NCBI RefSeq assembly: GCF_014904695.1
Contig: NZ_JACXXN010000007.1
Coordinates: forward strand, 124,001 to 188,000
DNA length: 64,000 nt
Direction: 5' to 3'
From: Nostoc sp. MG11
Lineage (GTDB): Bacteria; Cyanobacteriota; Cyanobacteriia; Cyanobacteriales; Nostocaceae
The notes under the pieces are model-generated. The model saw only the letters and a program-made list of their open reading frames with translations. It was not told where the DNA came from and searched no databases. Every line of letters begins with the position of its first letter. Position 1 is the first letter of the stretch. A program made the translations under genes and the position numbers. Positions 1-64,000 of the stretch are shown here, piece after piece.

Positions 1-402
1 CATGCCCAAGCGTTAACCCTCTATCTATGCCACTGTAAGGAATGTCAGAAACAATCCTCTAGTGCTTTTGGAATGTCTCTTACCGTACCACGAGATGCTG
101 TTGTGGTTATTCAGGGAAAACCGAAAGCTTGGACTCGGACAACTGATAGCGGGCGTGAAGTAAATAACCTGTTCTGTGGCGACTGTGGAACGCGATTGTT
201 CCATGAAAGGACTTATAACCAAAATACTATCAATGTCAAAGCAGGAACATTAGATGATACAAGTTGGTTACGCCCAGTGGGTAACCTTTGGACAAGCAGT
301 GCTCAGTCATGGGTGATAATTTCAGATCAATTGCTTAACTATGACGGGCAACCAGAGGATATTCAGCCTTTATGGGAAAAATGGACACAACAGCATCTAT
401 AA
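1..402 (+). CDS. GFA-domain protein (glutathione-dependent formaldehyde-activating type), 5' truncated
   Basis: The frame is open from the first base, so the true start lies outside the window. The visible 133 residues begin with a CHCxxCQ zinc-site motif and carry a second CGDCG cysteine pair about 40 residues later. This is the cysteine layout of the GFA/CENP-V family, small zinc beta-folds named after glutathione-dependent formaldehyde-activating enzyme. Most bacterial members have no proven substrate, so the family is assigned rather than a reaction. Only the N-terminal few strands appear to be missing. No partner gene is visible, and about 360 bp of AT-rich DNA follows. Confidence 0.85.
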   Translation, partial: HAQALTLYLCHCKECQKQSSSAFGMSLTVPRDAVVVIQGKPKAWTRTTDSGREVNNLFCGDCGTRLFHERTYNQNTINVKAGTLDDTSWLRPVGNLWTSSAQSWVIISDQLLNYDGQPEDIQPLWEKWTQQHL

Positions 403-764
403 ACGCACAATTCTCTACATTAGACATCATACCCCTAATAGTTTAACTAACGCTCTCAGTTGGTAGTCTAACTCATGACTGTACCAAAGGAGAGAATGAA
501 AAAATTTTACTAGTAAAGTTCTTGAATGAACATATTAAATTATTTAAAAAAGTAATATTAAACTCAAATTATAAGTTTAGCTTGTATATCATATAGTTTT
601 CTATACTTGTCTGTAACTCATGTTAAAAAAGCTAACGTATTATCATATTTTTCAGTAAAATCTTATTGGATATATCTAATCATGTAACTTAAATTAAATA
701 GGATAATAAACTAAATTTCAGTTCATTCTCGAAAGTTTTAACAGTTATTTTGTACACAAGGTTG
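403..764. other. AT-rich intergenic region before cobO
   Basis: This stretch has no credible gene of normal length. It holds a strong Shine-Dalgarno (AAAGGAGAG, 486-494) in front of a five-codon reading frame (ATG at 496, encoding MKKFY, stop at 511-513), followed by long A/T runs. I looked for the conserved core elements of a cobalamin riboswitch because cobO follows, and did not find them. Confidence 0.5.
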
Positions 765-1451
765 ATGACAAAAGATACACCACAAGAGTTGAACCAAGAC
801 CAAGAGATTGGGCGCTTGATTGATGAGGTCATGTCTTCATCACTAACTGATCTAACTGATGAACAGTACCGCAAAAAGATGCAGCGGCGCAAAGAAGTCC
901 AGGATCGACGAATAGCACAAGCTGTGCCAGAAAAAGGGTTAATTATTGTAAATACTGGTAATGGTAAAGGTAAAACCACTGCGGCTTTGGGGATGGTGTT
1001 ACGATCGCTTGGTCATGGTTACAAAGTGGCGATCGTTCAATTCATCAAAGGTAGTTGGGAACCTTCAGAAAAAAGGGTTTTCAGTTATTGGGAAGATCAG
1101 TTGGAATTTCACGCGATGGGCGAAGGCTTCACCTGGGAAACTCAAGACCGCGATCGCGATCTCGATAAAGCTAGCGCCGCTTGGCAGAAATCATTAGAAT
1201 ATATTCGCAATCCAGATTTTCATCTAGTGTTGTTAGATGAAATCAATATCGCCCTCAAAATGGCTTATTTACAAGTTGAAGAAGTTTTAGCAGGTTTAGC
1301 GCAAAAACCAGATGATAAACACGTTATTCTAACAGGCAGAGGCGCACCGGCTGCTTTAATTGAACAAGCTGACTTAGTAACTGAAATGACCTTAGTTAAG
1401 CATCCTTTCCGCGATCAAGGCGTTAAAGCGCAACCAGGAATTGAGTATTAA
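765..1451 (+). CDS. cobO: Cob(I)alamin adenosyltransferase (CobO/BtuR/CobA type)
   Basis: This enzyme transfers the 5'-deoxyadenosyl group of ATP to reduced corrinoid cobalt, a late step in adenosylcobalamin synthesis or salvage, in the cytoplasm. The protein (228 residues) shows the family's P-loop GNGKGKTTAALG, the VQFIKG segment, the LLDEIN Walker B-like motif and the C-terminal LVTEMTLVKHPF signature. I start at ATG 765, which has AAGG four bases upstream. An in-frame TTG at 750 would add five residues and looks less likely. The roughly 60-residue charged N-terminal extension before the P-loop is commonly seen in cyanobacterial copies. The gene is monocistronic and faces a minus-strand gene, with a long hairpin between the two. 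Confidence 0.95.
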   Translation: MTKDTPQELNQDQEIGRLIDEVMSSSLTDLTDEQYRKKMQRRKEVQDRRIAQAVPEKGLIIVNTGNGKGKTTAALGMVLRSLGHGYKVAIVQFIKGSWEPSEKRVFSYWEDQLEFHAMGEGFTWETQDRDRDLDKASAAWQKSLEYIRNPDFHLVLLDEINIALKMAYLQVEEVLAGLAQKPDDKHVILTGRGAPAALIEQADLVTEMTLVKHPFRDQGVKAQPGIEY

Positions 1452-1498
1452 TTTGTTAGGTATTTCAATTACACATCAACTCATCAGGGCCGTTCTTT

Positions 1499-1541
1499 GT
1501 CATTAGTCATTTGTATTTATAAAGGACAAATGACTAATGAC
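1499..1541. repeat. Perfect 16-bp inverted repeat made of GTCATTAG-type heptads
   Basis: GTCATTAGTCATTTGT (1499-1514) is followed by an 11-base loop and its exact reverse complement (1526-1541). The arms are built from the TCATTAG/TCATTTG heptads that recur elsewhere in the window. It lies between convergent genes and could fold in both transcripts, but no T-tract follows, so terminator function is only possible. Confidence 0.85.
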
Positions 1542-1556
1542 CAATGACGGTATTCA

Positions 1557-2465
1557 TCATTTGACAAACTTACTGTAAGAACTTGCTGAAGATTGATTGC
1601 ACATCTGCAATATCCGTCTGTCGTTGGCGCTAATACGATTTAACTGATGATAATCTTGCAGTGCTACCGAGTAGGCGTAGCTAGTTGACTCATCGTCAGC
1701 AACCCTAGGTAGTCTATTGGTTGTAGCTACCTGACTCGAACTGGCTTCATCTGGTGAACCCTTCACCGTCATCGCCAACTCTCCTGAGCGATCAAGTGTA
1801 CCCTGGAAACAACTAAACTCTGATTGAGGCATATATAATGCACCTCTGACTCTGCCTTGTTGCTTCTGAAATATAATGTATCCTTGTCCAAGCTGGTTTG
1901 GTTTTGGGGATTGACCATAAAGATAAATCCCATTTTTAGCGGGAAAGTTTGCTCTCGGTAGAATTCCTGCTTCTTTTACAGATGCTTTGGGTTCTGGAAC
2001 CAGCGCTACGGTTTGGTTCTTTCTCGATAAGCTTGCAGAAGCAATATATTTAGACCGCTGTTGAGAGCGTCTAGATACTTTGCTGCGAACGGGAGTCGAT
2101 TTTGCAAGTTTTCTTTGCTCAAACTCTGAATCCCTAAATCTAGAAGCCGTCTTGCGTTGACTTCTTTGCTCTCGAACTTCTCTTAGCCGCGATAACAGAG
2201 GAGTTTCGGAGCTTTTCTGAATTCGAGCAGATGAAACTTGAGAATCTGTAACTAGTATGGATGCTTTTTCTATTTGGCTACTCAGCACTGGTTGAGTCTG
2301 CTTAGCCACAAAGCCGAGGGTGAGAAGTAAGCCCACAAGGGGAATTCCCAACTTAAGAGGGGGTAAGAACTGACGAATGTTGTTAAGCACCCTACTTCTC
2401 CTGTTAAAAAAATAACCAAGTTCTCTAGAACTTATTTGAACCGTAACTAAGTCTTGACCGTTCAA
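1557..2465 (-). CDS. Cyanobacterial protein of unknown function with one membrane anchor
   Basis: I do not recognise a named family for this 302-residue protein. Near residues 35-55 is a hydrophobic segment (LGIPLVGLLLTLGF), which predicts a single-pass inner-membrane protein. It is followed by a long Arg/Lys/Ser/Gln-rich, probably disordered linker (about 60-165). A folded C-terminal domain then contains the sequences GIYLYGQSPKPNQLG and EFSCFQGTLD, which resemble conserved cyanobacterial proteins of unknown function. The start is TTG at 2465 with GGAG two bases upstream, closer than usual, and no in-frame ATG is available upstream of the membrane segment, so the N-terminus is uncertain. It is convergent with cobO. 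Confidence 0.75.
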   Translation of the reverse strand: MNGQDLVTVQISSRELGYFFNRRSRVLNNIRQFLPPLKLGIPLVGLLLTLGFVAKQTQPVLSSQIEKASILVTDSQVSSARIQKSSETPLLSRLREVREQRSQRKTASRFRDSEFEQRKLAKSTPVRSKVSRRSQQRSKYIASASLSRKNQTVALVPEPKASVKEAGILPRANFPAKNGIYLYGQSPKPNQLGQGYIIFQKQQGRVRGALYMPQSEFSCFQGTLDRSGELAMTVKGSPDEASSSQVATTNRLPRVADDESTSYAYSVALQDYHQLNRISANDRRILQMCNQSSASSYSKFVK

Positions 2466-2720
2466 GGCTCCGTCAATGGTTTGATTTCTATTGTCCGAAA
2501 AACAAAAATGTCGAAAGATAAAGTTTTTCTATAACTTAGGTCTAGAATCTTAATCTACCATTGGTTAGATTTTTCAAGCTTCCTCCAATGGATTCACCCG
2601 TTTGGGTGAGTTTAATCACAAATTAAATACTCCAAGGAGTATCTTATATTTTTTTTGGGGATTTTTAAGTTAGAAACACTACATTCCAGGTAATTGATTG
2701 CGATCGCTCATAACTTAATA
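2466..2720. other. Intergenic region with small hairpins
   Basis: No gene is seen here. There are two short inverted repeats, CACCCGTTTGGGTG near 2598-2611 and ACTCCAAGGAGT near 2628-2640, then a T-rich run and a GCGATCGC site near 2700. These lie downstream of the sigma-factor terminator and upstream of the minus-strand gene ending at 1557, so they could belong to its leader. Confidence 0.5.
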
Positions 2721-2750
2721 CAAAAAATCGCCTCCTGAATTCAGGAGGCG
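2721..2750 (-). terminator. Rho-independent terminator of the sigma-factor gene
   Basis: Bases 2729-2750 form a perfect 22-bp palindrome (CGCCTCCTGAA and its complement). On the minus strand it is followed at once by ATTTTTTG. It lies about 230 bases beyond the sigma-factor stop codon, in the right orientation. Confidence 0.85.
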
Positions 2751-2980
2751 CATGTTAATGAACTAAAGAATTTCCAAAAGATAATTATCCAGTCTTGTAG
2801 GGAGAAGTTTGAGATGAGAAAATCCCGGCTCAGAACTTTGAATCATCCTGTCCGCCTTTGATTACGGGCGAGTAAACGGCCACCCCACAATAAATAGTTG
2901 GATATTTTTTATCTGGAAGTTACTAAAGAAAAGCTCAAGGGTCGAAAGCCAACCCTTAAAATTATCGGAAGCGATCGCTT

Positions 2981-3964
2981 TTAGCTAGCAACGTATTCTT
3001 TGACATTAGCGCGACGGCGACGCAGATGAGCAAGAGCTTGATGTTCTAATTGGCGGACACGCTCACGGCTGAGACTTAACCGCTCACCAACTTTCGCTAA
3101 AGACAATTCGTTACCATCCTCTAAACCAAAGCGCAGAGCTAAAACTTCTCGCTGTTGGGGGGTTAGTTCTGCTAGTAGGTTGTTCAAATCTTGGCGTAAG
3201 AATTCCTGGTTGGTGTAATACTCTGGTGATGGGCCGTCATCTTCCAGCATTTCTTGCAACTCGGTATCTTGGTTATCGCCAACTTTAACGTCTAAAGAAA
3301 CTGGTTGACGCGCCATATTCAAGTATTCGCGGATCTGGGCTGGTTCTAATTCCAGTTCTTTGGCAATTTCCGCCGGAGTGGGCGATCGCCCCAAAGTTTG
3401 CGCCAGTTCTCGCTGTACTTTTTTGATTTTGTTCAGTTTTTCGGTAATGTGAATAGGTAGGCGGATAGTACGACCTTGCTGAGCGATCGCGCGGGTAATT
3501 GCTTGGCGAATCCACCAATAAGCATAAGTTGAGAACTTGTAACCCCTTGTGGGATCAAACTTCTCCACGCCCCGCTCTAATCCTAGAGTTCCTTCTTGGA
3601 TCAAATCCAGAAACTCCATGTTCCGCTTTTGGTACTTCTTGGCAATAGCAACCACTAAGCGCAAGTTCGCTTCGATCATTTTTTGCTTTGCCCGCTTTCC
3701 CTGCGCTACCGTTTGTTTGACATCGGTTTCGGTTTGGTGAACATTGTCAGCCCATTCTGACATACTTGGTTCACGGTGCAGTTTCTTCGCCAAAGCCTCT
3801 TTGGCGTCGATTAGCGTCATCATTTGTTGCACCTGCTTCCCATACACAATCTCTTGTTCACGGGTGAGCAGTGGTACACGACCAATTTCCCGCAGATAGG
3901 TTCTCACCATATCAGCTGTAAATTTGGTGTTTAGGTTTTCCGTTTGGGTGTTAACAGTAGGCAT
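2981..3964 (-). CDS. Group 2 sigma-70 factor (SigB/SigD-like)
   Basis: This is a 327-residue alternative RNA polymerase sigma factor. Region 1.2 (from about residue 18, TYLREIGRVPLLT), region 2 with EANLRLVVAIAKKY and the -10-binding segment YKFSTYAYWWIRQAI, region 3, and region 4 with the helix-turn-helix LSRERVRQLE are all intact. The long region 1.1 of the primary sigma is absent, which places it in the non-essential group 2 typical of cyanobacteria. These factors redirect transcription under carbon, nitrogen, dark or stress conditions. I cannot tell SigB from SigD or SigE by eye, so no symbol is given. The start is ATG 3964, with GAGG about ten bases upstream. It is monocistronic, with a long upstream region and its own terminator. 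Confidence 0.95.
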   Translation of the reverse strand: MPTVNTQTENLNTKFTADMVRTYLREIGRVPLLTREQEIVYGKQVQQMMTLIDAKEALAKKLHREPSMSEWADNVHQTETDVKQTVAQGKRAKQKMIEANLRLVVAIAKKYQKRNMEFLDLIQEGTLGLERGVEKFDPTRGYKFSTYAYWWIRQAITRAIAQQGRTIRLPIHITEKLNKIKKVQRELAQTLGRSPTPAEIAKELELEPAQIREYLNMARQPVSLDVKVGDNQDTELQEMLEDDGPSPEYYTNQEFLRQDLNNLLAELTPQQREVLALRFGLEDGNELSLAKVGERLSLSRERVRQLEHQALAHLRRRRANVKEYVAS

Positions 3965-4579
3965 TGGTGCGTTGTCCTCTACTCCGTAAACACAATGAAT
4001 ATTTTCTTACTAAGGTTTTCTTGCTAAGTGGATTGGGAAAGGTAGTACTTATATCACGGAACATAGGGAGCTACCAAAAGCAATCAGTTAATACAGCCGT
4101 TGTCGAGACGGTATGCCCCTGCGATAGGTTCCCCCTACCTTCCCTAAATTTTTTAGTTTTTTAGAAGCACGGTGGGTTGTTTTTTGAGAATTCTTCACTT
4201 GGACAGTCACTAGCGGCGACTGAGAAATACGAAGTCAGTATGAGTTCTACTTAACTTAATATTACGACAAATCAGGAGAATAGTAAAGTAGCTTAAATAA
4301 AGCTTTTAATTATATCCGAAATTGTGCGGTTGCCAAAAAATTAAAATTCCTTGAGTAGGCTTGTATATCTATAGTGACGCCAAAAACCCCTCTTCTGTTG
4401 CCAGTAATTAGCCGGATAACCGAACTTTATTGGCTGTGCTAATGGGGGGATGTTACGAATTTGTCAATTGTCATTAGTCATTGGTCAATCGTCAATTAGT
4501 CATTAGTCATTAGCACATCGGTTCTGACGTAGATGTGTCAGATGCTTCCCACAGCCTAGAACAAAAGACAAATGACTAT
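3965..4579. other. Long leader/intergenic region of the sigma gene with heptad repeats
   Basis: No protein gene is supported here. The half nearest the sigma gene probably holds its promoter and untranslated leader (transcribed leftwards). A small dyad CAGTC-N9-GACTG lies near 4204-4222. The part near herA contains GTCATTAG-type heptad repeats (listed separately). A 66-codon plus-strand frame starting at 3964 has no ribosome site and atypical composition, and I reject it. Confidence 0.5.
4463..4512. repeat. Short tandem heptad repeat (TCATTAG/TCATTGG family)
   Basis: Imperfect tandem copies of GTCAATT, GTCATTA, GTCATTG and GTCAATC form a run of about 50 bases. Such short tandemly repeated repetitive sequences are typical of Nostoc and Anabaena genomes. 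The same units recur near 1499-1541, 6320-6346, 8911-8930 and 61942-61980. Confidence 0.8.
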
Positions 4580-6310
4580 TTAAAAACCAAGATCAGCTTT
4601 AGCTAGTTCCGCAGCAGCAAATACTTCTGTGTCAGTCTTTTCTTCCCAGGCTGTATCACCAATTTCGGCATAGAAGGTTGCATCGTAAGGACGCGTACGT
4701 ACTACTACTGGCATGGGAACAGCGTGACCCAAAATTAAGGCTTGTTGCTTAGAGTCTAACTTTGCTAACACCGATCGCAGAGCGCCACCACCAGACACAC
4801 CTGTAAAAATCGCTTCAATGTCTTTTTCATCATTGAGCAAAGCGGTGATGCGAGTACCAATCTGGGACATAACTTCATTATCTATCCCCGATGGGCGTTG
4901 ATCAACCACTAATAGCGTTACGAAATATTTCCGCAGTTCGCGGGCGATAGTACCAAAGATGGTGCTTTGTACTATTGCTGGGTCAAGGAAACGGTGCGCC
5001 TCCTCAATAGTAATCATTAGTGGTGTTGGGCGATCGCAGGGATTTTTGCTTTGCAGGAACTTATCTGCCTTCTTGACGTAATGCTCATGAATCCGTCGGG
5101 TGATCATATTAGTCACCAACATATAAGAGAGCATATTAGACTGGGAACCGAATTCTACCACAACATTCTTCCCAGCTTCCAGAGATTGGACAATTTTACT
5201 AATATAATTTTGGGGGCAAACCGCACGCATGTACTTCAAGCTGTCCATGCGTAAGAGTTTGCGCTGCAATGCCATAATCGAGCCTTTGTGTCCTCGCTTC
5301 TCGTCACAGAACATCTCGATTTCTTCATTAGTCATGTTTAGCAACTGGACAATCCAAGACTTGCCAAACTCGCTATACAAAATATTAGCGTTATCCAGGG
5401 CTGCATCTGAAAGTCCTAAATCTCGACTACATAACTTAATATCTTCAACTTCAATTTGCTCGTAGCTAAGATAGAGTTCTTGAGCATCGCGCACACCCCG
5501 ACGCTTTGTTGATTCCGGGTCGAGGGTGTAGACTTCGACTTTACCAGGAAACAGTTGCTTTAAACCTTTAACAGTATTAACGTTCTTACCTTCTGCGACT
5601 GCTTCCCAGCCATACTCGGAATGCATATCGAAAATCAAGTTCACCGCTGCACTTTTGCGGATGACGCCAGCTAAAAGCAAGCGTGTCAAAAAGGATTTGC
5701 CAGTACCAGATTTACCAAAAACCCCATTACTACGTTCAACAAAGCGGTTTAAATCGATGCATACCGGTACATCCATATCCAAAGGTTTACCGATGGAAAA
5801 GTTGCGCCTTTGGGGGTCATCTTCCCAACCAAATACTCGACGAAAATCCTCTTCACTAGCTTCATAAACTTGGCTGAAGTGACTCGGAATAGTTTTGACA
5901 GGCAACAATTCCATCGTAGTACTGGTTTGTGGCACAAATGAAGCCAATCCCGTTGTTGATGGGACGAAGGGATTTGCAGATTTGCCATTTGTGGGTGAGA
6001 AAGATTCTTCAGCTTCGGGAGTAAACATCAACATCGGCGCGAGGTTGATTGTACCGTAAGTACCACTCCCGGCTAAAACGTCTCGTAAAAAAGTGTCTTC
6101 CCAACTGGGGGGATTAGCAATAATTCGGGCATTAGCAGCTCCCAGTGCCACATCTGTCAGCATACAAAAAAAACGCGATCGCATCCCTTGTACAACCAAA
6201 AATTTACCCACCCGCATATCTTCAACAGAAATATCAGGGTGTAATCGTACTTCTAACCCTCCTGTCAGAGAACCTTGTGTTACCGAACCTAATGGCTGTC
6301 CCGAATTCAT
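4580..6310 (-). CDS. HerA/FtsK-superfamily ATPase (DUF87)
   Basis: This 576-residue protein has the layout of HerA, a hexameric DNA-translocating ATPase. The N-terminal 70 or so residues look like a HAS-barrel (LEVRLHPDISVEDMRVGKF). Walker A FGKSGTGKS lies near residues 198-206, and the Walker B segment LMITIEEAHRF near 431-441. The LLVVDQRPSGID segment that follows is typical of the family and carries a glutamine in the sensor position. HerA usually works with the nuclease NurA in DNA-end resection, and no NurA-like gene is adjacent here. The ATG at 6310 is preceded within about ten bases by heptad repeats and has no clear ribosome site. Its identity as a HerA-like ATPase is firm; its cellular role is not. 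Confidence 0.9.
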   Translation of the reverse strand: MNSGQPLGSVTQGSLTGGLEVRLHPDISVEDMRVGKFLVVQGMRSRFFCMLTDVALGAANARIIANPPSWEDTFLRDVLAGSGTYGTINLAPMLMFTPEAEESFSPTNGKSANPFVPSTTGLASFVPQTSTTMELLPVKTIPSHFSQVYEASEEDFRRVFGWEDDPQRRNFSIGKPLDMDVPVCIDLNRFVERSNGVFGKSGTGKSFLTRLLLAGVIRKSAAVNLIFDMHSEYGWEAVAEGKNVNTVKGLKQLFPGKVEVYTLDPESTKRRGVRDAQELYLSYEQIEVEDIKLCSRDLGLSDAALDNANILYSEFGKSWIVQLLNMTNEEIEMFCDEKRGHKGSIMALQRKLLRMDSLKYMRAVCPQNYISKIVQSLEAGKNVVVEFGSQSNMLSYMLVTNMITRRIHEHYVKKADKFLQSKNPCDRPTPLMITIEEAHRFLDPAIVQSTIFGTIARELRKYFVTLLVVDQRPSGIDNEVMSQIGTRITALLNDEKDIEAIFTGVSGGGALRSVLAKLDSKQQALILGHAVPMPVVVRTRPYDATFYAEIGDTAWEEKTDTEVFAAAELAKADLGF

Positions 6311-6319
6311 TTTGGTAAT

Positions 6320-6346
6320 TTGTCATTTGTCATTGGTCATTTGTCA
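6320..6346. repeat. Heptad repeat directly upstream of the herA-like start
   Basis: Tandem TTGTCAT/TTGTCAT/TGGTCAT/TTGTCAA units sit from 10 to 36 bases upstream of the ATG at 6310. They occupy the space where a ribosome-binding site and leader would be expected. Confidence 0.75.
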
Positions 6347-6412
6347 AGAGTCGAAAGTCAAGAGTTAGTATTTATTGCCCATTCCCCTTCCCCCTCTTCC
6401 CTTGCTCATTAC

Positions 6413-7207
6413 CTAGTCAATCTGAATCGAAGTCGGCGCACTCCCTGATGGTGGGGTAGTCATGATTAAGGGTTTGCGGAATTGGGCATAAAGGCGATCG
6501 CGCCAGGCGAAGAATGGTTCATAATCAGGATTCTCTGCAAATATTGGCACTCCTTTACCTCTGATAGATGCTGGTAAATCTAGGTAAGGGCCGCTGGGGA
6601 ACTTCAATAATATCGATAAACCTGCTACAGTCAAGTCAGCTAAAGTAGGTTCATCTCCTGTTAAATAAGGACTATCTGCTAGCAGTAACGTCAGTGCGTC
6701 TAAGTCTTGCTTCAAATCCGCGATCGCTGATTTGATTACATCTGGGCTATAACCTACTCCAAAACCCAAAACTGTCAGTAAATCACTGGGAACTCCTTCA
6801 ACCAGACTTTTGAGTACATCTGGTACAGAGGTGGGTAATAAAGACTTACGGAAATTTTGATCTTGGCTAATAGCAGAAAATAGGGCTTTGCGACCTTTGA
6901 GTCCTATCGATTCATCCGCCCATTCTTCGAGCAATAAGGTTACACCTCGTTTTTTAGGGTCTTGCGGTAACAGTGGGCGCTCAGGATATTGTAAGTCTAA
7001 GTACTTGGCGATCGCTGTTGAGTCAGCAATATATTTATTCCTGTCCTTCAACACTGGCACTTGTCTTTGACCAGTCAATCGGAACAGTTCTACCTGTCCA
7101 ATTCCAGGCGTCACCTCAATTTTGCGGTAATCTAGTCCTTTATAATCTAAAATCAAGCGTACTTTTTCTGAGTATTGAGATAGTTCCCATTGGTATAATT
7201 CCAGCAT
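6413..7207 (-). CDS. Glutathione S-transferase family protein
   Basis: This 264-residue cytosolic protein begins with the thioredoxin-fold GST domain. LYQWELSQYSEKVRLILD supplies the N-terminal strand and helix with a candidate catalytic Ser/Tyr region. QVPVLKDRNKYIADSTAIAKYLD has the cis-proline (VPVL) and the glutathione gamma-glutamyl-binding Asp-Ser. The all-helical C-terminal domain follows (DSPYLTGDEPTLADLTVAGL, a typical capping motif). Such proteins conjugate or reduce with glutathione in detoxification or stress, but the substrate cannot be inferred. It lies about 100 bp upstream of the HerA-like gene on the same strand, with nothing to link them functionally. Confidence 0.88.
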   Translation of the reverse strand: MLELYQWELSQYSEKVRLILDYKGLDYRKIEVTPGIGQVELFRLTGQRQVPVLKDRNKYIADSTAIAKYLDLQYPERPLLPQDPKKRGVTLLLEEWADESIGLKGRKALFSAISQDQNFRKSLLPTSVPDVLKSLVEGVPSDLLTVLGFGVGYSPDVIKSAIADLKQDLDALTLLLADSPYLTGDEPTLADLTVAGLSILLKFPSGPYLDLPASIRGKGVPIFAENPDYEPFFAWRDRLYAQFRKPLIMTTPPSGSAPTSIQID

Positions 7208-7943
7208 ATTGTATACCTTGTAACTCGTTATTTTATTGACTTTATAATTCTACATAATTCTATCTTCAGTTAAGGTGATTTTCATTGGTCTGAATAGCTC
7301 AATTTCCCATTTGAGCAACATTAGAACTAAATTTTTGCTTGAGTTGTGACCAATTACTGATTTACAAAAATCCTATTTTCTGATTTAGCAAAACATCAAA
7401 TAATTAAATGATTTAATTCAGTATACATAAATAAATCTAACCTCGGATTCTTGAACTTCTTTAGTAGTTATTTTATGTTGCTAGTCTACTTAAGACATTA
7501 GGTATTTAATTTTTTGTTTTACTTAGGCAATTGAGGAGTAGCCTCAGCATATAGCCTTTTATATAAGGAATTTAAGCTTTCAAAGTTAATTATAATTACG
7601 TGTTTTTTTGTATATTAAATAACCTTTGGCTGGATAGCTTTTCTGAAAATATTGTAAATTCTGACTTTTATAGATGTAAGAATTTTGCACTTTCTGAAAA
7701 TTTGCATTCCGCTTAGTGAGGCTTGGGAACTATTCATTAGTGCGATCGCTCAATAAGCGAAGGGAGAAAATCTGTTTTATTAAATGACACATATCAGCAT
7801 GAGCCGATTTTGATGTTAAGTTTTTCCAACACCAACTATTTTTATAAAAAAAATTTACTTCCCTCTAAGGTTAGATTTTATGCATAGCAAAATGTTATAA
7901 ATCTTTATGTAACCTGTGGACAAATTAAAGACAAACAAAATTT
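7208..7943. other. AT-rich intergenic region between divergent GST and fasciclin genes
   Basis: About 740 bases of very AT-rich sequence with no credible gene. It must hold the promoters of both flanking divergent genes. One GCGATCGC-type site lies near 7742. No clear operator or RNA element was recognised. Confidence 0.5.
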
Positions 7944-8798
7944 ATGAAGGCAAATTACAGCAAATTACTGACTACTTTGGCAGGCATAGCCGGATTAACT
8001 AGTGCCAGTCTTCTTCTTACTTTACCATCTGGAGCAAAAGAGGCACTAAATCCTCAACCCAGTGTTTTCAACGAGACTCCCTATAACCGTGGGCAAAACT
8101 TACAAGCAAATGCTCAATACACACCCGGTGAAGCTCCTTCAGAAATAGAAAAGGATAATGCCAAACCCAAGAAAAAGAAACAAGTGGCGCAAAGCGGGGG
8201 TGTGCTAAATCCTAGACCAAGTATTTTCGATGAGCCTCCCTATAGACGTAGCACCACTACCACGCCTAGTGAACCTGCACCCCTAACCCCACCTACTACC
8301 CCCGGAGCAACACCCACCACACCACCAGCAGGAGTCCCACCCACGACAACTCCGTCAGCCCCAGGGACGAGTAATACTCAAGGCAAAAATTTGTTAGCAT
8401 TGGCAGAGTCGAATAGTTCCTTTACAACCTTAACCAAAGCTTTAAAAGCAGCTGGATTGACAGAAGCTTTGCAAGGCAAAGATAACTTAACTATCTTCGC
8501 ACCTACTGACACCGCCTTTTCCAAATTGCCCCAAGATGCTGTGCGAGATTTGTTGAAGCCAGAGAACAAAGAAGTATTGCTAAAACTCTTAACTTACCAT
8601 GTGGTACCTGGTAGAGTACTATCCACCGATTTAAAATCTGGTGAAGTCAAAAGCCTTGAAGGTGGCGCAATCAACGTCAAGGTTGATCCTGCTGTTGGTG
8701 TAACTGTCAATGATGCTAGAGTAACTCAAGCAGATATCACGGGTAGTAACGGCGTGATCCATGCAATTGATCAGGTGATTCTGCCTCCTGACTTGTAG
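7944..8798 (+). CDS. Secreted fasciclin (FAS1) domain protein with duplicated linker motif
   Basis: This 284-residue protein has an N-terminal signal peptide (basic start, hydrophobic core LTTLAGIAGLTSASLLLTLP). A low-complexity Pro/Thr linker spans about residues 100-145. A single C-terminal FAS1 domain (about 147-284) carries the hallmark H1 motif NLTIFAPTDTAFSKLP and H2 motif LLTYHVVPGRVLS and ends with the conserved GVIHAIDQVILP. FAS1 domains mediate adhesion or complex assembly in the envelope. The linker contains the same 14-residue motif twice, LNPQPSVFNETPYN near residue 36 and LNPRPSIFDEPPYR near residue 90. It is followed by its own terminator and is monocistronic. CupS is also a FAS1-fold protein, but it lacks this secreted layout. 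Confidence 0.93.
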   Translation: MKANYSKLLTTLAGIAGLTSASLLLTLPSGAKEALNPQPSVFNETPYNRGQNLQANAQYTPGEAPSEIEKDNAKPKKKKQVAQSGGVLNPRPSIFDEPPYRRSTTTTPSEPAPLTPPTTPGATPTTPPAGVPPTTTPSAPGTSNTQGKNLLALAESNSSFTTLTKALKAAGLTEALQGKDNLTIFAPTDTAFSKLPQDAVRDLLKPENKEVLLKLLTYHVVPGRVLSTDLKSGEVKSLEGGAINVKVDPAVGVTVNDARVTQADITGSNGVIHAIDQVILPPDL

Positions 8799-8857
8799 TT
8801 GATACACAGGTAAAACTCATAACACAACCAAGTTAAGATTAAGTGTTTGTAAGAAAT

Positions 8858-8895
8858 AACCCCGTTGAGATTTTGATTTGAGACGGGGTTTTTTT
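8858..8895 (+). terminator. Rho-independent terminator of the fasciclin gene
   Basis: AACCCCGT (8858-8865) pairs with ACGGGGTT (8883-8890) across a 17-base loop, and a run of T follows. It is 60 bases past the stop codon. Confidence 0.93.
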
Positions 8896-9594
8896 GCGAT
8901 AGTTATCTGTCTGTCATTTGTCATTGGTCAAGGCTCAAAATTTAGTATTTATTCTCCCTTTGCTTCCCTACTCGCCTTACTCTCCCATCTTTCGTTTTTC
9001 ATGGTAGCAATAGTTACCAAGTAAAAGTGTTGAAGAAAGTTCAACAGTCAACTATGCTATGATGAGATTGTCGAGAAATATTTTCGGTCATGTGACTGAA
9101 TTATATAGACGCCTCTCCGAATCTAAATCTCTACACTCTTTGATTCTAGAGGTTTGCTATGTCAATTTATAGCTATGTCAATTTATATTGGTAATTTGTC
9201 TTAATGAAGTCGAATTGAGTTATAATCTTTCACTTCATACATGCATGTCTTTTTCGAGTTAAGACTTTTGCAAAAGACTCCATAAGACGCGTTCACCAGG
9301 AAGAATGAAAGTAGACTTTAAAGGAAGGTTAAATTTATCTCCTAATTCATCAACAGAGCAATTCTAGTAAAATATCGCCCAACCAGATTCGGATTAATCC
9401 AATTGTTGAAAATTACATCAATAATTGAGCTTAAAAGCTAATTTCTGAGCTTGCAAAAAATTCAAATTTTTAATTCACTGAATCGTGTTGGAATATTTAC
9501 TACAAACTGATACTTACTGTCAATAATATATCGGAAAAACTGACAGTAAAATAATGTCGCAAATGCAGATAGCATACACATACTGCTTGAAAAT
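8896..9594. other. Intergenic region with heptads and a 16-bp tandem repeat
   Basis: No gene is supported. There is a short heptad stretch (TGTCATTTGTCATTGGTCA, about 8911-8930). A perfect tandem duplication of GCTATGTCAATTTATA occupies 9156-9171 and 9172-9187. A palindromic CTTTTGCAAAAG lies near 9267-9278. The rest is AT-rich DNA that presumably includes the promoter of the next gene. Confidence 0.6.
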
Positions 9595-10023
9595 ATGCCC
9601 AACACTATAATTACCCGTCCTGAGTCACTTTCGGAAGATTGCTTCTTTACTTACGCACTTGGGACTGAATTACATGATAGTAATTCTACCGCCCAATATT
9701 TACGCAGAATTAGAAAAGAAGATAAACCGTATATTGATATAGCAGTTTCTCCTAGACCTGGCTATCGGTTTGAAGTTTGCCTTATTCCAGTAGAAGGATT
9801 CGCTCAAGAAAGAATATTGACAAAAGATGGATTTGCCAAAGCATTAGGGGTTATTTGTGCCGTATCTAACAAAGCTAGAAAGCGATTTCCTTCAGGGAAC
9901 GGACAGGATATTGTCCGATGCCAATTTAGTAACTTAGCTGATGCGGTAGCTGTAGCAAATAGGTTATCCGCGTTACCCGCCGATATGTATGAAACTATCT
10001 CCAAGGTTCCATCTGTCTTGTGA
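9595..10023 (+). CDS. Small soluble protein of unknown function
   Basis: I do not recognise this 142-residue protein. It has mixed alpha/beta composition, no signal peptide and no membrane segment. Segments such as EDKPYIDIAVSPRPGYRFEVCLIPVEGF suggest a globular beta-rich first half. The second half (FSNLADAVAVANRLSALP) is helical. Codon use resembles neighbouring cyanobacterial genes, which supports a real gene. It starts with ATG and has no obvious ribosome site. A DUF3134 gene follows on the same strand 150 bp later, but the gap makes a shared operon uncertain. Confidence 0.7.
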   Translation: MPNTIITRPESLSEDCFFTYALGTELHDSNSTAQYLRRIRKEDKPYIDIAVSPRPGYRFEVCLIPVEGFAQERILTKDGFAKALGVICAVSNKARKRFPSGNGQDIVRCQFSNLADAVAVANRLSALPADMYETISKVPSVL

Positions 10024-10175
10024 AAAAATCAATGAGTCGTATACCATCTGACCCAAGCAGCGCCCTTCGCTGATGCTTCCCAAAAAGTATGCGTTTTAGC
10101 TACTAAGGATTTTAGCCAAGTGCGGATAATTATCCTGTTTTGACATGATTACCCTTAATTCAAAGTGAGTTTTTT

Positions 10176-10409
10176 ATGACTAACGGCCCTTTGCGTGAAG
10201 AACCTCGCAACCAACGAGCTACTGTAATTCGTACAAGTAATGAATTTATTCTCTTAGAATGGCTAAAATCAACTGGTCGTTTAATAGAGCGGGAACCTCA
10301 AGAATCTGAGTATCTAAATGAAGTAGAAGAAATTTCAGAGATGATCGATCTGGATGATATCCCATACGATCATGATGATGACGATGTTGAAATGGATTTA
10401 GAAGCTTAG
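10176..10409 (+). CDS. DUF3134 family protein
   Basis: This is a 77-residue acidic protein. The N-terminal half, LREEPRNQRATVIRTSNEF followed by LLEWLKSTGRLIERE, matches the conserved core of the cyanobacterial DUF3134 family as I remember it. The C-terminal third is almost entirely Asp/Glu (DDIPYDHDDDDVEMDLE). The function is unknown. Its small size, conservation in cyanobacteria and extreme acidity suggest a protein-binding accessory factor, which is inference only. Confidence 0.8.
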   Translation: MTNGPLREEPRNQRATVIRTSNEFILLEWLKSTGRLIEREPQESEYLNEVEEISEMIDLDDIPYDHDDDDVEMDLEA

Positions 10410-10515
10410 CAGAGCATATGACTGCTCATGCTAATCAACAAAATTGACCTTGCAATAAAGCGTTGTCTGAGACTAGGGCATTGTGGAGTTTTCAAATTTG
10501 ATAATTCGACGCAAC

Positions 10516-11202
10516 TTAAACTCTGCCACAACGTTGATTTGCGGGTACAGCTTCCAGCATCTTTTGAGGATGAGGTAAGTTAAGGTTCTTCATTAGCTCA
10601 ATAAATTGACTGCGACTGCGTCCGGCAAACCGGGGATTCCAACGCTTTTCTTCACCAATGGTGGATATTGTCTGTCCCTGGTAGTCGTGGCCAGGATATA
10701 CTAAGGTGTCATCCGGTAAAGTGAATAGTTTCTGAGTAACAGCATCATACAGTAATCCAGCATCACCACTTTGGAAGTCGGTACGACCACAGCCTCGAAT
10801 GAATAGTGCATCTCCAGTTAACAGGTGAGTGCCGTTGATTAAGTAAGCCATGTGACTATTGGTATGACCAGGGGTAGCGATCGCCAAAATCTCTATGCTC
10901 CCCAGTGGCAACTTGTTTCCATTTCCAATGTAGTGGTTTGCACAAGTAGCCTCAGCATTTTCAGGTAGTATACCCAGACAACCCGTAACTTGCCTCAGTT
11001 TATCTGTCGCAGTAATGTGGTCAGCATGGATATGAGTCTCCAAGCAATAGTTTAGGGTCAGATCCAATTCTTCTAACATCTTAAGATCGCGTTCCACCCG
11101 CTCCAAAACAGGATCAACGAGGATGGCGGCTTTGATTGAGCGATCAGCGACCAGATAAGTATAGGTACTCGTCTCTTTATCGAATAGTTGACGAAAGAGC
11201 AT
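10516..11202 (-). CDS. MBL-fold metallohydrolase, persulfide dioxygenase (ETHE1)-like
   Basis: This 228-residue cytosolic enzyme has the metallo-beta-lactamase signature THIHADH (near residue 56), the second ligand segment ATPGHTNSHM and the later metal ligands GDALFIRGCGRTDF and YPGHDY. GCGRTDFQ together with the opening LFRQLFDKETSTYTYLVAD is characteristic of the ETHE1/Blh group, mononuclear-iron enzymes that oxidise glutathione persulfide to sulfite. I start at ATG 11202, where family members usually begin; an in-frame TTG at 11241 would add 13 residues. There are no rhodanese or sulfide oxidoreductase genes nearby. It is convergent with the DUF3134 gene and divergent from the speY-like gene. 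Confidence 0.9.
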   Translation of the reverse strand: MLFRQLFDKETSTYTYLVADRSIKAAILVDPVLERVERDLKMLEELDLTLNYCLETHIHADHITATDKLRQVTGCLGILPENAEATCANHYIGNGNKLPLGSIEILAIATPGHTNSHMAYLINGTHLLTGDALFIRGCGRTDFQSGDAGLLYDAVTQKLFTLPDDTLVYPGHDYQGQTISTIGEEKRWNPRFAGRSRSQFIELMKNLNLPHPQKMLEAVPANQRCGRV

Positions 11203-11497
11203 AGTAGGTTTCTGCAACGCGAATAATAAATTTCTAGTCAACCAATCTTCTTTAATAACAGCATAAGGTCTGGCATTGCAGGATTTCAGTAGTTTCTATG
11301 CCAAATTCCAAATCCACTGATTGATCATGAGTACGCAGTCAGTTAGCACTTCATAGCTACTAATTTCATAGTCTTTAGGTATATCTGCAATACTAAAAGA
11401 GCGATCGCCCACCCCTGTTGTTTTAAAGCTGATGCAAGAATTTGCTAAAAGCTAGTTAACATTAGATTCGGCGTGTTTACTGTTCGGGAGTGCAAAA

Positions 11498-12673
11498 ATG
11501 TCTAAACATCTGGGTCAAAAAATCGCACCCACACCGATATCAACCGATATTGGGGTGGTGGATTTAATTGATAACTACTTCACTGCTTACAACTCGGCGC
11601 GTTTGCGGGAAATTTGTCAATTACTGAGTCGTGATGTGCTGACGGAGGGTGTCACGGTGGGAGTTAGTCTTTCCGGTGCGATGACACCAGCAGGATTTGG
11701 GGTTTCAGCACTTGCACCTTTAATTCGCAACGGCTTTATTGACTGGATGATTAGCACTGGTGCAAACCTTTACCACGATATGCACTATGGTTTGGGTTTT
11801 GAACTCTTTGCTGGAAATCCGTTTTTAGATGATGTGAAACTGCGCCAGGAAGGCACTATCCGCATTTACGACATTATTTTTGGCTACGACGTGTTGCTGG
11901 AAACCGATGCATTCATTCGCAAGATTTTGCAAGCAGAACCGTTTCAAAAGCGGATGGGAACCGCTGAGTTTCACCATTTACTAGGTAAGTATGTCCGAGA
12001 AGTAGAAAAGCAATTGGGAGTGCAGCATTCCTGCTTACTAGCAACAGCTTATGAATATGGCGTACCCATTTATACGTCTTCCCCAGGAGATAGTTCAATT
12101 GGGATGAACGTAGCAGCTTTGGCCTTAGAAGGTTCGCAGTTGGTATTAGATCCGTCAATTGACGTGAATGAGACAGCAGCGATCGCCTACAGTGCGCGTG
12201 AATCTGAAGGTAAAAGTGCGGCTGTAATTCTCGGTGGTGGTAGTCCTAAGAACTTTTTGCTACAAACTCAACCGCAAATTCACGAAGTCCTCGGACTAGA
12301 AGAAAGAGGACACGATTACTTTGTCCAGTTTACCGATGCTCGTCCAGATACAGGCGGTTTATCAGGAGCAACCCCTTCAGAAGCGGTCAGTTGGGGTAAA
12401 ATTGACCCGGAAGAGTTGCCTAATACGATTGTTTGTTACACAGATAGTACAATTGCGATACCTCTGGTGACAGCGTACGTTTTAAACAAGTGCCAACCTC
12501 GTTCTCTGAAGCGTCTGTATGATAGACGAGAAGCTATGTTTAACAAACTTCAGACAGACTATCTAGCAGCTAAAACCCAATCATCAGACCAAATCCCAGC
12601 AGCCGTAACTGAGAGTGCTTCACAGCAAATAGCAACTTATCCTTGCGGTAGGTTGATACCCAACACTCGTTAG
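11498..12673 (+). CDS. speY: Deoxyhypusine synthase-like homospermidine synthase
   Basis: This 391-residue protein is of the deoxyhypusine synthase family: [14 protein letters not shown], the NAD-binding [13 protein letters not shown], the central [15 protein letters not shown], and [17 protein letters not shown] with the glycine-rich loop before the catalytic region. Bacteria lack hypusinated eIF5A. In Anabaena a homologue (speY) is required to make homospermidine from putrescine plus spermidine. I assign that role by homology. Ribosome site GGGAG lies seven bases before ATG 11498. The C-terminal 40 residues beyond the domain ([14 protein letters not shown]) look unstructured. It stands alone and is followed by a strong GC hairpin. 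Confidence 0.85.
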
Positions 12674-12726
12674 GGAAAGAGTTATCGATTATCCGAATCT
12701 TTCTTAACATTCCGATAAATTAGGTA

Positions 12727-12750
12727 GCGGCGATTATATGACATCGCCGC
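12727..12750 (+). terminator. GC-rich hairpin after speY, candidate terminator
   Basis: GCGGCGAT (12727-12734) pairs exactly with ATCGCCGC (12743-12750) across an 8-base loop, 53 bases after the stop codon. Only a weak T-rich tail (ATTCCTTT) follows, so termination is likely but not certain. Confidence 0.55.
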
Positions 12751-13501
12751 ATTCCTTTGAGGGTAGTAACGTCAAACAGGGTAGTGTTAACTTAAGCCAA
12801 AATCCTTTTAAAATCTCGTTTCTCGGTTCTACCTGGAAATGCTCTATAAAATTTTGATATGAGCAAACCTATAGCCAGTGTTTTTGCTTAAACTATTCTC
12901 TGTCCAAATTAAAAAAGTAGTTTAAGTTTCTCAGTCTTAATACTGTTAAGTACTATGATAAAATTGCATTATAAGTATGGTAAATTTGTATTTATTATAA
13001 TTAATATCGCTTCATTAATAGTTTAGATTACTTACTTTTTTTCTCTTTCTTTGATTTAAATAATTTTTTAGAGTAGTTTCGATATATAACAGCAAATACC
13101 TAAAAGCCTTTTCATATATAAGTTTTAATAGTTTTTAAATCATAATCAGTTACTAAAATTGGTATATATTTTTCACAAATAAAATTTATTTTTCTACTTC
13201 AACATACAAATTCACTCCTAGAGAAGTTACTTATTTATACGGAAGACTTTTTTTGCAGCGAAAGTTACATTCTTATTCACATAGGCAATTAGGCAGTACG
13301 TAAGAATAAGTTGCCCATATTCATAGCTACAAGCCTTGATAAACAAGGACTAGCGCGAATTAAATAGCAATTTATTTCTGCACTCGCCTCAATATGGGTT
13401 TTGAGGGAAGTCAATAATTTAACTCCTCAAATATGCATTCTCAAAACACTAAAGTTTTGGGCTGATACAACTGGTAATTCTTTAGGGAAGTGCCAAACTT
13501 T
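12751..13501. other. AT-rich region upstream of the DUF11 surface cluster
   Basis: About 750 bases with no gene, largely A/T, rising in complexity after 13250. It should contain the cluster promoter. A ribosome site AGGGAAG lies at 13484-13490. No operator dyad stood out. Confidence 0.5.
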
Positions 13502-16108
13502 ATGCTGTCTAAAAATCTAGGATACAAGTCCAATAAATTAATTAATTCTATGGTGAAACGCAATAAATTTGTTAACAATCAACACTACCAATTTTTAGTA
13601 ATAACAGCATTATTAACTGGTAGCTTTTTTCAATTTATTGCTCCTGTACTAGCTGACGGGACTACTGCGGGTCAATCCATCAGCAACACTGCGACTGCAA
13701 CTTATGAAGATCCCAACAATCCAGGAACAATCATAAATGCGACTTCTAACACGGTAACTGTGACTGTGGCAGAGGTTGCTGGTGTTACCGTAACGGCTGC
13801 TGGTGTCACAGATGCCACTTCTAGCTCTACCAATACGACAGTTCAAGTTGGCGATTTACTAATCTATACCTACACTCTGACGAACGTTGGTAATGACCCA
13901 ACCAAATTTCATATTCCTAATCAAGCCACAACAACTGGGCCAGGTATCGTTTCTGGCACATTACCAAATGGTGGTACGCTTAATAACCTGCAATACAGCA
14001 CCGACGGCGGCACAACTTGGATAAACGTATCTCCAGGTGGTGTAGATACACCCTCGGTTCCGTCTGGTGGTACTGTGTTGGTGCGTGTGCCAATTACTGT
14101 ACAGAATGGTGCTAACCCCAACGATGTAATTACTGTTACCCTTGGTAACACCCCTGGTGATGCTCAAAACCAACTGCGTAATCCTGATGGTGGTGACGTG
14201 TTCACCGTAGATAACCCTGATGGTAGTCCTGGTGAAGTCGCTGGGACACCAGTCAACGGTACACGAGAAGCTAGTGCTACCGATCAAATCCAGGTAGGTT
14301 CAACGCTCAAGACCTACGCCTTAGCAACAATTCTCAAGACTCGTAGTGCTTACAACAATGGTGGCACGACCGCAATTACAGATGACAAGCTGACCTACGA
14401 TCTAAATTTGCGGGTTGAGAACAATGATCCAACAGGCCAAGGAATTAACCCCGCAGCTCTAACTGGTACAAGCATTAACGTTGATGGTACTCCTGGTACA
14501 TACATCTTAATTTCTGATGCGATTCCCACAGATACACAGCTTGCAGCTATACCGACTGCGCCTCTTGGTTGGCAAGCAGTCTACACCACAAATCCAGTCA
14601 CAACTAATGCCAATACAGCTAATTGGAAAACTTTCCCCTTGCAAGGTGCTGACACACTAGCAGGTATAACCCGCGTTGGTTTTATCAATAGACCAGCTAC
14701 TATTACTTCCATCGCTCCTGGTACAACAGTAAATGGCTTCTCAGTTCAGTTAGCTATTAAATCAACTGCAACTTCACCGTTGACTGTCGCCAACATTGCC
14801 CAATTATTTGGTCAAACTCCTACCAATAATTTCCCAGTATACGACGAATCAGGCGACCAAAATCCCAGCAACTACGATGGGCCTCCAGGCAACATGACAC
14901 CTCGTGCGGGTACAGATACTCCTGTTGCTGTTGGTCAGCCTGGTGATGGTGTTCCCGATATTCTACCACCTAATAGTGTTGATGACGGTTTTATTAACAA
15001 CCCAACAACTCCAGAAACAGGAGTTGACATCGGCAATAACAATACTGGTGATGGTACAACAGGTGGTGAAGCGAACATCTTTACACTACAGACGCCTGTG
15101 GCTTCAGCGATTCTCAACGGGCCGCAGGGTGCGCCAGATGCTACCGGGCCATCGGGTCAAACTAACGATGATTTCACTAACAAATCTTCCCTCGTTCCTA
15201 CTGCTACGGCACCTGGTACTAAACTTGACCCGCAATCTGTTGGCTTCACAAACACAGTTAAAAATAATGGTACTAGCCCCGGTAACATCACGATCGCACC
15301 AACAGTACCAGTACCAGCGAATCCTAAAGATTTGCCGAATGGGACTAAAGTGACAGTTACTTATAATAGTCAGTCTGCTGTCTATACCTACAATCAAGCA
15401 ACAGGAACCTTTACAATCACTGGTACACCAATTGTGATTTCTAATGTTGCTGCTGGTGCAAGCATCAACTATGGTGTGGAAGTTGATTTACCAAGTAACA
15501 CATCCCTGTCAACTGATACTATCCCCGACTACACAGGCGATCAAGAATTTGGCTTCCCAGTTTATATGGTTAGCTCCATTGATACCAACAACGACAACAC
15601 ACCTGATAGTCAAAATATCACTATTGATCGCGTATACACTGGCTTCCTAAAACTGTTAAAAGTATCACGAGTCTTACAAGGAACTGGGCCTGTAGTCCAG
15701 GGAAATGATGGCACATTCAGTACTGCTCTGAAAAAACCTGCACCAGGAAACATTATTGAGTATCAAATTCAGTACACAAATATCTCTAATGCTCAAGCTG
15801 GAACAGGTAATGTGATTTTGAATGCTGACAAGTTGGTGATTACTGAAGATGGTACGCAATCTCCCAATAATTGGGCGCTAGATAACGATAGCAATACTCA
15901 AATTGATACTAGTAATATTGTTGGCTCAGCTCAAGATTCTGGATCTGCAACCATCCAATTCTACAGTGGTAATCCAGCTAGCACCTCTGGCATTGACCAG
16001 ACTGGAACCACTGTAAACACTGATGTCACCAAATATGTGAATACCGTTACTGGCGCGATCACACCGGGTATTCAAAGAACATTTACCTTCAGACGCAAGG
16101 TGAACTAG
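13502..16108 (+). CDS. Exported DUF11-type repeat surface protein A
   Basis: This is an 868-residue secreted protein. A long basic start is followed by the hydrophobic segment FLVITALLTGSFFQFIAPVLA, a plausible signal peptide ending at ALA/DG. The rest is Thr/Asn/Gly/Pro-rich beta sequence with repeated DUF11-type modules (VQVGDLLIYTYTLTNVGNDP; PGNIIEYQIQYTNISNAQ). These are immunoglobulin-like domains found in bacterial surface proteins. There is no LPXTG motif or membrane anchor, as expected of a Gram-negative cell. It ends in an aromatic/basic strand, FTFRRKVN. ATG 13502 is 13 bases from AGGGA; a GTG at 13490 and an ATG at 13550 are alternatives. It is the first gene of a five-member surface cluster. 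Confidence 0.88.
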   Translation: MLSKNLGYKSNKLINSMVKRNKFVNNQHYQFLVITALLTGSFFQFIAPVLADGTTAGQSISNTATATYEDPNNPGTIINATSNTVTVTVAEVAGVTVTAAGVTDATSSSTNTTVQVGDLLIYTYTLTNVGNDPTKFHIPNQATTTGPGIVSGTLPNGGTLNNLQYSTDGGTTWINVSPGGVDTPSVPSGGTVLVRVPITVQNGANPNDVITVTLGNTPGDAQNQLRNPDGGDVFTVDNPDGSPGEVAGTPVNGTREASATDQIQVGSTLKTYALATILKTRSAYNNGGTTAITDDKLTYDLNLRVENNDPTGQGINPAALTGTSINVDGTPGTYILISDAIPTDTQLAAIPTAPLGWQAVYTTNPVTTNANTANWKTFPLQGADTLAGITRVGFINRPATITSIAPGTTVNGFSVQLAIKSTATSPLTVANIAQLFGQTPTNNFPVYDESGDQNPSNYDGPPGNMTPRAGTDTPVAVGQPGDGVPDILPPNSVDDGFINNPTTPETGVDIGNNNTGDGTTGGEANIFTLQTPVASAILNGPQGAPDATGPSGQTNDDFTNKSSLVPTATAPGTKLDPQSVGFTNTVKNNGTSPGNITIAPTVPVPANPKDLPNGTKVTVTYNSQSAVYTYNQATGTFTITGTPIVISNVAAGASINYGVEVDLPSNTSLSTDTIPDYTGDQEFGFPVYMVSSIDTNNDNTPDSQNITIDRVYTGFLKLLKVSRVLQGTGPVVQGNDGTFSTALKKPAPGNIIEYQIQYTNISNAQAGTGNVILNADKLVITEDGTQSPNNWALDNDSNTQIDTSNIVGSAQDSGSATIQFYSGNPASTSGIDQTGTTVNTDVTKYVNTVTGAITPGIQRTFTFRRKVN

Positions 16109-16184
16109 ATAGTTTCACCCTTCACAAAAGCAGAGAAAGATTAATCAGCAATCAATATTTGGGAAATTTTTTGAGGCTATTGAT

Positions 16185-16748
16185 ATGAACTGTGTTTCTA
16201 TTGCAGGTATAGGAGCGTTCGCGCTCATCACAACAGTACCTTTTGTCAGTCAAATACCGGGAGTGGCTTCTTTCTGGCAATCTGGAAGTGCTGTTGCTCA
16301 GAATATCAAAACTCAAGGGCAAATACAATTGCGCTTAGAAGCAGAAAAGCAAGTGGTGTCAAAGGATCAGCAGGGTAAGCAAAGCCAGAAATGGGAACCG
16401 TTGAAAGGTCAGGTTATGGTGCGACCAGGAGACATATTGAGATATACCTTGATTGGTGAAAATAAGAGCGATCGCCAACTTAAGAATTTAACTCTCAATC
16501 AACCTATTCCTCAAGGAATGCTATATGTGCTGAAGTCTGCCAATATCACCAACAATGCCCAAATTACCTACAGCATTGATGGCGGACGCAGTTTTGTAGA
16601 AAATCCCACTATTAAAGTCACTCTCCCCAACGGCAAAGTGGAAACTAAACCAGCACCAGCGAGTATTTACACCCACATCCGATTGCTAGTTCCATCAGTG
16701 GCGGCGAAGACGATAGTCAAAGCAACTTATCAAACCCAGGTGCGTTGA
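16185..16748 (+). CDS. Small exported DUF11-like protein B
   Basis: This 187-residue protein starts with a hydrophobic segment (GIGAFALITTVPFVSQIPGVASF) and a signal-peptidase-like AVAQ site near residue 38. The mature part is one beta-rich domain with the DUF11 signature VRPGDILRYTLIGENKSDRQ and PIPQGMLYV, the pattern seen in its larger neighbours. It lies 76 bases downstream of gene A on the same strand and probably shares its transcript. As a single-domain member it could be a periplasmic adaptor or cap subunit for the larger proteins, which is inference only. Confidence 0.85.
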   Translation: MNCVSIAGIGAFALITTVPFVSQIPGVASFWQSGSAVAQNIKTQGQIQLRLEAEKQVVSKDQQGKQSQKWEPLKGQVMVRPGDILRYTLIGENKSDRQLKNLTLNQPIPQGMLYVLKSANITNNAQITYSIDGGRSFVENPTIKVTLPNGKVETKPAPASIYTHIRLLVPSVAAKTIVKATYQTQVR

Positions 16749-16818
16749 TTTGCAATTAGCTAACAATAATCAGCGTTGTTCAGAGTAAAAATCATTTCCC
16801 TAATTTTAGGATTTTCAC

Positions 16819-16878
16819 CTTAGTGTCTTTGTGCCTTAGTGGTTAGAAAATTGATTTTTTAACCACTAAGACACTAAG
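16819..16878. repeat. Imperfect inverted repeat (CTTAGTGTCTT type)
   Basis: The left arm 16819-16845 and right arm 16860-16878 are complementary except for an extra eight-base TTTGTGCC-like insertion in the left arm. A T-run (TTTTTT) lies in the loop. The sequence CTTAGTGTCTTTGTGCCTTAG resembles a dispersed element common in cyanobacterial intergenic DNA. It separates genes B and C of the surface cluster. Confidence 0.75.
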
Positions 16879-17018
16879 AGAAATAGATTTTGAAAGAGCC
16901 AGTGGAACTACTTGCAGCAGTTAGCTTGTGGGTAAATGCTATTTAAAAGTTATAGATTTCAGAGATAGCAAATCCATTAATTAACAGAAGATGTGGCGAC
17001 CCAGAGGAGATATGTTAA

Positions 17019-18566
17019 GTGATTCTTCCTAACAGCAAAAAGCAAATTACTTCTAGTAAGCGCTGGTGGCGACGGTTAACAGCAACTATTCTTTTAGGAA
17101 GTGTTTTGCATACCACACCGATACCAGCGATCGCGCAACATAATAACAATCAGGTTGGTCTTCAGTCTGTAATCAACTTAATAAATCAAGCTACTTATAC
17201 TTATACAGATTCTACCAGTAATTATAATTTTCAAGGAATTTCTAGTCAGATTAATCTGAGTCCTAATCCATTAATTGACCCAATAGGGCGGATTTTAGGT
17301 TGTGCAGGCGCACTTATACCTGACTATAAAGGTTTTTCAGTCAGCTTATACGAACCGAATCTTAGTGATCCAACAGGGACAGAATTAGGAAAATTGACTT
17401 CTTTGACTCGGACAGAGTTACCTGATATTGCTAACAACAATATTCCTGGTGGAAAAGCACCGAACACTGAGAATAGTAACCCTTACTTCATTACAAATAA
17501 TCCCGCAGGTATCTATAATTTTCTACTTGATCCGAGTAAAGGTCAGACAGATGCAGGAAAAACCTACATTTTTGTAGTTAATCCACCACAAAATTCAATT
17601 TACAAGCAGCGACGGCTCAAGATTCAAATTGTTGGAAGTACTGTCAGTGTTAATAACGGTGTAGTTCGATATATTGCTACATCTCTAGACGGTCAACCAA
17701 TTAGTCTTACAGGCGACACCAAGATAGAAGGCACAGTTGTCTTTGTTCCGAATGCAGAAGTAGTGGGACTGGACTTATTAGCATTTGAACTTACCACAAA
17801 TATGTGTCAAGCAAATCAGGTGCAGGTGATCAAAACAGGCGATCGCGCCACTGCTGAACCTGGAGATACGGTGATTTATCGCCTGTCAGTGAAAAATCTG
17901 GCTGATAGTGATTTGAATAATGTAGTTGTCACTGACAATCTGCCTTTAGGATTTAACTTCTCGCCTAAATCTGTGCGAGGTGAACTCGATGGTAAACCAG
18001 TTACCATAACCTCAGAACGTAACGGCAATACTGTATTATTTCGCACACAGGCAATAATTCCTACAGAGAAAGTCCTAAATATTGCCTATGCTGCTCAACT
18101 AACGAGTGATTCTCTACGAGGTAATGGTCGCAACAGTGCGATCGTCAATGCACAACGTGCTGATAACGGTTTTAGTACCAAGGATGGCCCAGTAACACAT
18201 CAGTTGAAAATTCGACCGGGGATTGTCTCAGATTGTGGCACGATCATCGGCCGTGTATTTGTTGATAAAAACTTTGACGGTGAACAGCAACCTGGTGAAC
18301 CAGGGATACCCAATGCAGTGATTTTTATGGAGGATGGCAACCGTATCACCACAGATCCTAACGGTTTGTTCTCCTTAGCCAATGTCTTGCCTGGAAGCCA
18401 CACGGGTGTATTAGACCTCAGTAGTCTCCCCGGTTACACCCTAGCGCCCAACCGGAAATTTCGGGAACGCAATAGCCAATCTCGCTTGGTGCGCTTAGAG
18501 CCTGGGGGTTTGGTACGCATGAACTTCGCTGTCACTCCCACTTTCCAGGAGCAAGTCAATAAATGA
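17019..18566 (+). CDS. Exported DUF11 + SdrD B-like protein C
   Basis: This is a 515-residue secreted protein. The basic start with WWRR is followed by the signal core LTATILLGSVLHTTPIPAIA. Then comes a Cys-containing N-terminal domain of unknown type (about 45-265), a DUF11 domain (about 275-395; DRATAEPGDTVIYRLSVKN), and a C-terminal SdrD B-like domain (about 400-505; GRVFVDKNFDGEQQPGEPGI, a calcium-binding-type loop, then DPNGLFSLANVLPG). The start is GTG 17019 with AGAGGAGA about ten bases upstream. A six-codon ATG frame begins at 17012 with the same ribosome site. Its stop codon overlaps the start of gene D (ATGA), so C and D are translationally coupled. That coupling suggests C and D act together, C outside and D as its membrane anchor. 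Confidence 0.88.
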   Translation: MILPNSKKQITSSKRWWRRLTATILLGSVLHTTPIPAIAQHNNNQVGLQSVINLINQATYTYTDSTSNYNFQGISSQINLSPNPLIDPIGRILGCAGALIPDYKGFSVSLYEPNLSDPTGTELGKLTSLTRTELPDIANNNIPGGKAPNTENSNPYFITNNPAGIYNFLLDPSKGQTDAGKTYIFVVNPPQNSIYKQRRLKIQIVGSTVSVNNGVVRYIATSLDGQPISLTGDTKIEGTVVFVPNAEVVGLDLLAFELTTNMCQANQVQVIKTGDRATAEPGDTVIYRLSVKNLADSDLNNVVVTDNLPLGFNFSPKSVRGELDGKPVTITSERNGNTVLFRTQAIIPTEKVLNIAYAAQLTSDSLRGNGRNSAIVNAQRADNGFSTKDGPVTHQLKIRPGIVSDCGTIIGRVFVDKNFDGEQQPGEPGIPNAVIFMEDGNRITTDPNGLFSLANVLPGSHTGVLDLSSLPGYTLAPNRKFRERNSQSRLVRLEPGGLVRMNFAVTPTFQEQVNK

Positions 18567-21500
18567 AACCGAGACTTCACTTTATGGAAAGCGGCGAGAG
18601 AACCTTGTTTGTGGCGTTGTCGTCAAGCCGCCTCGCTGCTTGGGGGATACGGGATATGGGATATGGAAAAATTACCAATGACCAAAAACCACGTCTCTTA
18701 TGGACATGGTTTTTTATAGGAGCTATCAGCCTCGTTTTGTATCCCACCATAGTCAAAGCTGAAGCCATTGAGGATATGCAAATACAAACTCAAACTAGCG
18801 AAAACCTCTTTTCCACAACATCTTTACCAGTTGTTACTAGTATCAATAATCAAGAAAATTACAAAAGATACAGCATATCCACTGAAACTACAACCCAAAA
18901 TTTTAAGCCAACTGGTACTGAAATACAACCATTTCAACCAGCAAATAATACCCAATTACCCAAAGGTTTAAGGGAAATTGCAGCAATAGCCAAAAACACA
19001 AGAGAAATACAACCATTTCAACCAGCAACTAATACCCAATTACCCAAAGGCTTAAAGAAAATTGCAGTAGTAGCTGAAGACAAAGACAAAATTCCCCCCT
19101 CCCCAAACTCAACAACCGTAAAAATACTGACGCCCACGGTTGACAGTGTTGTAGATGTCGCAGCTACCACTGTGATTGTGCAATTTCCCGTTGGTAGTCA
19201 GGTGGAATTGCGAGTGAATGGCGAGTTGGTAGACCCTTCTTTAGTGGGACGGACACAGAGCGATGTCAGCACTAACTTAGTAACGCAGACATGGTACGGT
19301 GTCTCGTTAAAAGAAGGTGATAACACCATCTCTGCACAAGTATTGGGAACGACAGAACTTCCTGTGACAGTGCGGATAGCGGTACGAGGAGCGCCACAGC
19401 AACTAACTATAGAAACGGTTGAATCTCGGATACCAGCGGATGGACGTTCCACGGCTACAATTCGGGGTCAACTTGTGGATGCAAATGGTAATCGCTCTAA
19501 CCGGGATGCTGTTGTCACCCTGATACCTTCGGCTGGGGATTTGGTTGGAACTGACTACAAACCCGATCAACCTGGATTTCAGGTGGAGGCGAAAGCAGGA
19601 CAATTCACGGCTACTTTGCGATCGCATCTCAAAGCGCAAATTGTCCGAATTCGAGCAATAGCTAATAATTTAGAAGCCTTCACCCAACTGCAATTTGAAA
19701 CAGCATTGCGTCCCAGCTTGGTGACAGGGGTAGTGGATTTGCGTTTGGGTGCTAGAGGGACAAATTATTATGGAAGTTTCCGTGATTTCTTGCCTCCTGA
19801 CAAAGACAATAGAACGCAATTGGATTTTCACTCAGCAGTATTTGCGACGGGTGCGATCGGTGAGTGGCTGTTTACGGGTGCATACAACAGTTCTCGAAGT
19901 CTCAACGAAGATTGCAACTGTGATAATCGCCTATTTAGAACCTACCAATTTAGCGAGCAAAACTATCCTGTCTACGGCGATAGCTCCAAAGTTGATGCGA
20001 TCGCCCCTTCAATTGATAGCGTATTTCTGCGTTTCGAGCGTTCAACTCGTATCCCCGGATCTGCTCCTGATTACGCCATGTGGGGTGACTACAATACTGA
20101 AGAATTTGCTCGTCTATCACAGCAATTTACTTCTATCACTCGTCAGCTTCACGGCTTTAAAGCTAACTACAACCTAGGAAACCTACAAATTACAGGTTTT
20201 TATGGCAACCACTTAGAAGGGTTTCAACGAGATACCATTGCTCCCGATGGCACTAGTGGTTATTATTTCCTCTCTCGCAGACTACTACAACCAGGTAGCG
20301 AAAATGTCTTTATCGAGTTAGAAGAACTCAATCGTCCTGGGACTGTACTAGAACGCAAACAACTAAATCGAGGGCCAGACTATGAGATAGATTACGATCG
20401 CGGTACTTTATTATTCCGCGAACCTCTGCTTCGCACCGATATTGATCAGACTGGACAAGTATTAGTACGTCGGCTTGTTGTTAGCTATCAATATGACAGC
20501 CAAGACTCTGATAGCAATATCTATGCTGGTCGCCTGCAATATAACCTCTCTCGTAAACTCAACTCTGAAAGTTGGTTAGGAGCAACTTATATTCAAGAAA
20601 ATCAGGGGGTGCGTGACTTTCAACTCTATGGCGCAGATGCACTCATCGCTTTAGGTGACAAGGGTAAGTTAATCGCAGAATATGCCCACTCTACTAATGA
20701 TTCTGAATTCATGGGAAAGGTTAGCGGTGATGCCTACCGCTTGGAAGCTGAGGGACAGATTGCTAATGGTATTCAAGGTCGGGCCTATTATCGCTTTGCT
20801 GATACAGGCTTTGCTAATAATGCCACTATCAGCTTTGTCCCAGGACAAACTCGCTATGGAGCGCAGGTAACAGGAAAATTGACCTCAAGCACTAACGTCA
20901 GAGTGCAATATGACCACGAAGATAATTTCGGTATTGCACCCCAACCGCTAGATACTTTTGAGGAACTGTTTGCACCACGTTCTGAGGCGATACCCGGTAG
21001 TAAAGTTGATAATTCGTTAACAACAATTACTGCCGGCATTCAACAACGCTTGGGTAGCGCTACCGTTGATGTGGATTGGATTCATCGTCATCGGGAAGAC
21101 CGCATCTCTAGCAATGCTCTAAATAGTAATTCTGATCAGTTGCGTTCACGCCTTTCAGTTCCCATCGTCAAGAACCTGACTTTCCAAGCGCAAAATGAAC
21201 TCACCTTATCTTCTGATACGGATAGTGTTTATCCAGACCGTACCGTCTTGGGGTTGAATTGGGCGGTGATTCCTGGTGTCAATGTTAGTCTTGCTCAACA
21301 GTTTTACACTCGTGGTCAATTTTTGGGTAACTCCATCACCAGTTTAAGTGTCAACGGTGAACACAAACTTGGGCCCGATACCACTTTGACTGGTCGTTAT
21401 TCTATTTTGGGTGGTGCTAACGAAATGACTACCCAAGGGGCAATTGGTCTAAATAACCGTTGGTCTATTGCTCCTGGGTTGCGGTTGAACTTAGCTTATG

Positions 21501-22387
21501 AACACGTATTTGGCAGCTTCTTCGGACGGACTGCGACGGGTCAGCAATTTGCTCAACCTTACGCCTTTGGTCAAGCAGCATCGGCGATCGCATTTAATGG
21601 AGGCGATAGCTACAGCGTCGGACTAGAATACAGTGATAATCCGCAGTTTCAGGCCAGCGCTCGCTACGAGCATCGCACCTCGTCTGGTGGTTCCAACACT
21701 GTTATTTCTGCTGCTGCTACGGGTAAGATTTCTCCGGCTCTCACAGCCTTAATCCGCTATCAACAAGCCAATTCTTCTAATCAAAAGCTGACGGGACTAC
21801 TGGGAGATACGGTTAACTTAAAGCTGGGTTTAGCCTACCGCGACCCCAACAACGATCAGTTCAATGCTTTGTTGCGGTATGAATATCGTCAAAATCCCGC
21901 TGTGATTCCTGACACCATTTTTTTAGGCACTGGTACGGGTTCTGAAGACCATACCTTTGCTTTAGAAGCTATCTATGCACCCAATTGGCAATGGGAATTT
22001 TATGGCAAGTATGCCTTGCGTAACAGCACATCTTACATAGCCAGTGATTTAGCTGGCACTAGTATGGTAAATCTAGCGCAAATCCGAGCTACATATCGTT
22101 TGGGATACAGCATGGATTTAGTGGGTGAAGCTCGCTGGATTGGTCAAGATAACTACACTGAAACAGGCTTTGTTATAGAAACAGGCTACTATCTTACTCC
22201 TAACTTGCGTCTTTCTACTGGATATGTTTTTGGTCAAGTCGATGACCGAGATTTTTCCGGGACACGTTCCGCAGGTGGCTTCTATTTAGGTTTAACGGTT
22301 AAACTCAACGAATTATTTGATGGTTTTGGACAGCAAAAAATTACACCACCCCAGCAACAAGAACCGAAGAGAACAGAATCAATTTAA
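18563..22387 (+). CDS. Giant outer-membrane beta-barrel surface protein D
   Basis: This is a 1274-residue protein. After an unusual roughly 50-residue start comes a signal-peptide-like segment (WTWFFIGAISLVLYPTIVKAEA). A Gln/Pro/Asn-rich spacer follows with a 28-residue sequence repeated twice. Next are two beta-sandwich domains (GSQVELRVNGELVDP; the Ig-like IPADGRSTATIRGQLVDANG). From about residue 400 to the end there are alternating amphipathic strands typical of an outer-membrane barrel, ending in the aromatic strand GFYLGLTVKL before a short polar tail. The stop of gene C overlaps its ATG. ATG 18656 (residue 32) could be the native start, since the preceding codons include heptad-repeat DNA. 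I infer a secretion or anchoring barrel for the DUF11 proteins; a porin-like adhesin is the alternative. Confidence 0.85.
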   Translation: MKPRLHFMESGERTLFVALSSSRLAAWGIRDMGYGKITNDQKPRLLWTWFFIGAISLVLYPTIVKAEAIEDMQIQTQTSENLFSTTSLPVVTSINNQENYKRYSISTETTTQNFKPTGTEIQPFQPANNTQLPKGLREIAAIAKNTREIQPFQPATNTQLPKGLKKIAVVAEDKDKIPPSPNSTTVKILTPTVDSVVDVAATTVIVQFPVGSQVELRVNGELVDPSLVGRTQSDVSTNLVTQTWYGVSLKEGDNTISAQVLGTTELPVTVRIAVRGAPQQLTIETVESRIPADGRSTATIRGQLVDANGNRSNRDAVVTLIPSAGDLVGTDYKPDQPGFQVEAKAGQFTATLRSHLKAQIVRIRAIANNLEAFTQLQFETALRPSLVTGVVDLRLGARGTNYYGSFRDFLPPDKDNRTQLDFHSAVFATGAIGEWLFTGAYNSSRSLNEDCNCDNRLFRTYQFSEQNYPVYGDSSKVDAIAPSIDSVFLRFERSTRIPGSAPDYAMWGDYNTEEFARLSQQFTSITRQLHGFKANYNLGNLQITGFYGNHLEGFQRDTIAPDGTSGYYFLSRRLLQPGSENVFIELEELNRPGTVLERKQLNRGPDYEIDYDRGTLLFREPLLRTDIDQTGQVLVRRLVVSYQYDSQDSDSNIYAGRLQYNLSRKLNSESWLGATYIQENQGVRDFQLYGADALIALGDKGKLIAEYAHSTNDSEFMGKVSGDAYRLEAEGQIANGIQGRAYYRFADTGFANNATISFVPGQTRYGAQVTGKLTSSTNVRVQYDHEDNFGIAPQPLDTFEELFAPRSEAIPGSKVDNSLTTITAGIQQRLGSATVDVDWIHRHREDRISSNALNSNSDQLRSRLSVPIVKNLTFQAQNELTLSSDTDSVYPDRTVLGLNWAVIPGVNVSLAQQFYTRGQFLGNSITSLSVNGEHKLGPDTTLTGRYSILGGANEMTTQGAIGLNNRWSIAPGLRLNLAYEHVFGSFFGRTATGQQFAQPYAFGQAASAIAFNGGDSYSVGLEYSDNPQFQASARYEHRTSSGGSNTVISAAATGKISPALTALIRYQQANSSNQKLTGLLGDTVNLKLGLAYRDPNNDQFNALLRYEYRQNPAVIPDTIFLGTGTGSEDHTFALEAIYAPNWQWEFYGKYALRNSTSYIASDLAGTSMVNLAQIRATYRLGYSMDLVGEARWIGQDNYTETGFVIETGYYLTPNLRLSTGYVFGQVDDRDFSGTRSAGGFYLGLTVKLNELFDGFGQQKITPPQQQEPKRTESI
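18644..18666. repeat. In-frame heptad repeat (GGGATAC/GGGATAT) in the 5' end of gene D
   Basis: GGGATAC, GGGATAT, GGGATAT and GG occur in tandem. They encode part of the sequence WGIRDMGYG ahead of the hydrophobic signal segment. The flanking DNA is more GC-rich than the gene, which suggests an inserted repeat. Confidence 0.7.
18920..19087 (+). repeat. Two tandem 84-bp in-frame units in gene D
   Basis: The units start at 18920 and 19004 and encode EIQPFQPANNTQLPKGL... and EIQPFQPATNTQLPKGL.... They are nearly identical over the first two thirds and diverge towards the end. This is a spacer duplication between the signal peptide and the first beta domain. Confidence 0.9.
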
Positions 22388-22393
22388 ACGTTG

Positions 22394-22424
22394 TGTAGAG
22401 ACGTTGCATTGCAACGTCTCTACA
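22394..22424. repeat. 31-bp palindrome, copy 1 (left of RAYT)
   Basis: TGTAGAGACGTTGCA, one central T, then the exact complement TGCAACGTCTCTACA. It starts seven bases after the stop of gene D. The same unit recurs at 22733-22763 and 23150-23180. Confidence 0.97.
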
Positions 22425-23036
22425 CGGCGCAAATTTGGAATTGTCATTATAACCAAACCAAAATTTAAGGGTAAATATCGCGTCGAGTCAACTCGGTTAC
22501 AAAATCGGAATTATGCTGCCAACGGTTCGTATTTCCTGACAATTTGTACGAGCGATTGCTTCCATTTATTTGGGAATATTAATGAGGGTGAGATGCGGTT
22601 ATCTGCAATTGGAGAAATAGCCCAACAATTCTGGTCAGATATTCCCAACCATTTTGATTACATCTACATCGATATCTATGTAATCATGCCCAATCACGTA
22701 CACGGCATTATTGTGATCGACCGCCCCCAAAATGTAGAGACGTTGCAATGCAACGTCTCTACAAAACGTGATGTATTATGCAACATTACACAACAACAAT
22801 TCATGTCTAACATATCTCCTAAAGCGGGTTCATTGGGCGCGATCGCGCGATCATACAAATCTGCCGTTACCCGTTGGTGTAGGAAAAATGGTTTTGAAGA
22901 TTTTGGTTGGCAAAACCGATTTTATGAACACATTATTCGTGCTGACGGTTCTTTAGACCGCATTCGAGAATATATCATTAATAATCCCACCAAATGGGAC
23001 AAAGACAAAAATAATACTGCAAATTTATGGATGTGA
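22404..23036 (+). CDS. REP-associated tyrosine transposase (RAYT, Y1/HUH family)
   Basis: This is an IS200-like Y1 transposase of the RAYT group, single-domain HUH nucleases that act on REP-type palindromes. It shows the opening YRVESTRLQNRNYAANGSYFLTICT, the metal-binding HUH motif in VIMPNHVHGIIVI, and the tyrosine region WQNRFYEHIIR. The C-terminal IREYIINNPTKW is also family-typical. The start is unclear: no ATG precedes the conserved domain except one at 22317 inside gene D, so I give TTG 22404, which lies in the left palindrome; an ATT or ATA just before the domain is another option. A third palindrome copy lies inside the gene in frame (22733-22763). All catalytic motifs remain. No second ORF or IS ends suggest a normal insertion sequence. 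Confidence 0.85.
   Translation: MHCNVSTRRKFGIVIITKPKFKGKYRVESTRLQNRNYAANGSYFLTICTSDCFHLFGNINEGEMRLSAIGEIAQQFWSDIPNHFDYIYIDIYVIMPNHVHGIIVIDRPQNVETLQCNVSTKRDVLCNITQQQFMSNISPKAGSLGAIARSYKSAVTRWCRKNGFEDFGWQNRFYEHIIRADGSLDRIREYIINNPTKWDKDKNNTANLWM
22733..22763. repeat. 31-bp palindrome, copy 2 (inside the RAYT gene)
   Basis: The same 15-bp arms as copy 1 around a central A. It adds the residues VETLQCNVST to the transposase without breaking the frame, between the HUH and tyrosine motifs. Confidence 0.97.
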
Positions 23037-23052
23037 TATTTATACTTCCATC

Positions 23053-23073
23053 GTAGAGACGTCGCAATACGAC
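23053..23073. repeat. Degenerate palindrome copy (right of RAYT)
   Basis: GTAGAGACGTCGCAATACGAC resembles the left arm and part of the right arm of the 31-bp palindrome, with several changes and a lost outer right arm. It lies 17 bases after the RAYT stop. Confidence 0.65.
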
Positions 23074-23149
23074 ATTTTTTTTGATTGCGTATTGTTATTA
23101 GAATTATGCAATGAAATTTTTATTTAATACTAATTTAAAAAAATCCCAT

Positions 23150-23180
23150 TGTAGAGACGTTGCATTGCAACGTCTCTACA
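23150..23180. repeat. 31-bp palindrome, copy 3 (right of RAYT)
   Basis: Identical in sequence and orientation to copy 1 (central T). Copies 1 and 3 enclose the RAYT gene within about 790 bp between surface genes D and E. Confidence 0.97.
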
Positions 23181-23327
23181 GGGAATGTGAATGTGAATGG
23201 TAGATTTTCTTACGCCTTGGGTAATCTAAAAGCTGAAGATACTTTTTATCGTCAGTACAGCATCATGGAACCTAACGCAAATGTCCTAATTTACTCTTTT
23301 TCTTAACCCGGAAATAATAGTTGCCAA

Positions 23328-26132
23328 ATGCAAAAACTGTTTATGAACATAAAAATGAAATGTCACTTGCTAAGCAGCGACCAAAGGCGATTATTGGGTA
23401 ACTTAACCTTTTTTCTATGTATCCTGGGACAGGGAATACAGCCTGGCTGGGCTGAGGGCAGCAAAGAATTAGTCTCCGATGGTGGTTACAGACCTTATTT
23501 GGAATGGTCAAACTCGACTATTGCCGGTATTACCAGGAAACCGAAATTTCAAGTCTACGTTCAACAAGGAGAAACTGTTAATCTTGGCTCTAGTGTTGAA
23601 AGTAGTTTCTCTAACCCACAAGATATTGTTTATACAAGTCCCTTTGGTGGTCAAAATGGTTTTTGTAATGTTAATGCCACTACTGGTGTGGGTTTCATTA
23701 ACACTGTTATCAAAGAAACAGCAGGCCCTTTACCAAATACAGGTGGGTACGACCCTTGCAAGTTTACTGCTACAGAAACGGGTATTTATACAGTCGAGTT
23801 TCGTTCGCCCGACCCTGCTGCTACTGCTCAACCTCCTCCAGTAAGAGTAACTGATCCTTTCCCTATAGATGGCAACCAAAATTATGCGGTAGCTGCTTGG
23901 GATATCACAGTTAGAAATAGTAACGGTACTACTCAAAAGGGGCGGGTATTTACTAACTTCATTGCTATGAGTATGGGAGCAAATGCTGGTTTAGGTGCTC
24001 CCAGTGACCTAGGACTTAACTCCAAGCTTTATATTCAAACTAAAGATGGCTATCGGTACGAAACCGATATGAATGGAGTTGATCCCTTTGGCTTTGTCTT
24101 TTTTGCTAATAGCCGTGGGTATATTGACCAAACAAATGGCAGCACTGTTTACCATTCTGCTGGTGGTGCTACTGATAATACTCTCCAATTTGCTGGCAAT
24201 GTTAGAGTCCAACGTCCCGATGTTGCCGATACAGCAACGGACATAACCCACTTAGTTTTTTTTAACCGACCCGACTTTCTGACTCTAAATACTTTAAGTA
24301 TTTCCTTAACACCAATTGTTCCAGCAGTACCGACTTCTTTCCAATTTACTGGAGGGACTGGGGGGAGTGGGAACCAAACTTACATTGGGGTGGGGGGCTA
24401 TTTTAGTTTTAGTTCTACTACAGCCGGAAGTTATCAGCTCATCATTGACACCAACAACGACGGCATTTTTGACCCCAGTGCTGACAGAGTGCTACAAAAT
24501 CCGGTGTCTGCCGGCTCTAATGTGGTGTTTTGGGATGGCAAGGATGCTAATGGAGTTAACCTGCAACCCTTGGCGAATAATGCGCCCTACAATGCCCAAA
24601 TTACCAGCCGGGTGGGGGAATATCACTTTCCTATGTTGGATGCTGAGAATAATCCTTCGGGCTTCAAAATTACAATGGAAAACCCTCCTGCGGCATTTCC
24701 CAACATTTTGGATCAAAATGGACAAAACATCGGCTCAACCACAATTTATTACAACGACAGCAATTACACAACAGCTAATGGCACACTAATTAATTTGGGT
24801 AGCACAGGAGTTACTAACCCCCGTAATGCCGCCAGAGGAATAAATAGTACCCTAGGCGAGCATGAGTTTAATAGCGGCTATGGTGACTTTAAGGGGATAG
24901 ATACTTGGACATTCTTTTCTAGTCAAGCAGTAACTACTCCCCTAGTGATTACTACAAACAACCAGGCAAATGTTAGAGGAACTAAATCTGTTCGCTTCTT
25001 AACAGACAATGATGGTAGCGCTACAGTTACCGTAGGTGATATTGTTCAGTATCAAATAACTTACTCCAACTTAAGTCCAGGCAACACTGATGCTATCAAC
25101 TTTGTCATTAATGATTCTTTGCCTGCACAATTAACCTTTGTAAGTGCGGCAATTACTGCTAGTACTCCGGAGAATAATATTACACGCAATTCCAGTTACA
25201 ACGGCTCTGGTGCTGTTACTAATTCTGGTACTTTGCGTGTAGGCGACACGATCACGATCGCAATCACTGCCACAATTAATAATGCCAATGGTGGTAATGC
25301 AATCAGTAACCAGGCAATTGCTAACTTTAACACACCCGATAATCCTTCTGGAACAGTTGGCACAGCGCTCACTGACGCAGACTCTGCTGGCGCTACTACT
25401 AACCCGCCTACCCTCGGCAATTTCTTTTCACAAACTGCTAACGATAATGTGAATACTGGTAACAATCCCAACGACACCGCAGACGATGATCCGACTTTGT
25501 TCACAGCATCAAATGTTGTTACTGCTACTCCCAAGCTTTTATTAGTTAAACGCATCACCCGCATTAATAGCCAGGACTTAAATGATATTGTGGATGGTCG
25601 CAGCGATGTTGCTGTTAGTGCTACCAACTATGTACCAGCACCCCATGCTGCTGACGATAATGATAGTAAATGGCCTGCTAGCTACTTACGAGGATTGATT
25701 AATGCTGGCACTGTCAAGCCAGGGGATGAGTTAGAATACACCATTTACTTCCTCTCCAAGGGCCCTAGCAACTCTACTAATGTTAAATTCTGTGATTTAG
25801 TTCCTGTTAATACTGCTTTTATTCCTACTGCTTTTAATGGTAAAACTCCCAATGATGGTGGTTTAACAACAGCAAATCAAGGTATTGCCTTTGCTATTAG
25901 TTCTAATACGCCTACGGTTTACTTTACCAACATAGAAGACTCAGGCGATCGCGGACGTTTTTATTTTGCTAACGATCCAGCTACACCGTCATATTGCGGT
26001 ATTAATACTAATGGGGCTGTGGTGGTGAATATTACCCGCAGTCCAGATTTACCCAATTTACCCGCAGCATCTCAATCTGGTACGCCAACTAACTCTTATG
26101 GCTTTATTCGCTTCCGCGCCAAGGTGAAATAG
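23328..26132 (+). CDS. Exported DUF11-type surface protein E
   Basis: This is a 934-residue secreted protein. The start MQKLFMNIKMK is followed by hydrophobic NLTFFLCILGQGIQPGWA and an AE cleavage-like site. The N-terminal half (about 45-540) is an unusual Gly/Asn/Thr-rich region with scattered cysteines and a segment resembling a FlgD/Ig-type fold (LIIDTNNDGIFDPSADRVLQ). The second half contains DUF11-type modules (ATVTVGDIVQYQITYSNLSPGN; VKPGDELEYTIYFLSKGPSN). It ends with YGFIRFRAKVK, similar to the end of gene A (FTFRRKVN). It lies 940 bp from gene D, separated by the RAYT unit. It is nearly in contact (2 bp) with the convergent moaD. Confidence 0.87.
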   Translation: MQKLFMNIKMKCHLLSSDQRRLLGNLTFFLCILGQGIQPGWAEGSKELVSDGGYRPYLEWSNSTIAGITRKPKFQVYVQQGETVNLGSSVESSFSNPQDIVYTSPFGGQNGFCNVNATTGVGFINTVIKETAGPLPNTGGYDPCKFTATETGIYTVEFRSPDPAATAQPPPVRVTDPFPIDGNQNYAVAAWDITVRNSNGTTQKGRVFTNFIAMSMGANAGLGAPSDLGLNSKLYIQTKDGYRYETDMNGVDPFGFVFFANSRGYIDQTNGSTVYHSAGGATDNTLQFAGNVRVQRPDVADTATDITHLVFFNRPDFLTLNTLSISLTPIVPAVPTSFQFTGGTGGSGNQTYIGVGGYFSFSSTTAGSYQLIIDTNNDGIFDPSADRVLQNPVSAGSNVVFWDGKDANGVNLQPLANNAPYNAQITSRVGEYHFPMLDAENNPSGFKITMENPPAAFPNILDQNGQNIGSTTIYYNDSNYTTANGTLINLGSTGVTNPRNAARGINSTLGEHEFNSGYGDFKGIDTWTFFSSQAVTTPLVITTNNQANVRGTKSVRFLTDNDGSATVTVGDIVQYQITYSNLSPGNTDAINFVINDSLPAQLTFVSAAITASTPENNITRNSSYNGSGAVTNSGTLRVGDTITIAITATINNANGGNAISNQAIANFNTPDNPSGTVGTALTDADSAGATTNPPTLGNFFSQTANDNVNTGNNPNDTADDDPTLFTASNVVTATPKLLLVKRITRINSQDLNDIVDGRSDVAVSATNYVPAPHAADDNDSKWPASYLRGLINAGTVKPGDELEYTIYFLSKGPSNSTNVKFCDLVPVNTAFIPTAFNGKTPNDGGLTTANQGIAFAISSNTPTVYFTNIEDSGDRGRFYFANDPATPSYCGINTNGAVVVNITRSPDLPNLPAASQSGTPTNSYGFIRFRAKVK

Positions 26133-26134
26133 GC

Positions 26135-26395
26135 TTAACCGCCGCTGACGGGTGGAATTAAAACTACTTCGTCGCCATCTTGCAATAGGGTATCTGGTTC
26201 GGCAAATATTAGATTAATCCCATAGCGAGTTACGTCTCGCCATTGGGTAAGTTCAGGGTGTTCAGCTATGAGGCGATCGCATACTGCACTTACCGGTGTA
26301 CCAGATGGAATTCTCAGTACCAGTTCTGAAACCCCAAAGGCTTCTTGATAAGCAGCAAATAATTTGACGGTAATGGTAATTGCAGATTTAGACAT
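26135..26395 (-). CDS. moaD: MoaD/ThiS-family sulfur carrier (molybdopterin synthase small subunit)
   Basis: This 86-residue ubiquitin-fold protein ends in the diagnostic Gly-Gly (PPVSGG), the residue that is thiocarboxylated to deliver sulfur to precursor Z in molybdopterin synthesis. The core ITITVKLFAAYQEAFG and GDEVVLIPPVSGG match MoaD. I start at ATG 26395; an in-frame TTG at 26440 would add 15 residues that do not fit the family. No other molybdenum cofactor gene is adjacent. It is convergent with gene E with two bases between the stops. Some MoaD/ThiS-like proteins serve other thiolation pathways, so the exact partner is not certain. Confidence 0.88.
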   Translation of the reverse strand: MSKSAITITVKLFAAYQEAFGVSELVLRIPSGTPVSAVCDRLIAEHPELTQWRDVTRYGINLIFAEPDTLLQDGDEVVLIPPVSGG

Positions 26396-26905
26396 ACAAC
26401 ATACTTTAGCAGCACTAGCAAGCAATTTAATACTTGACAAGCAGCCTGAACTCCCGGAATTTATTATACATTACTAAGCATGTAGCTACAAATAAACAAA
26501 GAAGATCCTATGATCGTTATTAATCAGTCGTACTCATTGTTGACTATTTTTCGTTCTCTAATCACAACTCTGATGAATTAAGCTGATTTTTTTATAAACT
26601 AAAGATATTTGATTTTTATTAAAAAATTATAAATTTAACTCTAATTTAATTGTGATGTGCAGGGTAGATTTCAATACCTTTTGGTCAAGGGGGAAAGGCT
26701 GAAATTTATTTCTTACCCTTTACCCTTTAACCCTTACCCATACTACAAAGGAGATTTAGAGTGCGCTTATCCGAAAAGTATTAGGGTGAATTTGGTTGCA
26801 AGCAAATTTACGCCTTGAGAGCGTGGGTATCTTGTCCGTTGATGTTGCCTGCGCTAGATGAATTGATCAGATTGCCCCACTAAAATACTCGTTTAGCTGA
26901 TAGAT
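26396..26905. other. Intergenic region with CCCTT-type short repeats
   Basis: No gene is supported. Around 26713-26739 are tandem TTACCCTT/TTACCCTT/TAACCCTT units. The last 150 bases should contain the promoter of the kinase gene. Composition is otherwise AT-rich. Confidence 0.5.
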
Positions 26906-29305
26906 ATGAGCTATTGCCTAAATCCCAATTGTACAAACCCTGCTGACCCAATGAATGACAACGGCAAAGTTTTCTGCCGTAATTGTGGGGCAAATCTATT
27001 AATAGAAAATCGATATCGAGTAATTAAACTTTTGAGTATTGGAGGCTTCGCTAGAACTTTTGAGGTAGAAGATAACGGGATTAAAAAAGTCCTTAAAGTA
27101 TTGAGTCTATCTCGGTTTAGTGATTTAGTAAAAAAACACAAAGTCATCAATTTATTTAAGCGAGAAGCTGAGGTATTGAGCCGCTTAAACAATTCAGGAG
27201 TTCCTAAAGTTGATCCAGACGGATATTTTGAATTGAAATTTCCCGATTTTCCAGAGCCATTACACTGCCTAGTAATGGAAAAAATTGAGGGTTTAAATTT
27301 GCAACAATGGTTAGAGAATCACGATCATAAACCTGTAACACCAGAGCAAGCGATCGCCTATTTCAAGCAACTAGTAGAAATTTTAGCTCAAGTTCACGCT
27401 CAAGGATATTTCCACCGCGATATTAAACCGACAAATATCATGCTCAGACCAGATGGACAACTGGTGTTAATTGACTTTGGAGCAGTCAGAGATTTAGCAC
27501 AAACTTATTTACAGCAACATCAAGAGCATACAATAATTGGTACGCCAGGTTACTCACCACCAGAGCAGATGAAAGGTAACGCAGTGGCGCAATCAGATTT
27601 CTTTGCTTTGGGACGAACTTTTGTCCATTTACTAACTGGAAAACCTCCTTTTAACATTGAGGAAGATCACCAAACAGCTAAGTTAATTTGGCGAGATAAA
27701 GTACCATATAACTCAAGTTACTGGATAGATTGGTTAGATAAATTCAGAAGGCGATTACTTTTCGATTTACTCGACGAAATGATGGAGCCATACTGGAAAA
27801 ATCGTCCTGAAAATACGCAGGTAATTTTGCAACGCCTCAATAATCCTATTATTTTACCGCGTATTCCAAGTTGGGTAGCTGGTGCTGCTATTTTATTTGG
27901 ACTGGGATTACCTAGCGGCTACTGGTATTTAAATGGAGTAGATGGGTGTTCAAAAATTTGGCTCAGGAGTTTCCCGCTAGGTGACTATATGAGTTGTGGT
28001 GAAGAAATTCTTTTGCCAAATATTAATACCAAATTACCAGAGAAAGAAAGGGGCGTAAAGGCGATCGCAACAGGTAATTACCAAGAAGCAATTATTTGGT
28101 TAGAGCAAGCATGGCAAAAATATCATGACCCGGAAGCTTTAATTTACCTCAATAATGCCCGCCTCGCAGTTGAAAAAATTAAAACTTACACTATTGCTAT
28201 TGTCGCTCCTATCAGCGATAACAATAACGACAGTATCAACTCAAGTAGACAGATTTTACGTGGTGTTGCTCAAGCACAAGATGAATTTAATCGAGACTAT
28301 AAAACTAAAAAAATTGGCTTAAAAGTCTTAGTTGTTAGTGACAATAATAAAATTGAAGATTCCCAAAAAATAGCAGAAAATTTAGTAAAAAAACGTGATG
28401 TTTTAGCTGTTATAGGTCATTTCAGAAGTGATACAACTATAGAAGCTGTCAAGGTTTATCAAGAACAAAACTTGTTATTAGTTTCTGCCACAGCGACATC
28501 TGAAGATTTGTCAACGGTGTGTAAAACAAATTATCCTAATTGCTTTTTTCGTGTTGTTCCTAGTAATCGTGTCATTGCCAAAACTTTAGCTGACTATCTC
28601 AAACAAGAAAATAAACGTAAAGCAGCGATATTTTTTAATCCTGGTAGTAACTATAGTAAATCTCTACAAGCACAAATGAAAGCTAGATTTTCGGAATTAG
28701 GTGGACAAGTAGTAGCAGAGATACCTTTGTCTGATAATTTAGAATCCACTATCGATCAGGTAAGAGAACAGAAAGCAGATGCTATAGTTTTATTTCCTAC
28801 AAGTGACGGTTTGACCTCAGATCCAGCAGTTCAAGTAATCGAATATGCTAAAAAGTATAAATATTTAATAGTTGGTGGCGATAGTTTGGATAGTAACAAG
28901 CTAATCAAGGCAATAGCAGAAAACGAAGCAGGCTCAGTAGTAGCTATACCTTGGCATTCTAGAAGTATTCTTAAGCAAGAATTACCTAAACAAATTGATA
29001 AATTATGGGGAAAAGCAGAAAACTGGCATACTGCACTATCTTACGATGCAACTCGTGCATTGCTGACAGCTTTGGAAAAAACCCCATCACTCAGTCGTGT
29101 AAATGTGCAGCAGGCAATGGCTGATACTAATTTTAAAGCAACTGGAGTCACAGGAGTGATCTCTTTTAAACCAAATGGCGATCGCCAGCAAGAAAATATT
29201 CATTTAGTTAAAGTTGTGCGGAATAGCAAAACAGGACAAATTGAATTTATACCTTTGCCAATGACTGACTTATTTAAGCAATCTGAGTCCACTGAGAGTA
29301 ACTAA
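26906..29305 (+). CDS. 4-Cys Ser/Thr kinase fused to a type 1 periplasmic-binding-protein domain
   Basis: This is a 799-residue membrane receptor kinase. It opens with a zinc-ribbon-like Cys quartet (C4, C9, C24, C27), a hallmark of a cyanobacterial kinase group. The protein kinase domain (about 37-310) has a modified glycine loop (SIGGFARTFEVED), HRDIKPTN (170-177) and DFG (190-192). A membrane helix (about 323-342) follows, then a short repeat-like helical linker with a TPR-like feel (about 388-420). A complete branched-chain amino acid/ANF-type ligand-binding domain runs from about 427 to the end. I infer cytosolic kinase and periplasmic sensor. The ligand is unknown. The 3' end overlaps the convergent coaT by 36 bp. 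Confidence 0.92.
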   Translation: MSYCLNPNCTNPADPMNDNGKVFCRNCGANLLIENRYRVIKLLSIGGFARTFEVEDNGIKKVLKVLSLSRFSDLVKKHKVINLFKREAEVLSRLNNSGVPKVDPDGYFELKFPDFPEPLHCLVMEKIEGLNLQQWLENHDHKPVTPEQAIAYFKQLVEILAQVHAQGYFHRDIKPTNIMLRPDGQLVLIDFGAVRDLAQTYLQQHQEHTIIGTPGYSPPEQMKGNAVAQSDFFALGRTFVHLLTGKPPFNIEEDHQTAKLIWRDKVPYNSSYWIDWLDKFRRRLLFDLLDEMMEPYWKNRPENTQVILQRLNNPIILPRIPSWVAGAAILFGLGLPSGYWYLNGVDGCSKIWLRSFPLGDYMSCGEEILLPNINTKLPEKERGVKAIATGNYQEAIIWLEQAWQKYHDPEALIYLNNARLAVEKIKTYTIAIVAPISDNNNDSINSSRQILRGVAQAQDEFNRDYKTKKIGLKVLVVSDNNKIEDSQKIAENLVKKRDVLAVIGHFRSDTTIEAVKVYQEQNLLLVSATATSEDLSTVCKTNYPNCFFRVVPSNRVIAKTLADYLKQENKRKAAIFFNPGSNYSKSLQAQMKARFSELGGQVVAEIPLSDNLESTIDQVREQKADAIVLFPTSDGLTSDPAVQVIEYAKKYKYLIVGGDSLDSNKLIKAIAENEAGSVVAIPWHSRSILKQELPKQIDKLWGKAENWHTALSYDATRALLTALEKTPSLSRVNVQQAMADTNFKATGVTGVISFKPNGDRQQENIHLVKVVRNSKTGQIEFIPLPMTDLFKQSESTESN

Positions 29306-31186
29306 CACTGTAGAACCTTCATGCCCAATTACGCCAATGGGTAAGTTGATATTTCCCAAAAAGTTACCCACCAAAAGCAACATAATAAAACCTAATGCTA
29401 CGACTATATTCTGTTTGACTATGGCTTGCGATCGCCTACCCAAATGTATCGCCACGGCAATTTTTTCTAACCTGTCTGCCATCAGTACTATATCTGCGGT
29501 TTCTAATGCAACATCGCTACCAGCTTTTCCCATTGCTATGCCTACAGATGCTTGAGCTAGAGCAGGTGCATCATTGATCCCATCTCCTACCATAGCCACA
29601 GTTTGATACTGTTGCTGTAGACGACGGATAATATCCAGTTTATCTTCTGGTAGTAGTTGGGCGTATACCCGATCAATCCCAACCGCTTGGGCGACGCTGT
29701 GAGCAGTTTCCTCATTATCCCCCGTTAACATGACAATTTGCTCAACTCCCAGTTTCTTTAAGCGGGTAATAGTTGCGGCTGCTTGTTTTCTCACTTCGTC
29801 TGCAATTGCAATCGCACCCATCACCTGATACCTATCCTCCTGTCCCTGTGCTACCCAAACGACGGTTTTCCCCTCTTGCTCCAGGGATTGAGCCATTTCC
29901 CGCAATTCTTCAGGTAAATCAATCACATACTGTTGCACAAAAGCGGCATTCCCCACAATCATTTTTTGTTCTTTGACGATTCCCACAATTCCCTGTCCGG
30001 GTACCGCTTGCACTTTAACCGCACTAACCCAATCCAAATCACTAGCCGCCTGCACAATTGCCTTACCGATGGGATGTTCTGAGCCAGATTCCACCGCTGC
30101 TGCTGCTTGCAATACATCTGTCTGCGTGTATTTACTAGCTGTAATTACCTGGAATACCTGCACCTGTCCTGTTGTTAGAGTACCAGTTTTATCAAAGGCG
30201 ATCGCCCGGACTTTGCCAATCTTCTCCAACTGAGCGCCATTTTTGAATAAAATTCCCTGTCTTGCACCGTTGGCGATTCCTGAAAGCAGAGTTGGCATAA
30301 TTGCAGCCATCAGCGCACAGGGAGAAGCTACCACCAAAAAAGTCAAAGCGCGATAAATCGTAGTTTCCCAGCTCCAACCCCAAAGAAATGGCGGCAAAAT
30401 TGCTAGCAATACCCCAGCTACCACAATTACTTTTGCATATCCCCGTTCAAAGCGATCGATAAACTGTTGCGAAGGCGGTTCTTCAGTCTGCGCCTGTTCT
30501 ACCAAGCGAATCACCCGCTGAATCAAACTACTTTCCGCTGGTTTGTGTACCTTAATTTGTAACGCACCATAGCCGTTGAGTGTACCTGCAAATACTTCCT
30601 CACCTACAGTTTTCTCTACAGGTAAAGACTCTCCTGTAATTGCAGCTTGATTAATAGTGCTGTAACCAGACACAATGATTCCATCAGTAGGAATTAGCTC
30701 TCCGGGTTTAACAACAATTTCATCACCAACCTTGAGCTGATTGATGGAAACCTCCTCTTCCCTTTCCTGACGCAAAACCCTTGCTGTGTCTGGTGTTAGG
30801 CTCATCAAACTGCGGATACTCCGCTCAGTTCGCCGCATTGCATAGCCTTCTAGTGCGCCACTTATAGCAAAGATGAGAATCAAAATCGCCCCATCAATAA
30901 TTAAATAGTATTCCCTTCGCCATAAGCCCAAACTAGCAGCACCAACAGCCGCCACAATCATCAGCAAATCTACATCCAGTTCTTTTTCTTTAAATAGAGT
31001 AGTCAATCCCTCACGCGCACTTTCGTAACCACCTATCACATAAGCAGCAGGTAACAGCAGTAACGCTAATCCCAACCAGCCAAAATGCAAGGCGAACCAT
31101 CCGAGAAATAACAGCAAGCCACAGAGCAAGGCTGCTAAGGTGTCTGTATGTTCTTTGGTAAATTGGGTAAAACGCTGTGGGTACAT
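29270..31186 (-). CDS. coaT: Cobalt-exporting P-type ATPase (P1B-4, CoaT-like)
   Basis: This is a 638-residue heavy-metal P-type ATPase. Visible motifs are TGES (184-187), the membrane metal site SPC (288-290) in place of CPC, the phosphorylation site DKTGTLT (332-338), SEHPIG (369-374), GDGINDAP (534-541) and a C-terminal HEGST (622-626). SPC plus HEGxT defines the P1B-4 class, which exports Co2+ and related ions; there is no N-terminal metal-binding domain. Synechocystis CoaT is the reference. The cobalt assignment is strengthened by the CoaR-type regulator at 33.1 kb and the MerR-type promoter just upstream. The 3' end overlaps the convergent kinase gene. Zn or Fe export remains a less likely option. 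Confidence 0.93.
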   Translation of the reverse strand: MYPQRFTQFTKEHTDTLAALLCGLLLFLGWFALHFGWLGLALLLLPAAYVIGGYESAREGLTTLFKEKELDVDLLMIVAAVGAASLGLWRREYYLIIDGAILILIFAISGALEGYAMRRTERSIRSLMSLTPDTARVLRQEREEEVSINQLKVGDEIVVKPGELIPTDGIIVSGYSTINQAAITGESLPVEKTVGEEVFAGTLNGYGALQIKVHKPAESSLIQRVIRLVEQAQTEEPPSQQFIDRFERGYAKVIVVAGVLLAILPPFLWGWSWETTIYRALTFLVVASPCALMAAIMPTLLSGIANGARQGILFKNGAQLEKIGKVRAIAFDKTGTLTTGQVQVFQVITASKYTQTDVLQAAAAVESGSEHPIGKAIVQAASDLDWVSAVKVQAVPGQGIVGIVKEQKMIVGNAAFVQQYVIDLPEELREMAQSLEQEGKTVVWVAQGQEDRYQVMGAIAIADEVRKQAAATITRLKKLGVEQIVMLTGDNEETAHSVAQAVGIDRVYAQLLPEDKLDIIRRLQQQYQTVAMVGDGINDAPALAQASVGIAMGKAGSDVALETADIVLMADRLEKIAVAIHLGRRSQAIVKQNIVVALGFIMLLLVGNFLGNINLPIGVIGHEGSTVLVTLSGLRLLK

Positions 31187-31213
31187 GAGAGTTGAATTAA
31201 CAGGGACTTTCTC

Positions 31214-31246
31214 ACGCTAAACCTTGACACTAATGTTAATGTCAAG
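31214..31246 (-). promoter_or_regulatory. coaT promoter with MerR-type dyad
   Basis: CTTGACA and TGTCAAG are exact complements spaced by ten bases (31223-31246), and the inner bases are also partly symmetric. On the minus strand this gives a -35 TTGACA (31245-31240), then 20 bases, then a weak -10 TAGCGT (31219-31214), about 28 bases before the coaT ATG. A dyad inside an over-long spacer is the classic MerR-activator arrangement and fits CoaR. The -10 choice is the weakest part. Confidence 0.75.
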
Positions 31247-31511
31247 AGTTACTAGGTCATAAACATACAAAGGCACAGATTAAAAACTTACTCTAAATTT
31301 CATAAAAATCACGAAACCTCAGTAATTTGCTGTATCCTAAACTAGAAATAATGTATCTATTTTGCAGGTTAGTAAATTTTGAATTTAGCTTTATCAAATA
31401 ATACAAGTTGATCTCTTTAAAAATATGAAATAACTTTCTTTTAACAAACTTATTGTTAAAAGAAAATTTATTTTAAAAGTTTTAATTTTGATAAAAAACT
31501 CTTAATTAACA

Positions 31512-33056
31512 ATGCTAGTCAAAAAAGTAATCAATCATATTTCAATATTATCTTTTCGTTCTCCTTGGTTTATTATAATTATTTTTTCGGCTCTCGGTTT
31601 AATAGGTATTCTTAACCATTCGATGTGGCGAGATGAACTAAATCCCTGGTTAATTGTCAGAGACAGTGAATCTTTTGGAAACTTAATTGCAAATATTAAT
31701 TATGAAGGACATCCTGTTCTGTGGTATTTTTCTCTTGCCTTTTTGAGGAAATTTGCTGACACTCCCGTTGTTATGCAAATTTTTCATTGGGCGATTACAA
31801 TTGTTTCAGTTGCTATTTTTTGCTTATACAGCCCCTTTAACTACAAACAAAAACTTCTTTTTTCATTTGGCTTTTTTCCTTTTTATGAATATCTTCTAAT
31901 TTCTAGAAACTATGCATTCAGCATGTTGTTTATTTTTATCTTTTGTATAGGTTTCCCATCGAGAAAAAAAACTTACTTTTACTTAGCGATATTATTGGGT
32001 TTATTAGCGAATAGTAGTGTACATGCTTTATTTATATCATTTTCTTTGTCATTGACTTTGCTAGTAGAATTTTGTTTAGATAGTGAACATCGAAAGCAAT
32101 ATTTTAGTCAAAGCCAAAAATATGACTTATTTTTAAGTATTGCTATTATCATATTTTCTTTTCTTTTAGCCATTTATATTATTACTCCTCCGGCAGATAG
32201 TTATCTTCATGGAGGGTTAAACAATGGATGGTTGATTCAATTAGATATACGTCATTGGTTGAGAAGCATAGGTAGATTATTTGGTAGTTTTTTGTTAATC
32301 ATACCATCACATAAAAGATGGCTAGATTTAGTTATTTGTGCTTTAATTGCCCTAGTTATTGTAGCTTTAACCTTAATTAAATTATGTGTAAAGCCATTTC
32401 CTCTCTTTTTCTATTCCATAGGTAATTGTATAATATTTGCATTTACATACTTAAGGTTTTTAGGTGCGCCTCGACATTTTGGTCATTTTTATTTAATTTT
32501 TATAGCCGCGTTATGGCTGGAAAGTTATTATCAAGAGTCTACATTTTTGATTAACAAACTTTCTATCCGACAAAATTCACTTAAATTGGCTCATAAATGG
32601 CATCATATTGCTTTTATGTTAATCCTTTATATCCAGTTTATTGGAGGAGTTTGCAGTTTTTCAAGAGATTTAATCATGCCATTTTCTGCTAGTCATGAAA
32701 CGGCTCATTACATTCAAAAATCTCAGTTAGAGAATGAATTTATGGTTGCTAGTCGAGATGCAAATATGGCTGCATTATCAGGTTATCTTAATCGGAAATT
32801 TTACTATCCTGAAGTTCAAAGAATGGGGAGTTTTACCATATTTAAAAAAGGTCGTCAAAATGTCGAACAAACTGAGATATTAAGACAAATTACTTCTTTG
32901 TTAAAGACTCAAGAGAGCAAAAACAAAATTTTACTAATTTTAAATAAAAAACTAAATTTAAACTCAAACAATTTAAAGATTATTCCTATCAAGAACTTTG
33001 AGAGAGCTTGGGTGGATAGTGAACGATATTATCTTTACTGGGTATATAAAGCATAA
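31512..33056 (+). CDS. Polytopic membrane protein, predicted GT-C-type glycosyltransferase
   Basis: This is a 514-residue protein with roughly ten hydrophobic segments. After the first helix comes HSMWRDELNPWLIVRDS (about 36-52) and then INYEGHPVLWY. An acidic Arg-Asp-Glu loop after helix 1 is the typical catalytic loop of GT-C-fold (GT39/PMT-like) lipid-linked sugar transferases. The C-terminal 100 residues are soluble. Donor and acceptor are unknown. The gene is much more AT-rich (Phe/Ile/Leu/Lys codons) than its neighbours. It is separated from coaR by only 26 bases on the same strand, so the two may be co-transcribed. It splits the usual coaT/coaR neighbourhood, which suggests late insertion. 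Confidence 0.7.
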   Translation: MLVKKVINHISILSFRSPWFIIIIFSALGLIGILNHSMWRDELNPWLIVRDSESFGNLIANINYEGHPVLWYFSLAFLRKFADTPVVMQIFHWAITIVSVAIFCLYSPFNYKQKLLFSFGFFPFYEYLLISRNYAFSMLFIFIFCIGFPSRKKTYFYLAILLGLLANSSVHALFISFSLSLTLLVEFCLDSEHRKQYFSQSQKYDLFLSIAIIIFSFLLAIYIITPPADSYLHGGLNNGWLIQLDIRHWLRSIGRLFGSFLLIIPSHKRWLDLVICALIALVIVALTLIKLCVKPFPLFFYSIGNCIIFAFTYLRFLGAPRHFGHFYLIFIAALWLESYYQESTFLINKLSIRQNSLKLAHKWHHIAFMLILYIQFIGGVCSFSRDLIMPFSASHETAHYIQKSQLENEFMVASRDANMAALSGYLNRKFYYPEVQRMGSFTIFKKGRQNVEQTEILRQITSLLKTQESKNKILLILNKKLNLNSNNLKIIPIKNFERAWVDSERYYLYWVYKA

Positions 33057-33082
33057 AGTAGAGAAGCAGTGAGAAAGATAAT

Positions 33083-34216
33083 ATGCTGCCGATGAATACT
33101 AGTTGCTTAACTATTAAAGAACTTACTGATGCAGTGGGAGGCGGTTTAACTCCTCGGATGGTGCGGCATTACCATCAATTGGGGCTAATACCGCAACCAG
33201 TGCGATCGCCTAGCAATTATCGTCTCTACACTAAGAAAGATGTCCTCAGATTGCAACGGATTGTAGCACTCAAACAACAAGGGTTCCAACTAAACCATAT
33301 CCGCCACATTTTGGAAGTGGAACCAGAAGCAGACACAACTATAAACATGATCGGGCAACTTCAACAGCAATATCGAGATGTCATGCAACAAATTGTCCAA
33401 TTGCGGCAAACTGCATCAGCACTAGAAGGATTGCTAGGACGCGATCGCCATTGTCAAATTATGCAAGCTGAAGTCTTGGCACAACTCAAATTACTCGATG
33501 TCGAAACCCAAGCCGGACTAGGAGGACTCGAACAACTCTGGAGTGGGTTGGATGCCGAAGTTCATACGCACTCAGAAGCTTTTCCCGAATCGCTACAACG
33601 CTTGTTACCTGATTTATCTCACCGTTCGGAAATTGAACAACACTTAATTTCTCAGTTGGTTTTGGCTTGTGGCGATGTCAGCTTGGTGTCGTTTGTGAAA
33701 TTGAGTAAAGATGCGATCGCTGCTAGTCGGGAAGCCCTCAAATCAGGCTGTCGGATTGTTGTAGATATCCCCACGGTCGCTGCTGCTTTGGATCAAACGC
33801 GATTAGTTCACTTGGGATGCCAAGTTGAAACATTAATTGATAATCCCCACGTCACGACTGTCACAGAGGCAGAACTGGCTTTTTGGCAACATCAGGAATG
33901 GCGAGAAAAGTTGCAACAAGTAACTAAGGGTTGTGTACTAGTGATTGGTTATGCTCCCTCAGTGTTACTGGAAGCTTCTCAAGCCATTGCAAACCAGAAA
34001 ATTCAGCCTGCACTAGTGATTGGAATGCCCATCGGCTTTAGCCATGCTCCCGCCGCTAAGCGACAACTAACACAAAACGAAGTGCCTTTTATTACTATTA
34101 AAGGAACTTTAGGAGGTGGGGCCTTAGCTGCTACTACCTTGAATGCCCTAGTTGAGTCACTGATTGATAAGCCAGATTGTCATTGTTATAAGAAGGATGC
34201 TTCACTAAATTGTTAA
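33083..34216 (+). CDS. coaR: Cobalt-sensing MerR-family activator with precorrin isomerase-like domain
   Basis: This is a 377-residue regulator. The N-terminus is a MerR winged helix (LTPRMVRHYHQLGLIPQP; NYRLYTKKDVLRLQRIVALKQQGF) followed by a dimerisation helix. Residues from about 160 to 358 resemble precorrin-8X methylmutase (CobH): RSEIEQHLISQLVLACGD, GCRIVVDIPTVAAAL, GMPIGFSHAPAAK. The C-terminus has the CHC motif (366-368) known from Synechocystis CoaR as a cobalt ligand site. In that species CoaR activates coaT in response to cobalt. ATG 33083 and ATG 33092 are both possible. It is co-directional with the membrane protein upstream and is followed by a long non-coding stretch. Confidence 0.93.
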   Translation: MLPMNTSCLTIKELTDAVGGGLTPRMVRHYHQLGLIPQPVRSPSNYRLYTKKDVLRLQRIVALKQQGFQLNHIRHILEVEPEADTTINMIGQLQQQYRDVMQQIVQLRQTASALEGLLGRDRHCQIMQAEVLAQLKLLDVETQAGLGGLEQLWSGLDAEVHTHSEAFPESLQRLLPDLSHRSEIEQHLISQLVLACGDVSLVSFVKLSKDAIAASREALKSGCRIVVDIPTVAAALDQTRLVHLGCQVETLIDNPHVTTVTEAELAFWQHQEWREKLQQVTKGCVLVIGYAPSVLLEASQAIANQKIQPALVIGMPIGFSHAPAAKRQLTQNEVPFITIKGTLGGGALAATTLNALVESLIDKPDCHCYKKDASLNC

Positions 34217-34701
34217 ATTATGTTTAATTTATTAAACTTAGCCACTTTATAGTAATTCAATAATCCATAATTGCGGCGACATGCTAATAACGTGGTATAA
34301 GTTGCACTATAAATCCTTCAGGATTTTAAGTAAATAAACTCTGCAATCAAGGTATAAATTATCATAATATGAATGCTCTGATGATTTTAATTAATCTGAA
34401 TCAGGCCGATAACTAACACTAGAATCAAATTGAAAAAACTATATCCTAAAATGAGCCAAAGTCTCTTTAATTCTGGATTTAAGCGCTGATTTGAAATACG
34501 GAAAAAAACAATAAACAGTCGCTAAATATAACTTTGAGACAAGCCAAAGTAGATTTAAAGTATAGTTTTACACTAGTATCCACCAAAACCGAGCAGAAAG
34601 ATAACAGGGATGTATAATTAGCGCGTCTCCTCCATCATTCATAAAAAGATAATGATTAGGGCTGGCGGGCTTTCTATTTCCTTTACTTTGATAAGGGGCA
34701 T
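34217..34701. other. AT-rich intergenic region
   Basis: No gene is seen in these 485 bases. The distal part upstream of 34702 should carry the promoter of the PstS-like/DUF4912 gene. No clear terminator for coaR and no strong dyad were recognised. Confidence 0.5.
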
Positions 34702-37700
34702 ATGTGGCAACAAGAAAAAGATAATTCGATAGTCAGTTTGGCATTATGGCTTGCCTTAGCGACGACTCCTGTAGCAGCAACTATGTTTGTGTCAGCACCA
34801 ATGCTGGCACAATCTGCACTTGATACTCCCTCTTTTTCACTGCCGCAAACAGTGGATAATGGGACGACAGTACGGATTGATGGGTCAAGTAGCTTGGCTA
34901 CAATCAACCAAAGCTTGAAAGAAAATTTTGAAAAACAATTTTCTGGGACAAAAGTTGAAATTGCGGCTAACGGCACAGATGCGGCACTAAAAGCCTTACT
35001 AGATGGCAACATCGACATAGCAGCAATCGGTCGTGGCTTGACGCCAAAAGAAAAAGCCCAAGGTCTAGAGCAAGTCCGCTTGCGCCGAGAGAAAGTTGCG
35101 ATCGTGGTAGGCGCGGAAAATCCTTTTAAGCAGAGTTTGACCAGTCGGCAGTTCGCGCGGATTTTTCGGGGAAGAATTACGGATTGGTCGGAACTAGGCA
35201 GATCAGCGGGTAAGATTCGGGTAATTGATCGCCCAGAAACGAGTGATACCCGCGAGAATTTTCGTGATTATCCAGCCTTCAAGAATGCTAAATTTGCCAC
35301 AGGCTCTAATGCTACCCAACTAGCTGAAGATAATACCGCCGAAATCGTCAAACAACTAGGCAAAGACGGCATCAGCTATGTGCTAGCTAATCAGGTGTCG
35401 AAGTTGGAAGGCGTGCGAGTTCTCAAACTGCATCAAACCTTGCCAGATGATCCTAAATATCCTTTCTCGCAACCTTTAGTTTACATTTACAAGAAAAATC
35501 CTAGCCCAAATGTAGCGAGCTTTCTTGGCTTTACACTTGCACCGCCAGGACAGCAGGCTATAGAACAAGCTAGAACAATCGAAGCAGAAGCGATCGCCTC
35601 AAGCTTATCGCAAGTAGTCACTCAGCCGACACCTGCTACAACAGATTCACCCAATCCACAGACTACACCTGCTGCAACAGTTTCACCTAACGCAAATAGC
35701 GAGCCGTTTGTGACTCCTGCGGCTACTCCTGCTGGCGAACAAGCGCTTGTCCCTCCTGCTAACAATCCAGCTGTGAACAGGGAAACCCCATTTTGGTTAC
35801 TATTGCCTTTGTTTGTTACTGCTACAGGTGGATTGTTACTCTGGTGGTTCTTAGGAAGACGCTCATCGTCAACTGGGGAAGAAAACCTACCGGAATCATC
35901 TCCTAATCAGCCTAGTGAAGAAAATATACCAACAACGACGCTAAACGCCAGTGTAGCTTCTTCCGTTAACGGAGCAACTTCTGTTGACTCAACACACCCG
36001 AAGTTACAATCAGATAGCGCCGATTCACCTAGTCCGCGAACGTCGGAAGCTCCTGAGCGTACTTCTTTCAGCATCTACAGTCAAACACCATCTGAACTGG
36101 CACAGACACCTCAAGCAACATCCAATCTTGCACAATCAAATAATGTCTCCAACCAGAGTCAAGGCACAACCTCAGCCGCATCCAATGGAGCAGAAAATCA
36201 CATTGGCAATGGAGGAGCAGCCTTAATCGGTGGTGTTTCCCTAGCAACAGGAGCAGGAGCAGCTTTGTGGTCTGCAATTTCCGGGAAAGAAACTAATGAG
36301 ACAAAAGTAGTAAATGGTTATACTGAGGTAACTCGTCCTGAATCTAGTGAAGCATGGGATATAGAAGCACCTGCGGCTGTCGTCAATAATTCATATCCTC
36401 AATTGCCTAATGTTCCAGAAGAAGCAGCCGACGATGTAGAATTACCTGCGGCTGAAATCCCTAACTCAATTGTGGAATCGCCTGATTCTTCAAAAGTGTC
36501 TGAGGTAACATCTGTGCTGCCTGAATTGCCAGATGTATCAGAATTGACATTTGAATTAGAAGATTATTGGGACACAGAAGTCACTCAAGACCCAACAGAA
36601 GAAGAACTTCAGGCAGAATTTGACTGGCTAGAAAGTATCACCTCTCAAGATACAGATGCCGCAAGCATCTTGTCTACTACCACCATCTCCGGCAAAGGCT
36701 CAGAAACACAAGTAACTGATGAGGCTCTTAAAGACAGTACTTCTGCTGAATTAGTCTCATCTGACTCTAATACAGTGGAAATATCTTCGGCGGAAGTCAC
36801 AACCTCAATTCCCGAATTGCCAGATCTACCAGAAGAAGTATTGAATGTGGTAGCGGATGCAGCTGAACCAACTGCCGATTTGCCAGAGGAAGTATCTCAG
36901 CCAGAGCCTATCTCAGAGAAAGATATCACTCAAACACCTATAGCAAACTTTGCTGGTGATGCTACTTTAGCAGCAGGTGCAGCAATGGGAGCATGGGCTA
37001 GCGTTTATGGCATTGAGGAAACTGCGGAATTAAATATACAAGCACCAAGTAATACTACGGTTGACAATGCACCAGTAGAAGAAGCCTTTGGCTTGGAAAA
37101 TGCAGATGAAGAGAGCAGTATTGTCTTTACACCCCGTACTTCCAAGTGGGCTTATGTTTCTTGGTACATCTCCGACACCAAGAAGCAAGAACTACGACAA
37201 CAGGGCGGCTCTCAATTAGTAGTGCGGCTTTATGATGCTACTGATATTGACTTGAGTTATCAGAGTCCTCAGCTTGTACAGCAGTATGAATCTGAAGAAG
37301 CAACAAGCGATGGACTTGTGGCTATTCCAGTGAGCGATCGCGACTACATAACTGAAATTGGTTACATTACTGATAACGATCGCTGGTTGCTCATAGCCCG
37401 TTCAGGCATTGTTCGTGTCTTTAGTCCTCTGCATACTGATACCACAGAGGAAAATGTACCTTTAGTCAACACAACAGCCTCTAGCTTGGTAAATGCAGAT
37501 GAGGAAAGCAGTATTATCCTCACACCCCGTACTCCCAAGTGGGCTTATGTCTCTTGGTACGTTTCCGACACAAAAAAGGAAGAACTGCGACAACAGGGCA
37601 GCTCTCAATTAATCGTGCGGCTTTATGATGTCACTGATATTGACTTGAGTTATCAGAGTCCTCAGCTTGTACAGCAGTATGAATGTGAAGAAGTAACACG

Positions 37701-38058
37701 CGATCGCTTTGTGGCTATTCCAGTGAGCGATCGCGACTACATGGCTGAAATTGGCTATGCTACTGATGACAATCGCTGGTTATTTATAGCCCGTTCAAGT
37801 ATTGTTCGTATCTTCACTCGTCCCCACGGAGATTCCTGGTTTGTGGCAGATGCAGAGTTAATTATCCACGGAGCAACAGAACCAAATACAACCGTAACCC
37901 TTGGTGGTCATACCATCAAAATTAAACCAGATGGTACTTTCCACTTACGTGTTCCTTTTTCGGATGGCTTAATTGACTATCTCATGACGGTAGCTTCTGA
38001 TGGCGAACCCACTAGAACTATTCATAAGAAGTTTTCCCAAGAAACTTCAAATAGTTAG
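34702..38058 (+). CDS. PstS-like binding domain - membrane - tandem DUF4912 fusion protein
   Basis: This is an 1118-residue protein. After a signal-like segment (LALWLALATTPVAATMFV) comes a phosphate-binding-protein-like domain (about 45-295) with VRIDGSSSLATINQSL, GNIDIAAIGRGL and DWSELG. A Pro/Thr linker leads to a membrane helix (about 363-385, FWLLLPLFVTATGGLLLWWF). The following 400 residues are acidic and disordered, with two Gly/Ala-rich hydrophobic patches (GGAALIGGVSLATGAGAALW; AGDATLAAGAAMGAWASVYG). The C-terminus has two DUF4912 domains (about 800-915 and 931-1045) and a final beta domain. The orientation implies an extracytoplasmic binding module coupled to cytoplasmic DUF4912 modules. 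The gene is monocistronic with a strong terminator. Ligand and role are unknown. Confidence 0.85.
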   Translation: MWQQEKDNSIVSLALWLALATTPVAATMFVSAPMLAQSALDTPSFSLPQTVDNGTTVRIDGSSSLATINQSLKENFEKQFSGTKVEIAANGTDAALKALLDGNIDIAAIGRGLTPKEKAQGLEQVRLRREKVAIVVGAENPFKQSLTSRQFARIFRGRITDWSELGRSAGKIRVIDRPETSDTRENFRDYPAFKNAKFATGSNATQLAEDNTAEIVKQLGKDGISYVLANQVSKLEGVRVLKLHQTLPDDPKYPFSQPLVYIYKKNPSPNVASFLGFTLAPPGQQAIEQARTIEAEAIASSLSQVVTQPTPATTDSPNPQTTPAATVSPNANSEPFVTPAATPAGEQALVPPANNPAVNRETPFWLLLPLFVTATGGLLLWWFLGRRSSSTGEENLPESSPNQPSEENIPTTTLNASVASSVNGATSVDSTHPKLQSDSADSPSPRTSEAPERTSFSIYSQTPSELAQTPQATSNLAQSNNVSNQSQGTTSAASNGAENHIGNGGAALIGGVSLATGAGAALWSAISGKETNETKVVNGYTEVTRPESSEAWDIEAPAAVVNNSYPQLPNVPEEAADDVELPAAEIPNSIVESPDSSKVSEVTSVLPELPDVSELTFELEDYWDTEVTQDPTEEELQAEFDWLESITSQDTDAASILSTTTISGKGSETQVTDEALKDSTSAELVSSDSNTVEISSAEVTTSIPELPDLPEEVLNVVADAAEPTADLPEEVSQPEPISEKDITQTPIANFAGDATLAAGAAMGAWASVYGIEETAELNIQAPSNTTVDNAPVEEAFGLENADEESSIVFTPRTSKWAYVSWYISDTKKQELRQQGGSQLVVRLYDATDIDLSYQSPQLVQQYESEEATSDGLVAIPVSDRDYITEIGYITDNDRWLLIARSGIVRVFSPLHTDTTEENVPLVNTTASSLVNADEESSIILTPRTPKWAYVSWYVSDTKKEELRQQGSSQLIVRLYDVTDIDLSYQSPQLVQQYECEEVTRDRFVAIPVSDRDYMAEIGYATDDNRWLFIARSSIVRIFTRPHGDSWFVADAELIIHGATEPNTTVTLGGHTIKIKPDGTFHLRVPFSDGLIDYLMTVASDGEPTRTIHKKFSQETSNS
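37102..37820 (+). repeat. Tandem duplication of the DUF4912 coding segment
   Basis: Units start at 37102 and 37495, a 393-bp period (131 codons). Both read GCAGATGA...AGCAGTATT... and stay close at the DNA level through SWY-SDTKK, QSPQLVQQYE and PVSDRDY. The high nucleotide identity indicates a recent duplication. Confidence 0.9.
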
Positions 38059-38086
38059 GATAGAAGTTACTAACTAAAACTCAAGA

Positions 38087-38122
38087 AGAGAGAAGAAAAA
38101 TTTGCTTCTCTCTCATTTTTTT
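38087..38122 (+). terminator. Rho-independent terminator
   Basis: AGAGAGAAG (38087-38095) pairs with CTTCTCTCT (38105-38113), then CA and seven T residues (38116-38122). It lies 29 bases after the DUF4912-gene stop. Confidence 0.93.
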
Positions 38123-38332
38123 GACTTTCAGTTATTTCACCTATTCTTCCCTAAGTATTATTTATTGCATAAATAGTATTTACGCTGTTAGTGTCACAAT
38201 TAATGCTGAGACCAATTTGCGCTTTGAAAGATAAGATAGCGATCGCCTGCATCTTCAACTTAAAGATTTAGTATTTTTTATATGTAGATTGTTACTTGAG
38301 ATAACTTTTTGGGAATTCTATAGATCAGACCT

Positions 38333-39580
38333 TTGAATCCCAATAACCCATCTCAGCAAATGCAGACTAGTTTTCATACAGCCCTAGGTGCTATGAGTGC
38401 ATTTACTGCACTACTTCAAGAACCGCAAAACTTAACCAATTACCTCACCCAGATCCAACAAAAACCAGATCAACTGCTCCAAGATCTGGCGGTTAAAGGC
38501 AAAAACATGGAGCAAGACATTACTAGCTTTGTTAAAACCTACTTCTGCGGAGGTGCTCGCCCATCATACCCTCAATATATTGAACGAGCAGATGGCCAGG
38601 CTTTTAATCAACCCTATGAAATCAAAGGGACAAAAATGTATGGCTTTGTCATCGAAGGTTCAATGACAAAGCTCCAAGAGATGTGTGATAAATATCTCAA
38701 CAATCCAAGTAACGGGGAAATCGAATATCGCCCAGCCACAAACTATGTCATCCTTACTTTCAACACTATAGACTCCTTAAGTTCCATCTATCCGCCTGAT
38801 CGTGACAAAGGAAAAGTAGATGAAGCGGAAGCAGTTTTTTGGATGTTGACAGTAGTCGGGAAAAAAATCGGGCCCTTCTTTGTTGCAGAACGTCTTGCTT
38901 GGTTCTTGCCTTACCTTTATGTTAATAATTCACCCGTCTTAGTTTCAGGACGAGAAGTGTATGGTTTCATGAAAGAACTTGGCAAGCTTCACATTCCAAC
39001 AATTGATCAGGAACCAGATTTATTTACCGCAGATACATTGGTATTTAAAGAATTTTCTCCCGAAGCCAAAGCTAAAGATGAGCGACTATTAGAAGTCCGT
39101 CGAATTGGGCAAGGAGATAAACATCAAGCAATTAAGACTTGGGACACTTTTGAACAAGTAATCCGAGAGATCACTGGCTTACTTTTTGACAACAATAGTC
39201 AGATTATTATTCCTGGTTTGGGATTACCTTTTAATCTGCTTGATTACCTCATTGAGAAAGATTTGCCTTTCGTTAGTCTTAAGCAATTGCGCGATGTCGA
39301 AGATAGCAAACGAGCGTGCTACCAAGCGCTACTTGAGTCCACGATGCAGCTACAAACCTTTTATAGTGGAAAGCTCCTAGGCTTCAAGAATTTCGGCGAT
39401 CAATTTGAGTTAACAATAAATAATTACGCTAGCCAACCTCTTGTTCAAGATATGGGCTTGCACAAAGGGTATTCTCCAGGAAGCGAATCAACACGTATTC
39501 CTGTTAAGCTGGCTTTCTTGCTTAATTTCGACTTCATTCTCAATAATGGCATTACTGTTTGGCAAGCACCACAGAAATGA
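38333..39580 (+). CDS. Acetoacetate decarboxylase-like (ADC superfamily) protein
   Basis: This is a 415-residue soluble protein of uncertain function. The central part, LAWFLPYLYVNNSPVLVSGREVYGFMKELGKL, matches the acetoacetate decarboxylase fold, in which this GREVYGFPK-like segment carries the Schiff-base lysine or its neighbourhood. Family members include decarboxylases and other enzymes that act on beta-keto acids. The N-terminal 90 residues are a helical extension of unknown role. I use TTG 38333; ATG 38360 is an alternative, and neither has a clear ribosome site. A large FAD oxidoreductase follows 370 bp later on the same strand, which suggests a shared pathway acting on an unusual substrate. 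Confidence 0.65.
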   Translation: MNPNNPSQQMQTSFHTALGAMSAFTALLQEPQNLTNYLTQIQQKPDQLLQDLAVKGKNMEQDITSFVKTYFCGGARPSYPQYIERADGQAFNQPYEIKGTKMYGFVIEGSMTKLQEMCDKYLNNPSNGEIEYRPATNYVILTFNTIDSLSSIYPPDRDKGKVDEAEAVFWMLTVVGKKIGPFFVAERLAWFLPYLYVNNSPVLVSGREVYGFMKELGKLHIPTIDQEPDLFTADTLVFKEFSPEAKAKDERLLEVRRIGQGDKHQAIKTWDTFEQVIREITGLLFDNNSQIIIPGLGLPFNLLDYLIEKDLPFVSLKQLRDVEDSKRACYQALLESTMQLQTFYSGKLLGFKNFGDQFELTINNYASQPLVQDMGLHKGYSPGSESTRIPVKLAFLLNFDFILNNGITVWQAPQK

Positions 39581-39948
39581 GCATAACTTTTGCTCACCTA
39601 ACTAACGTTAGCTAATGCGTTTTTAAGTTGTAAATACTTTTCGTTAAGACCGTCTTTGCTATTCATCATTTAACCTCTTACAAAAGTCCAAAAATCAGGG
39701 ATGTCATTCTGTAGCCGCAGAAGCGGCTACTCTACGAGTTCTCCAAAAGAGTACCCGCAGGGTGTGGATTGCTTGGGTAGAAAAGAATCTCACTCCACTC
39801 AACATGACAATCTAAGCATTTATGGAAAAGACTCTATGAGTTGCACTCACAACGAAAGATGAAAATCTCTCTTGCTATGCCCATTGCCATAAGCCTGATT
39901 TTCAATAATTATTGCCTGTTCATAGTTATCACATAAGGACAAATAACC
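39581..39948. other. Intergenic region between ADC-like and FAD oxidoreductase genes
   Basis: This holds an inverted repeat at 39711-39730 (GTAGCCGC, AGAA, GCGGCTAC) and a copy of a dispersed sequence at 39675-39711. A near-palindrome CTAACGTTAG lies near 39602. No T-tract follows these hairpins, so a termination role is unclear. No gene is seen. Confidence 0.6.
39675..39711 (+). repeat. Dispersed repeat, copy 1 (CTCTTACAAAAGTCC...TGTCATTCTG)
   Basis: Twenty-nine of 37 positions match the copy at 47931-47967. The ends CTCTT-CAAAAGTCC and TGTCATTCTG are best conserved. It is followed directly by the 20-base hairpin GTAGCCGC/GCGGCTAC. Confidence 0.65.
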
Positions 39949-42270
39949 ATGTCTGAAAAATTTAAACCACAAAAGCTCGCTATTTTGGGCGGAGGAATAG
40001 CATCTTTAACCACAGCATTTGAATTAACAAGCCAGCCAGGGTGGGAAAGTCTTTACGAAATTACTATTTATCAAATGGGTTGGCGTTTGGGAGGAAAGTG
40101 TGCAAGTGGACGTAACATCAAACCCCATGAACCTTATCATGAGCCTGATTACCGCATTGAAGAACATGGGTTGCACATTTTTTTTGGATTCTATGAGAAT
40201 GCCTTTCGTCTGCTCAAGCAATGTTATGACGAATTAGGAGGCAATGGGCCTTTCAGTACTATAGAAGACGCATTCAAGCCCCACAGTCTGATTGTTTTAG
40301 AAGAATACATCAATCAGCATTGGATAAACTTGCCCTTCGACTTTCCGACAAATTCTTTAGTTCCGTGGCAAGGTGGTCGTACTTGTTCGATGTGGAAGCA
40401 CATTTGTACAACTATTAAATTCGTTCTGCAAATGTATACAGAATGTAAGCAGTTCCAGCCTACGAATAGCTATTCTCAGAATTCAGGCTGCTTAGAAGCT
40501 TTCACTCAACAGATGGCATTTGGCAAAGAGGTTCTCGAATTTCTCTGTGATGGGGGCATCTTGCAACTTTCTGACCAGCTTATTCAGTTATTACTTAAAG
40601 AACCTAGTCGTTGGGGAGCATGGCTTGGGAACATCAACCAAGATATCAGAACAGCTTTAGAGGGACTTGACTTTAGTTCCGAAGAAGTGTTTCTGAATCT
40701 TGCTTATAACTTAGCTCAATTACTGCCCATTAATCCTAAGACTCACAGACGTGAACATCGCCAGCTAATTCTGAAGCTTGTAGAGCGATTTACAGAACAC
40801 TTGCACGGTCAACTAGCAGCTAATATTGGGCTAAATGCTCATACCATTTGGCGCTTGACACTAATTGACCTTGCACTAGCAAATATCCGTGGTTTATTTA
40901 TAGATGAGGTAATTTATTATCGCTCCCTAGATAGTTTAGATGAGTATGACTATAAGGAGTGGCTACGAAAACACGGAGCGCGGGAAGCAAGCGTCAATTC
41001 TGCGTTTGTTCGAGTTTTATACGACCTCGTTTATGGGTTTCCAGAGGGCAATGTTGCTAAGCCACAATTAGCAGCAGGAACAGCTATTCGCATCCTCACA
41101 ACGATCATTTTCCAGTACAACGGTGCGATCATGTGGAAAATGCAAGCAGGGATGGGTGATACTGTTATTGCTCCGCTCTATAAAGTGTTAGAGCGTCGAG
41201 GTGTTAAATTTAAATTCTTTCATGTCGCCAAGCAGTTGCACTTAGATGAAGACCAAAATTCCATAGCCAGTATTACAATGGCTCGTCAGATTAATTTAAA
41301 AAATCCAGAGCAGGAATATCAACCGCTCATTAAGGTTAAAGACCTCCTTTGTTGGCCCACTGAGCCTCTCTACGATCAGATTGTGGATGAAGAGGCTAAA
41401 AAGCTCCAGGAAAAAGACATTGACTTAGAGTCATATTGGACACCGTGGCAGCCTGTAGAAGAATTTACCCTCAGTGCTAAAAATGGCGACTTTGATATTG
41501 TACTTCTTGGCATTTCTATAGCCGCTTTACCCTCTTTGTGTGATGAATTAATTCATGCCCAGAAAAATCCGGCTCATCAAAAATGGCGCGATATGGTAAC
41601 TCAAGTCAAAACAGTTACCACTCAAGGCGGACAGCTATGGCTCAAGCCTAGCTTGCCACAATTAGGATGGAAGTTGCCCAGTTCTGTGCTAGGTGCTTAT
41701 GTTGAGCCTCTCGATGTCTATGCAGATATGAGCGAGTTACTTCAACGAGAAAACTGGCCTTCTGAACACTATCCTTATAACGTTGCTTATTTCACTGGAG
41801 TGATTGCAGACCCAGGAATTCCTCCCAACAGTGAATATGGTTTCCCAGCACAAGAACAGAAAAAAATAGAGAAACAAGCGATTAATTTCCTCAAAAATCA
41901 CATTGGACATCTTTGGCCTGATGTTACTCTCCCGGAAAACCCTCAAGGGTTGAACTGGGATTTGCTTGTAGATTTTCAAAATCGTCAAGGGGTCGAACGG
42001 TTTGACGCTCAATACTGGCGAATTAACATCAATCCTACAGAGCGCTATGTGCTTTCTGTGCCTGGAAGTACTAAATATCGTCTCAAAACTGACGAATCTG
42101 GGTTTGAAAACCTTTACTTGGCAGGTGACTGGATTAACAACGGTTACAATTCTGGATGTGTCGAGGCTACGGTAATGTCAGCAATGCAAGCGACGCGAGC
42201 AATTTTACAGCAACAGTTTCAGATCAAGTATACAAAGGAAATTATTCGTGAGTCGGATTCTTGGCTCTAA
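39949..42270 (+). CDS. Large FAD-dependent amine-oxidase-fold oxidoreductase (phytoene desaturase-like)
   Basis: This is a 773-residue flavoprotein. The dinucleotide-binding motif LAILGGGIASLTTAFEL is at residues 10-26, followed by the typical second motif YQMGWRLGGKCASGRN. The C-terminus shows the closing FAD motif NLYLAGDWINNGYNSGCVEATVMSAMQA, close to carotenoid desaturases and hydroxysqualene dehydroxylase-like enzymes. It is about 250 residues longer than those, with an extra helical middle region (about 150-330). The HGLHIFFGFYENAFRLLKQ segment is also carotenoid-desaturase-like. The substrate is unknown; a long lipid or polyketide is plausible but unproven. It is co-directional with the ADC-like gene upstream. 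Confidence 0.85.
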   Translation: MSEKFKPQKLAILGGGIASLTTAFELTSQPGWESLYEITIYQMGWRLGGKCASGRNIKPHEPYHEPDYRIEEHGLHIFFGFYENAFRLLKQCYDELGGNGPFSTIEDAFKPHSLIVLEEYINQHWINLPFDFPTNSLVPWQGGRTCSMWKHICTTIKFVLQMYTECKQFQPTNSYSQNSGCLEAFTQQMAFGKEVLEFLCDGGILQLSDQLIQLLLKEPSRWGAWLGNINQDIRTALEGLDFSSEEVFLNLAYNLAQLLPINPKTHRREHRQLILKLVERFTEHLHGQLAANIGLNAHTIWRLTLIDLALANIRGLFIDEVIYYRSLDSLDEYDYKEWLRKHGAREASVNSAFVRVLYDLVYGFPEGNVAKPQLAAGTAIRILTTIIFQYNGAIMWKMQAGMGDTVIAPLYKVLERRGVKFKFFHVAKQLHLDEDQNSIASITMARQINLKNPEQEYQPLIKVKDLLCWPTEPLYDQIVDEEAKKLQEKDIDLESYWTPWQPVEEFTLSAKNGDFDIVLLGISIAALPSLCDELIHAQKNPAHQKWRDMVTQVKTVTTQGGQLWLKPSLPQLGWKLPSSVLGAYVEPLDVYADMSELLQRENWPSEHYPYNVAYFTGVIADPGIPPNSEYGFPAQEQKKIEKQAINFLKNHIGHLWPDVTLPENPQGLNWDLLVDFQNRQGVERFDAQYWRININPTERYVLSVPGSTKYRLKTDESGFENLYLAGDWINNGYNSGCVEATVMSAMQATRAILQQQFQIKYTKEIIRESDSWL

Positions 42271-42357
42271 GGATACGTTGAATTTCAATTGTGTAATTTT
42301 GACAATCTGAACAGAATTAAGCACTAATTGGGTTGCTAAAACCTATACTAGCTGTAC

Positions 42358-42411
42358 AATCGATACACTTACAAAGTTAGCCTTAAAACTAACCTTGTGA
42401 ATGTATCGATT
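42358..42411. repeat. 54-base imperfect hairpin upstream of the giant kinase gene
   Basis: The left arm 42358-42380 and right arm 42389-42411 are complementary at 20 of 23 positions, with an eight-base loop. The outer ten bases (AATCGATACA/TGTATCGATT) are perfect. It lies 88 bases after the FAD oxidoreductase stop and 67 bases before the kinase ATG. It has no T-tract and could be an RNA element, a MITE relic or an operator. Confidence 0.75.
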
Positions 42412-42477
42412 ATGCTAGGGATTCCCTTATAAGCCTTTCAAAAGACTCAAAAACCGTTTTGAATATTATCAGAAGCC

Positions 42478-45400
42478 ATGATCAACTTATCTAACTACGA
42501 AATTCTAGAACTAATTTATGATGAAATAGAGACCGCTGTTTATCGAGCACGAAGAAATCAAGACGGCAAATTAGTAGTTATTAAATTATTAAAATTAGAA
42601 GATCCTGACTTAAAAGATATTGCCGGATTAAGACATGAGTATGAGCTAATTAAAAATTTAGATATAAAAGGAGTTATTAAAGCTCATAGCTTAGAAAAAT
42701 ATAACAAGAGCTTGGCTTTAATATTAGAAAACTTTGATGGAATATCTCTTTACAACATTATAAAAAACCAAAAAATCGAATTATTCGATTTTCTGAAAAT
42801 AGGAATTTATATCACCCAAGCTTTAGGTGAACTACATCAAAATTATATTATTCACAAAGACATTAAACCGCAAAATCTTCTTGTTAACAAAGAAACACAT
42901 CAAGTTAAAGTTATTGATTTTTCTATTTCATCTCTTCTTTCCAAAGAAAAACCTAAACTTAGTAATCCTGATTTGCTCGAAGGGACTCTAGCGTATATGT
43001 CTCCAGAGCAAACAGGACGGATGAATCGGTCAGTTGATTATCGTACAGACTTCTATTCTTTGGGAGTCACTTTTTATGAAATGCTTACAGGTAGGCTACC
43101 CTTTAATGTTGCTGATCCAATGGAATTAGTACACTGTCATATTGCGAGACAGCCAGTACCACTAAATCAGTTAATACCTGAGATTCCTCAAGTGATTTCT
43201 GCAATTGTCATGAAGTTACTCAGCAAGACTGCTGAAGATAGATATCAAAGTGCTTTTGGTCTTAAAACTGATTTGGAAAATTGTCTCAATCAACTAGAGA
43301 AAACTGCTCAAATATCTAGCTTTCAAATTGGTCAACAGGATCAATCAAGCCAACTGCAAATTCCAGAGAAACTATATGGTAGAGAAGCTGAAATAGATAC
43401 TTTATTGACTGCCTTTGAACAAGTAAATCAAGGGAAAAAAGAGTTATTACTAGTTGCTGGTTATTCTGGAATTGGTAAGTCTGCATTGGTGAGTGAAATC
43501 TATAAGCCTGTTATACAAAAAAGAGGCTATTTTATCACAGGTAAATTTGAGCAGTTTAAGCGGAATGTTCCTTATGTCTCTCTAATTCAAGCCCTGCAAG
43601 AACTGACACGACAATTGCTGACAGAAAGTGAGGCACAGCTAGCTGCTTGGAGAGAAAAGCTACTAGTGGCTTTGGCTCCTAATGCTCAAATTATTATTGA
43701 TGTAATTCCTGAAGTGGAACTGATTATCGGCAAACAGCCAGAAGTACCACAATTAGGAGCAACGGAATCTCAAAATCGTTTTAATTTAGTTTTTCAAAAG
43801 TTCATAAGTGTGTTTGCCCAAAAAGAACATCCATTGGTTCTTTTTTTGGATGATTTACAATGGGCAGATTCAGCTTCACTCAAACTAATTCAGCTATTAA
43901 CTACAGATACCGATAGTCAATATCTATTAATGATTGGAGCTTATCGAGACAATGAGGTCGATACTACTCATCCATTAATGTTGATGTTGCAGGAGATTGA
44001 AAAGACTAGTGTAAGTGTTAAGAAAATTATCTGCCAGCCTTTAAAAATAACAGACGTATATCAACTGATTCTCGACACACTTAAATGTGATATACAAAAA
44101 GCTAAGCCCCTAGCAGAGTTAATTTTTAATAAAACTGGTGGAAACCCCTTCTTTTTAACTCAGTTACTCAAGTTTATTTATCAGAAAAATCTGCTTTCAT
44201 TTGATTTGAGTATAGGTCGCTGGCAATGGGAAATTAAGCAAATTCAAGAGGTAGAAATCACTGATAATGTTGTAGAGTTGATGATCGGTAAAATTCAAAA
44301 ATTACAGAATAATACTCAGGAAACTTTAAAGTTGGCTGCTTGTATTGGCAGCCACTTTAATTTGGATATACTATCTGTTATTAATGAAAAATCTCGAAAG
44401 GATACAGCAGGTGAAATTTGGGAAGCACTTCAAGATGGTCTAATTTTGCCTCTAAATGATGCTTACAAATTGCCGCAACTTTTAGAGCAGGTTGATGATT
44501 TTGTAATTGATTATAAATTTCTGCATGATCGAGTACAACAAGCAGCTTATGCTTTAATTCCCGATAATCAAAAAAAGGAAGTTCATCTAAAAATTGGTCG
44601 ATTACTTTTAAAGAATATAGACCAGACTTCACTAGAGGAAAAAATATTTGATATTGCTAACCAGCTAAATATCGGTGCTGAATTAGTAGTTTTACAAGAA
44701 GAAAGATATAATTTGGCTCAATTGAATCTCATAGCTGGGTGCAAAGCCAAGGATTCGGCTGCTTATGAATCCGCTCTCAAGTTTTTTAAGCTAGGTTTAG
44801 AAATGCTGGCAGATGAGAGCTGGCATGAACATTATCAATTGACTCTTTCTTTGCATACAGAAACAATAGAAACAGCATACTTAAACACGAATTTTGAGCA
44901 AGCCGAAGCACTTTTTGAAAGTGTTATACAGCATAGTAAAACTATTTTAGATAAAGTTAAAGTATATGAGAAAAAAATTCAGTACTATATTTCTCAGACT
45001 AGGATGCAAGAAGCATTAGACATAAATTTAGCAGTTATCAATATGCTTGGAGTGTCTTTATCAACAGCTCCACCAGATGATCTAATTATTGAAGATTTAG
45101 CTCATCTGCCAGAAATGAATGATGCTAATAAACTGGCTGCGATGAGGATGCTTAGGACAGCACTACCTCCTGCTTATTTTGTTGAACCTACACTTGTACC
45201 GTTAATTTCTTTTACATTGGTAAATCTTTGTTTTAAATATGGTAATTCATCTTTAGCATCCCACGCTTATGCTTCTTTTGGATTAGTTTTATGTGGTTAT
45301 CTTCAGGATATTGAGTCAGGATATCAATTTGGTAAGTTGTCTTTAAAAGTATTAGATCAGTTTGATGCTAAAGAGCTAAAATGTAAAGTCTACGGACTGT

Positions 45401-47829
45401 TTAATATTTTCATTTGCCATTGGAAAGAGCATATTCAAGAAACAATAGAACCTCTCCAAGATGGGCTTAAACTTGCTTTAGAAGTTGGGGATATGGAGTA
45501 TGCAGGTTATAATGGTATACTAGCTTGTTGGCATTCTTTCTTTGCTGGAGAAAATTTGGGAATTCTTGAGAGGAGAATTCACCCATATATAACTTTGGCA
45601 CATAAGATAAAACAAGACCATTTTATCTTTATTGTGCGAATTTTGAAGCAAATGATTTTGGATTTGACTTCAGAATTAGAAAATAATTGTTATCTAGAAG
45701 GCGAAAGTTTCAATGAATTAATGATGCAGAAAGTTGCCGGAAATAATACAGCAACTTTTTTTGCATATTTAGCAAAAACTATTGTTTACTATTATTTTAA
45801 TATTTATATTCAATCTGTTGAGAATGCTAAGTTAGCTCAAAAATACGAAGCTGCAGTCGCCGGAACTGTGCATTTAGCTCAATATACTTTTTATCAATCA
45901 CTGGCCCTTCTTGCTCTCCATCAATATCAGTTTTCTGAGTCAACTTCAAATAACGAGACTGATTTTAGAGAAGCACTAGAAAAAGTAGAAGCAAATCAAA
46001 AACAATTGCAAAAATGGGCTTTTCATGCTCCGGTTAATAATCAGCATAAGTATGATCTTGTAGAGGCAGAAAAGGCACGAGTTTTAGGACAAACTCTAGT
46101 AGCAATGGAATATTATGACCGTGCTATTCGGGGCGCAAATAGTTCTGGATATACTCAAGAAGAGACCCTAGCTTATGAACGAGCAGCAGAATTTTATCTA
46201 ACTCTAGGAAGAAATGAGTTTGCCTCATTATACATGATGAAAGCTTACTATGGGTATGTTCGCTGGGGTGCGATCGCTAAAGTAAAAGATTTAGAGTCGA
46301 GATACCCAAACTTAGTTTCCAAGGCATCAACAATAGACCAAGTAGGGCTAATCAATACTAATATAACTGCATCTACTGCTAACACTAAAGCTAGTGGACT
46401 AGATTTAATTACTGTTATTAAAGCATCACAAGCCCTATCAGAAGAAATCTTACTGGGCAATTTGCTAGAAAAATTAATGAAAATTGTAATTGAAAATGCA
46501 GGCGCTCAAACTGGTTTTCTGATTCTAGAAAAAGAAGGTAAACTATTCATTGAAGCTAAAGCAGTTGTAGATAAAGATGAATTGGTAGTAGGTCAATCAA
46601 TACTAGTTGAAACTAGTCAGCAGTTGCCTGTATCTGTGATCAATTATGTAGAAAGAACTAAAGAAGATGTAGTTTTAGCAAACGCAAATTCTGATGGGAG
46701 GTTTGCAGCAGATACTTATATTGCTAAAAATAAACTTAAATCTATATTGTGTACATCTATCATTCATCAAGGCAAACTTATAGGTCTAGTTTACTTAGAA
46801 AACAATTTGACTGCTGGAGCATTTACTCCTGACAGATTGCAAATATTAAAGCTCTTATCTTCGCAAGCAGCTATTTCCTTAGAGAATGCTCAATTATATA
46901 CGAGTTTAGAAGAAAAAATAGCAGTAAGAACTAAAGAATTGAATGAGCAAAATCTGCGATTAGAACAGACATTACACGAATTAAAACTTACACAAACACA
47001 ACTTATTCAAACAGAAAAAATGTCCAGTTTGGGGCAGATGGTAGCTGGTGTTGCTCACGAAATAAATAACCCTGTCACCTTTATCCACGGGAACCTTACT
47101 CACATTGATGAGTACATGCATAATCTACTTACCTTAATCAACCTTTACCAGGAGATATACCCCAACACCGCACCAGGAATTGATGAATTTTTGGTAAACA
47201 TTGACTTTGATTTTATGAAAGAAGACATACCTAAAACGCTGTCTTCTATGAAAATCGGTACGCAGCGCATTCGTGAAATTGTGTTGACATTACGTAACTT
47301 TTCTCGGTTAGACGAGGCTGATATGAAACCTGTCAATATTCATGACGGAATTGACAGTACTTTGCTAATTTTACAGAGTCATCTTCAAACAAAGTCTGGG
47401 CATCCTGCTATTCAAATTATTAAAGATTATGGTGAATTACCACAAGTTGAATGTTATGCAGGGCTATTAAATCAGGTGTTTATGAATGTTTTGGTTAATG
47501 GTATTGATGCTCTGAGTAAATTCAACCAAGAACGAACAGCAGCAGAAATTAGTAAAAATCCAAGTAATATTAAAATTCGTACCCAAGTAGTAAATTCTGA
47601 TTGGGTAGTTATCTCTATTAAGGATAATGGCATAGGGATGAATGCCGATGTTAAACAAAGACTTTTTGACCCTTTCTTTACTACTAAACCAGTGGGACAA
47701 GGTACTGGTTTAGGATTATCAATCAGCTATCAAATTGTCGTGGAAAAACATCAGGGCAAGATTGAGTGTATTTCCGAACCTGGAAAGGGTGCAGAGTTTG
47801 TGATTGAGATTCCTATTCGACAGAAGTAG
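42478..47829 (+). CDS. Ser/Thr kinase - AAA ATPase - GAF - histidine kinase hybrid (HstK-like)
   Basis: This is a 1783-residue cytoplasmic signalling protein. It has an N-terminal protein kinase domain (about 1-270), an AAA-type ATPase (about 295-560; P-loop GYSGIGKSALV), and a long helical TPR-like region (about 650-1290). A GAF domain (about 1335-1470) and a coiled coil follow. The histidine kinase has its phosphoacceptor near H1526 (VAHEINNPVTF) and a HATPase domain with DNGIGMN and GTGLGLSI. This architecture is well known in Nostoc and Anabaena. The Ser/Thr kinase has HKD rather than HRD (126-128) and DFS rather than DFG (147-149), so its activity may be altered. No response regulator is adjacent. 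A GAF-GGDEF gene follows. Confidence 0.93.
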   Translation: MINLSNYEILELIYDEIETAVYRARRNQDGKLVVIKLLKLEDPDLKDIAGLRHEYELIKNLDIKGVIKAHSLEKYNKSLALILENFDGISLYNIIKNQKIELFDFLKIGIYITQALGELHQNYIIHKDIKPQNLLVNKETHQVKVIDFSISSLLSKEKPKLSNPDLLEGTLAYMSPEQTGRMNRSVDYRTDFYSLGVTFYEMLTGRLPFNVADPMELVHCHIARQPVPLNQLIPEIPQVISAIVMKLLSKTAEDRYQSAFGLKTDLENCLNQLEKTAQISSFQIGQQDQSSQLQIPEKLYGREAEIDTLLTAFEQVNQGKKELLLVAGYSGIGKSALVSEIYKPVIQKRGYFITGKFEQFKRNVPYVSLIQALQELTRQLLTESEAQLAAWREKLLVALAPNAQIIIDVIPEVELIIGKQPEVPQLGATESQNRFNLVFQKFISVFAQKEHPLVLFLDDLQWADSASLKLIQLLTTDTDSQYLLMIGAYRDNEVDTTHPLMLMLQEIEKTSVSVKKIICQPLKITDVYQLILDTLKCDIQKAKPLAELIFNKTGGNPFFLTQLLKFIYQKNLLSFDLSIGRWQWEIKQIQEVEITDNVVELMIGKIQKLQNNTQETLKLAACIGSHFNLDILSVINEKSRKDTAGEIWEALQDGLILPLNDAYKLPQLLEQVDDFVIDYKFLHDRVQQAAYALIPDNQKKEVHLKIGRLLLKNIDQTSLEEKIFDIANQLNIGAELVVLQEERYNLAQLNLIAGCKAKDSAAYESALKFFKLGLEMLADESWHEHYQLTLSLHTETIETAYLNTNFEQAEALFESVIQHSKTILDKVKVYEKKIQYYISQTRMQEALDINLAVINMLGVSLSTAPPDDLIIEDLAHLPEMNDANKLAAMRMLRTALPPAYFVEPTLVPLISFTLVNLCFKYGNSSLASHAYASFGLVLCGYLQDIESGYQFGKLSLKVLDQFDAKELKCKVYGLFNIFICHWKEHIQETIEPLQDGLKLALEVGDMEYAGYNGILACWHSFFAGENLGILERRIHPYITLAHKIKQDHFIFIVRILKQMILDLTSELENNCYLEGESFNELMMQKVAGNNTATFFAYLAKTIVYYYFNIYIQSVENAKLAQKYEAAVAGTVHLAQYTFYQSLALLALHQYQFSESTSNNETDFREALEKVEANQKQLQKWAFHAPVNNQHKYDLVEAEKARVLGQTLVAMEYYDRAIRGANSSGYTQEETLAYERAAEFYLTLGRNEFASLYMMKAYYGYVRWGAIAKVKDLESRYPNLVSKASTIDQVGLINTNITASTANTKASGLDLITVIKASQALSEEILLGNLLEKLMKIVIENAGAQTGFLILEKEGKLFIEAKAVVDKDELVVGQSILVETSQQLPVSVINYVERTKEDVVLANANSDGRFAADTYIAKNKLKSILCTSIIHQGKLIGLVYLENNLTAGAFTPDRLQILKLLSSQAAISLENAQLYTSLEEKIAVRTKELNEQNLRLEQTLHELKLTQTQLIQTEKMSSLGQMVAGVAHEINNPVTFIHGNLTHIDEYMHNLLTLINLYQEIYPNTAPGIDEFLVNIDFDFMKEDIPKTLSSMKIGTQRIREIVLTLRNFSRLDEADMKPVNIHDGIDSTLLILQSHLQTKSGHPAIQIIKDYGELPQVECYAGLLNQVFMNVLVNGIDALSKFNQERTAAEISKNPSNIKIRTQVVNSDWVVISIKDNGIGMNADVKQRLFDPFFTTKPVGQGTGLGLSISYQIVVEKHQGKIECISEPGKGAEFVIEIPIRQK

Positions 47830-48448
47830 TTGATAGTTTCAATAGACCTGCGTTGAAAGTAGAGGCTGAAACAACGCAGAATTGTGACAACATCATTTTC
47901 ATTGTTCCTTGTGAGCATCGCTCATGGAGTCTCTTGCAAAAGTCCGAAGATTATTAGTGTCATTCTGACCAGAACGTAGTGGAGTGTACCCCTTGACCGA
48001 ACCGTATTGCCCCAGCTTCACTAACTCACTTAGTTTGCCTAAATATATCAATATTAAAGTAAATTAGACTTATCTTTGTATCTACGCAAATTAGCGGTAT
48101 TCAAAAATATTAAGTTTTTGCGAAGTATTTTAGTAACTTGATAAGTTTTGATAATTTTCAGCCCATTTTGATAAGTTTTAGCCTGGCTGCGGGGATAAGA
48201 CCTTGTAAGCATCCATATACTCAGGGAATTTGCACAGCAATAGTCAGAGCGAAATGGACAACAGAGTAAACCAAAGGCATGAAGAACATAAAGTAATACA
48301 ATATTTCTGCGCGGTCAAAAGACTGTTAATCCTGGCACAGATGTTTTTATCCCACAGTCTTGATGCTAGGAAAGTAATTCTACAGTTGCAGCAATATCTT
48401 CTGCCACACAAACTCTCTTGCTCAAGGTTCAGACACTCATCTGTAAAA
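47830..48448. other. Intergenic region, possibly including an N-terminal extension of the GGDEF gene
   Basis: This holds the second copy of a dispersed sequence (47931-47967) and GAACCGTATTGC near 47998-48009, a phrase repeated near 54796. From 48230 onward the frame of the GGDEF gene is open (TTG 48230, ATG 48254), but the 73 extra residues do not resemble the usual start of the family. Confidence 0.5.
47931..47967 (+). repeat. Dispersed repeat, copy 2 (CTCTTGCAAAAGTCC...TGTCATTCTG)
   Basis: This aligns without gaps to 39675-39711 with eight differences. Both copies are intergenic and on the plus strand. Confidence 0.65.
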
Positions 48449-49462
48449 ATGCAGCCTGCTCCTCTACCTCAAAATGAAGCAGAAAGACTTAAAGCTTTGG
48501 AAGACTACAATATTCTAGATACTCTGCCCGAACAAGCATTTGACGATCTGACTGCTCTTGCTGCCTACATTTGTAAGACTCCGATCGCTTTAATCAGCTT
48601 AATTGATACCAATCGCCAGTGGTTTAAATCTAAGGTAGGGATAGAAGCCATTGAAACACCCAGAGAGTGGGCTTTTTGCTCTCACGCCATTCTTCAACCA
48701 AATAATATATTAGTAGTTCCCAACGCCATCCGGGACGATCGCTTTGCTAACAATCCTTTAGTTAAAGGTAATCCAAAGATTCGTTTTTATGCAGGTGCGC
48801 CACTCGTTACGCCTAATGGCTTCCCCATAGGGACGTTGTGTGTCATTGATACAATTCCTCGTTATCTGACCGATAAGCAGTTGGATGGACTGCACCGCTT
48901 GAGCCGTCAGGCGATCGCTCACATGGAGCTGATTAAGGAAGTTCGCAAACGCAAACAAGCAGAAATGGAAGTAAGGCAGTTATCGCTGACTGATGAACTA
49001 ACAGGTTTGCATAACCGACGTGGCTTCTTCATACTAGCTGAGCAACAGTTAAAACTCGCTCACCGCATGAATGTGTCGTGTTGGGTGATCTTCATTGACT
49101 TAGACAGACTCAAACAGATTAATGATACCCTTGGTCACGACATGGGAGATGCGATGATTGTTGATGCTGCTCAAGTACTCAAACAAAGCTTTCGTAACTC
49201 GGATTTTGTTGCTCGCCTGGGTGGAGATGAGTTTATTGTTTTTGTCGCCAGCCGCTTCAAAGATGCTGATAGTATTCAGGCGCGTCTACAAAAAAATATC
49301 ACCAGTTTCAATCAACAGCAAAACCGTAGTTATCAACTTTCGATGAGCATGGGGATAGAGCGTTACGCTCCAGAAAGCAATATGTCACTAGAACAACTGG
49401 TTACTAGGGCTGACGAGTTAATGTACGCTCACAAGCGCCTCAAGCAACAATCTCTCGGCTAA
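48449..49462 (+). CDS. GAF-domain diguanylate cyclase
   Basis: This is a 337-residue signalling enzyme predicted to make cyclic di-GMP from two GTP. The N-terminal GAF domain (about 1-155) opens with the family-typical [31 protein letters not shown] short coiled linker leads to a GGDEF domain with [32 protein letters not shown] and an intact LGGDEF active loop near residue 257. RNSD five residues before GGDEF is the RxxD product-inhibition site. The ATG at 48449 places the GAF domain at the N-terminus, as usual; an upstream TTG (48230) would add 73 residues. No phosphodiesterase domain is present. It lies downstream of the giant kinase but with a 620-bp gap. Confidence 0.92.
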
Positions 49463-49486
49463 ATATCCAAAATTCACACGCAGTTT

Positions 49487-50068
49487 CTATCTTCTCAGGA
49501 AAAGCTCCAGGGCGCGGCGAACATAAGCCTCCCACGGTTCAGAAGTGGGCTGGAAGATTTGAGCATAAAGACTAATCCCACTTATCAGGTCGAAGATTAA
49601 ATCGCTGTCTGTGTCAGCGAATACTTCATTTCTTGTTTTTGCACGCTCAATCACGACACGAAAAGCTTGGCGTCGCGGTTGTAAGTATTTTGTCCAGTAA
49701 ATCTGAGCAAACTGTGGGTTAGTTGAGGCGGTGCTGATGATTAATGCTTTTAGTTGACGATTTAGGGGGGTAAGGGTTGTTTTAGCTGCACTCTCAATAA
49801 TCAGATCTAGATCGCCCCAGAAACTACCGGTGTCTGGTATCGATATCTCTTCTCTTAAACTTTCAATCGCGTCTGCGACAAGTTCTTCTTTGGAGGCATA
49901 GCGCCGATAAATGGTGGGTTTACCTACCTCAGCGCGGGCTGCGATCGCTTCAATGCTCATGCGCTCATATCCAACTTCCCCTAACAAATCCAGCGTGGCT
50001 TTGAGGATGGCTTGATGAGAGCGGATGCTCCGGGGCCGTCCAGGCGAGCTTTTGACAGGTTCACTCAT
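49487..50068 (-). CDS. TetR/AcrR-family repressor
   Basis: This is a 193-residue DNA-binding protein. The N-terminal helix-turn-helix reads ILKATLDLLGEVGYERMSIEAIAARAEVGKPTIYRRYASKEEL in outline, a textbook TetR motif. The C-terminal ligand-binding domain resembles the TetR_C group found in many cyanobacteria. It is divergent from the P450 gene, 106 bases away, and the intergenic region has a perfect 18-bp palindrome. It most likely represses the P450 gene and itself until a small ligand binds. A substrate or product of the P450 is the obvious candidate ligand (inference). Confidence 0.95.
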   Translation of the reverse strand: MSEPVKSSPGRPRSIRSHQAILKATLDLLGEVGYERMSIEAIAARAEVGKPTIYRRYASKEELVADAIESLREEISIPDTGSFWGDLDLIIESAAKTTLTPLNRQLKALIISTASTNPQFAQIYWTKYLQPRRQAFRVVIERAKTRNEVFADTDSDLIFDLISGISLYAQIFQPTSEPWEAYVRRALELFLRR

Positions 50069-50108
50069 GAAATTTTCATCTTCAAGCTAATTTGAGCTTT
50101 TTTACCAA

Positions 50109-50137
50109 TTGACATGCTATCGTAAAGTTACGATACC
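50109..50137 (+). promoter_or_regulatory. TetR operator within the P450 promoter
   Basis: TATCGTAA (50118-50125), AG, TTACGATA (50128-50135) is a perfect palindrome. It overlaps the spacer of a promoter with -35 TTGACA (50109-50114), 17 bases, then GATACC. A further half-like TTTCGTAAAT follows at 50139-50148. The site is placed to block transcription of the P450 gene and probably of tetR. Confidence 0.8.
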
Positions 50138-50174
50138 GTTTCGTAAATAAACTAATAACTACCTTATAAAAATA

Positions 50175-51512
50175 ATGACAACTCTATCTAAAGAGCGGCT
50201 CCCTTTACCACCTGGTAGCTTGGGTATACCTATCGTTGGCGAAATGATTAGCTATTTGCGCGACCCAGGTCGTTTTATTGAGCAGCGACAGCAGCGATAT
50301 GGAACGATTTTCAAAACCCATCTATTCGGTCAGAAGACAGTTGTCCTAATTGGAGCAGAAGCAAGCCGTTTTTTGTTTGCTAATGAGGGTAAGGTCTTGG
50401 CGATGACCAACCCTTTAAGTTTCGAGGTGTTATTGGGAGCAGGTTCTATTGGGATGAAGACGGGCATCTTTCACCAAAATCTGCGTAAGCAGTTGGCACA
50501 AGCTTTCCAGCCCAGAGCTTTAGCAGGATATCTCTGCACAATGGCGGAGATCACCCGCAGTTATCTGCACAAATGGGAAAGCTTAGGCACACTGACTTGG
50601 TATCCTGAACTGAAAAAATACACCCTTGATGTTGCCAGTAAGTTGTTAGTGGGAGTTGATGCAGCTTCGGATGAGAACTTAGAAAAAGTCTATGAAACTT
50701 GGGCACAGGGGTTGTTATCAATTCCGATTCGATTTCCTAGAAGTAAGTTTGATCGCGCCGTACACGCTCGTGAGCAGCTTCTTACCAGGATTGATCAGAT
50801 GATTCACCAACGTCAGCAAAATCCTTCTTCACAGCAAGATGTCTTAGGAATTTTGTTGCAAGCGCGAGATGAGCAAGGAAATCATCTAAGTCTAGAGGAA
50901 GTCAAAGATAACGTGTTGGGATTGCTGGTTGCAGGACATGAAACCTTAACTTCAGCACTAACTTCCTTGTGTTTGCTACTAGCTCAGCATCCAGAGGTGT
51001 TACAGGCTGCTCGTGCAGAACAAGAGCAACTAAGGTTCATAGAATCACTCACGCAAGAAGACTTAAAGCGAATGACCTATCTAGAGCAAGTTCTCAAGGA
51101 AGTTCTACGGGTGATACCTCCAGTTGTTCGCAGTGGAGATCGAAAAGTGCTTGAGTCGTGCGAGTTTGGTGGATACTTAATTCCCAAAGGCTGGAATGTG
51201 TTTTATCAAATTCAGGAGACTCATCAAGATAGTAATGTTTATACTGAACCTGAACGTTTTGACCCACAGCGCTTTGCTCCCGAACGGGCTGAAGACAAAA
51301 AATTCAGTTATATTCCGTTTGGTGGTGGTATTCGAGAATGTTTAGGCAAGGAGTTTGCCAGGCTAGAAATGAAGTTGTTTGCAGCATTGTTAATTCGTGA
51401 ATATGAGTGGGAACTGCTTCCTGGACAAAATATCGAGAGGATTTTGCTACCGTTTTCTCGTCCTTATGATGGCTTAAAAGTGAAATTTTGGCGGCGATCG
51501 CAAGGTAATTAA
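50175..51512 (+). CDS. Cytochrome P450, CYP120-like
   Basis: This is a 445-residue soluble heme monooxygenase. The heme loop FGGGIRECLGKEF has its cysteine near residue 389. The I-helix AGHET is near 253, the K-helix ExxR is EVLR, and PERFDPQRFAPER is the meander. The opening LPLPPGSLGIPIVGEMISYLRDP is typical of the CYP120/CYP26-like group; CYP120A1 of Synechocystis hydroxylates retinoids. No ferredoxin or reductase gene is adjacent, so electrons would come from the housekeeping chain. It is divergent from the TetR gene and under its likely control. Confidence 0.93.
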   Translation: MTTLSKERLPLPPGSLGIPIVGEMISYLRDPGRFIEQRQQRYGTIFKTHLFGQKTVVLIGAEASRFLFANEGKVLAMTNPLSFEVLLGAGSIGMKTGIFHQNLRKQLAQAFQPRALAGYLCTMAEITRSYLHKWESLGTLTWYPELKKYTLDVASKLLVGVDAASDENLEKVYETWAQGLLSIPIRFPRSKFDRAVHAREQLLTRIDQMIHQRQQNPSSQQDVLGILLQARDEQGNHLSLEEVKDNVLGLLVAGHETLTSALTSLCLLLAQHPEVLQAARAEQEQLRFIESLTQEDLKRMTYLEQVLKEVLRVIPPVVRSGDRKVLESCEFGGYLIPKGWNVFYQIQETHQDSNVYTEPERFDPQRFAPERAEDKKFSYIPFGGGIRECLGKEFARLEMKLFAALLIREYEWELLPGQNIERILLPFSRPYDGLKVKFWRRSQGN

Positions 51513-51628
51513 CTTGATAATTGGAGCTTAAAACAATGATGCTTTGATCTGGTAATTGGCTATTTGGAAACGAAACAATTCGTTTTATGATATGGTGATT
51601 TCTTGCACAAACTAACCACCTCAATTCA

Positions 51629-52360
51629 ATGATTTATCACCGCCAATTGTCAAAATGTCTGGGATTTTTGTTTTTCTCAATAGTATTAGGATCTGATTTA
51701 GCGATCGCTCAAAATGGTGTGCAGTCATCTATTGCTAAAAGTGTGACATTTAGCTGTGATAATAGTGAAGCGACTATCAAAGCTAAAAATGGCCCCAAAG
51801 TAGTTATTGGGCAATCAACTATCTATATTGGTTATCAGCAAGTATCATCCCGGAACAAAGATCCTCGGATTATCCGTTTCGATAATGGTGTTAAGAAATG
51901 GTGTCGCAGTGACTACGAAACGACGAATGACGATGGTACAGGCTACGGATTACTTTGGGATGGAGGAAGTGTTTTGTATGGTATTTTCTCCTCTACCGGT
52001 AGCCAAACTGGTAATGATTTTCGACGCTATGCTAATGGTCGTTGGCTATCTAGTTATGGCAGCGGTGGCGGTGCGAAAATATCAGTTATAGCCCGTCTTA
52101 ATCCAACTAATGGCGATGTTTACTATGCGACATTTCTGTCCGCCAAAAAGGCGAATGATGGTAAAACTAACTCTTTGGTCGTCACAAAATTATCATTGAA
52201 TGGTACAAATTTGACTGTACAAGCAGATTCATGGTGGACTCCCCGTCGCGCTGATAGAAATTCCATGACATGCATTGATTCATCACCTTATAAATATACA
52301 GCTATATTTACTGGTGACTTAACAAAGGTAACTTCGGCTTCGGCAGTTAAATGTAGTTAA
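51629..52360 (+). CDS. Secreted protein of unknown function
   Basis: I do not recognise a named family for this 243-residue protein. A signal peptide is clear: a basic start, then GFLFFSIVLGSDLAIAQ with an AxA-like cleavage near residue 28. The mature protein is beta-rich with many Gly/Asn/Ser, repeated WDGG and GYGLLW segments and four cysteines (CDNS, WCRSD, TCID, KCS), which could form two disulfides in the periplasm. It starts 116 bases after the P450 gene on the same strand, but its promoter may be separate. No enzyme motif was seen. Confidence 0.75.
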   Translation: MIYHRQLSKCLGFLFFSIVLGSDLAIAQNGVQSSIAKSVTFSCDNSEATIKAKNGPKVVIGQSTIYIGYQQVSSRNKDPRIIRFDNGVKKWCRSDYETTNDDGTGYGLLWDGGSVLYGIFSSTGSQTGNDFRRYANGRWLSSYGSGGGAKISVIARLNPTNGDVYYATFLSAKKANDGKTNSLVVTKLSLNGTNLTVQADSWWTPRRADRNSMTCIDSSPYKYTAIFTGDLTKVTSASAVKCS

Positions 52361-52432
52361 AAGGCTTAATTACTTGCGTAGAAGGGTGAACATGGCGTTA
52401 AGGCAGCTTAGTTAATACATCAAATAAACAGG

Positions 52433-52488
52433 TTGACATTTAAGCTAATGCTTATATATTATGTAAATAGTTAAGCATTAGCTTAAAT
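52433..52488 (+). promoter_or_regulatory. arsR promoter with long inverted-repeat operator
   Basis: Two perfect 17-base arms (52438-52454 and 52472-52488; ATTTAAGCTAATGCTTA and its complement) are 17 bases apart. They overlap a near-consensus promoter, TTGACA (52433-52438), 16 bases, TATATT (52455-52460). The arms flank the -10 box, as expected for autorepression by the ArsR protein that follows. Confidence 0.88.
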
Positions 52489-52504
52489 ATATGTTAAATC
52501 TGCA

Positions 52505-52837
52505 ATGAGTAGACCTGTTGCCAGTGCCGATGTCTTTGTGGCGATCGCAGATCCCACACGCAGGGCGCTATTGGATCTGTTACGTATTGGTGAGCAACCA
52601 GTCAAACAACTAGCTGAACCATTTGCCATGAGTTTGCCAGCGATTTCTCAGCACCTACAGATTCTCTGTGAAGCGGACTTAGTACAAGTGCGAAAAGCGG
52701 GGCGACAGCGCTTATATCGACTCAACCCAGAGCCACTCAAGCAGATATCTAACTGGGTTGCTGATTACGAGCAGTTCTGGCAAGAAAAACTGGATGCTCT
52801 TGGCAATTATTTGGAGGAAAATTCATGCTCCGATTGA
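52505..52837 (+). CDS. ArsR-family winged-helix regulator
   Basis: This is a 110-residue repressor. DPTRRALLDLLRIGEQPVKQLAEPF and MSLPAISQHLQILCEADLVQVRKAGRQRLYRLNPEPL form the typical winged helix. The metal-binding ELCVCD motif of ArsR/SmtB is absent (only one Cys in helix 4), so it is probably of the non-metal group that is paired with SRPBCC proteins. The next gene overlaps it by 13 bases. Its promoter carries a long dyad, which points to autoregulation. Confidence 0.95.
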   Translation: MSRPVASADVFVAIADPTRRALLDLLRIGEQPVKQLAEPFAMSLPAISQHLQILCEADLVQVRKAGRQRLYRLNPEPLKQISNWVADYEQFWQEKLDALGNYLEENSCSD

Positions 52838-53400
52838 ATATGGAAGTTTTCTATCCTTATCCCCCGCAACAGGTTTGGCAAGTACTTACCAACCGCCACG
52901 CATTAGCAGCGTGGTTAATGGAAAATGACTTTGAGCCGCGTTTGGGACACAAATTTCAATTTCAGCATTCGACATTGCCAGGACTGAGTGAAAACATAGA
53001 CTGCGAAGTGATTGAACTTGAGGAGCCAAGACGGCTGGCCTTCACTTGGTGTGACAGTATGATGTGTCAGCTTTCAATTGTTACCTGGATACTCAAACCC
53101 GTAGATGGAGGGACTAAACTTCATCTAGAACATAAAGGGTTGAGCCAGAAAGCAATCAAGGAAAATGAACGAATGCACCTTTCTCAGCCGTGGCCCGGTA
53201 AATTTATGCATGAGTCCAAGGCGGCAATGCAGACATTAGTACCGAATAATCGTAGCTTTGCATATTCATCAACACCTATCGGTAGATATGAGACTTTAGA
53301 TAGTGTTATTTTTGATTATTTTTTGAATGGTGGGTGGGACTACAGACTGAATGAAAAGTTGCCGCAAATCTTAGTTATCGAAAATGAACAACGTCAGTAA
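52825..53400 (+). CDS. SRPBCC/AHSA1-like domain protein
   Basis: This is a 191-residue protein of the START/SRPBCC fold, a hydrophobic ligand-binding cup. MEVFYPYPPQQVWQVLTNRHALAAWLMENDF and the later EEPRRLAFTW match the AHSA1-type subgroup that is commonly encoded right after an ArsR regulator. The last 55 residues go beyond the domain and are not recognised. The ATG at 52825 has GGAGG seven bases upstream, inside the arsR gene. The downstream gene overlaps it by 17 bases. I infer that it binds or modifies the small molecule sensed by the operon. Confidence 0.88.
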   Translation: MLRLNMEVFYPYPPQQVWQVLTNRHALAAWLMENDFEPRLGHKFQFQHSTLPGLSENIDCEVIELEEPRRLAFTWCDSMMCQLSIVTWILKPVDGGTKLHLEHKGLSQKAIKENERMHLSQPWPGKFMHESKAAMQTLVPNNRSFAYSSTPIGRYETLDSVIFDYFLNGGWDYRLNEKLPQILVIENEQRQ

Positions 53401-54241
53401 ACAATTGCTTACCTTGGCGCAAAAAAACGCAGCTACATACTTAGCTAATCCAAAAGTGAAAGCAATTGGAGTCGCTGGATCTGTTGCTCGCGGACAAGCC
53501 GATGCCTACTCAGACATCGATATGAGCATTTATTACGGCGAACTCCCATCTGACGAGGAACTCAAAGCAGCGTATGAAAAAAATCAGGGGTTAGACTATA
53601 GAATCTATGCTAGCGATCGCGAAGCTGGATATATAGTTGAACAATATTTTGTCCAAGGTGTTAAGTGCGATTTTGGTCATATCACCATTCAGTGTTTGGA
53701 GCATGATTTAGAAAATTTACTACAGCAATATGATCCAGATAATCCCCTGCTGAACGTGCTAGCTGGTATTGTTGACATGCTGCCATTACATGGTGTCGAA
53801 CTCATTGAAAAATGGAAGACTAAAGTAGCAAATTATCCTGAGCAATTAGCCCAAGCAATGGTGAAAAAGCATTTGCATTTTCGCGGATTATGGGTTGTAG
53901 AAAATTATGGAATCAAAAGGGATGATGTACTGTTTTTAACAGATGAATTATTGCAAGCAGTGAAGAACATCATAGGAGTACTACTGGGTTTAAATCGCTT
54001 CTACCATCCTGTAAATTCTGTGCCATTTAAGGAGATGGATAAATTCATCAATAAGATGACAATTGTCCCACCAAACCTTTCATTTCGTCTCAAGCAGATT
54101 TTTTGCGAATCTCCCGAAATTGCTGTTAGTCAATTAAATCAACTAATTGAAGAAACATTTGCTTTAGTAGAAAAGTATATGCCAGAGATAGATACAACAG
54201 AAGCTTGGCAAAATTATAAGCTGTGGTCAGACAAGTATTAG
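53384..54241 (+). CDS. Nucleotidyltransferase-fold protein (DUF4037-like)
   Basis: This is a 285-residue protein with the polymerase-beta-type nucleotidyltransferase motif GSVARGQADAYSDIDM near residues 33-48, which has the diagnostic GS and DxD. The C-terminal part is helical and resembles the DUF4037 group, related to kanamycin-type and lincosamide nucleotidyltransferases. It could add a nucleotide to a small molecule or to a protein or RNA; the target is unknown. It overlaps the SRPBCC gene by 17 bases, so it belongs to the arsR operon. Confidence 0.85.
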   Translation: MNNVSKQLLTLAQKNAATYLANPKVKAIGVAGSVARGQADAYSDIDMSIYYGELPSDEELKAAYEKNQGLDYRIYASDREAGYIVEQYFVQGVKCDFGHITIQCLEHDLENLLQQYDPDNPLLNVLAGIVDMLPLHGVELIEKWKTKVANYPEQLAQAMVKKHLHFRGLWVVENYGIKRDDVLFLTDELLQAVKNIIGVLLGLNRFYHPVNSVPFKEMDKFINKMTIVPPNLSFRLKQIFCESPEIAVSQLNQLIEETFALVEKYMPEIDTTEAWQNYKLWSDKY

Positions 54242-54275
54242 CATCAAATTAAACTGAGTTTTGGGAAAATTCAAT

Positions 54276-54596
54276 ATGGTTAAACAGACTTTTGTTGACA
54301 CTGAAACTGAAACATGGTTTGACTTTGAGCCTGTTCCAGGAACAAAATTATTGTCACTAGCTGAACCAGTGCCAGAAGGTTCAATTTATAGATTACGAAT
54401 GGTTGCTGGTACAGTAATTCCAGTTCACTACCATCCTTGTGATGAGTATGTCTATGTCCTTGATGGAACTATCGAAACTGCTGGACATGAATGCAAAGCA
54501 GGAACATTTTGGTTTACACCAGCTAATACCAAAAATGGGCCCCATAAAGCAATTACATCTGTTGAGATTATTACAATTCGTCTTGGGAAAATGTGA
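54276..54596 (+). CDS. Cupin-domain protein
   Basis: This is a 106-residue single-cupin protein. IPVHYHPCDEYVYVLDG gives the metal-binding H-x-H-x(3-4)-E pattern of cupin motif 1, and TKNGPHKAITSVEIITIRLG carries the motif 2 region. It resembles ChrR-like or anti-sigma-type cupins. I use ATG 54276, with GGGA nine bases upstream, rather than TTG 54261. It lies 35 bases after the nucleotidyltransferase and is probably the last gene of the arsR operon. Confidence 0.87.
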   Translation: MVKQTFVDTETETWFDFEPVPGTKLLSLAEPVPEGSIYRLRMVAGTVIPVHYHPCDEYVYVLDGTIETAGHECKAGTFWFTPANTKNGPHKAITSVEIITIRLGKM

Positions 54597-54837
54597 ACGT
54601 TTGAGTAGTTATCAAAATCCTAACTCATTTATAAACTCAACTTAATCCATACAGTTCAGTTAAGAATTTTTTCCTTCTCTCTGTGTTCTCTGTCTTGAAA
54701 AGTTATGATCGCCGGGAGCCGGCGCTCATACTTTTCGCTGCGTCTCTGCGGTTCGTTAAAAAAATTGACTTTCACAAAAAGTATTAGCCTTAAGTGAACC
54801 GTATTGCAGTTAAAGCTAAATTTTGGAGTCACCAAAT
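54597..54837. other. Intergenic repeat-rich segment upstream of clpP
   Basis: This contains phrases such as CTCTCTGTGTTCTCTGTCTT and CTGCGTCTCTGCGGTTCG (about 54673-54755), which recur in varied form near 60240-60280 and are typical of dispersed cyanobacterial sequences. A GCCGG-GA-GCCGGC dyad lies near 54711-54724. The phrase GAACCGTATTGC near 54796 also occurs at 47998. A 69-codon minus-strand frame here is rejected. Confidence 0.55.
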
Positions 54838-55473
54838 ATGAATTCCACTCAACCCAGCATTCCATTTATTATACAAGAATCAGCCAAAGGTGAGCGAGCA
54901 TTAGATATTTATTCGCGCTTACTTGCAGAGCGAATTATCTTTTTGCGTCACGAAGTTACAGATGAGATAGCTAACCTCATCGTTGCACAAATGCTATTTT
55001 TAGATGCTGAAGAACCAGAGCAAGATATCACCTTATATATCAATAGTCCTGGAGGTTCAGTAACAGCAGGAATGGCTATTTACGATGCAATGAACCAAGT
55101 TCGCTCAGAAGTGTGTACTGTGTGTATGGGTACTGCTGCTTCAATGGGAGCATTCTTGCTAGCTTCAGGAACTAAAGGCAAAAGATATGCTTTACCAAAT
55201 GCTCGGATTATGATTCATCAACCATCAGGAAGTGCTCAGGGAAAAGCATCAGATATTGAGGTTGCAGCCAAAGAAATTTTACATTTCCGCCAATTAATTA
55301 ACAACATACTCGCTGCCAATACTGGGAAATCGCCAGAGCAAATTGAACTTGACTCCGAACGCGACTTTTTCATGAGTGTCCAAGAAGCCAAAGCCTATGG
55401 ATTAATTGACAATATCATCGTCAAAACATCTCCATCTATTCAATCTACAACTGACTTTGACATCGATAAATAG
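54838..55473 (+). CDS. clpP: ATP-dependent Clp protease proteolytic subunit
   Basis: This 211-residue serine protease forms the double-heptamer core of Clp proteases. The catalytic triad is visible as S102 (GTAASMGAF), H127 (RIMIHQPSG) and D176 (DSERDFF). The pocket motif [11 protein letters not shown] is intact. ATG 54838 has GGAG ten bases upstream; a TTG at 54823 would add five residues. Cyanobacteria carry several ClpP/ClpR paralogues; this one has all catalytic residues, so it is a ClpP rather than an inactive ClpR. No ClpX is adjacent, so it is a stand-alone paralogue. Confidence 0.96.
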
Positions 55474-55532
55474 TAATCGAATAAAAGATAACAATATCAG
55501 TCAATAACTGATTCGTAAAAAGGATTGCAAAA

Positions 55533-56621
55533 ATGAAAATTCTTATCATTGGTGGCACAAATTTTATTGGCCCACCTTTAGTCCGTCAATTGGTTGCAAT
55601 GGGTCATGAAGTGATTCTATTTCATCGCGGAACAACCACAGCTAGTTTACCACGAGATGTGCATGAAATTTTGGGCGATCGCTCGCATTTTTGGGAGATG
55701 AGAAGCCAGTTTCAGCAGCTTTCGCCTCAAGTCGTAATAGATATGATTGCTTACACTGAGCAAGACGCGCTAACCCTGATGAACACATTTGAGGACATTG
55801 CTGGGCGTGTCGTTGTCATCAGCAGTATGGATGTGTATCGCGCATACGATGTGCTTTGGGGTAAGGAATCTGATGTTGTACCTGTACCACTTACCGAAGA
55901 TTCGCCCCTGCGCCAACAACTCTGTCCCTACCGGAAAATGCCTTCTAGACCTCTGAATATGCCAGTTGATTATGAAAAGATTCTAGTGGAACGGGTAGTG
56001 ATGGCGTGTGACTTACCAGGAACGATTTTACGCCTGCCAATGGTTTATGGTTCTAGAGATGTTCTGCATCGCCTATATTCCTATCTTCAGCGAATGGATG
56101 ATAACCGCCCTGCTATTGTTTTGTCAGAAAGTATTGCAAGATGGCGTGGTTCTTATGGTTATGTAGAGAATATAGCGTATGCGATCGCACTAGCAACCAC
56201 AAATGAAAATGCAGCTGGTCGCATCTATCATGTTGCTGAAGTAGAAGCACTTACCGAAGCTGAACGTATCACTAGAGTCGGGGAAATAGTCGGCTGGCAG
56301 GGTAAAGTTGTTGTCATACCCAATAGCCAGCTACCACAAGACCAGAAGTTGCCGCTTAACTTAGAGCAAGATTGGATTGTAGACTCAACTCGTATCCGTC
56401 AGGAGTTAGGATATCAGGAAATTGTGCCTCTAGATGAAGCACTACGGCGAACTATTGATTGGCAGAAAACTCATCCACCCCAAGAACCGCAGCAGTTTGC
56501 GATGCCGTGGTTGCTAGATTCTGCAACAGAAGACTTAATTCTGGCAGATTTTAAGTCCAATATAAAATCTCAGCATCAGGATAGCGCCGTTGAATCTCAT
56601 CCTCAAAAAAGCGCTTCATAG
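55533..56621 (+). CDS. NAD-dependent epimerase/dehydratase (extended SDR, atypical)
   Basis: This is a 362-residue SDR protein. The Rossmann motif GGTNFIGPPLVRQL is at residues 7-20. The catalytic Tyr/Lys region is VDYEKILVERV, with YxxxK replaced by YEKI. Such substitution is common in the atypical SDR group that resembles chloroplast-stem-loop RNA-binding CSP41 proteins. The substrate is unknown. AAGGA lies about nine bases before the ATG. The last 23 codons overlap the convergent radical SAM gene by 71 bp and read as low-information sequence, which suggests an ancestral stop was lost. Confidence 0.87.
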   Translation: MKILIIGGTNFIGPPLVRQLVAMGHEVILFHRGTTTASLPRDVHEILGDRSHFWEMRSQFQQLSPQVVIDMIAYTEQDALTLMNTFEDIAGRVVVISSMDVYRAYDVLWGKESDVVPVPLTEDSPLRQQLCPYRKMPSRPLNMPVDYEKILVERVVMACDLPGTILRLPMVYGSRDVLHRLYSYLQRMDDNRPAIVLSESIARWRGSYGYVENIAYAIALATTNENAAGRIYHVAEVEALTEAERITRVGEIVGWQGKVVVIPNSQLPQDQKLPLNLEQDWIVDSTRIRQELGYQEIVPLDEALRRTIDWQKTHPPQEPQQFAMPWLLDSATEDLILADFKSNIKSQHQDSAVESHPQKSAS

Positions 56622-57636
56622 CCTTCATTGTGCCAGCGTCGTAAACGTACTTAATACCACCAAACTTATTACGCTTGATACTGCGTTTTGCTTCGTCCAT
56701 GTCTAGCTTTGATTGGGGATACCAAGTTTGCAACACCTCTTTCGACCCTGGTGTAAAGCGATGGGAAATTAGCTCAAAAGTGAGGTCACAATCCATATCC
56801 AGCGCTTCACTAATCGAGTCAAACAATCGACTATAGTGCATTTGCCAATTATCTATAGGCATAATTGGCGCGATAACCAGCCCTACTGGATAGCCACCAC
56901 CACCGCGCTCTCGTGGTAACGCCAACTGCCGTAATGCCGCAAGCCGTGATGCTACCGATGCTGTACCACCTTCAAACTTACCAGAAATAGGTGCTGCATT
57001 GACACTCATCCGGCAACGGGTATGACCGTTGTGAGGTAGGTCGAGTAAGCCATCCACCGCAGAGAATTTTGATACCCAGCGTAGATGTGCATCAGTCCGA
57101 GTACCAAAATAACGGATACATTCAGCCAGGCTACCTGTCAGATGCTCAATACCCAATGGGTCAGTGTAACAGCTGACCTCATAAGTTGTTACCTGTCCTG
57201 GTCGTTCATAGGCTGCTAAATTCTCTAATATTAGCGGCAAATTGGCATAGGTGCGGATAACAGGCGGCCCCGATAAACTACCTGCGAGATAACAGTATTG
57301 GCAATGTGCAGGACAACCCTCAGCAAGATGAAATTGCCAATCAGCAGATGGGGGGATAGGACTAAGTTTGAAATGACTAGGTGGAGCAGTCACAACCGCT
57401 AAGGTGCGCTTGGCAATATTGTAAGTTTCGCGCTCGTCTTCACCGCGTAAACCTGTAAGGCGGTTGCGTGGTAACTCTTCTATTGGTAAGTTTAGTGACT
57501 GGACACGCGCTAAAATTTGCTGTCCCCAAGGCTCATCTAATGCAGCAGGTGTAAACATCACCCGTTCAGGCATCCATAACCTTGCTGGTCGTATTTGTGT
57601 GTCTGTTCCCGAATGGTCTGTAATTGTATTCAGCAA
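56551..57636 (-). CDS. Radical SAM protein, spore photoproduct lyase (SPL) family
   Basis: This is a 361-residue protein with the 4Fe-4S radical SAM cluster motif GCPAHCQYCY (C108, C112, C115). The surrounding HLAEGC and CYL, plus the C-terminal KYVYDAGTMKAMKRFFEDEI, match the SPL family, which repairs 5-thyminyl-5,6-dihydrothymine in spores. Cyanobacteria do not make such spores, so its substrate is unknown; DNA or RNA photoproduct repair is plausible. The TTG start at 57636 has GGAG seven bases upstream, which favours it over ATG 57573. It overlaps the convergent epimerase by 71 bp. Confidence 0.9.
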   Translation of the reverse strand: MLNTITDHSGTDTQIRPARLWMPERVMFTPAALDEPWGQQILARVQSLNLPIEELPRNRLTGLRGEDERETYNIAKRTLAVVTAPPSHFKLSPIPPSADWQFHLAEGCPAHCQYCYLAGSLSGPPVIRTYANLPLILENLAAYERPGQVTTYEVSCYTDPLGIEHLTGSLAECIRYFGTRTDAHLRWVSKFSAVDGLLDLPHNGHTRCRMSVNAAPISGKFEGGTASVASRLAALRQLALPRERGGGGYPVGLVIAPIMPIDNWQMHYSRLFDSISEALDMDCDLTFELISHRFTPGSKEVLQTWYPQSKLDMDEAKRSIKRNKFGGIKYVYDAGTMKAMKRFFEDEIQRRYPDAEILYWT

Positions 57637-57912
57637 TATCGTTCTCCGTTATTTATCTTGCTGATATCTGCAAAAATTCTCTAGGATTTGTTAAATTCGT
57701 CGCTTTAGTAAAATTCTGTTGAGGTAAAAGCGCTTTTTGTAGCTTAACTTTATTTTACAATCTGGACTGAGAACTCTCAAACCATAAATGAAGCGGATTT
57801 TACTCATTTGAGAGTAGTAGTTTCCGGTTGTAATTGTGTTTGATACAAATGCTAGATAACATATAAACAGCCGTTCTAATGTCATTTTTGAACTTTTAAT
57901 AAATGTAAAGCT

Positions 57913-58122
57913 ATGATTTCTCACGATTACAATGCAATTGATGTTGAAGAAAAACTGCTTCGACAAATCGAAATTAAAGAAAATCAGCTAAAAATTGCCC
58001 AAGAGTCTAATATGGTCTATGTGGCAGAAGCAATAGAAAGCGAATTGCTAAAGTTACGTTCTCAATTACCAGAACCACAAGAGCAAGAATTGCAAGCATT
58101 GATGAGTTTGTTAGACGATTAA
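57913..58122 (+). CDS. Small acidic coiled-coil protein of unknown function
   Basis: This is a 69-residue protein, highly charged, with heptad-like Leu/Ile spacing over most of its length (EEKLLRQIEIKENQLKIAQE; AIESELLKLRSQL), so a dimeric coiled coil is likely. It has no signal peptide or cysteines. Codon use resembles neighbours, but there is no ribosome site, so the gene is plausible rather than proven. It is followed by 260 bp of non-coding DNA and then the Trp/Tyr peptide gene on the same strand. Confidence 0.6.
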   Translation: MISHDYNAIDVEEKLLRQIEIKENQLKIAQESNMVYVAEAIESELLKLRSQLPEPQEQELQALMSLLDD

Positions 58123-58386
58123 ATTTTATAGTTAAAGAATGCGATCGCAGAACCCAAAAATATCATAATTTCTGATGTTAACGCTTGATTTTGAGAAGAA
58201 ATAATCAATGGAATAATTGCTCGTTAAGCTTTAACATCAGCCAAAAGGTAGAACTTTAGCTGATTACTTTCTAACTTTAGATAGTTTAATCTGAATCAAA
58301 TAAATTTAGAACTAAAAGCAGAGGTATTAAATACTTTTGTTTTCTATTGTATGTAATACCTATGTGGTAAATGGAGGTAGTCAATT

Positions 58387-58581
58387 ATGACAGCTCAAAT
58401 AAACACTTCTGATTTACTGGTAGAGTTACCTGAAGAAGAACAGGAACTTCAAAGCGGAGGTTACTGGGGTCACTATGGAAGACCTTGGGGCTACTATGGC
58501 AAACCTTGGGGTTACTACGGAAGACCTTGGGGCTACTACGGAAAACCTTGGGGTTGGGGTGGCGGTGGTTGGCGATATTAA
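58387..58581 (+). CDS. Double-glycine leader peptide with Trp/Tyr/Gly repeat tail (candidate RiPP precursor)
   Basis: This 64-residue peptide begins with a leader-like segment (DLLVELPEEEQELQSGG) that ends in Gly-Gly at about residue 25, like the class of leaders cut by C39 peptidase transporters. The tail is four near-perfect units of (R/K)PWG(Y/W)YG, a 7-residue (21-bp) period alternating R and K, and ends WGGGGWRY. A strong GGAGG lies nine bases before the ATG, so translation is likely. No modification enzyme, peptidase or transporter is adjacent. It could be an aromatic cyclophane-type RiPP, a bacteriocin-like peptide, or a simple structural peptide. Confidence 0.8.
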   Translation: MTAQINTSDLLVELPEEEQELQSGGYWGHYGRPWGYYGKPWGYYGRPWGYYGKPWGWGGGGWRY

Positions 58582-58816
58582 ATTGATATAGCCATGTTTA
58601 AGACGTAACATTTTTGTTGCTAAACTATAGCCCGCCTGCGATTCCAATCGCAGGCTAATAGCCCAAAGCCTTTCTTAGTCTTCTTGAGAAGAACTTTAGC
58701 TATTAGCTTGGAAATTTATTCCCAAGTTAATAGCAATGATGCAATAAATTGATAAAGACTTATAGTCTGAAGGCGATTCTTAAGCTGTTAGCATAAAAAT
58801 TCAACCACAGATAAAC

Positions 58817-58853
58817 ACAGATGAACACCGATAATTTATCGATGTTCATCTGT
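58817..58853. repeat. Hairpin between convergent peptide gene and cupA
   Basis: ACAGATGAACACCGAT (58817-58832) pairs with ATCGATGTTCATCTGT (58838-58853) with one mismatch and a five-base loop. It lies 25 bases past the cupA stop. No T-run follows on either strand, so it may be an RNA 3' stabiliser or a dispersed element. Confidence 0.7.
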
Positions 58854-58877
58854 AGTTCTAAATAAAAGAAGGATATT

Positions 58878-60185
58878 TTATCTATAATCCTGCTTTTGAA
58901 TACTCCCTAAACGAGCAGCATCACGAATGTTATACTCAGGACGAGTAAAGCGATTTAGCTGCATCTCAAAGAAATCTCGATTTGCTTGTAAATGTCTCGG
59001 ATTGGGGTCATCTAAAGGATATAAAAGTGCTGTCCGCAATGCCTGAATTACCGCAGAAGTCACACAATACATTGACCGTTGGAAACTAACCCCCAACTGA
59101 ATCAACATATCTTCTTCACCACGGCAATGTTTGCTGTAGTAATCAACAAGATACGGTGGCAAAAAATGCAACATATCTTGCATTAACAATGTAGGCGGAA
59201 TACCAGCAGTACCAACTGGAAACACATCTGCATAAAGAATGCCATAGTGGAAGTCTTTTTGATCTTCCGGTACTTGACGTGCTTGAGCATTATAAGATTT
59301 TGTACCCCGGAAAGGAGCAGTACGATAGAAAACTGCTTCTACATAAGGTAATGCGGCTTCATATAGCCACATGAAGCCTTTAGATTTGGGGATAATTTCA
59401 TAACATTCGCCACGAATATAAACATGATGATAAATGGGACGGCCTGCGATCGCAAATATACCATTGACTAAGAAATTCATCGCCTCTGGGACGCTGGCAA
59501 TTGTGCCTTCGTCATAGCGGTCAGACATTTCAAAGAACACTGGGGCCATGATTTCCCAGAACAAGCCCAGGTTAGCGTAGTAAGACATCTGGCGGCACTG
59601 TTCCAAAAACATATCTGGGAACAGCTTATACAGTCCCAGCATCACTGGGTTGCCTTGGAAGTAAGCTTTAATTGCCCTATCGGCGTTGGCTTTGTATTCT
59701 TCTGAGTCTAGATAAGGGTCAAATTGCCCACCCATACCTCTATGCCACAGCATTGCTCGCATACAGGCTTCCGCAAATTCCATGTTTATGCGATCGTGGA
59801 ATAAGTGATGCAACAACTTTGGCATTTTGAAGGTTTCACCTTTCTCGATAAATGCCAACAGTTCTGGATGAGCAGTAGCTTCACCTCGCCAAATTCGTAA
59901 ATCAGCATCATCCCCAGCATAATGATTATGCAGCTCTAAATACTCTTTGGGTAAGAAGTATTTAAAGAAGGGAAGCGGGTTTAAAAATTCGCGTTCGGCA
60001 ATATAAAGCAAATCACGCCAGTAAAAATCCATCGGCACGGCATAAGCTTTATATAAACCGATGATTTGCATTAAATTTTCTAGCGTATCTGGCAACATTG
60101 CACCGCCTGCTTCTAAGCGATGAATTACTTCAGCAAATTCATGCTGGGAAGGAGGTAACTTAGTCGCTGTCTTAGTTGCTGTCAT
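58878..60185 (-). CDS. cupA: CO2 hydration protein CupA (ChpY) of the NDH-1 CO2-uptake complex
   Basis: This 435-residue peripheral protein of the thylakoid NDH-1MS complex converts CO2 to bicarbonate using photosynthetic electron energy. The sequence MLPDTLENLMQIIGLYKAYAVPMDFYWRDLL and WHRGMGGQFDPYL match the CupA/CupB family. The longer length and the neighbouring ndhF/ndhD pair favour inducible CupA over constitutive CupB. No transmembrane segment is seen. It is the last gene of the minus-strand operon and follows ndhD3 by 106 bases. cupS is not adjacent. Confidence 0.92.
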   Translation of the reverse strand: MTATKTATKLPPSQHEFAEVIHRLEAGGAMLPDTLENLMQIIGLYKAYAVPMDFYWRDLLYIAEREFLNPLPFFKYFLPKEYLELHNHYAGDDADLRIWRGEATAHPELLAFIEKGETFKMPKLLHHLFHDRINMEFAEACMRAMLWHRGMGGQFDPYLDSEEYKANADRAIKAYFQGNPVMLGLYKLFPDMFLEQCRQMSYYANLGLFWEIMAPVFFEMSDRYDEGTIASVPEAMNFLVNGIFAIAGRPIYHHVYIRGECYEIIPKSKGFMWLYEAALPYVEAVFYRTAPFRGTKSYNAQARQVPEDQKDFHYGILYADVFPVGTAGIPPTLLMQDMLHFLPPYLVDYYSKHCRGEEDMLIQLGVSFQRSMYCVTSAVIQALRTALLYPLDDPNPRHLQANRDFFEMQLNRFTRPEYNIRDAARLGSIQKQDYR

Positions 60186-60291
60186 ATTAATGGTGTTTGC
60201 TAAATTGCGTAAATTTCTAGTGAATCGAATTTACAAACTCTGCGCCCCTTTGCCTTAAACTCTGCGTTCCTTTGCGTTTAAATTCCATCTC

Positions 60292-61788
60292 TCAATTATT
60301 TACCGCTTGAGAAATGACAGTTTTTTCCAAGGAGGGAATTGCAGCCACCATTGCTGTAGTTGTGGGTTCACTCCAACGCACTAACCAAGTGGGTTGTACT
60401 CCTAAAAAGATAATCAGCGCTGCCAAAATTAGAGATGGCATTTTCTCAGACCATAAAACTTTGGGATAGTAGGCTATGTTATCGAGTTTGCCAAAACAGG
60501 TACGATTGAGGAGGATGACAAAATAAACTGCGGTTAATCCACTAGCCACTACACACAACAATGTGGGGATGGGAAAGACCGAGAAACTGCCTTGAAAAAC
60601 AATAAATTCAGCGATGAATCCTGTTAAACCAGGAATACCAGCACTAGCCATCCCGCTTAAAACCAGCAAGGCACTAATTAGGGGTAAACCGCGTATGGGA
60701 CTCATTAAGCCATTGAGTTTATCTAACTCGCGTGTGCCAACTTTCGCTTCTACGACTCCCACCAAATGGAAGAGAATGGCAAGGATTATGCCGTGGCTAA
60801 ACATTTGGGCGACAGCACCAACAAGTGCTAGGGGAGTACCGGCGGCGCTAGCTAACAATATATAGCCCATGTGACCGACGGAGCTGTATGCTACCATGCG
60901 CTTGATATCTTTTTGAGCGATCGCAATTACTGCCCCATAGATAGCACTGATTGCTCCCCAAATTGCCAAAGTCGGCGCGATAGTACTCCACGTTTGGGGA
61001 AACATACCCAAACCAAACCGCAACAGTCCGTATGTTCCTAGCTTTGCCAACACGCCACCAAGAAGAATTGCAATTGGTGCTGAAGCTTCAACATAAGCAT
61101 CTGGCAACCAAGTATGAAAAGGAACCAGGGGAATTTTGATGCCAAAACCTAATACTATCCCTGCCAGTAGAAGGATTTGCTTTGCTGTTGACAGGTTTTC
61201 TGTAGAGATTCCATCAACAGCAAAACTAGTAGAACCAGTCAACCAGACCACGCCTAAGAAGCTCGCTAGAATAAATGCCCCTGAAACAGCGGTATAAATC
61301 AGGAATTTAATACCAGCGTAAGCCCGCTTTTCTCCTCCCCAAATAGAAATCAGCAGATAAAAAGGGATTAATTCAAGCTCATAGAACAAGAAAAATAGCA
61401 GCAAATTTTCTGCTAAAAAAGCACCGGCAACCCCACCACTAACTAATAAAACCATCGAGTAAAAAAGCCGGGGACGTTCAGTTTGTTGATTACTGCTGTA
61501 AATAGCAATCCAGGTGAGCAGGCTATTTAACACCAACATCAAGATTGATAGTCCGTCAACTCCTAATTGATAGCTCAAGCCAAGGGTTTCATTCCAGGGT
61601 AGATACTCTTGAAATTGCATCTCTGGATTACTGATATCAAATTTCAGCAATATAAAAAGATTCCAGACAAGAACTATTCCCGAAAAGAATAATGCTCCTA
61701 AACGAATTCGATTAGCGGAGAAACTTCCAGGTAATAATACTATAACAACTGAGGCTAAAATCGGAAGCCAAATTAATACACTTAACAT
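60292..61788 (-). CDS. ndhD3: NAD(P)H dehydrogenase subunit NdhD3 (proton-pumping subunit)
   Basis: This is a 498-residue polytopic membrane subunit, homologous to complex I NuoM, of the CO2-uptake NDH-1 complex. Typical elements are LLFFLFYELELIPFYLLI (catalytic Glu in the first antiporter helix), GIKIPLVPFHTWLPDAYVEASAP and DIKRMVAYSSVGHMGYI. I start at ATG 61788, where the first helix LSVLIWLPILASVVIVL begins; a TTG at 61833 would add 15 residues. The paralogue number (3 rather than 4) rests on cupA length and operon layout. A carbonic anhydrase gene precedes it by about 200 bases. Confidence 0.92.
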   Translation of the reverse strand: MLSVLIWLPILASVVIVLLPGSFSANRIRLGALFFSGIVLVWNLFILLKFDISNPEMQFQEYLPWNETLGLSYQLGVDGLSILMLVLNSLLTWIAIYSSNQQTERPRLFYSMVLLVSGGVAGAFLAENLLLFFLFYELELIPFYLLISIWGGEKRAYAGIKFLIYTAVSGAFILASFLGVVWLTGSTSFAVDGISTENLSTAKQILLLAGIVLGFGIKIPLVPFHTWLPDAYVEASAPIAILLGGVLAKLGTYGLLRFGLGMFPQTWSTIAPTLAIWGAISAIYGAVIAIAQKDIKRMVAYSSVGHMGYILLASAAGTPLALVGAVAQMFSHGIILAILFHLVGVVEAKVGTRELDKLNGLMSPIRGLPLISALLVLSGMASAGIPGLTGFIAEFIVFQGSFSVFPIPTLLCVVASGLTAVYFVILLNRTCFGKLDNIAYYPKVLWSEKMPSLILAALIIFLGVQPTWLVRWSEPTTTAMVAAIPSLEKTVISQAVNN

Positions 61789-61941
61789 GGTAATTTTAAA
61801 TGCGAAAAAGCTGTTAACAACTAGTGCCTTCAAAATCCTTTTGGAAAATTTCCCATTCCAAATAAAAGATTTGTTTTTTAATTTTACATGGAGTGATCGC
61901 GCAGTGTCTTCGTAAGATAAATGATAGTCATTAATCCTTAT

Positions 61942-61980
61942 ACAAATGACAAAAGACTAATGACTAATCGCTAATGACAA
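61942..61980. repeat. Heptad repeat between ndhD3 and carbonic anhydrase genes
   Basis: ACAAATGAC, AAAAGACTAATGACTAAT and CTAATGACAA are complements of the GTCATTAG-type heptads. It lies in the operon spacer, just after the carbonic anhydrase stop. Confidence 0.8.
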
Positions 61981-61985
61981 AAATG

Positions 61986-62699
61986 CTAGCCGAGTACGGT
62001 GACTTTGCCAGTATCCAAATCGTAATAACCCCCGACTATCTTCAGTTTGTTTGTTTTGATTAATTCAGCTAAAACTGGAGATGCTTTCAATTTAACAACT
62101 TGTGCCAAAACATTTGCTTTGCTGGCATTTTCTAACTTGTCCCCTGGTTGGGTTTTTGATTGTTCTATACCAGGTTTAATAGCATCTAATAAACTGGCAA
62201 TTTGTCCTGGTACTTGAGCGCCTTTCATTGTGGCTTCTACTGCACCACATCTTTTATGACCCAGTAACATGATGACTTTAGTGCCTAATACTAAGCTGCC
62301 AAATTCTAGGCTACCAATTTCTTCTGGTGTAGCAATATTACCAGCTACACGGCAGACAAATAAATCTCCAAGCCCCTGGTCAAAAATAATCTCCGAAGGA
62401 ACTCGTGAATCTGCACAACCCAAAATAGAAGCATAGGGTTTTTGACCTTTAGCAACTTCCAATAAACGTGTATAGCCTTGGTTAGGATTTCGACGTTTTC
62501 TTTTGACAAACCTGTCATTTCCGTCTAGTAATTCTTGCAGTGCTTTTTCGGGGGTTATGTCATCTTTTGCTGAGGCTTGTTCGGGTGCAATTAAGTTTGC
62601 ACCTATTCCTGCTGCCACCACTCCTGTACCGATCGCACCTGCACCAAATTTGAGTAAACCTCTTCTGGAAATATTTACTTGAGACTGTTTTTTGCTCAC
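61986..62699 (-). CDS. ecaB: Beta-type carbonic anhydrase with Tat signal (EcaB-like)
   Basis: This 237-residue zinc enzyme interconverts CO2 and bicarbonate. The N-terminus has a twin-arginine signal (ISRRGLLKFGAG, then a hydrophobic run ending in ASA), so export to the thylakoid lumen or periplasm is predicted. Zinc ligands are present: C95 (GCADSR, with D97 and R99), H148 and C151 (LGHKRCGAV). GTG 62699 has AGGAG seven bases upstream. It lies inside the ndhF3-ndhD3-cupA operon. In Synechocystis EcaB is reported to associate with CO2-uptake NDH-1 complexes, so co-expression fits. The symbol is by analogy. Confidence 0.9.
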   Translation of the reverse strand: MSKKQSQVNISRRGLLKFGAGAIGTGVVAAGIGANLIAPEQASAKDDITPEKALQELLDGNDRFVKRKRRNPNQGYTRLLEVAKGQKPYASILGCADSRVPSEIIFDQGLGDLFVCRVAGNIATPEEIGSLEFGSLVLGTKVIMLLGHKRCGAVEATMKGAQVPGQIASLLDAIKPGIEQSKTQPGDKLENASKANVLAQVVKLKASPVLAELIKTNKLKIVGGYYDLDTGKVTVLG

Positions 62700-62768
62700 T
62701 TGATTCTCCTCACAACATTAAACTGTTAGTCTGGATTGAAATGGTCACTACCACACGAATGTAGAGAT

Positions 62769-64000
62769 TTAAAACATCAAATCTAAAAACTGTACTCCCC
62801 AGAATGGCCAAGTTACCCACATTCCTAAAGCGCTTACCCCTAAAAGCACTGTGAATGCATAAAACTGGGTTTGTCCAGAGGTACTGTACTTGAGACTTTC
62901 GCCACCTAATAGTGAAAACAAACCAACCATATTAACGATGCCATCGACTACAAAGCGGTCAATCATATCGGCAAGTTTGGAAATTTGGGCAACGCCGAAA
63001 ATGACGGTCATCCGATAGATTTTTGGGGTATAGAAATCGTATGCCAGTAAGTCTTGTAAACCTTTCCAAGGCAGACGAATAGGTTTAGGAATATTACCTA
63101 AATAGATCACACCACCAACACTACAACCGAAAATAGTCGACCAAATTAAAAGTAGGGCAACATCTTTATTTAGGTTTGTCCAATCGGGTAAGAGCGATAA
63201 GCTTTGTAATATTAAGGGAAGATGTAAGGCAAAGCCGAGTAAAATCACCATTGGCAGAACCATCGGCCAGTGAGCTTCAGGCGATCGCTCACTCATCTGT
63301 GTCCGTTTACCACCAAAAAGTAGACCGAATTCTCTGGTTAAACTAAAGGCTGTTAAAGCGTTGACGGCTATTATCACTCCTACTAACCAAGGTTGCGTTC
63401 CCCACAGCCCATCTGCTAACTTCATCAACGCCCAAAAACTACCCAAGGGCGGAAAACCAATTAACCCCAAAGTCCCGACGATAAAAGCTAATCCTGAGAT
63501 GGGACGGCGTGACCACAATCCGCCTAATTGGGTGACATCTTGGGTGATGCTGTTCCAGATAATTCCCCCAGTACTCATTACCAACAGGGCTGCTGATATG
63601 GCATGGGTAAGTACCAACAAGAGTGCGGCTTCGTCTTGCTGTATTCCCACAGCAATGAACACTAAGCCCATGTAAGCACTGACAGAATAAGATAAACAGC
63701 GTTTGAGGTCAACTTGAGCGATCGCAATTAAAGAAGCGCCCACCGCTGTCACCGCCCCAATCGCTACTATGGCTGAGGAAACTATGGGCGACAGAGTTAA
63801 CACAGGTTGCAATTTAATCAGCACCCATGCACCACTAGCAACTACTACCGAGTTACGTAAAATCGTACTCGGAACAGGGCCTTCCATAGCTTCATCCAAC
63901 CACAGATGTAGGGGAAACTGGGCGCATTTGCCCATCGGCCCAGCAATTAAGGCTAAACCTACTAACGCCATAGTCGTAGGGTTAACATCCGCTGTCGCTG
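62769..64000 (-). CDS. ndhF3: NAD(P)H dehydrogenase subunit NdhF3, 5' truncated
   Basis: The frame stays open to the window end, so the N-terminus (roughly the first third) is missing. The visible part includes GPMGKCAQFPLHLWLDEAMEGPVPSTILRN, VDLKRCLSYSVSAYMGLVFIAVG and GFPPLGSFW, classic NuoL/NdhF antiporter motifs. The C-terminal lateral helix region ends in TWPFWGVQFLDLMF. It is the first visible gene of the CO2-uptake operon and precedes the carbonic anhydrase by 69 bases. The promoter is outside the window. Confidence 0.93.
   Translation of the reverse strand, partial: ATADVNPTTMALVGLALIAGPMGKCAQFPLHLWLDEAMEGPVPSTILRNSVVVASGAWVLIKLQPVLTLSPIVSSAIVAIGAVTAVGASLIAIAQVDLKRCLSYSVSAYMGLVFIAVGIQQDEAALLLVLTHAISAALLVMSTGGIIWNSITQDVTQLGGLWSRRPISGLAFIVGTLGLIGFPPLGSFWALMKLADGLWGTQPWLVGVIIAVNALTAFSLTREFGLLFGGKRTQMSERSPEAHWPMVLPMVILLGFALHLPLILQSLSLLPDWTNLNKDVALLLIWSTIFGCSVGGVIYLGNIPKPIRLPWKGLQDLLAYDFYTPKIYRMTVIFGVAQISKLADMIDRFVVDGIVNMVGLFSLLGGESLKYSTSGQTQFYAFTVLLGVSALGMWVTWPFWGVQFLDLMF

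Follow-up and report, generated by a model that had tools for sequence, protein, structure and literature searches.

A conserved block of DUF11-type genes with a predicted large outer-membrane barrel in Nostoc sp. MG11, a candidate surface-display system

A block of five co-directional genes, A to E, lies in a window of 64,000 nucleotides on contig C216 of the 8.4 Mb genome of Nostoc sp. MG11. We propose that these genes encode a surface-display system, in which the products of C and D would form an outer-membrane base while A, B, and E would be its clients, marked by their last strand, and we regard the case for this arrangement as evenly balanced. DUF11, the domain type matched in C and E, corresponds to CLIPPER, an isopeptide domain that occurs in fibrillar adhesins (PMC12617251; PDB 9IFR), and the term 'cyanobacter' is absent from the main text of the survey that describes them (PMC12617251).

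An earlier note on this DNA had listed five co-directional open reading frames (ORFs), and these were confirmed in the ORF list at the lengths it gave, all on the + strand, as are their domains and the transposase ORF described below. Their export signals were assessed by eye. Gene A (13490..16108, alternative start 13502) encodes an exported DUF7925 protein of 868-872 aa that ends in TFTFRRKVN-COOH, and gene B (16185..16748) a small exported DUF11-like protein of 187 aa with the motif YTHxR and the ending YQTQVR-COOH. Gene C (17019..18566) encodes the 515 aa exported partner of D, and gene D (18563..22387) a protein of 1274 aa with N-terminal Ig-like domains and a predicted large outer-membrane barrel; the ATGA overlap of 4 bp that had been reported between C and D is present in the sequence. 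Gene E (23328..26132) encodes an exported protein of 934 aa whose N-terminal region is variable and which carries DUF11/isopeptide domains. The five genes do stand in this order, but their description as a five-gene cluster had overlooked an ORF for a REP-associated tyrosine transposase between D and E (22317..23036; NF047646, 54.1 bits against a cut-off of 80). Since the family match begins at residue 63, the true start probably lies further downstream, inside the ORF. Such an ORF follows D in 13 of the 67 loci with at least 6 kb of downstream DNA. Across all 80 named loci it was seen in 14, beginning in 10 of them within about 165 bp of the end of D, a position that looks like a preferred site. 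We take the transposase ORF as an insertion that stands outside the system.

The earlier note had read D as beta-sandwich domains plus a large barrel, and both parts were borne out, the first by matched Ig-like domains and the second by a structure prediction of moderate confidence (pTM 0.54), so that the prediction on which its proposal hung came out in its favour. The model, which was built without residues 1-175 and contains almost no helix, has two Ig-like domains, one of Invasin_D3/Big_1 type (19112..19678, aa 184-372), followed by a very large predicted beta-barrel (19706..22300, aa 382-1246) with about 36-40 strands by a hand count on the DSSP line of the model, and a possible insertion inside the barrel at aa 553-627. 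In Pfam, D matches an Invasin_D3/Big_1-type domain and a porin family (32 bits, cut-off 27). The solved barrels nearest to the model in Foldseek are ushers, SlpA, and porins, with SprA structures also among the matches (E 2e-7, low TM-score), and the resemblance to the folds of FimD and SlpA may hint at how D works rather than at what it is. By sequence (Pfam, E<=1), D matched no known translocon family: there was no usher match, no plug or TonB-receptor barrel, and no TpsB, POTRA, FhaC-type, or autotransporter-barrel match. By the sequence tests run, the block does not belong to the usher, TpsB, or TonB-receptor families. The nearest named relatives of D are found in Nostoc sp. B(2019), at 97%, and Komarekiella, at 92%.

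Gene C combines a DUF11 (CLIPPER-type) domain (17820..18140) with an SdrD_B-like 'dock' domain (18231..18539). The match to DUF11 lies above cut-off (45.1 bits against 24.6, Pfam), and Lys272, Asp306, and Asn372 are each invariant in all 74 orthologues. In sequence, these three positions match the Lys-Asp-Asn triad of isopeptide-forming DUF11 domains, as given in the 2025 survey that renamed DUF11 as CLIPPER (PMC12617251). The SdrD_B-like loop with which C had been said to end is recognisable, but its family match falls just below the cut-off (26.8 against 29.7 bits). A 'dock' motif for this region, G[KR]V[FY]xDxNxDG...TTDxxGxF..., composed after inspecting the sequences, occurs in 11 of the 12 proteins examined for it, including C of the window. 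The twelfth protein, from Pacificitalea, lacks the motif but is matched to SdrD_B by Pfam; the sequence from Vibrio aligns poorly. We propose a docking role for this domain.

The DUF11-type modules that the earlier note had assigned to A, B, C, and E stood above cut-off in C and E, but not in the other two. For gene A, neither Pfam nor NCBIfam gave a DUF11 match at E<=1, and the protein instead matches DUF7925 (E 9e-71, Pfam; 14321..14875, aa 278-462), and B falls below cut-off for DUF11 in Pfam (14.1 against 24.6 bits) as well as for TIGR01451 (21.3 against 24). Gene E matches both DUF11 (53.6 bits, cut-off 24.6, Pfam) and the isopeptide domain TIGR04226 (39.4, cut-off 30, NCBIfam), and is similar to isopeptide pilin and adhesin domains. 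Its isopeptide-type (RrgB/CLIPPER-like) domain occupies 24966..25376 (aa 547-683), and a conserved C-terminal domain follows at 25530..26129 (aa 735-934), ending in YGFIRFRAKVK-COOH. Among E-like proteins, the N-terminal regions vary while this C-terminal domain of about 200 residues is conserved, with Lys741, Cys822, Asp823, Cys890, and Asn893 invariant in 63 of 63; the set is compatible with an isopeptide bond (K741/D823/N893) and a disulfide. The profile of B aligns with the C-terminal domain of E (hhalign 81%), and the C-terminal part of A gave no convincing alignment with that of B or E (hhalign 4-6%).

What A, B, and E usually have in common is a basic beta-strand at the extreme C-terminus, which in the model of E spans residues 924-933 at the very end of the protein (pLDDT ~91). 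Among ORFs of at least 150 aa that do not run off a contig, the strand motif occurs in 65 of 74 A proteins, 61 of 74 B proteins, and 59 of 63 E proteins, against 1 of 74 for C, 0 of 82 for D, and 0 of 500 other ORFs, these last being mechanical ORFs and not all of them genes; because the motif was composed after inspection, the contrast with C, D, and the background is informative and the absolute counts are not. The motif becomes less frequent with distance: in 20 distant cyanobacterial loci, it was present in A (6/13), B (7/13), and E (5/7), and in none of the C (0/17) or D (0/21) proteins. In Thermus, one of three ends carries it, that of the E candidate, with the other two looking similar to it by eye. 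The motif resembles the last strand of a DUF11 domain, which counts against the display reading.

D has matches in 22 of the 40 relatives searched and, across the phylum, in 47 of a sample of 386 genomes, with the own genome included in each count. Relatives of D were encoded in 404 stretches recovered by one scan of species genomes, and the best 80 of these were retained. Gene order was counted at the 72 loci in which 6 kb or more of sequence precedes D; the eight excluded comprise two that still have A, B, and C and six in which D stands at a contig end. Among these best 80 of 404, the order A-B-C-D was present at all 72 assessable named loci, C and D overlapped by exactly 4 bp at 60 of the 72, and the median spacings were 113 bp between A and B and 164.5 bp between B and C. 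An E-like gene is found in 55 of the 67 loci with enough downstream DNA. The conserved A-B-C-D-E order that the earlier note had expected held for A to D, whose homologues stand together rather than scattered, but was looser and variable for E. Of the 62 loci whose sequence extends 9 kb or more ahead of D, only 3 share the deoxyhypusine-synthase-like gene that stands upstream of the block in the window, as do 4 of 80 overall, so that with A-D kept and this neighbour rarely shared, the block stays together while its surroundings change.

Further from Nostoc, 20 distant cyanobacterial loci picked from the phylum-wide search comprised 12 with A-B-C-D, one with B-A-C-D, four with C-D only, and three with D only, two of these last on contigs that end at D. 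In eleven paralogous C'-D' loci (L049-L059), neither A nor B could be recognised. D' is followed in 10 of the 11 by an extra ORF, which in the two of these ten loci that were scanned has beta-helix, Big_6, and OmpA domains, and E-like genes then follow in most. Three distant cyanobacteria have a D that is longer by several hundred residues at its C-terminus, and this added stretch gave an OmpA-type match that lies above cut-off in L170 and below it in L193 and L175. At three other loci, D is split into two ORFs (L045 9450-13145, L144 9965-13660, and L112 4047-8108), possibly through decay or mis-assembly.

The block is not only cyanobacterial. A tblastn search of D against plasmid records returned 36 records, of which 12 were opened, one of them cyanobacterial, and at all 12 a DUF11 and/or SdrD_B protein either forms one chain with D or is encoded by the first large ORF upstream of it. 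The plasmid of Synechococcus NIES-970 carries A-B-C-D with a C/D overlap of 4 bp and a DUF11 protein with an E-like end. On pTT27 of Thermus thermophilus HB8, the order is B-A-C-D, with relationships recovered by hhalign for B (E 6e-18), A (3e-12), C (1e-8), and D (2e-10), and C and D again overlap by 4 bp. A DUF11 protein then stands in the place of E, and matches E only through its mid-protein DUF11 core. T. thermophilus HB27 has a relative as well, and both HB8 and HB27 are strains used in the laboratory. In plasmid p4 of Acinetobacter haemolyticus, a single protein of 2008 residues unites a C part (residues 616-851, hhalign E 4e-20) and a D part (953-1997, E 4e-44); a B relative (hhalign E 9e-10) lies upstream of it, and an OmpA gene and a DUF11 gene come after it. 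Between the B relative and this fusion (L190 3035-5869) the annotation shows several short ORFs, some with DUF11/NEW3 matches, as if a longer gene had been broken up.

In Pacificitalea, Pfam likewise places an SdrD_B domain and the D match within one protein. Elsewhere, the partner and D overlap by 4 bp (Sinorhizobium, Phyllobacterium, and Deinococcus) or 1 bp (Roseovarius), or are separated by 14 bp in Croceibacterium, 72 bp in Eleftheria, 68 bp in Vibrio (an unannotated record, where the partner was assigned by motif alone), and 301 bp in Devosia, with a 57-residue ORF between. On the alpha- and betaproteobacterial plasmids, the unit consists of one large DUF11/SdrD_B protein and D. Several D partners are giant DUF11/DUF7507 repeat proteins, and such giant partners in proteobacteria are hard to fit into the periplasm, which favours surface exposure of C. 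OmpA domains recur on or beside D relatives, which fits a base anchored to the cell wall, and a Pfam scan of the window's own A-E found no OmpA domain. The recurring C-D pair across plasmids is the strongest evidence for C and D as one functional unit, and on sequence grounds, with the overlap frequent in cyanobacteria and the two parts fused in Acinetobacter and, by Pfam, in Pacificitalea, we conclude that they are one.

Gene E, although looser in position, follows D closely in its distribution. At E<=1e-6, 43 of the 386 genomes have both the E domain and D, one has the domain alone, four have D alone, and 338 have neither; scoring used the best two first-look candidates for D and up to seven for the E domain per genome, and copy numbers are lower bounds. 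The D-positive genomes without the domain are G310, where D is a 50-residue remnant, G068, G071, and G082. D-negative genomes with an E-domain match number six at E<=1e-3 and one at 1e-6. In this last genome, G358, where no D was found, the E-type C-terminal domain sits in a 183-residue frame (G358:C48:92115-92519). Among the 22 D-positive members of the 40 relatives, 21 have the E domain, the exception being a contig that ends inside E; at E<=1e-3, the domain was found in 22 of the 40, from which G029 (6.6e-4, no D) was left out to give 21. Within 20 kb of a D lie 55 of 62 E-domain copies, counted from a hand-made list at E<=1e-7 with a second segment of an already counted protein (G156) excluded. 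Two things inflate this co-occurrence, namely that E mostly sits in the same locus as D and that the genomes are not independent of each other by descent; it shows a shared fate and is no independent proof of function.

A mechanism can be put together from these parts. D would be a very large outer-membrane barrel and C its fixed partner, with the SdrD_B-like end of C docking in or under D and an isopeptide-locked stalk pointing outward. A, B, and E would be clients, whose flush basic C-terminal beta-strand is probably recognised by D or C, and which would pass out through the C-D base or be held on it, and so make up a fibre or adhesive coat. The subunits would be of DUF11/CLIPPER type, with an Ig fold and self-crosslinking, and E would supply the part that varies and is probably adhesive. 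That these proteins lie on the surface, that C docks, that the isopeptide bonds form, that the C-terminal strand is recognised, that clients pass through D, and that fibres and adhesion result are all steps that we infer. The C-terminal strand common to A, B, and E, together with the co-occurrence of the E domain and D, supports a machine with separate clients. A broader claim, which we put forward tentatively and hold less likely than not, is that the block belongs to an unnamed outer-membrane export-and-anchoring system of Cyanobacteriota, Deinococcota, and Pseudomonadota, which would recognise clients by their extreme C-terminal beta-strand and pass isopeptide-locked Ig-type subunits.

The barrel could also serve C alone. 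D may anchor and display C as a two-partner, autotransporter-like adhesin, with A, B, and E belonging to the same regulon, leaving by another exit route, and coating or binding the C fibre. Such an arrangement is what the alpha- and betaproteobacterial plasmids would suggest, where one large partner and D make up the whole unit, and it is in keeping with the C'-D' loci that have no A or B and with the existence of C-D fusions. Against it stand the C-terminal strand common to most A, B, and E proteins, the tight linkage of the E domain to D, and the fact that Thermus keeps A and B alongside C-D, and we hold it to be possible, though doubtful.

Two further readings would take transport of the clients out of D. 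In one, which we think unlikely, D is a peptidoglycan-tethered structural outer-membrane protein of the SlpA/S-layer type, no client passes through it, and instead of fibres A, B, C, and E build a regular layer or sheath on the surface; SlpA is among the solved barrels nearest to the model, and D gave no SLH match (Pfam, E<=1). In the other, D is a nutrient-uptake barrel of the TonB-dependent type whose substrate is captured by the DUF11 proteins. Some plasmid relatives of D are indeed annotated 'TonB-dependent receptor', and SdrD_B/carboxypeptidase-regulatory folds stand at the N-terminus of SusC-type receptors, a likeness that counts for an uptake role. However, D shows neither the plug nor the barrel of a TonB receptor in the Pfam search described above, several of its partners are giant repetitive stalk proteins, and the short A-B and B-C spacings leave scant room for transporter or enzyme genes within A-D, all of which makes uptake a most improbable function.

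The proposed C-D base with its clients has partial counterparts among known systems. It differs from the chaperone-usher pathway (FimD/PapC) in that D is without an usher match and its barrel looks larger; no periplasmic pilus chaperone was matched by Pfam among the eight window proteins scanned, and the block subunits, with their isopeptide triads, appear self-contained. Like type 9 secretion (SprA), it would combine a very large barrel with clients that have variable N-termini and a conserved C-terminal domain; a search with SprA_N was silent in this genome and equally silent in all control genomes. Type V systems (two-partner and autotransporters) also have a large exoprotein that is encoded immediately upstream of an outer-membrane barrel or joined to it, but D does not match the barrel or POTRA families of that type. 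The subunits have a likeness to the GhlA grappling-hook filaments of Litorilinea, surface filaments built of DUF11 domains (PMC13319060). GhlA, however, is described as one protein of 6,596 aa with 49 DUF11 domains, whereas the block has several smaller subunits and a predicted outer-membrane barrel (PMC13319060). The CLIPPER survey, in the portions consulted, deals with single adhesins that have sortase, T9SS-type, or other sorting domains, and no dedicated barrel partner was found there (PMC12617251). In the literature searched, no conserved unit of a large barrel, a DUF11/SdrD_B partner, and a client set was found, and we judge the block to be an undescribed variant of bacterial fibre display.

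The block offers a candidate answer to how Gram-negative DUF11 stalk proteins get to the surface and are kept there in organisms that have neither a sortase nor T9SS, a point on which the literature searched says little. The answer would consist of a dedicated barrel, its constant docking partner, and clients marked by a short signature at the C-terminus. If true, this would add a display system to those known in cyanobacteria, a group whose surface attachment and aggregation have been little explained. The D barrel, at roughly 36-40 strands, would in that case equal or exceed the largest single-chain barrels known; that of SprA has 36 strands.

Adjoining the block, a gene at 26906-29305 encodes one protein in which a Ser/Thr protein kinase domain is followed by a periplasmic receptor-type Peripla_BP_6 ligand-binding domain. 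It overlaps an opposite-strand gene (29270-31186), which we take to be metal-ATPase-like, tail to tail by 36 bp.
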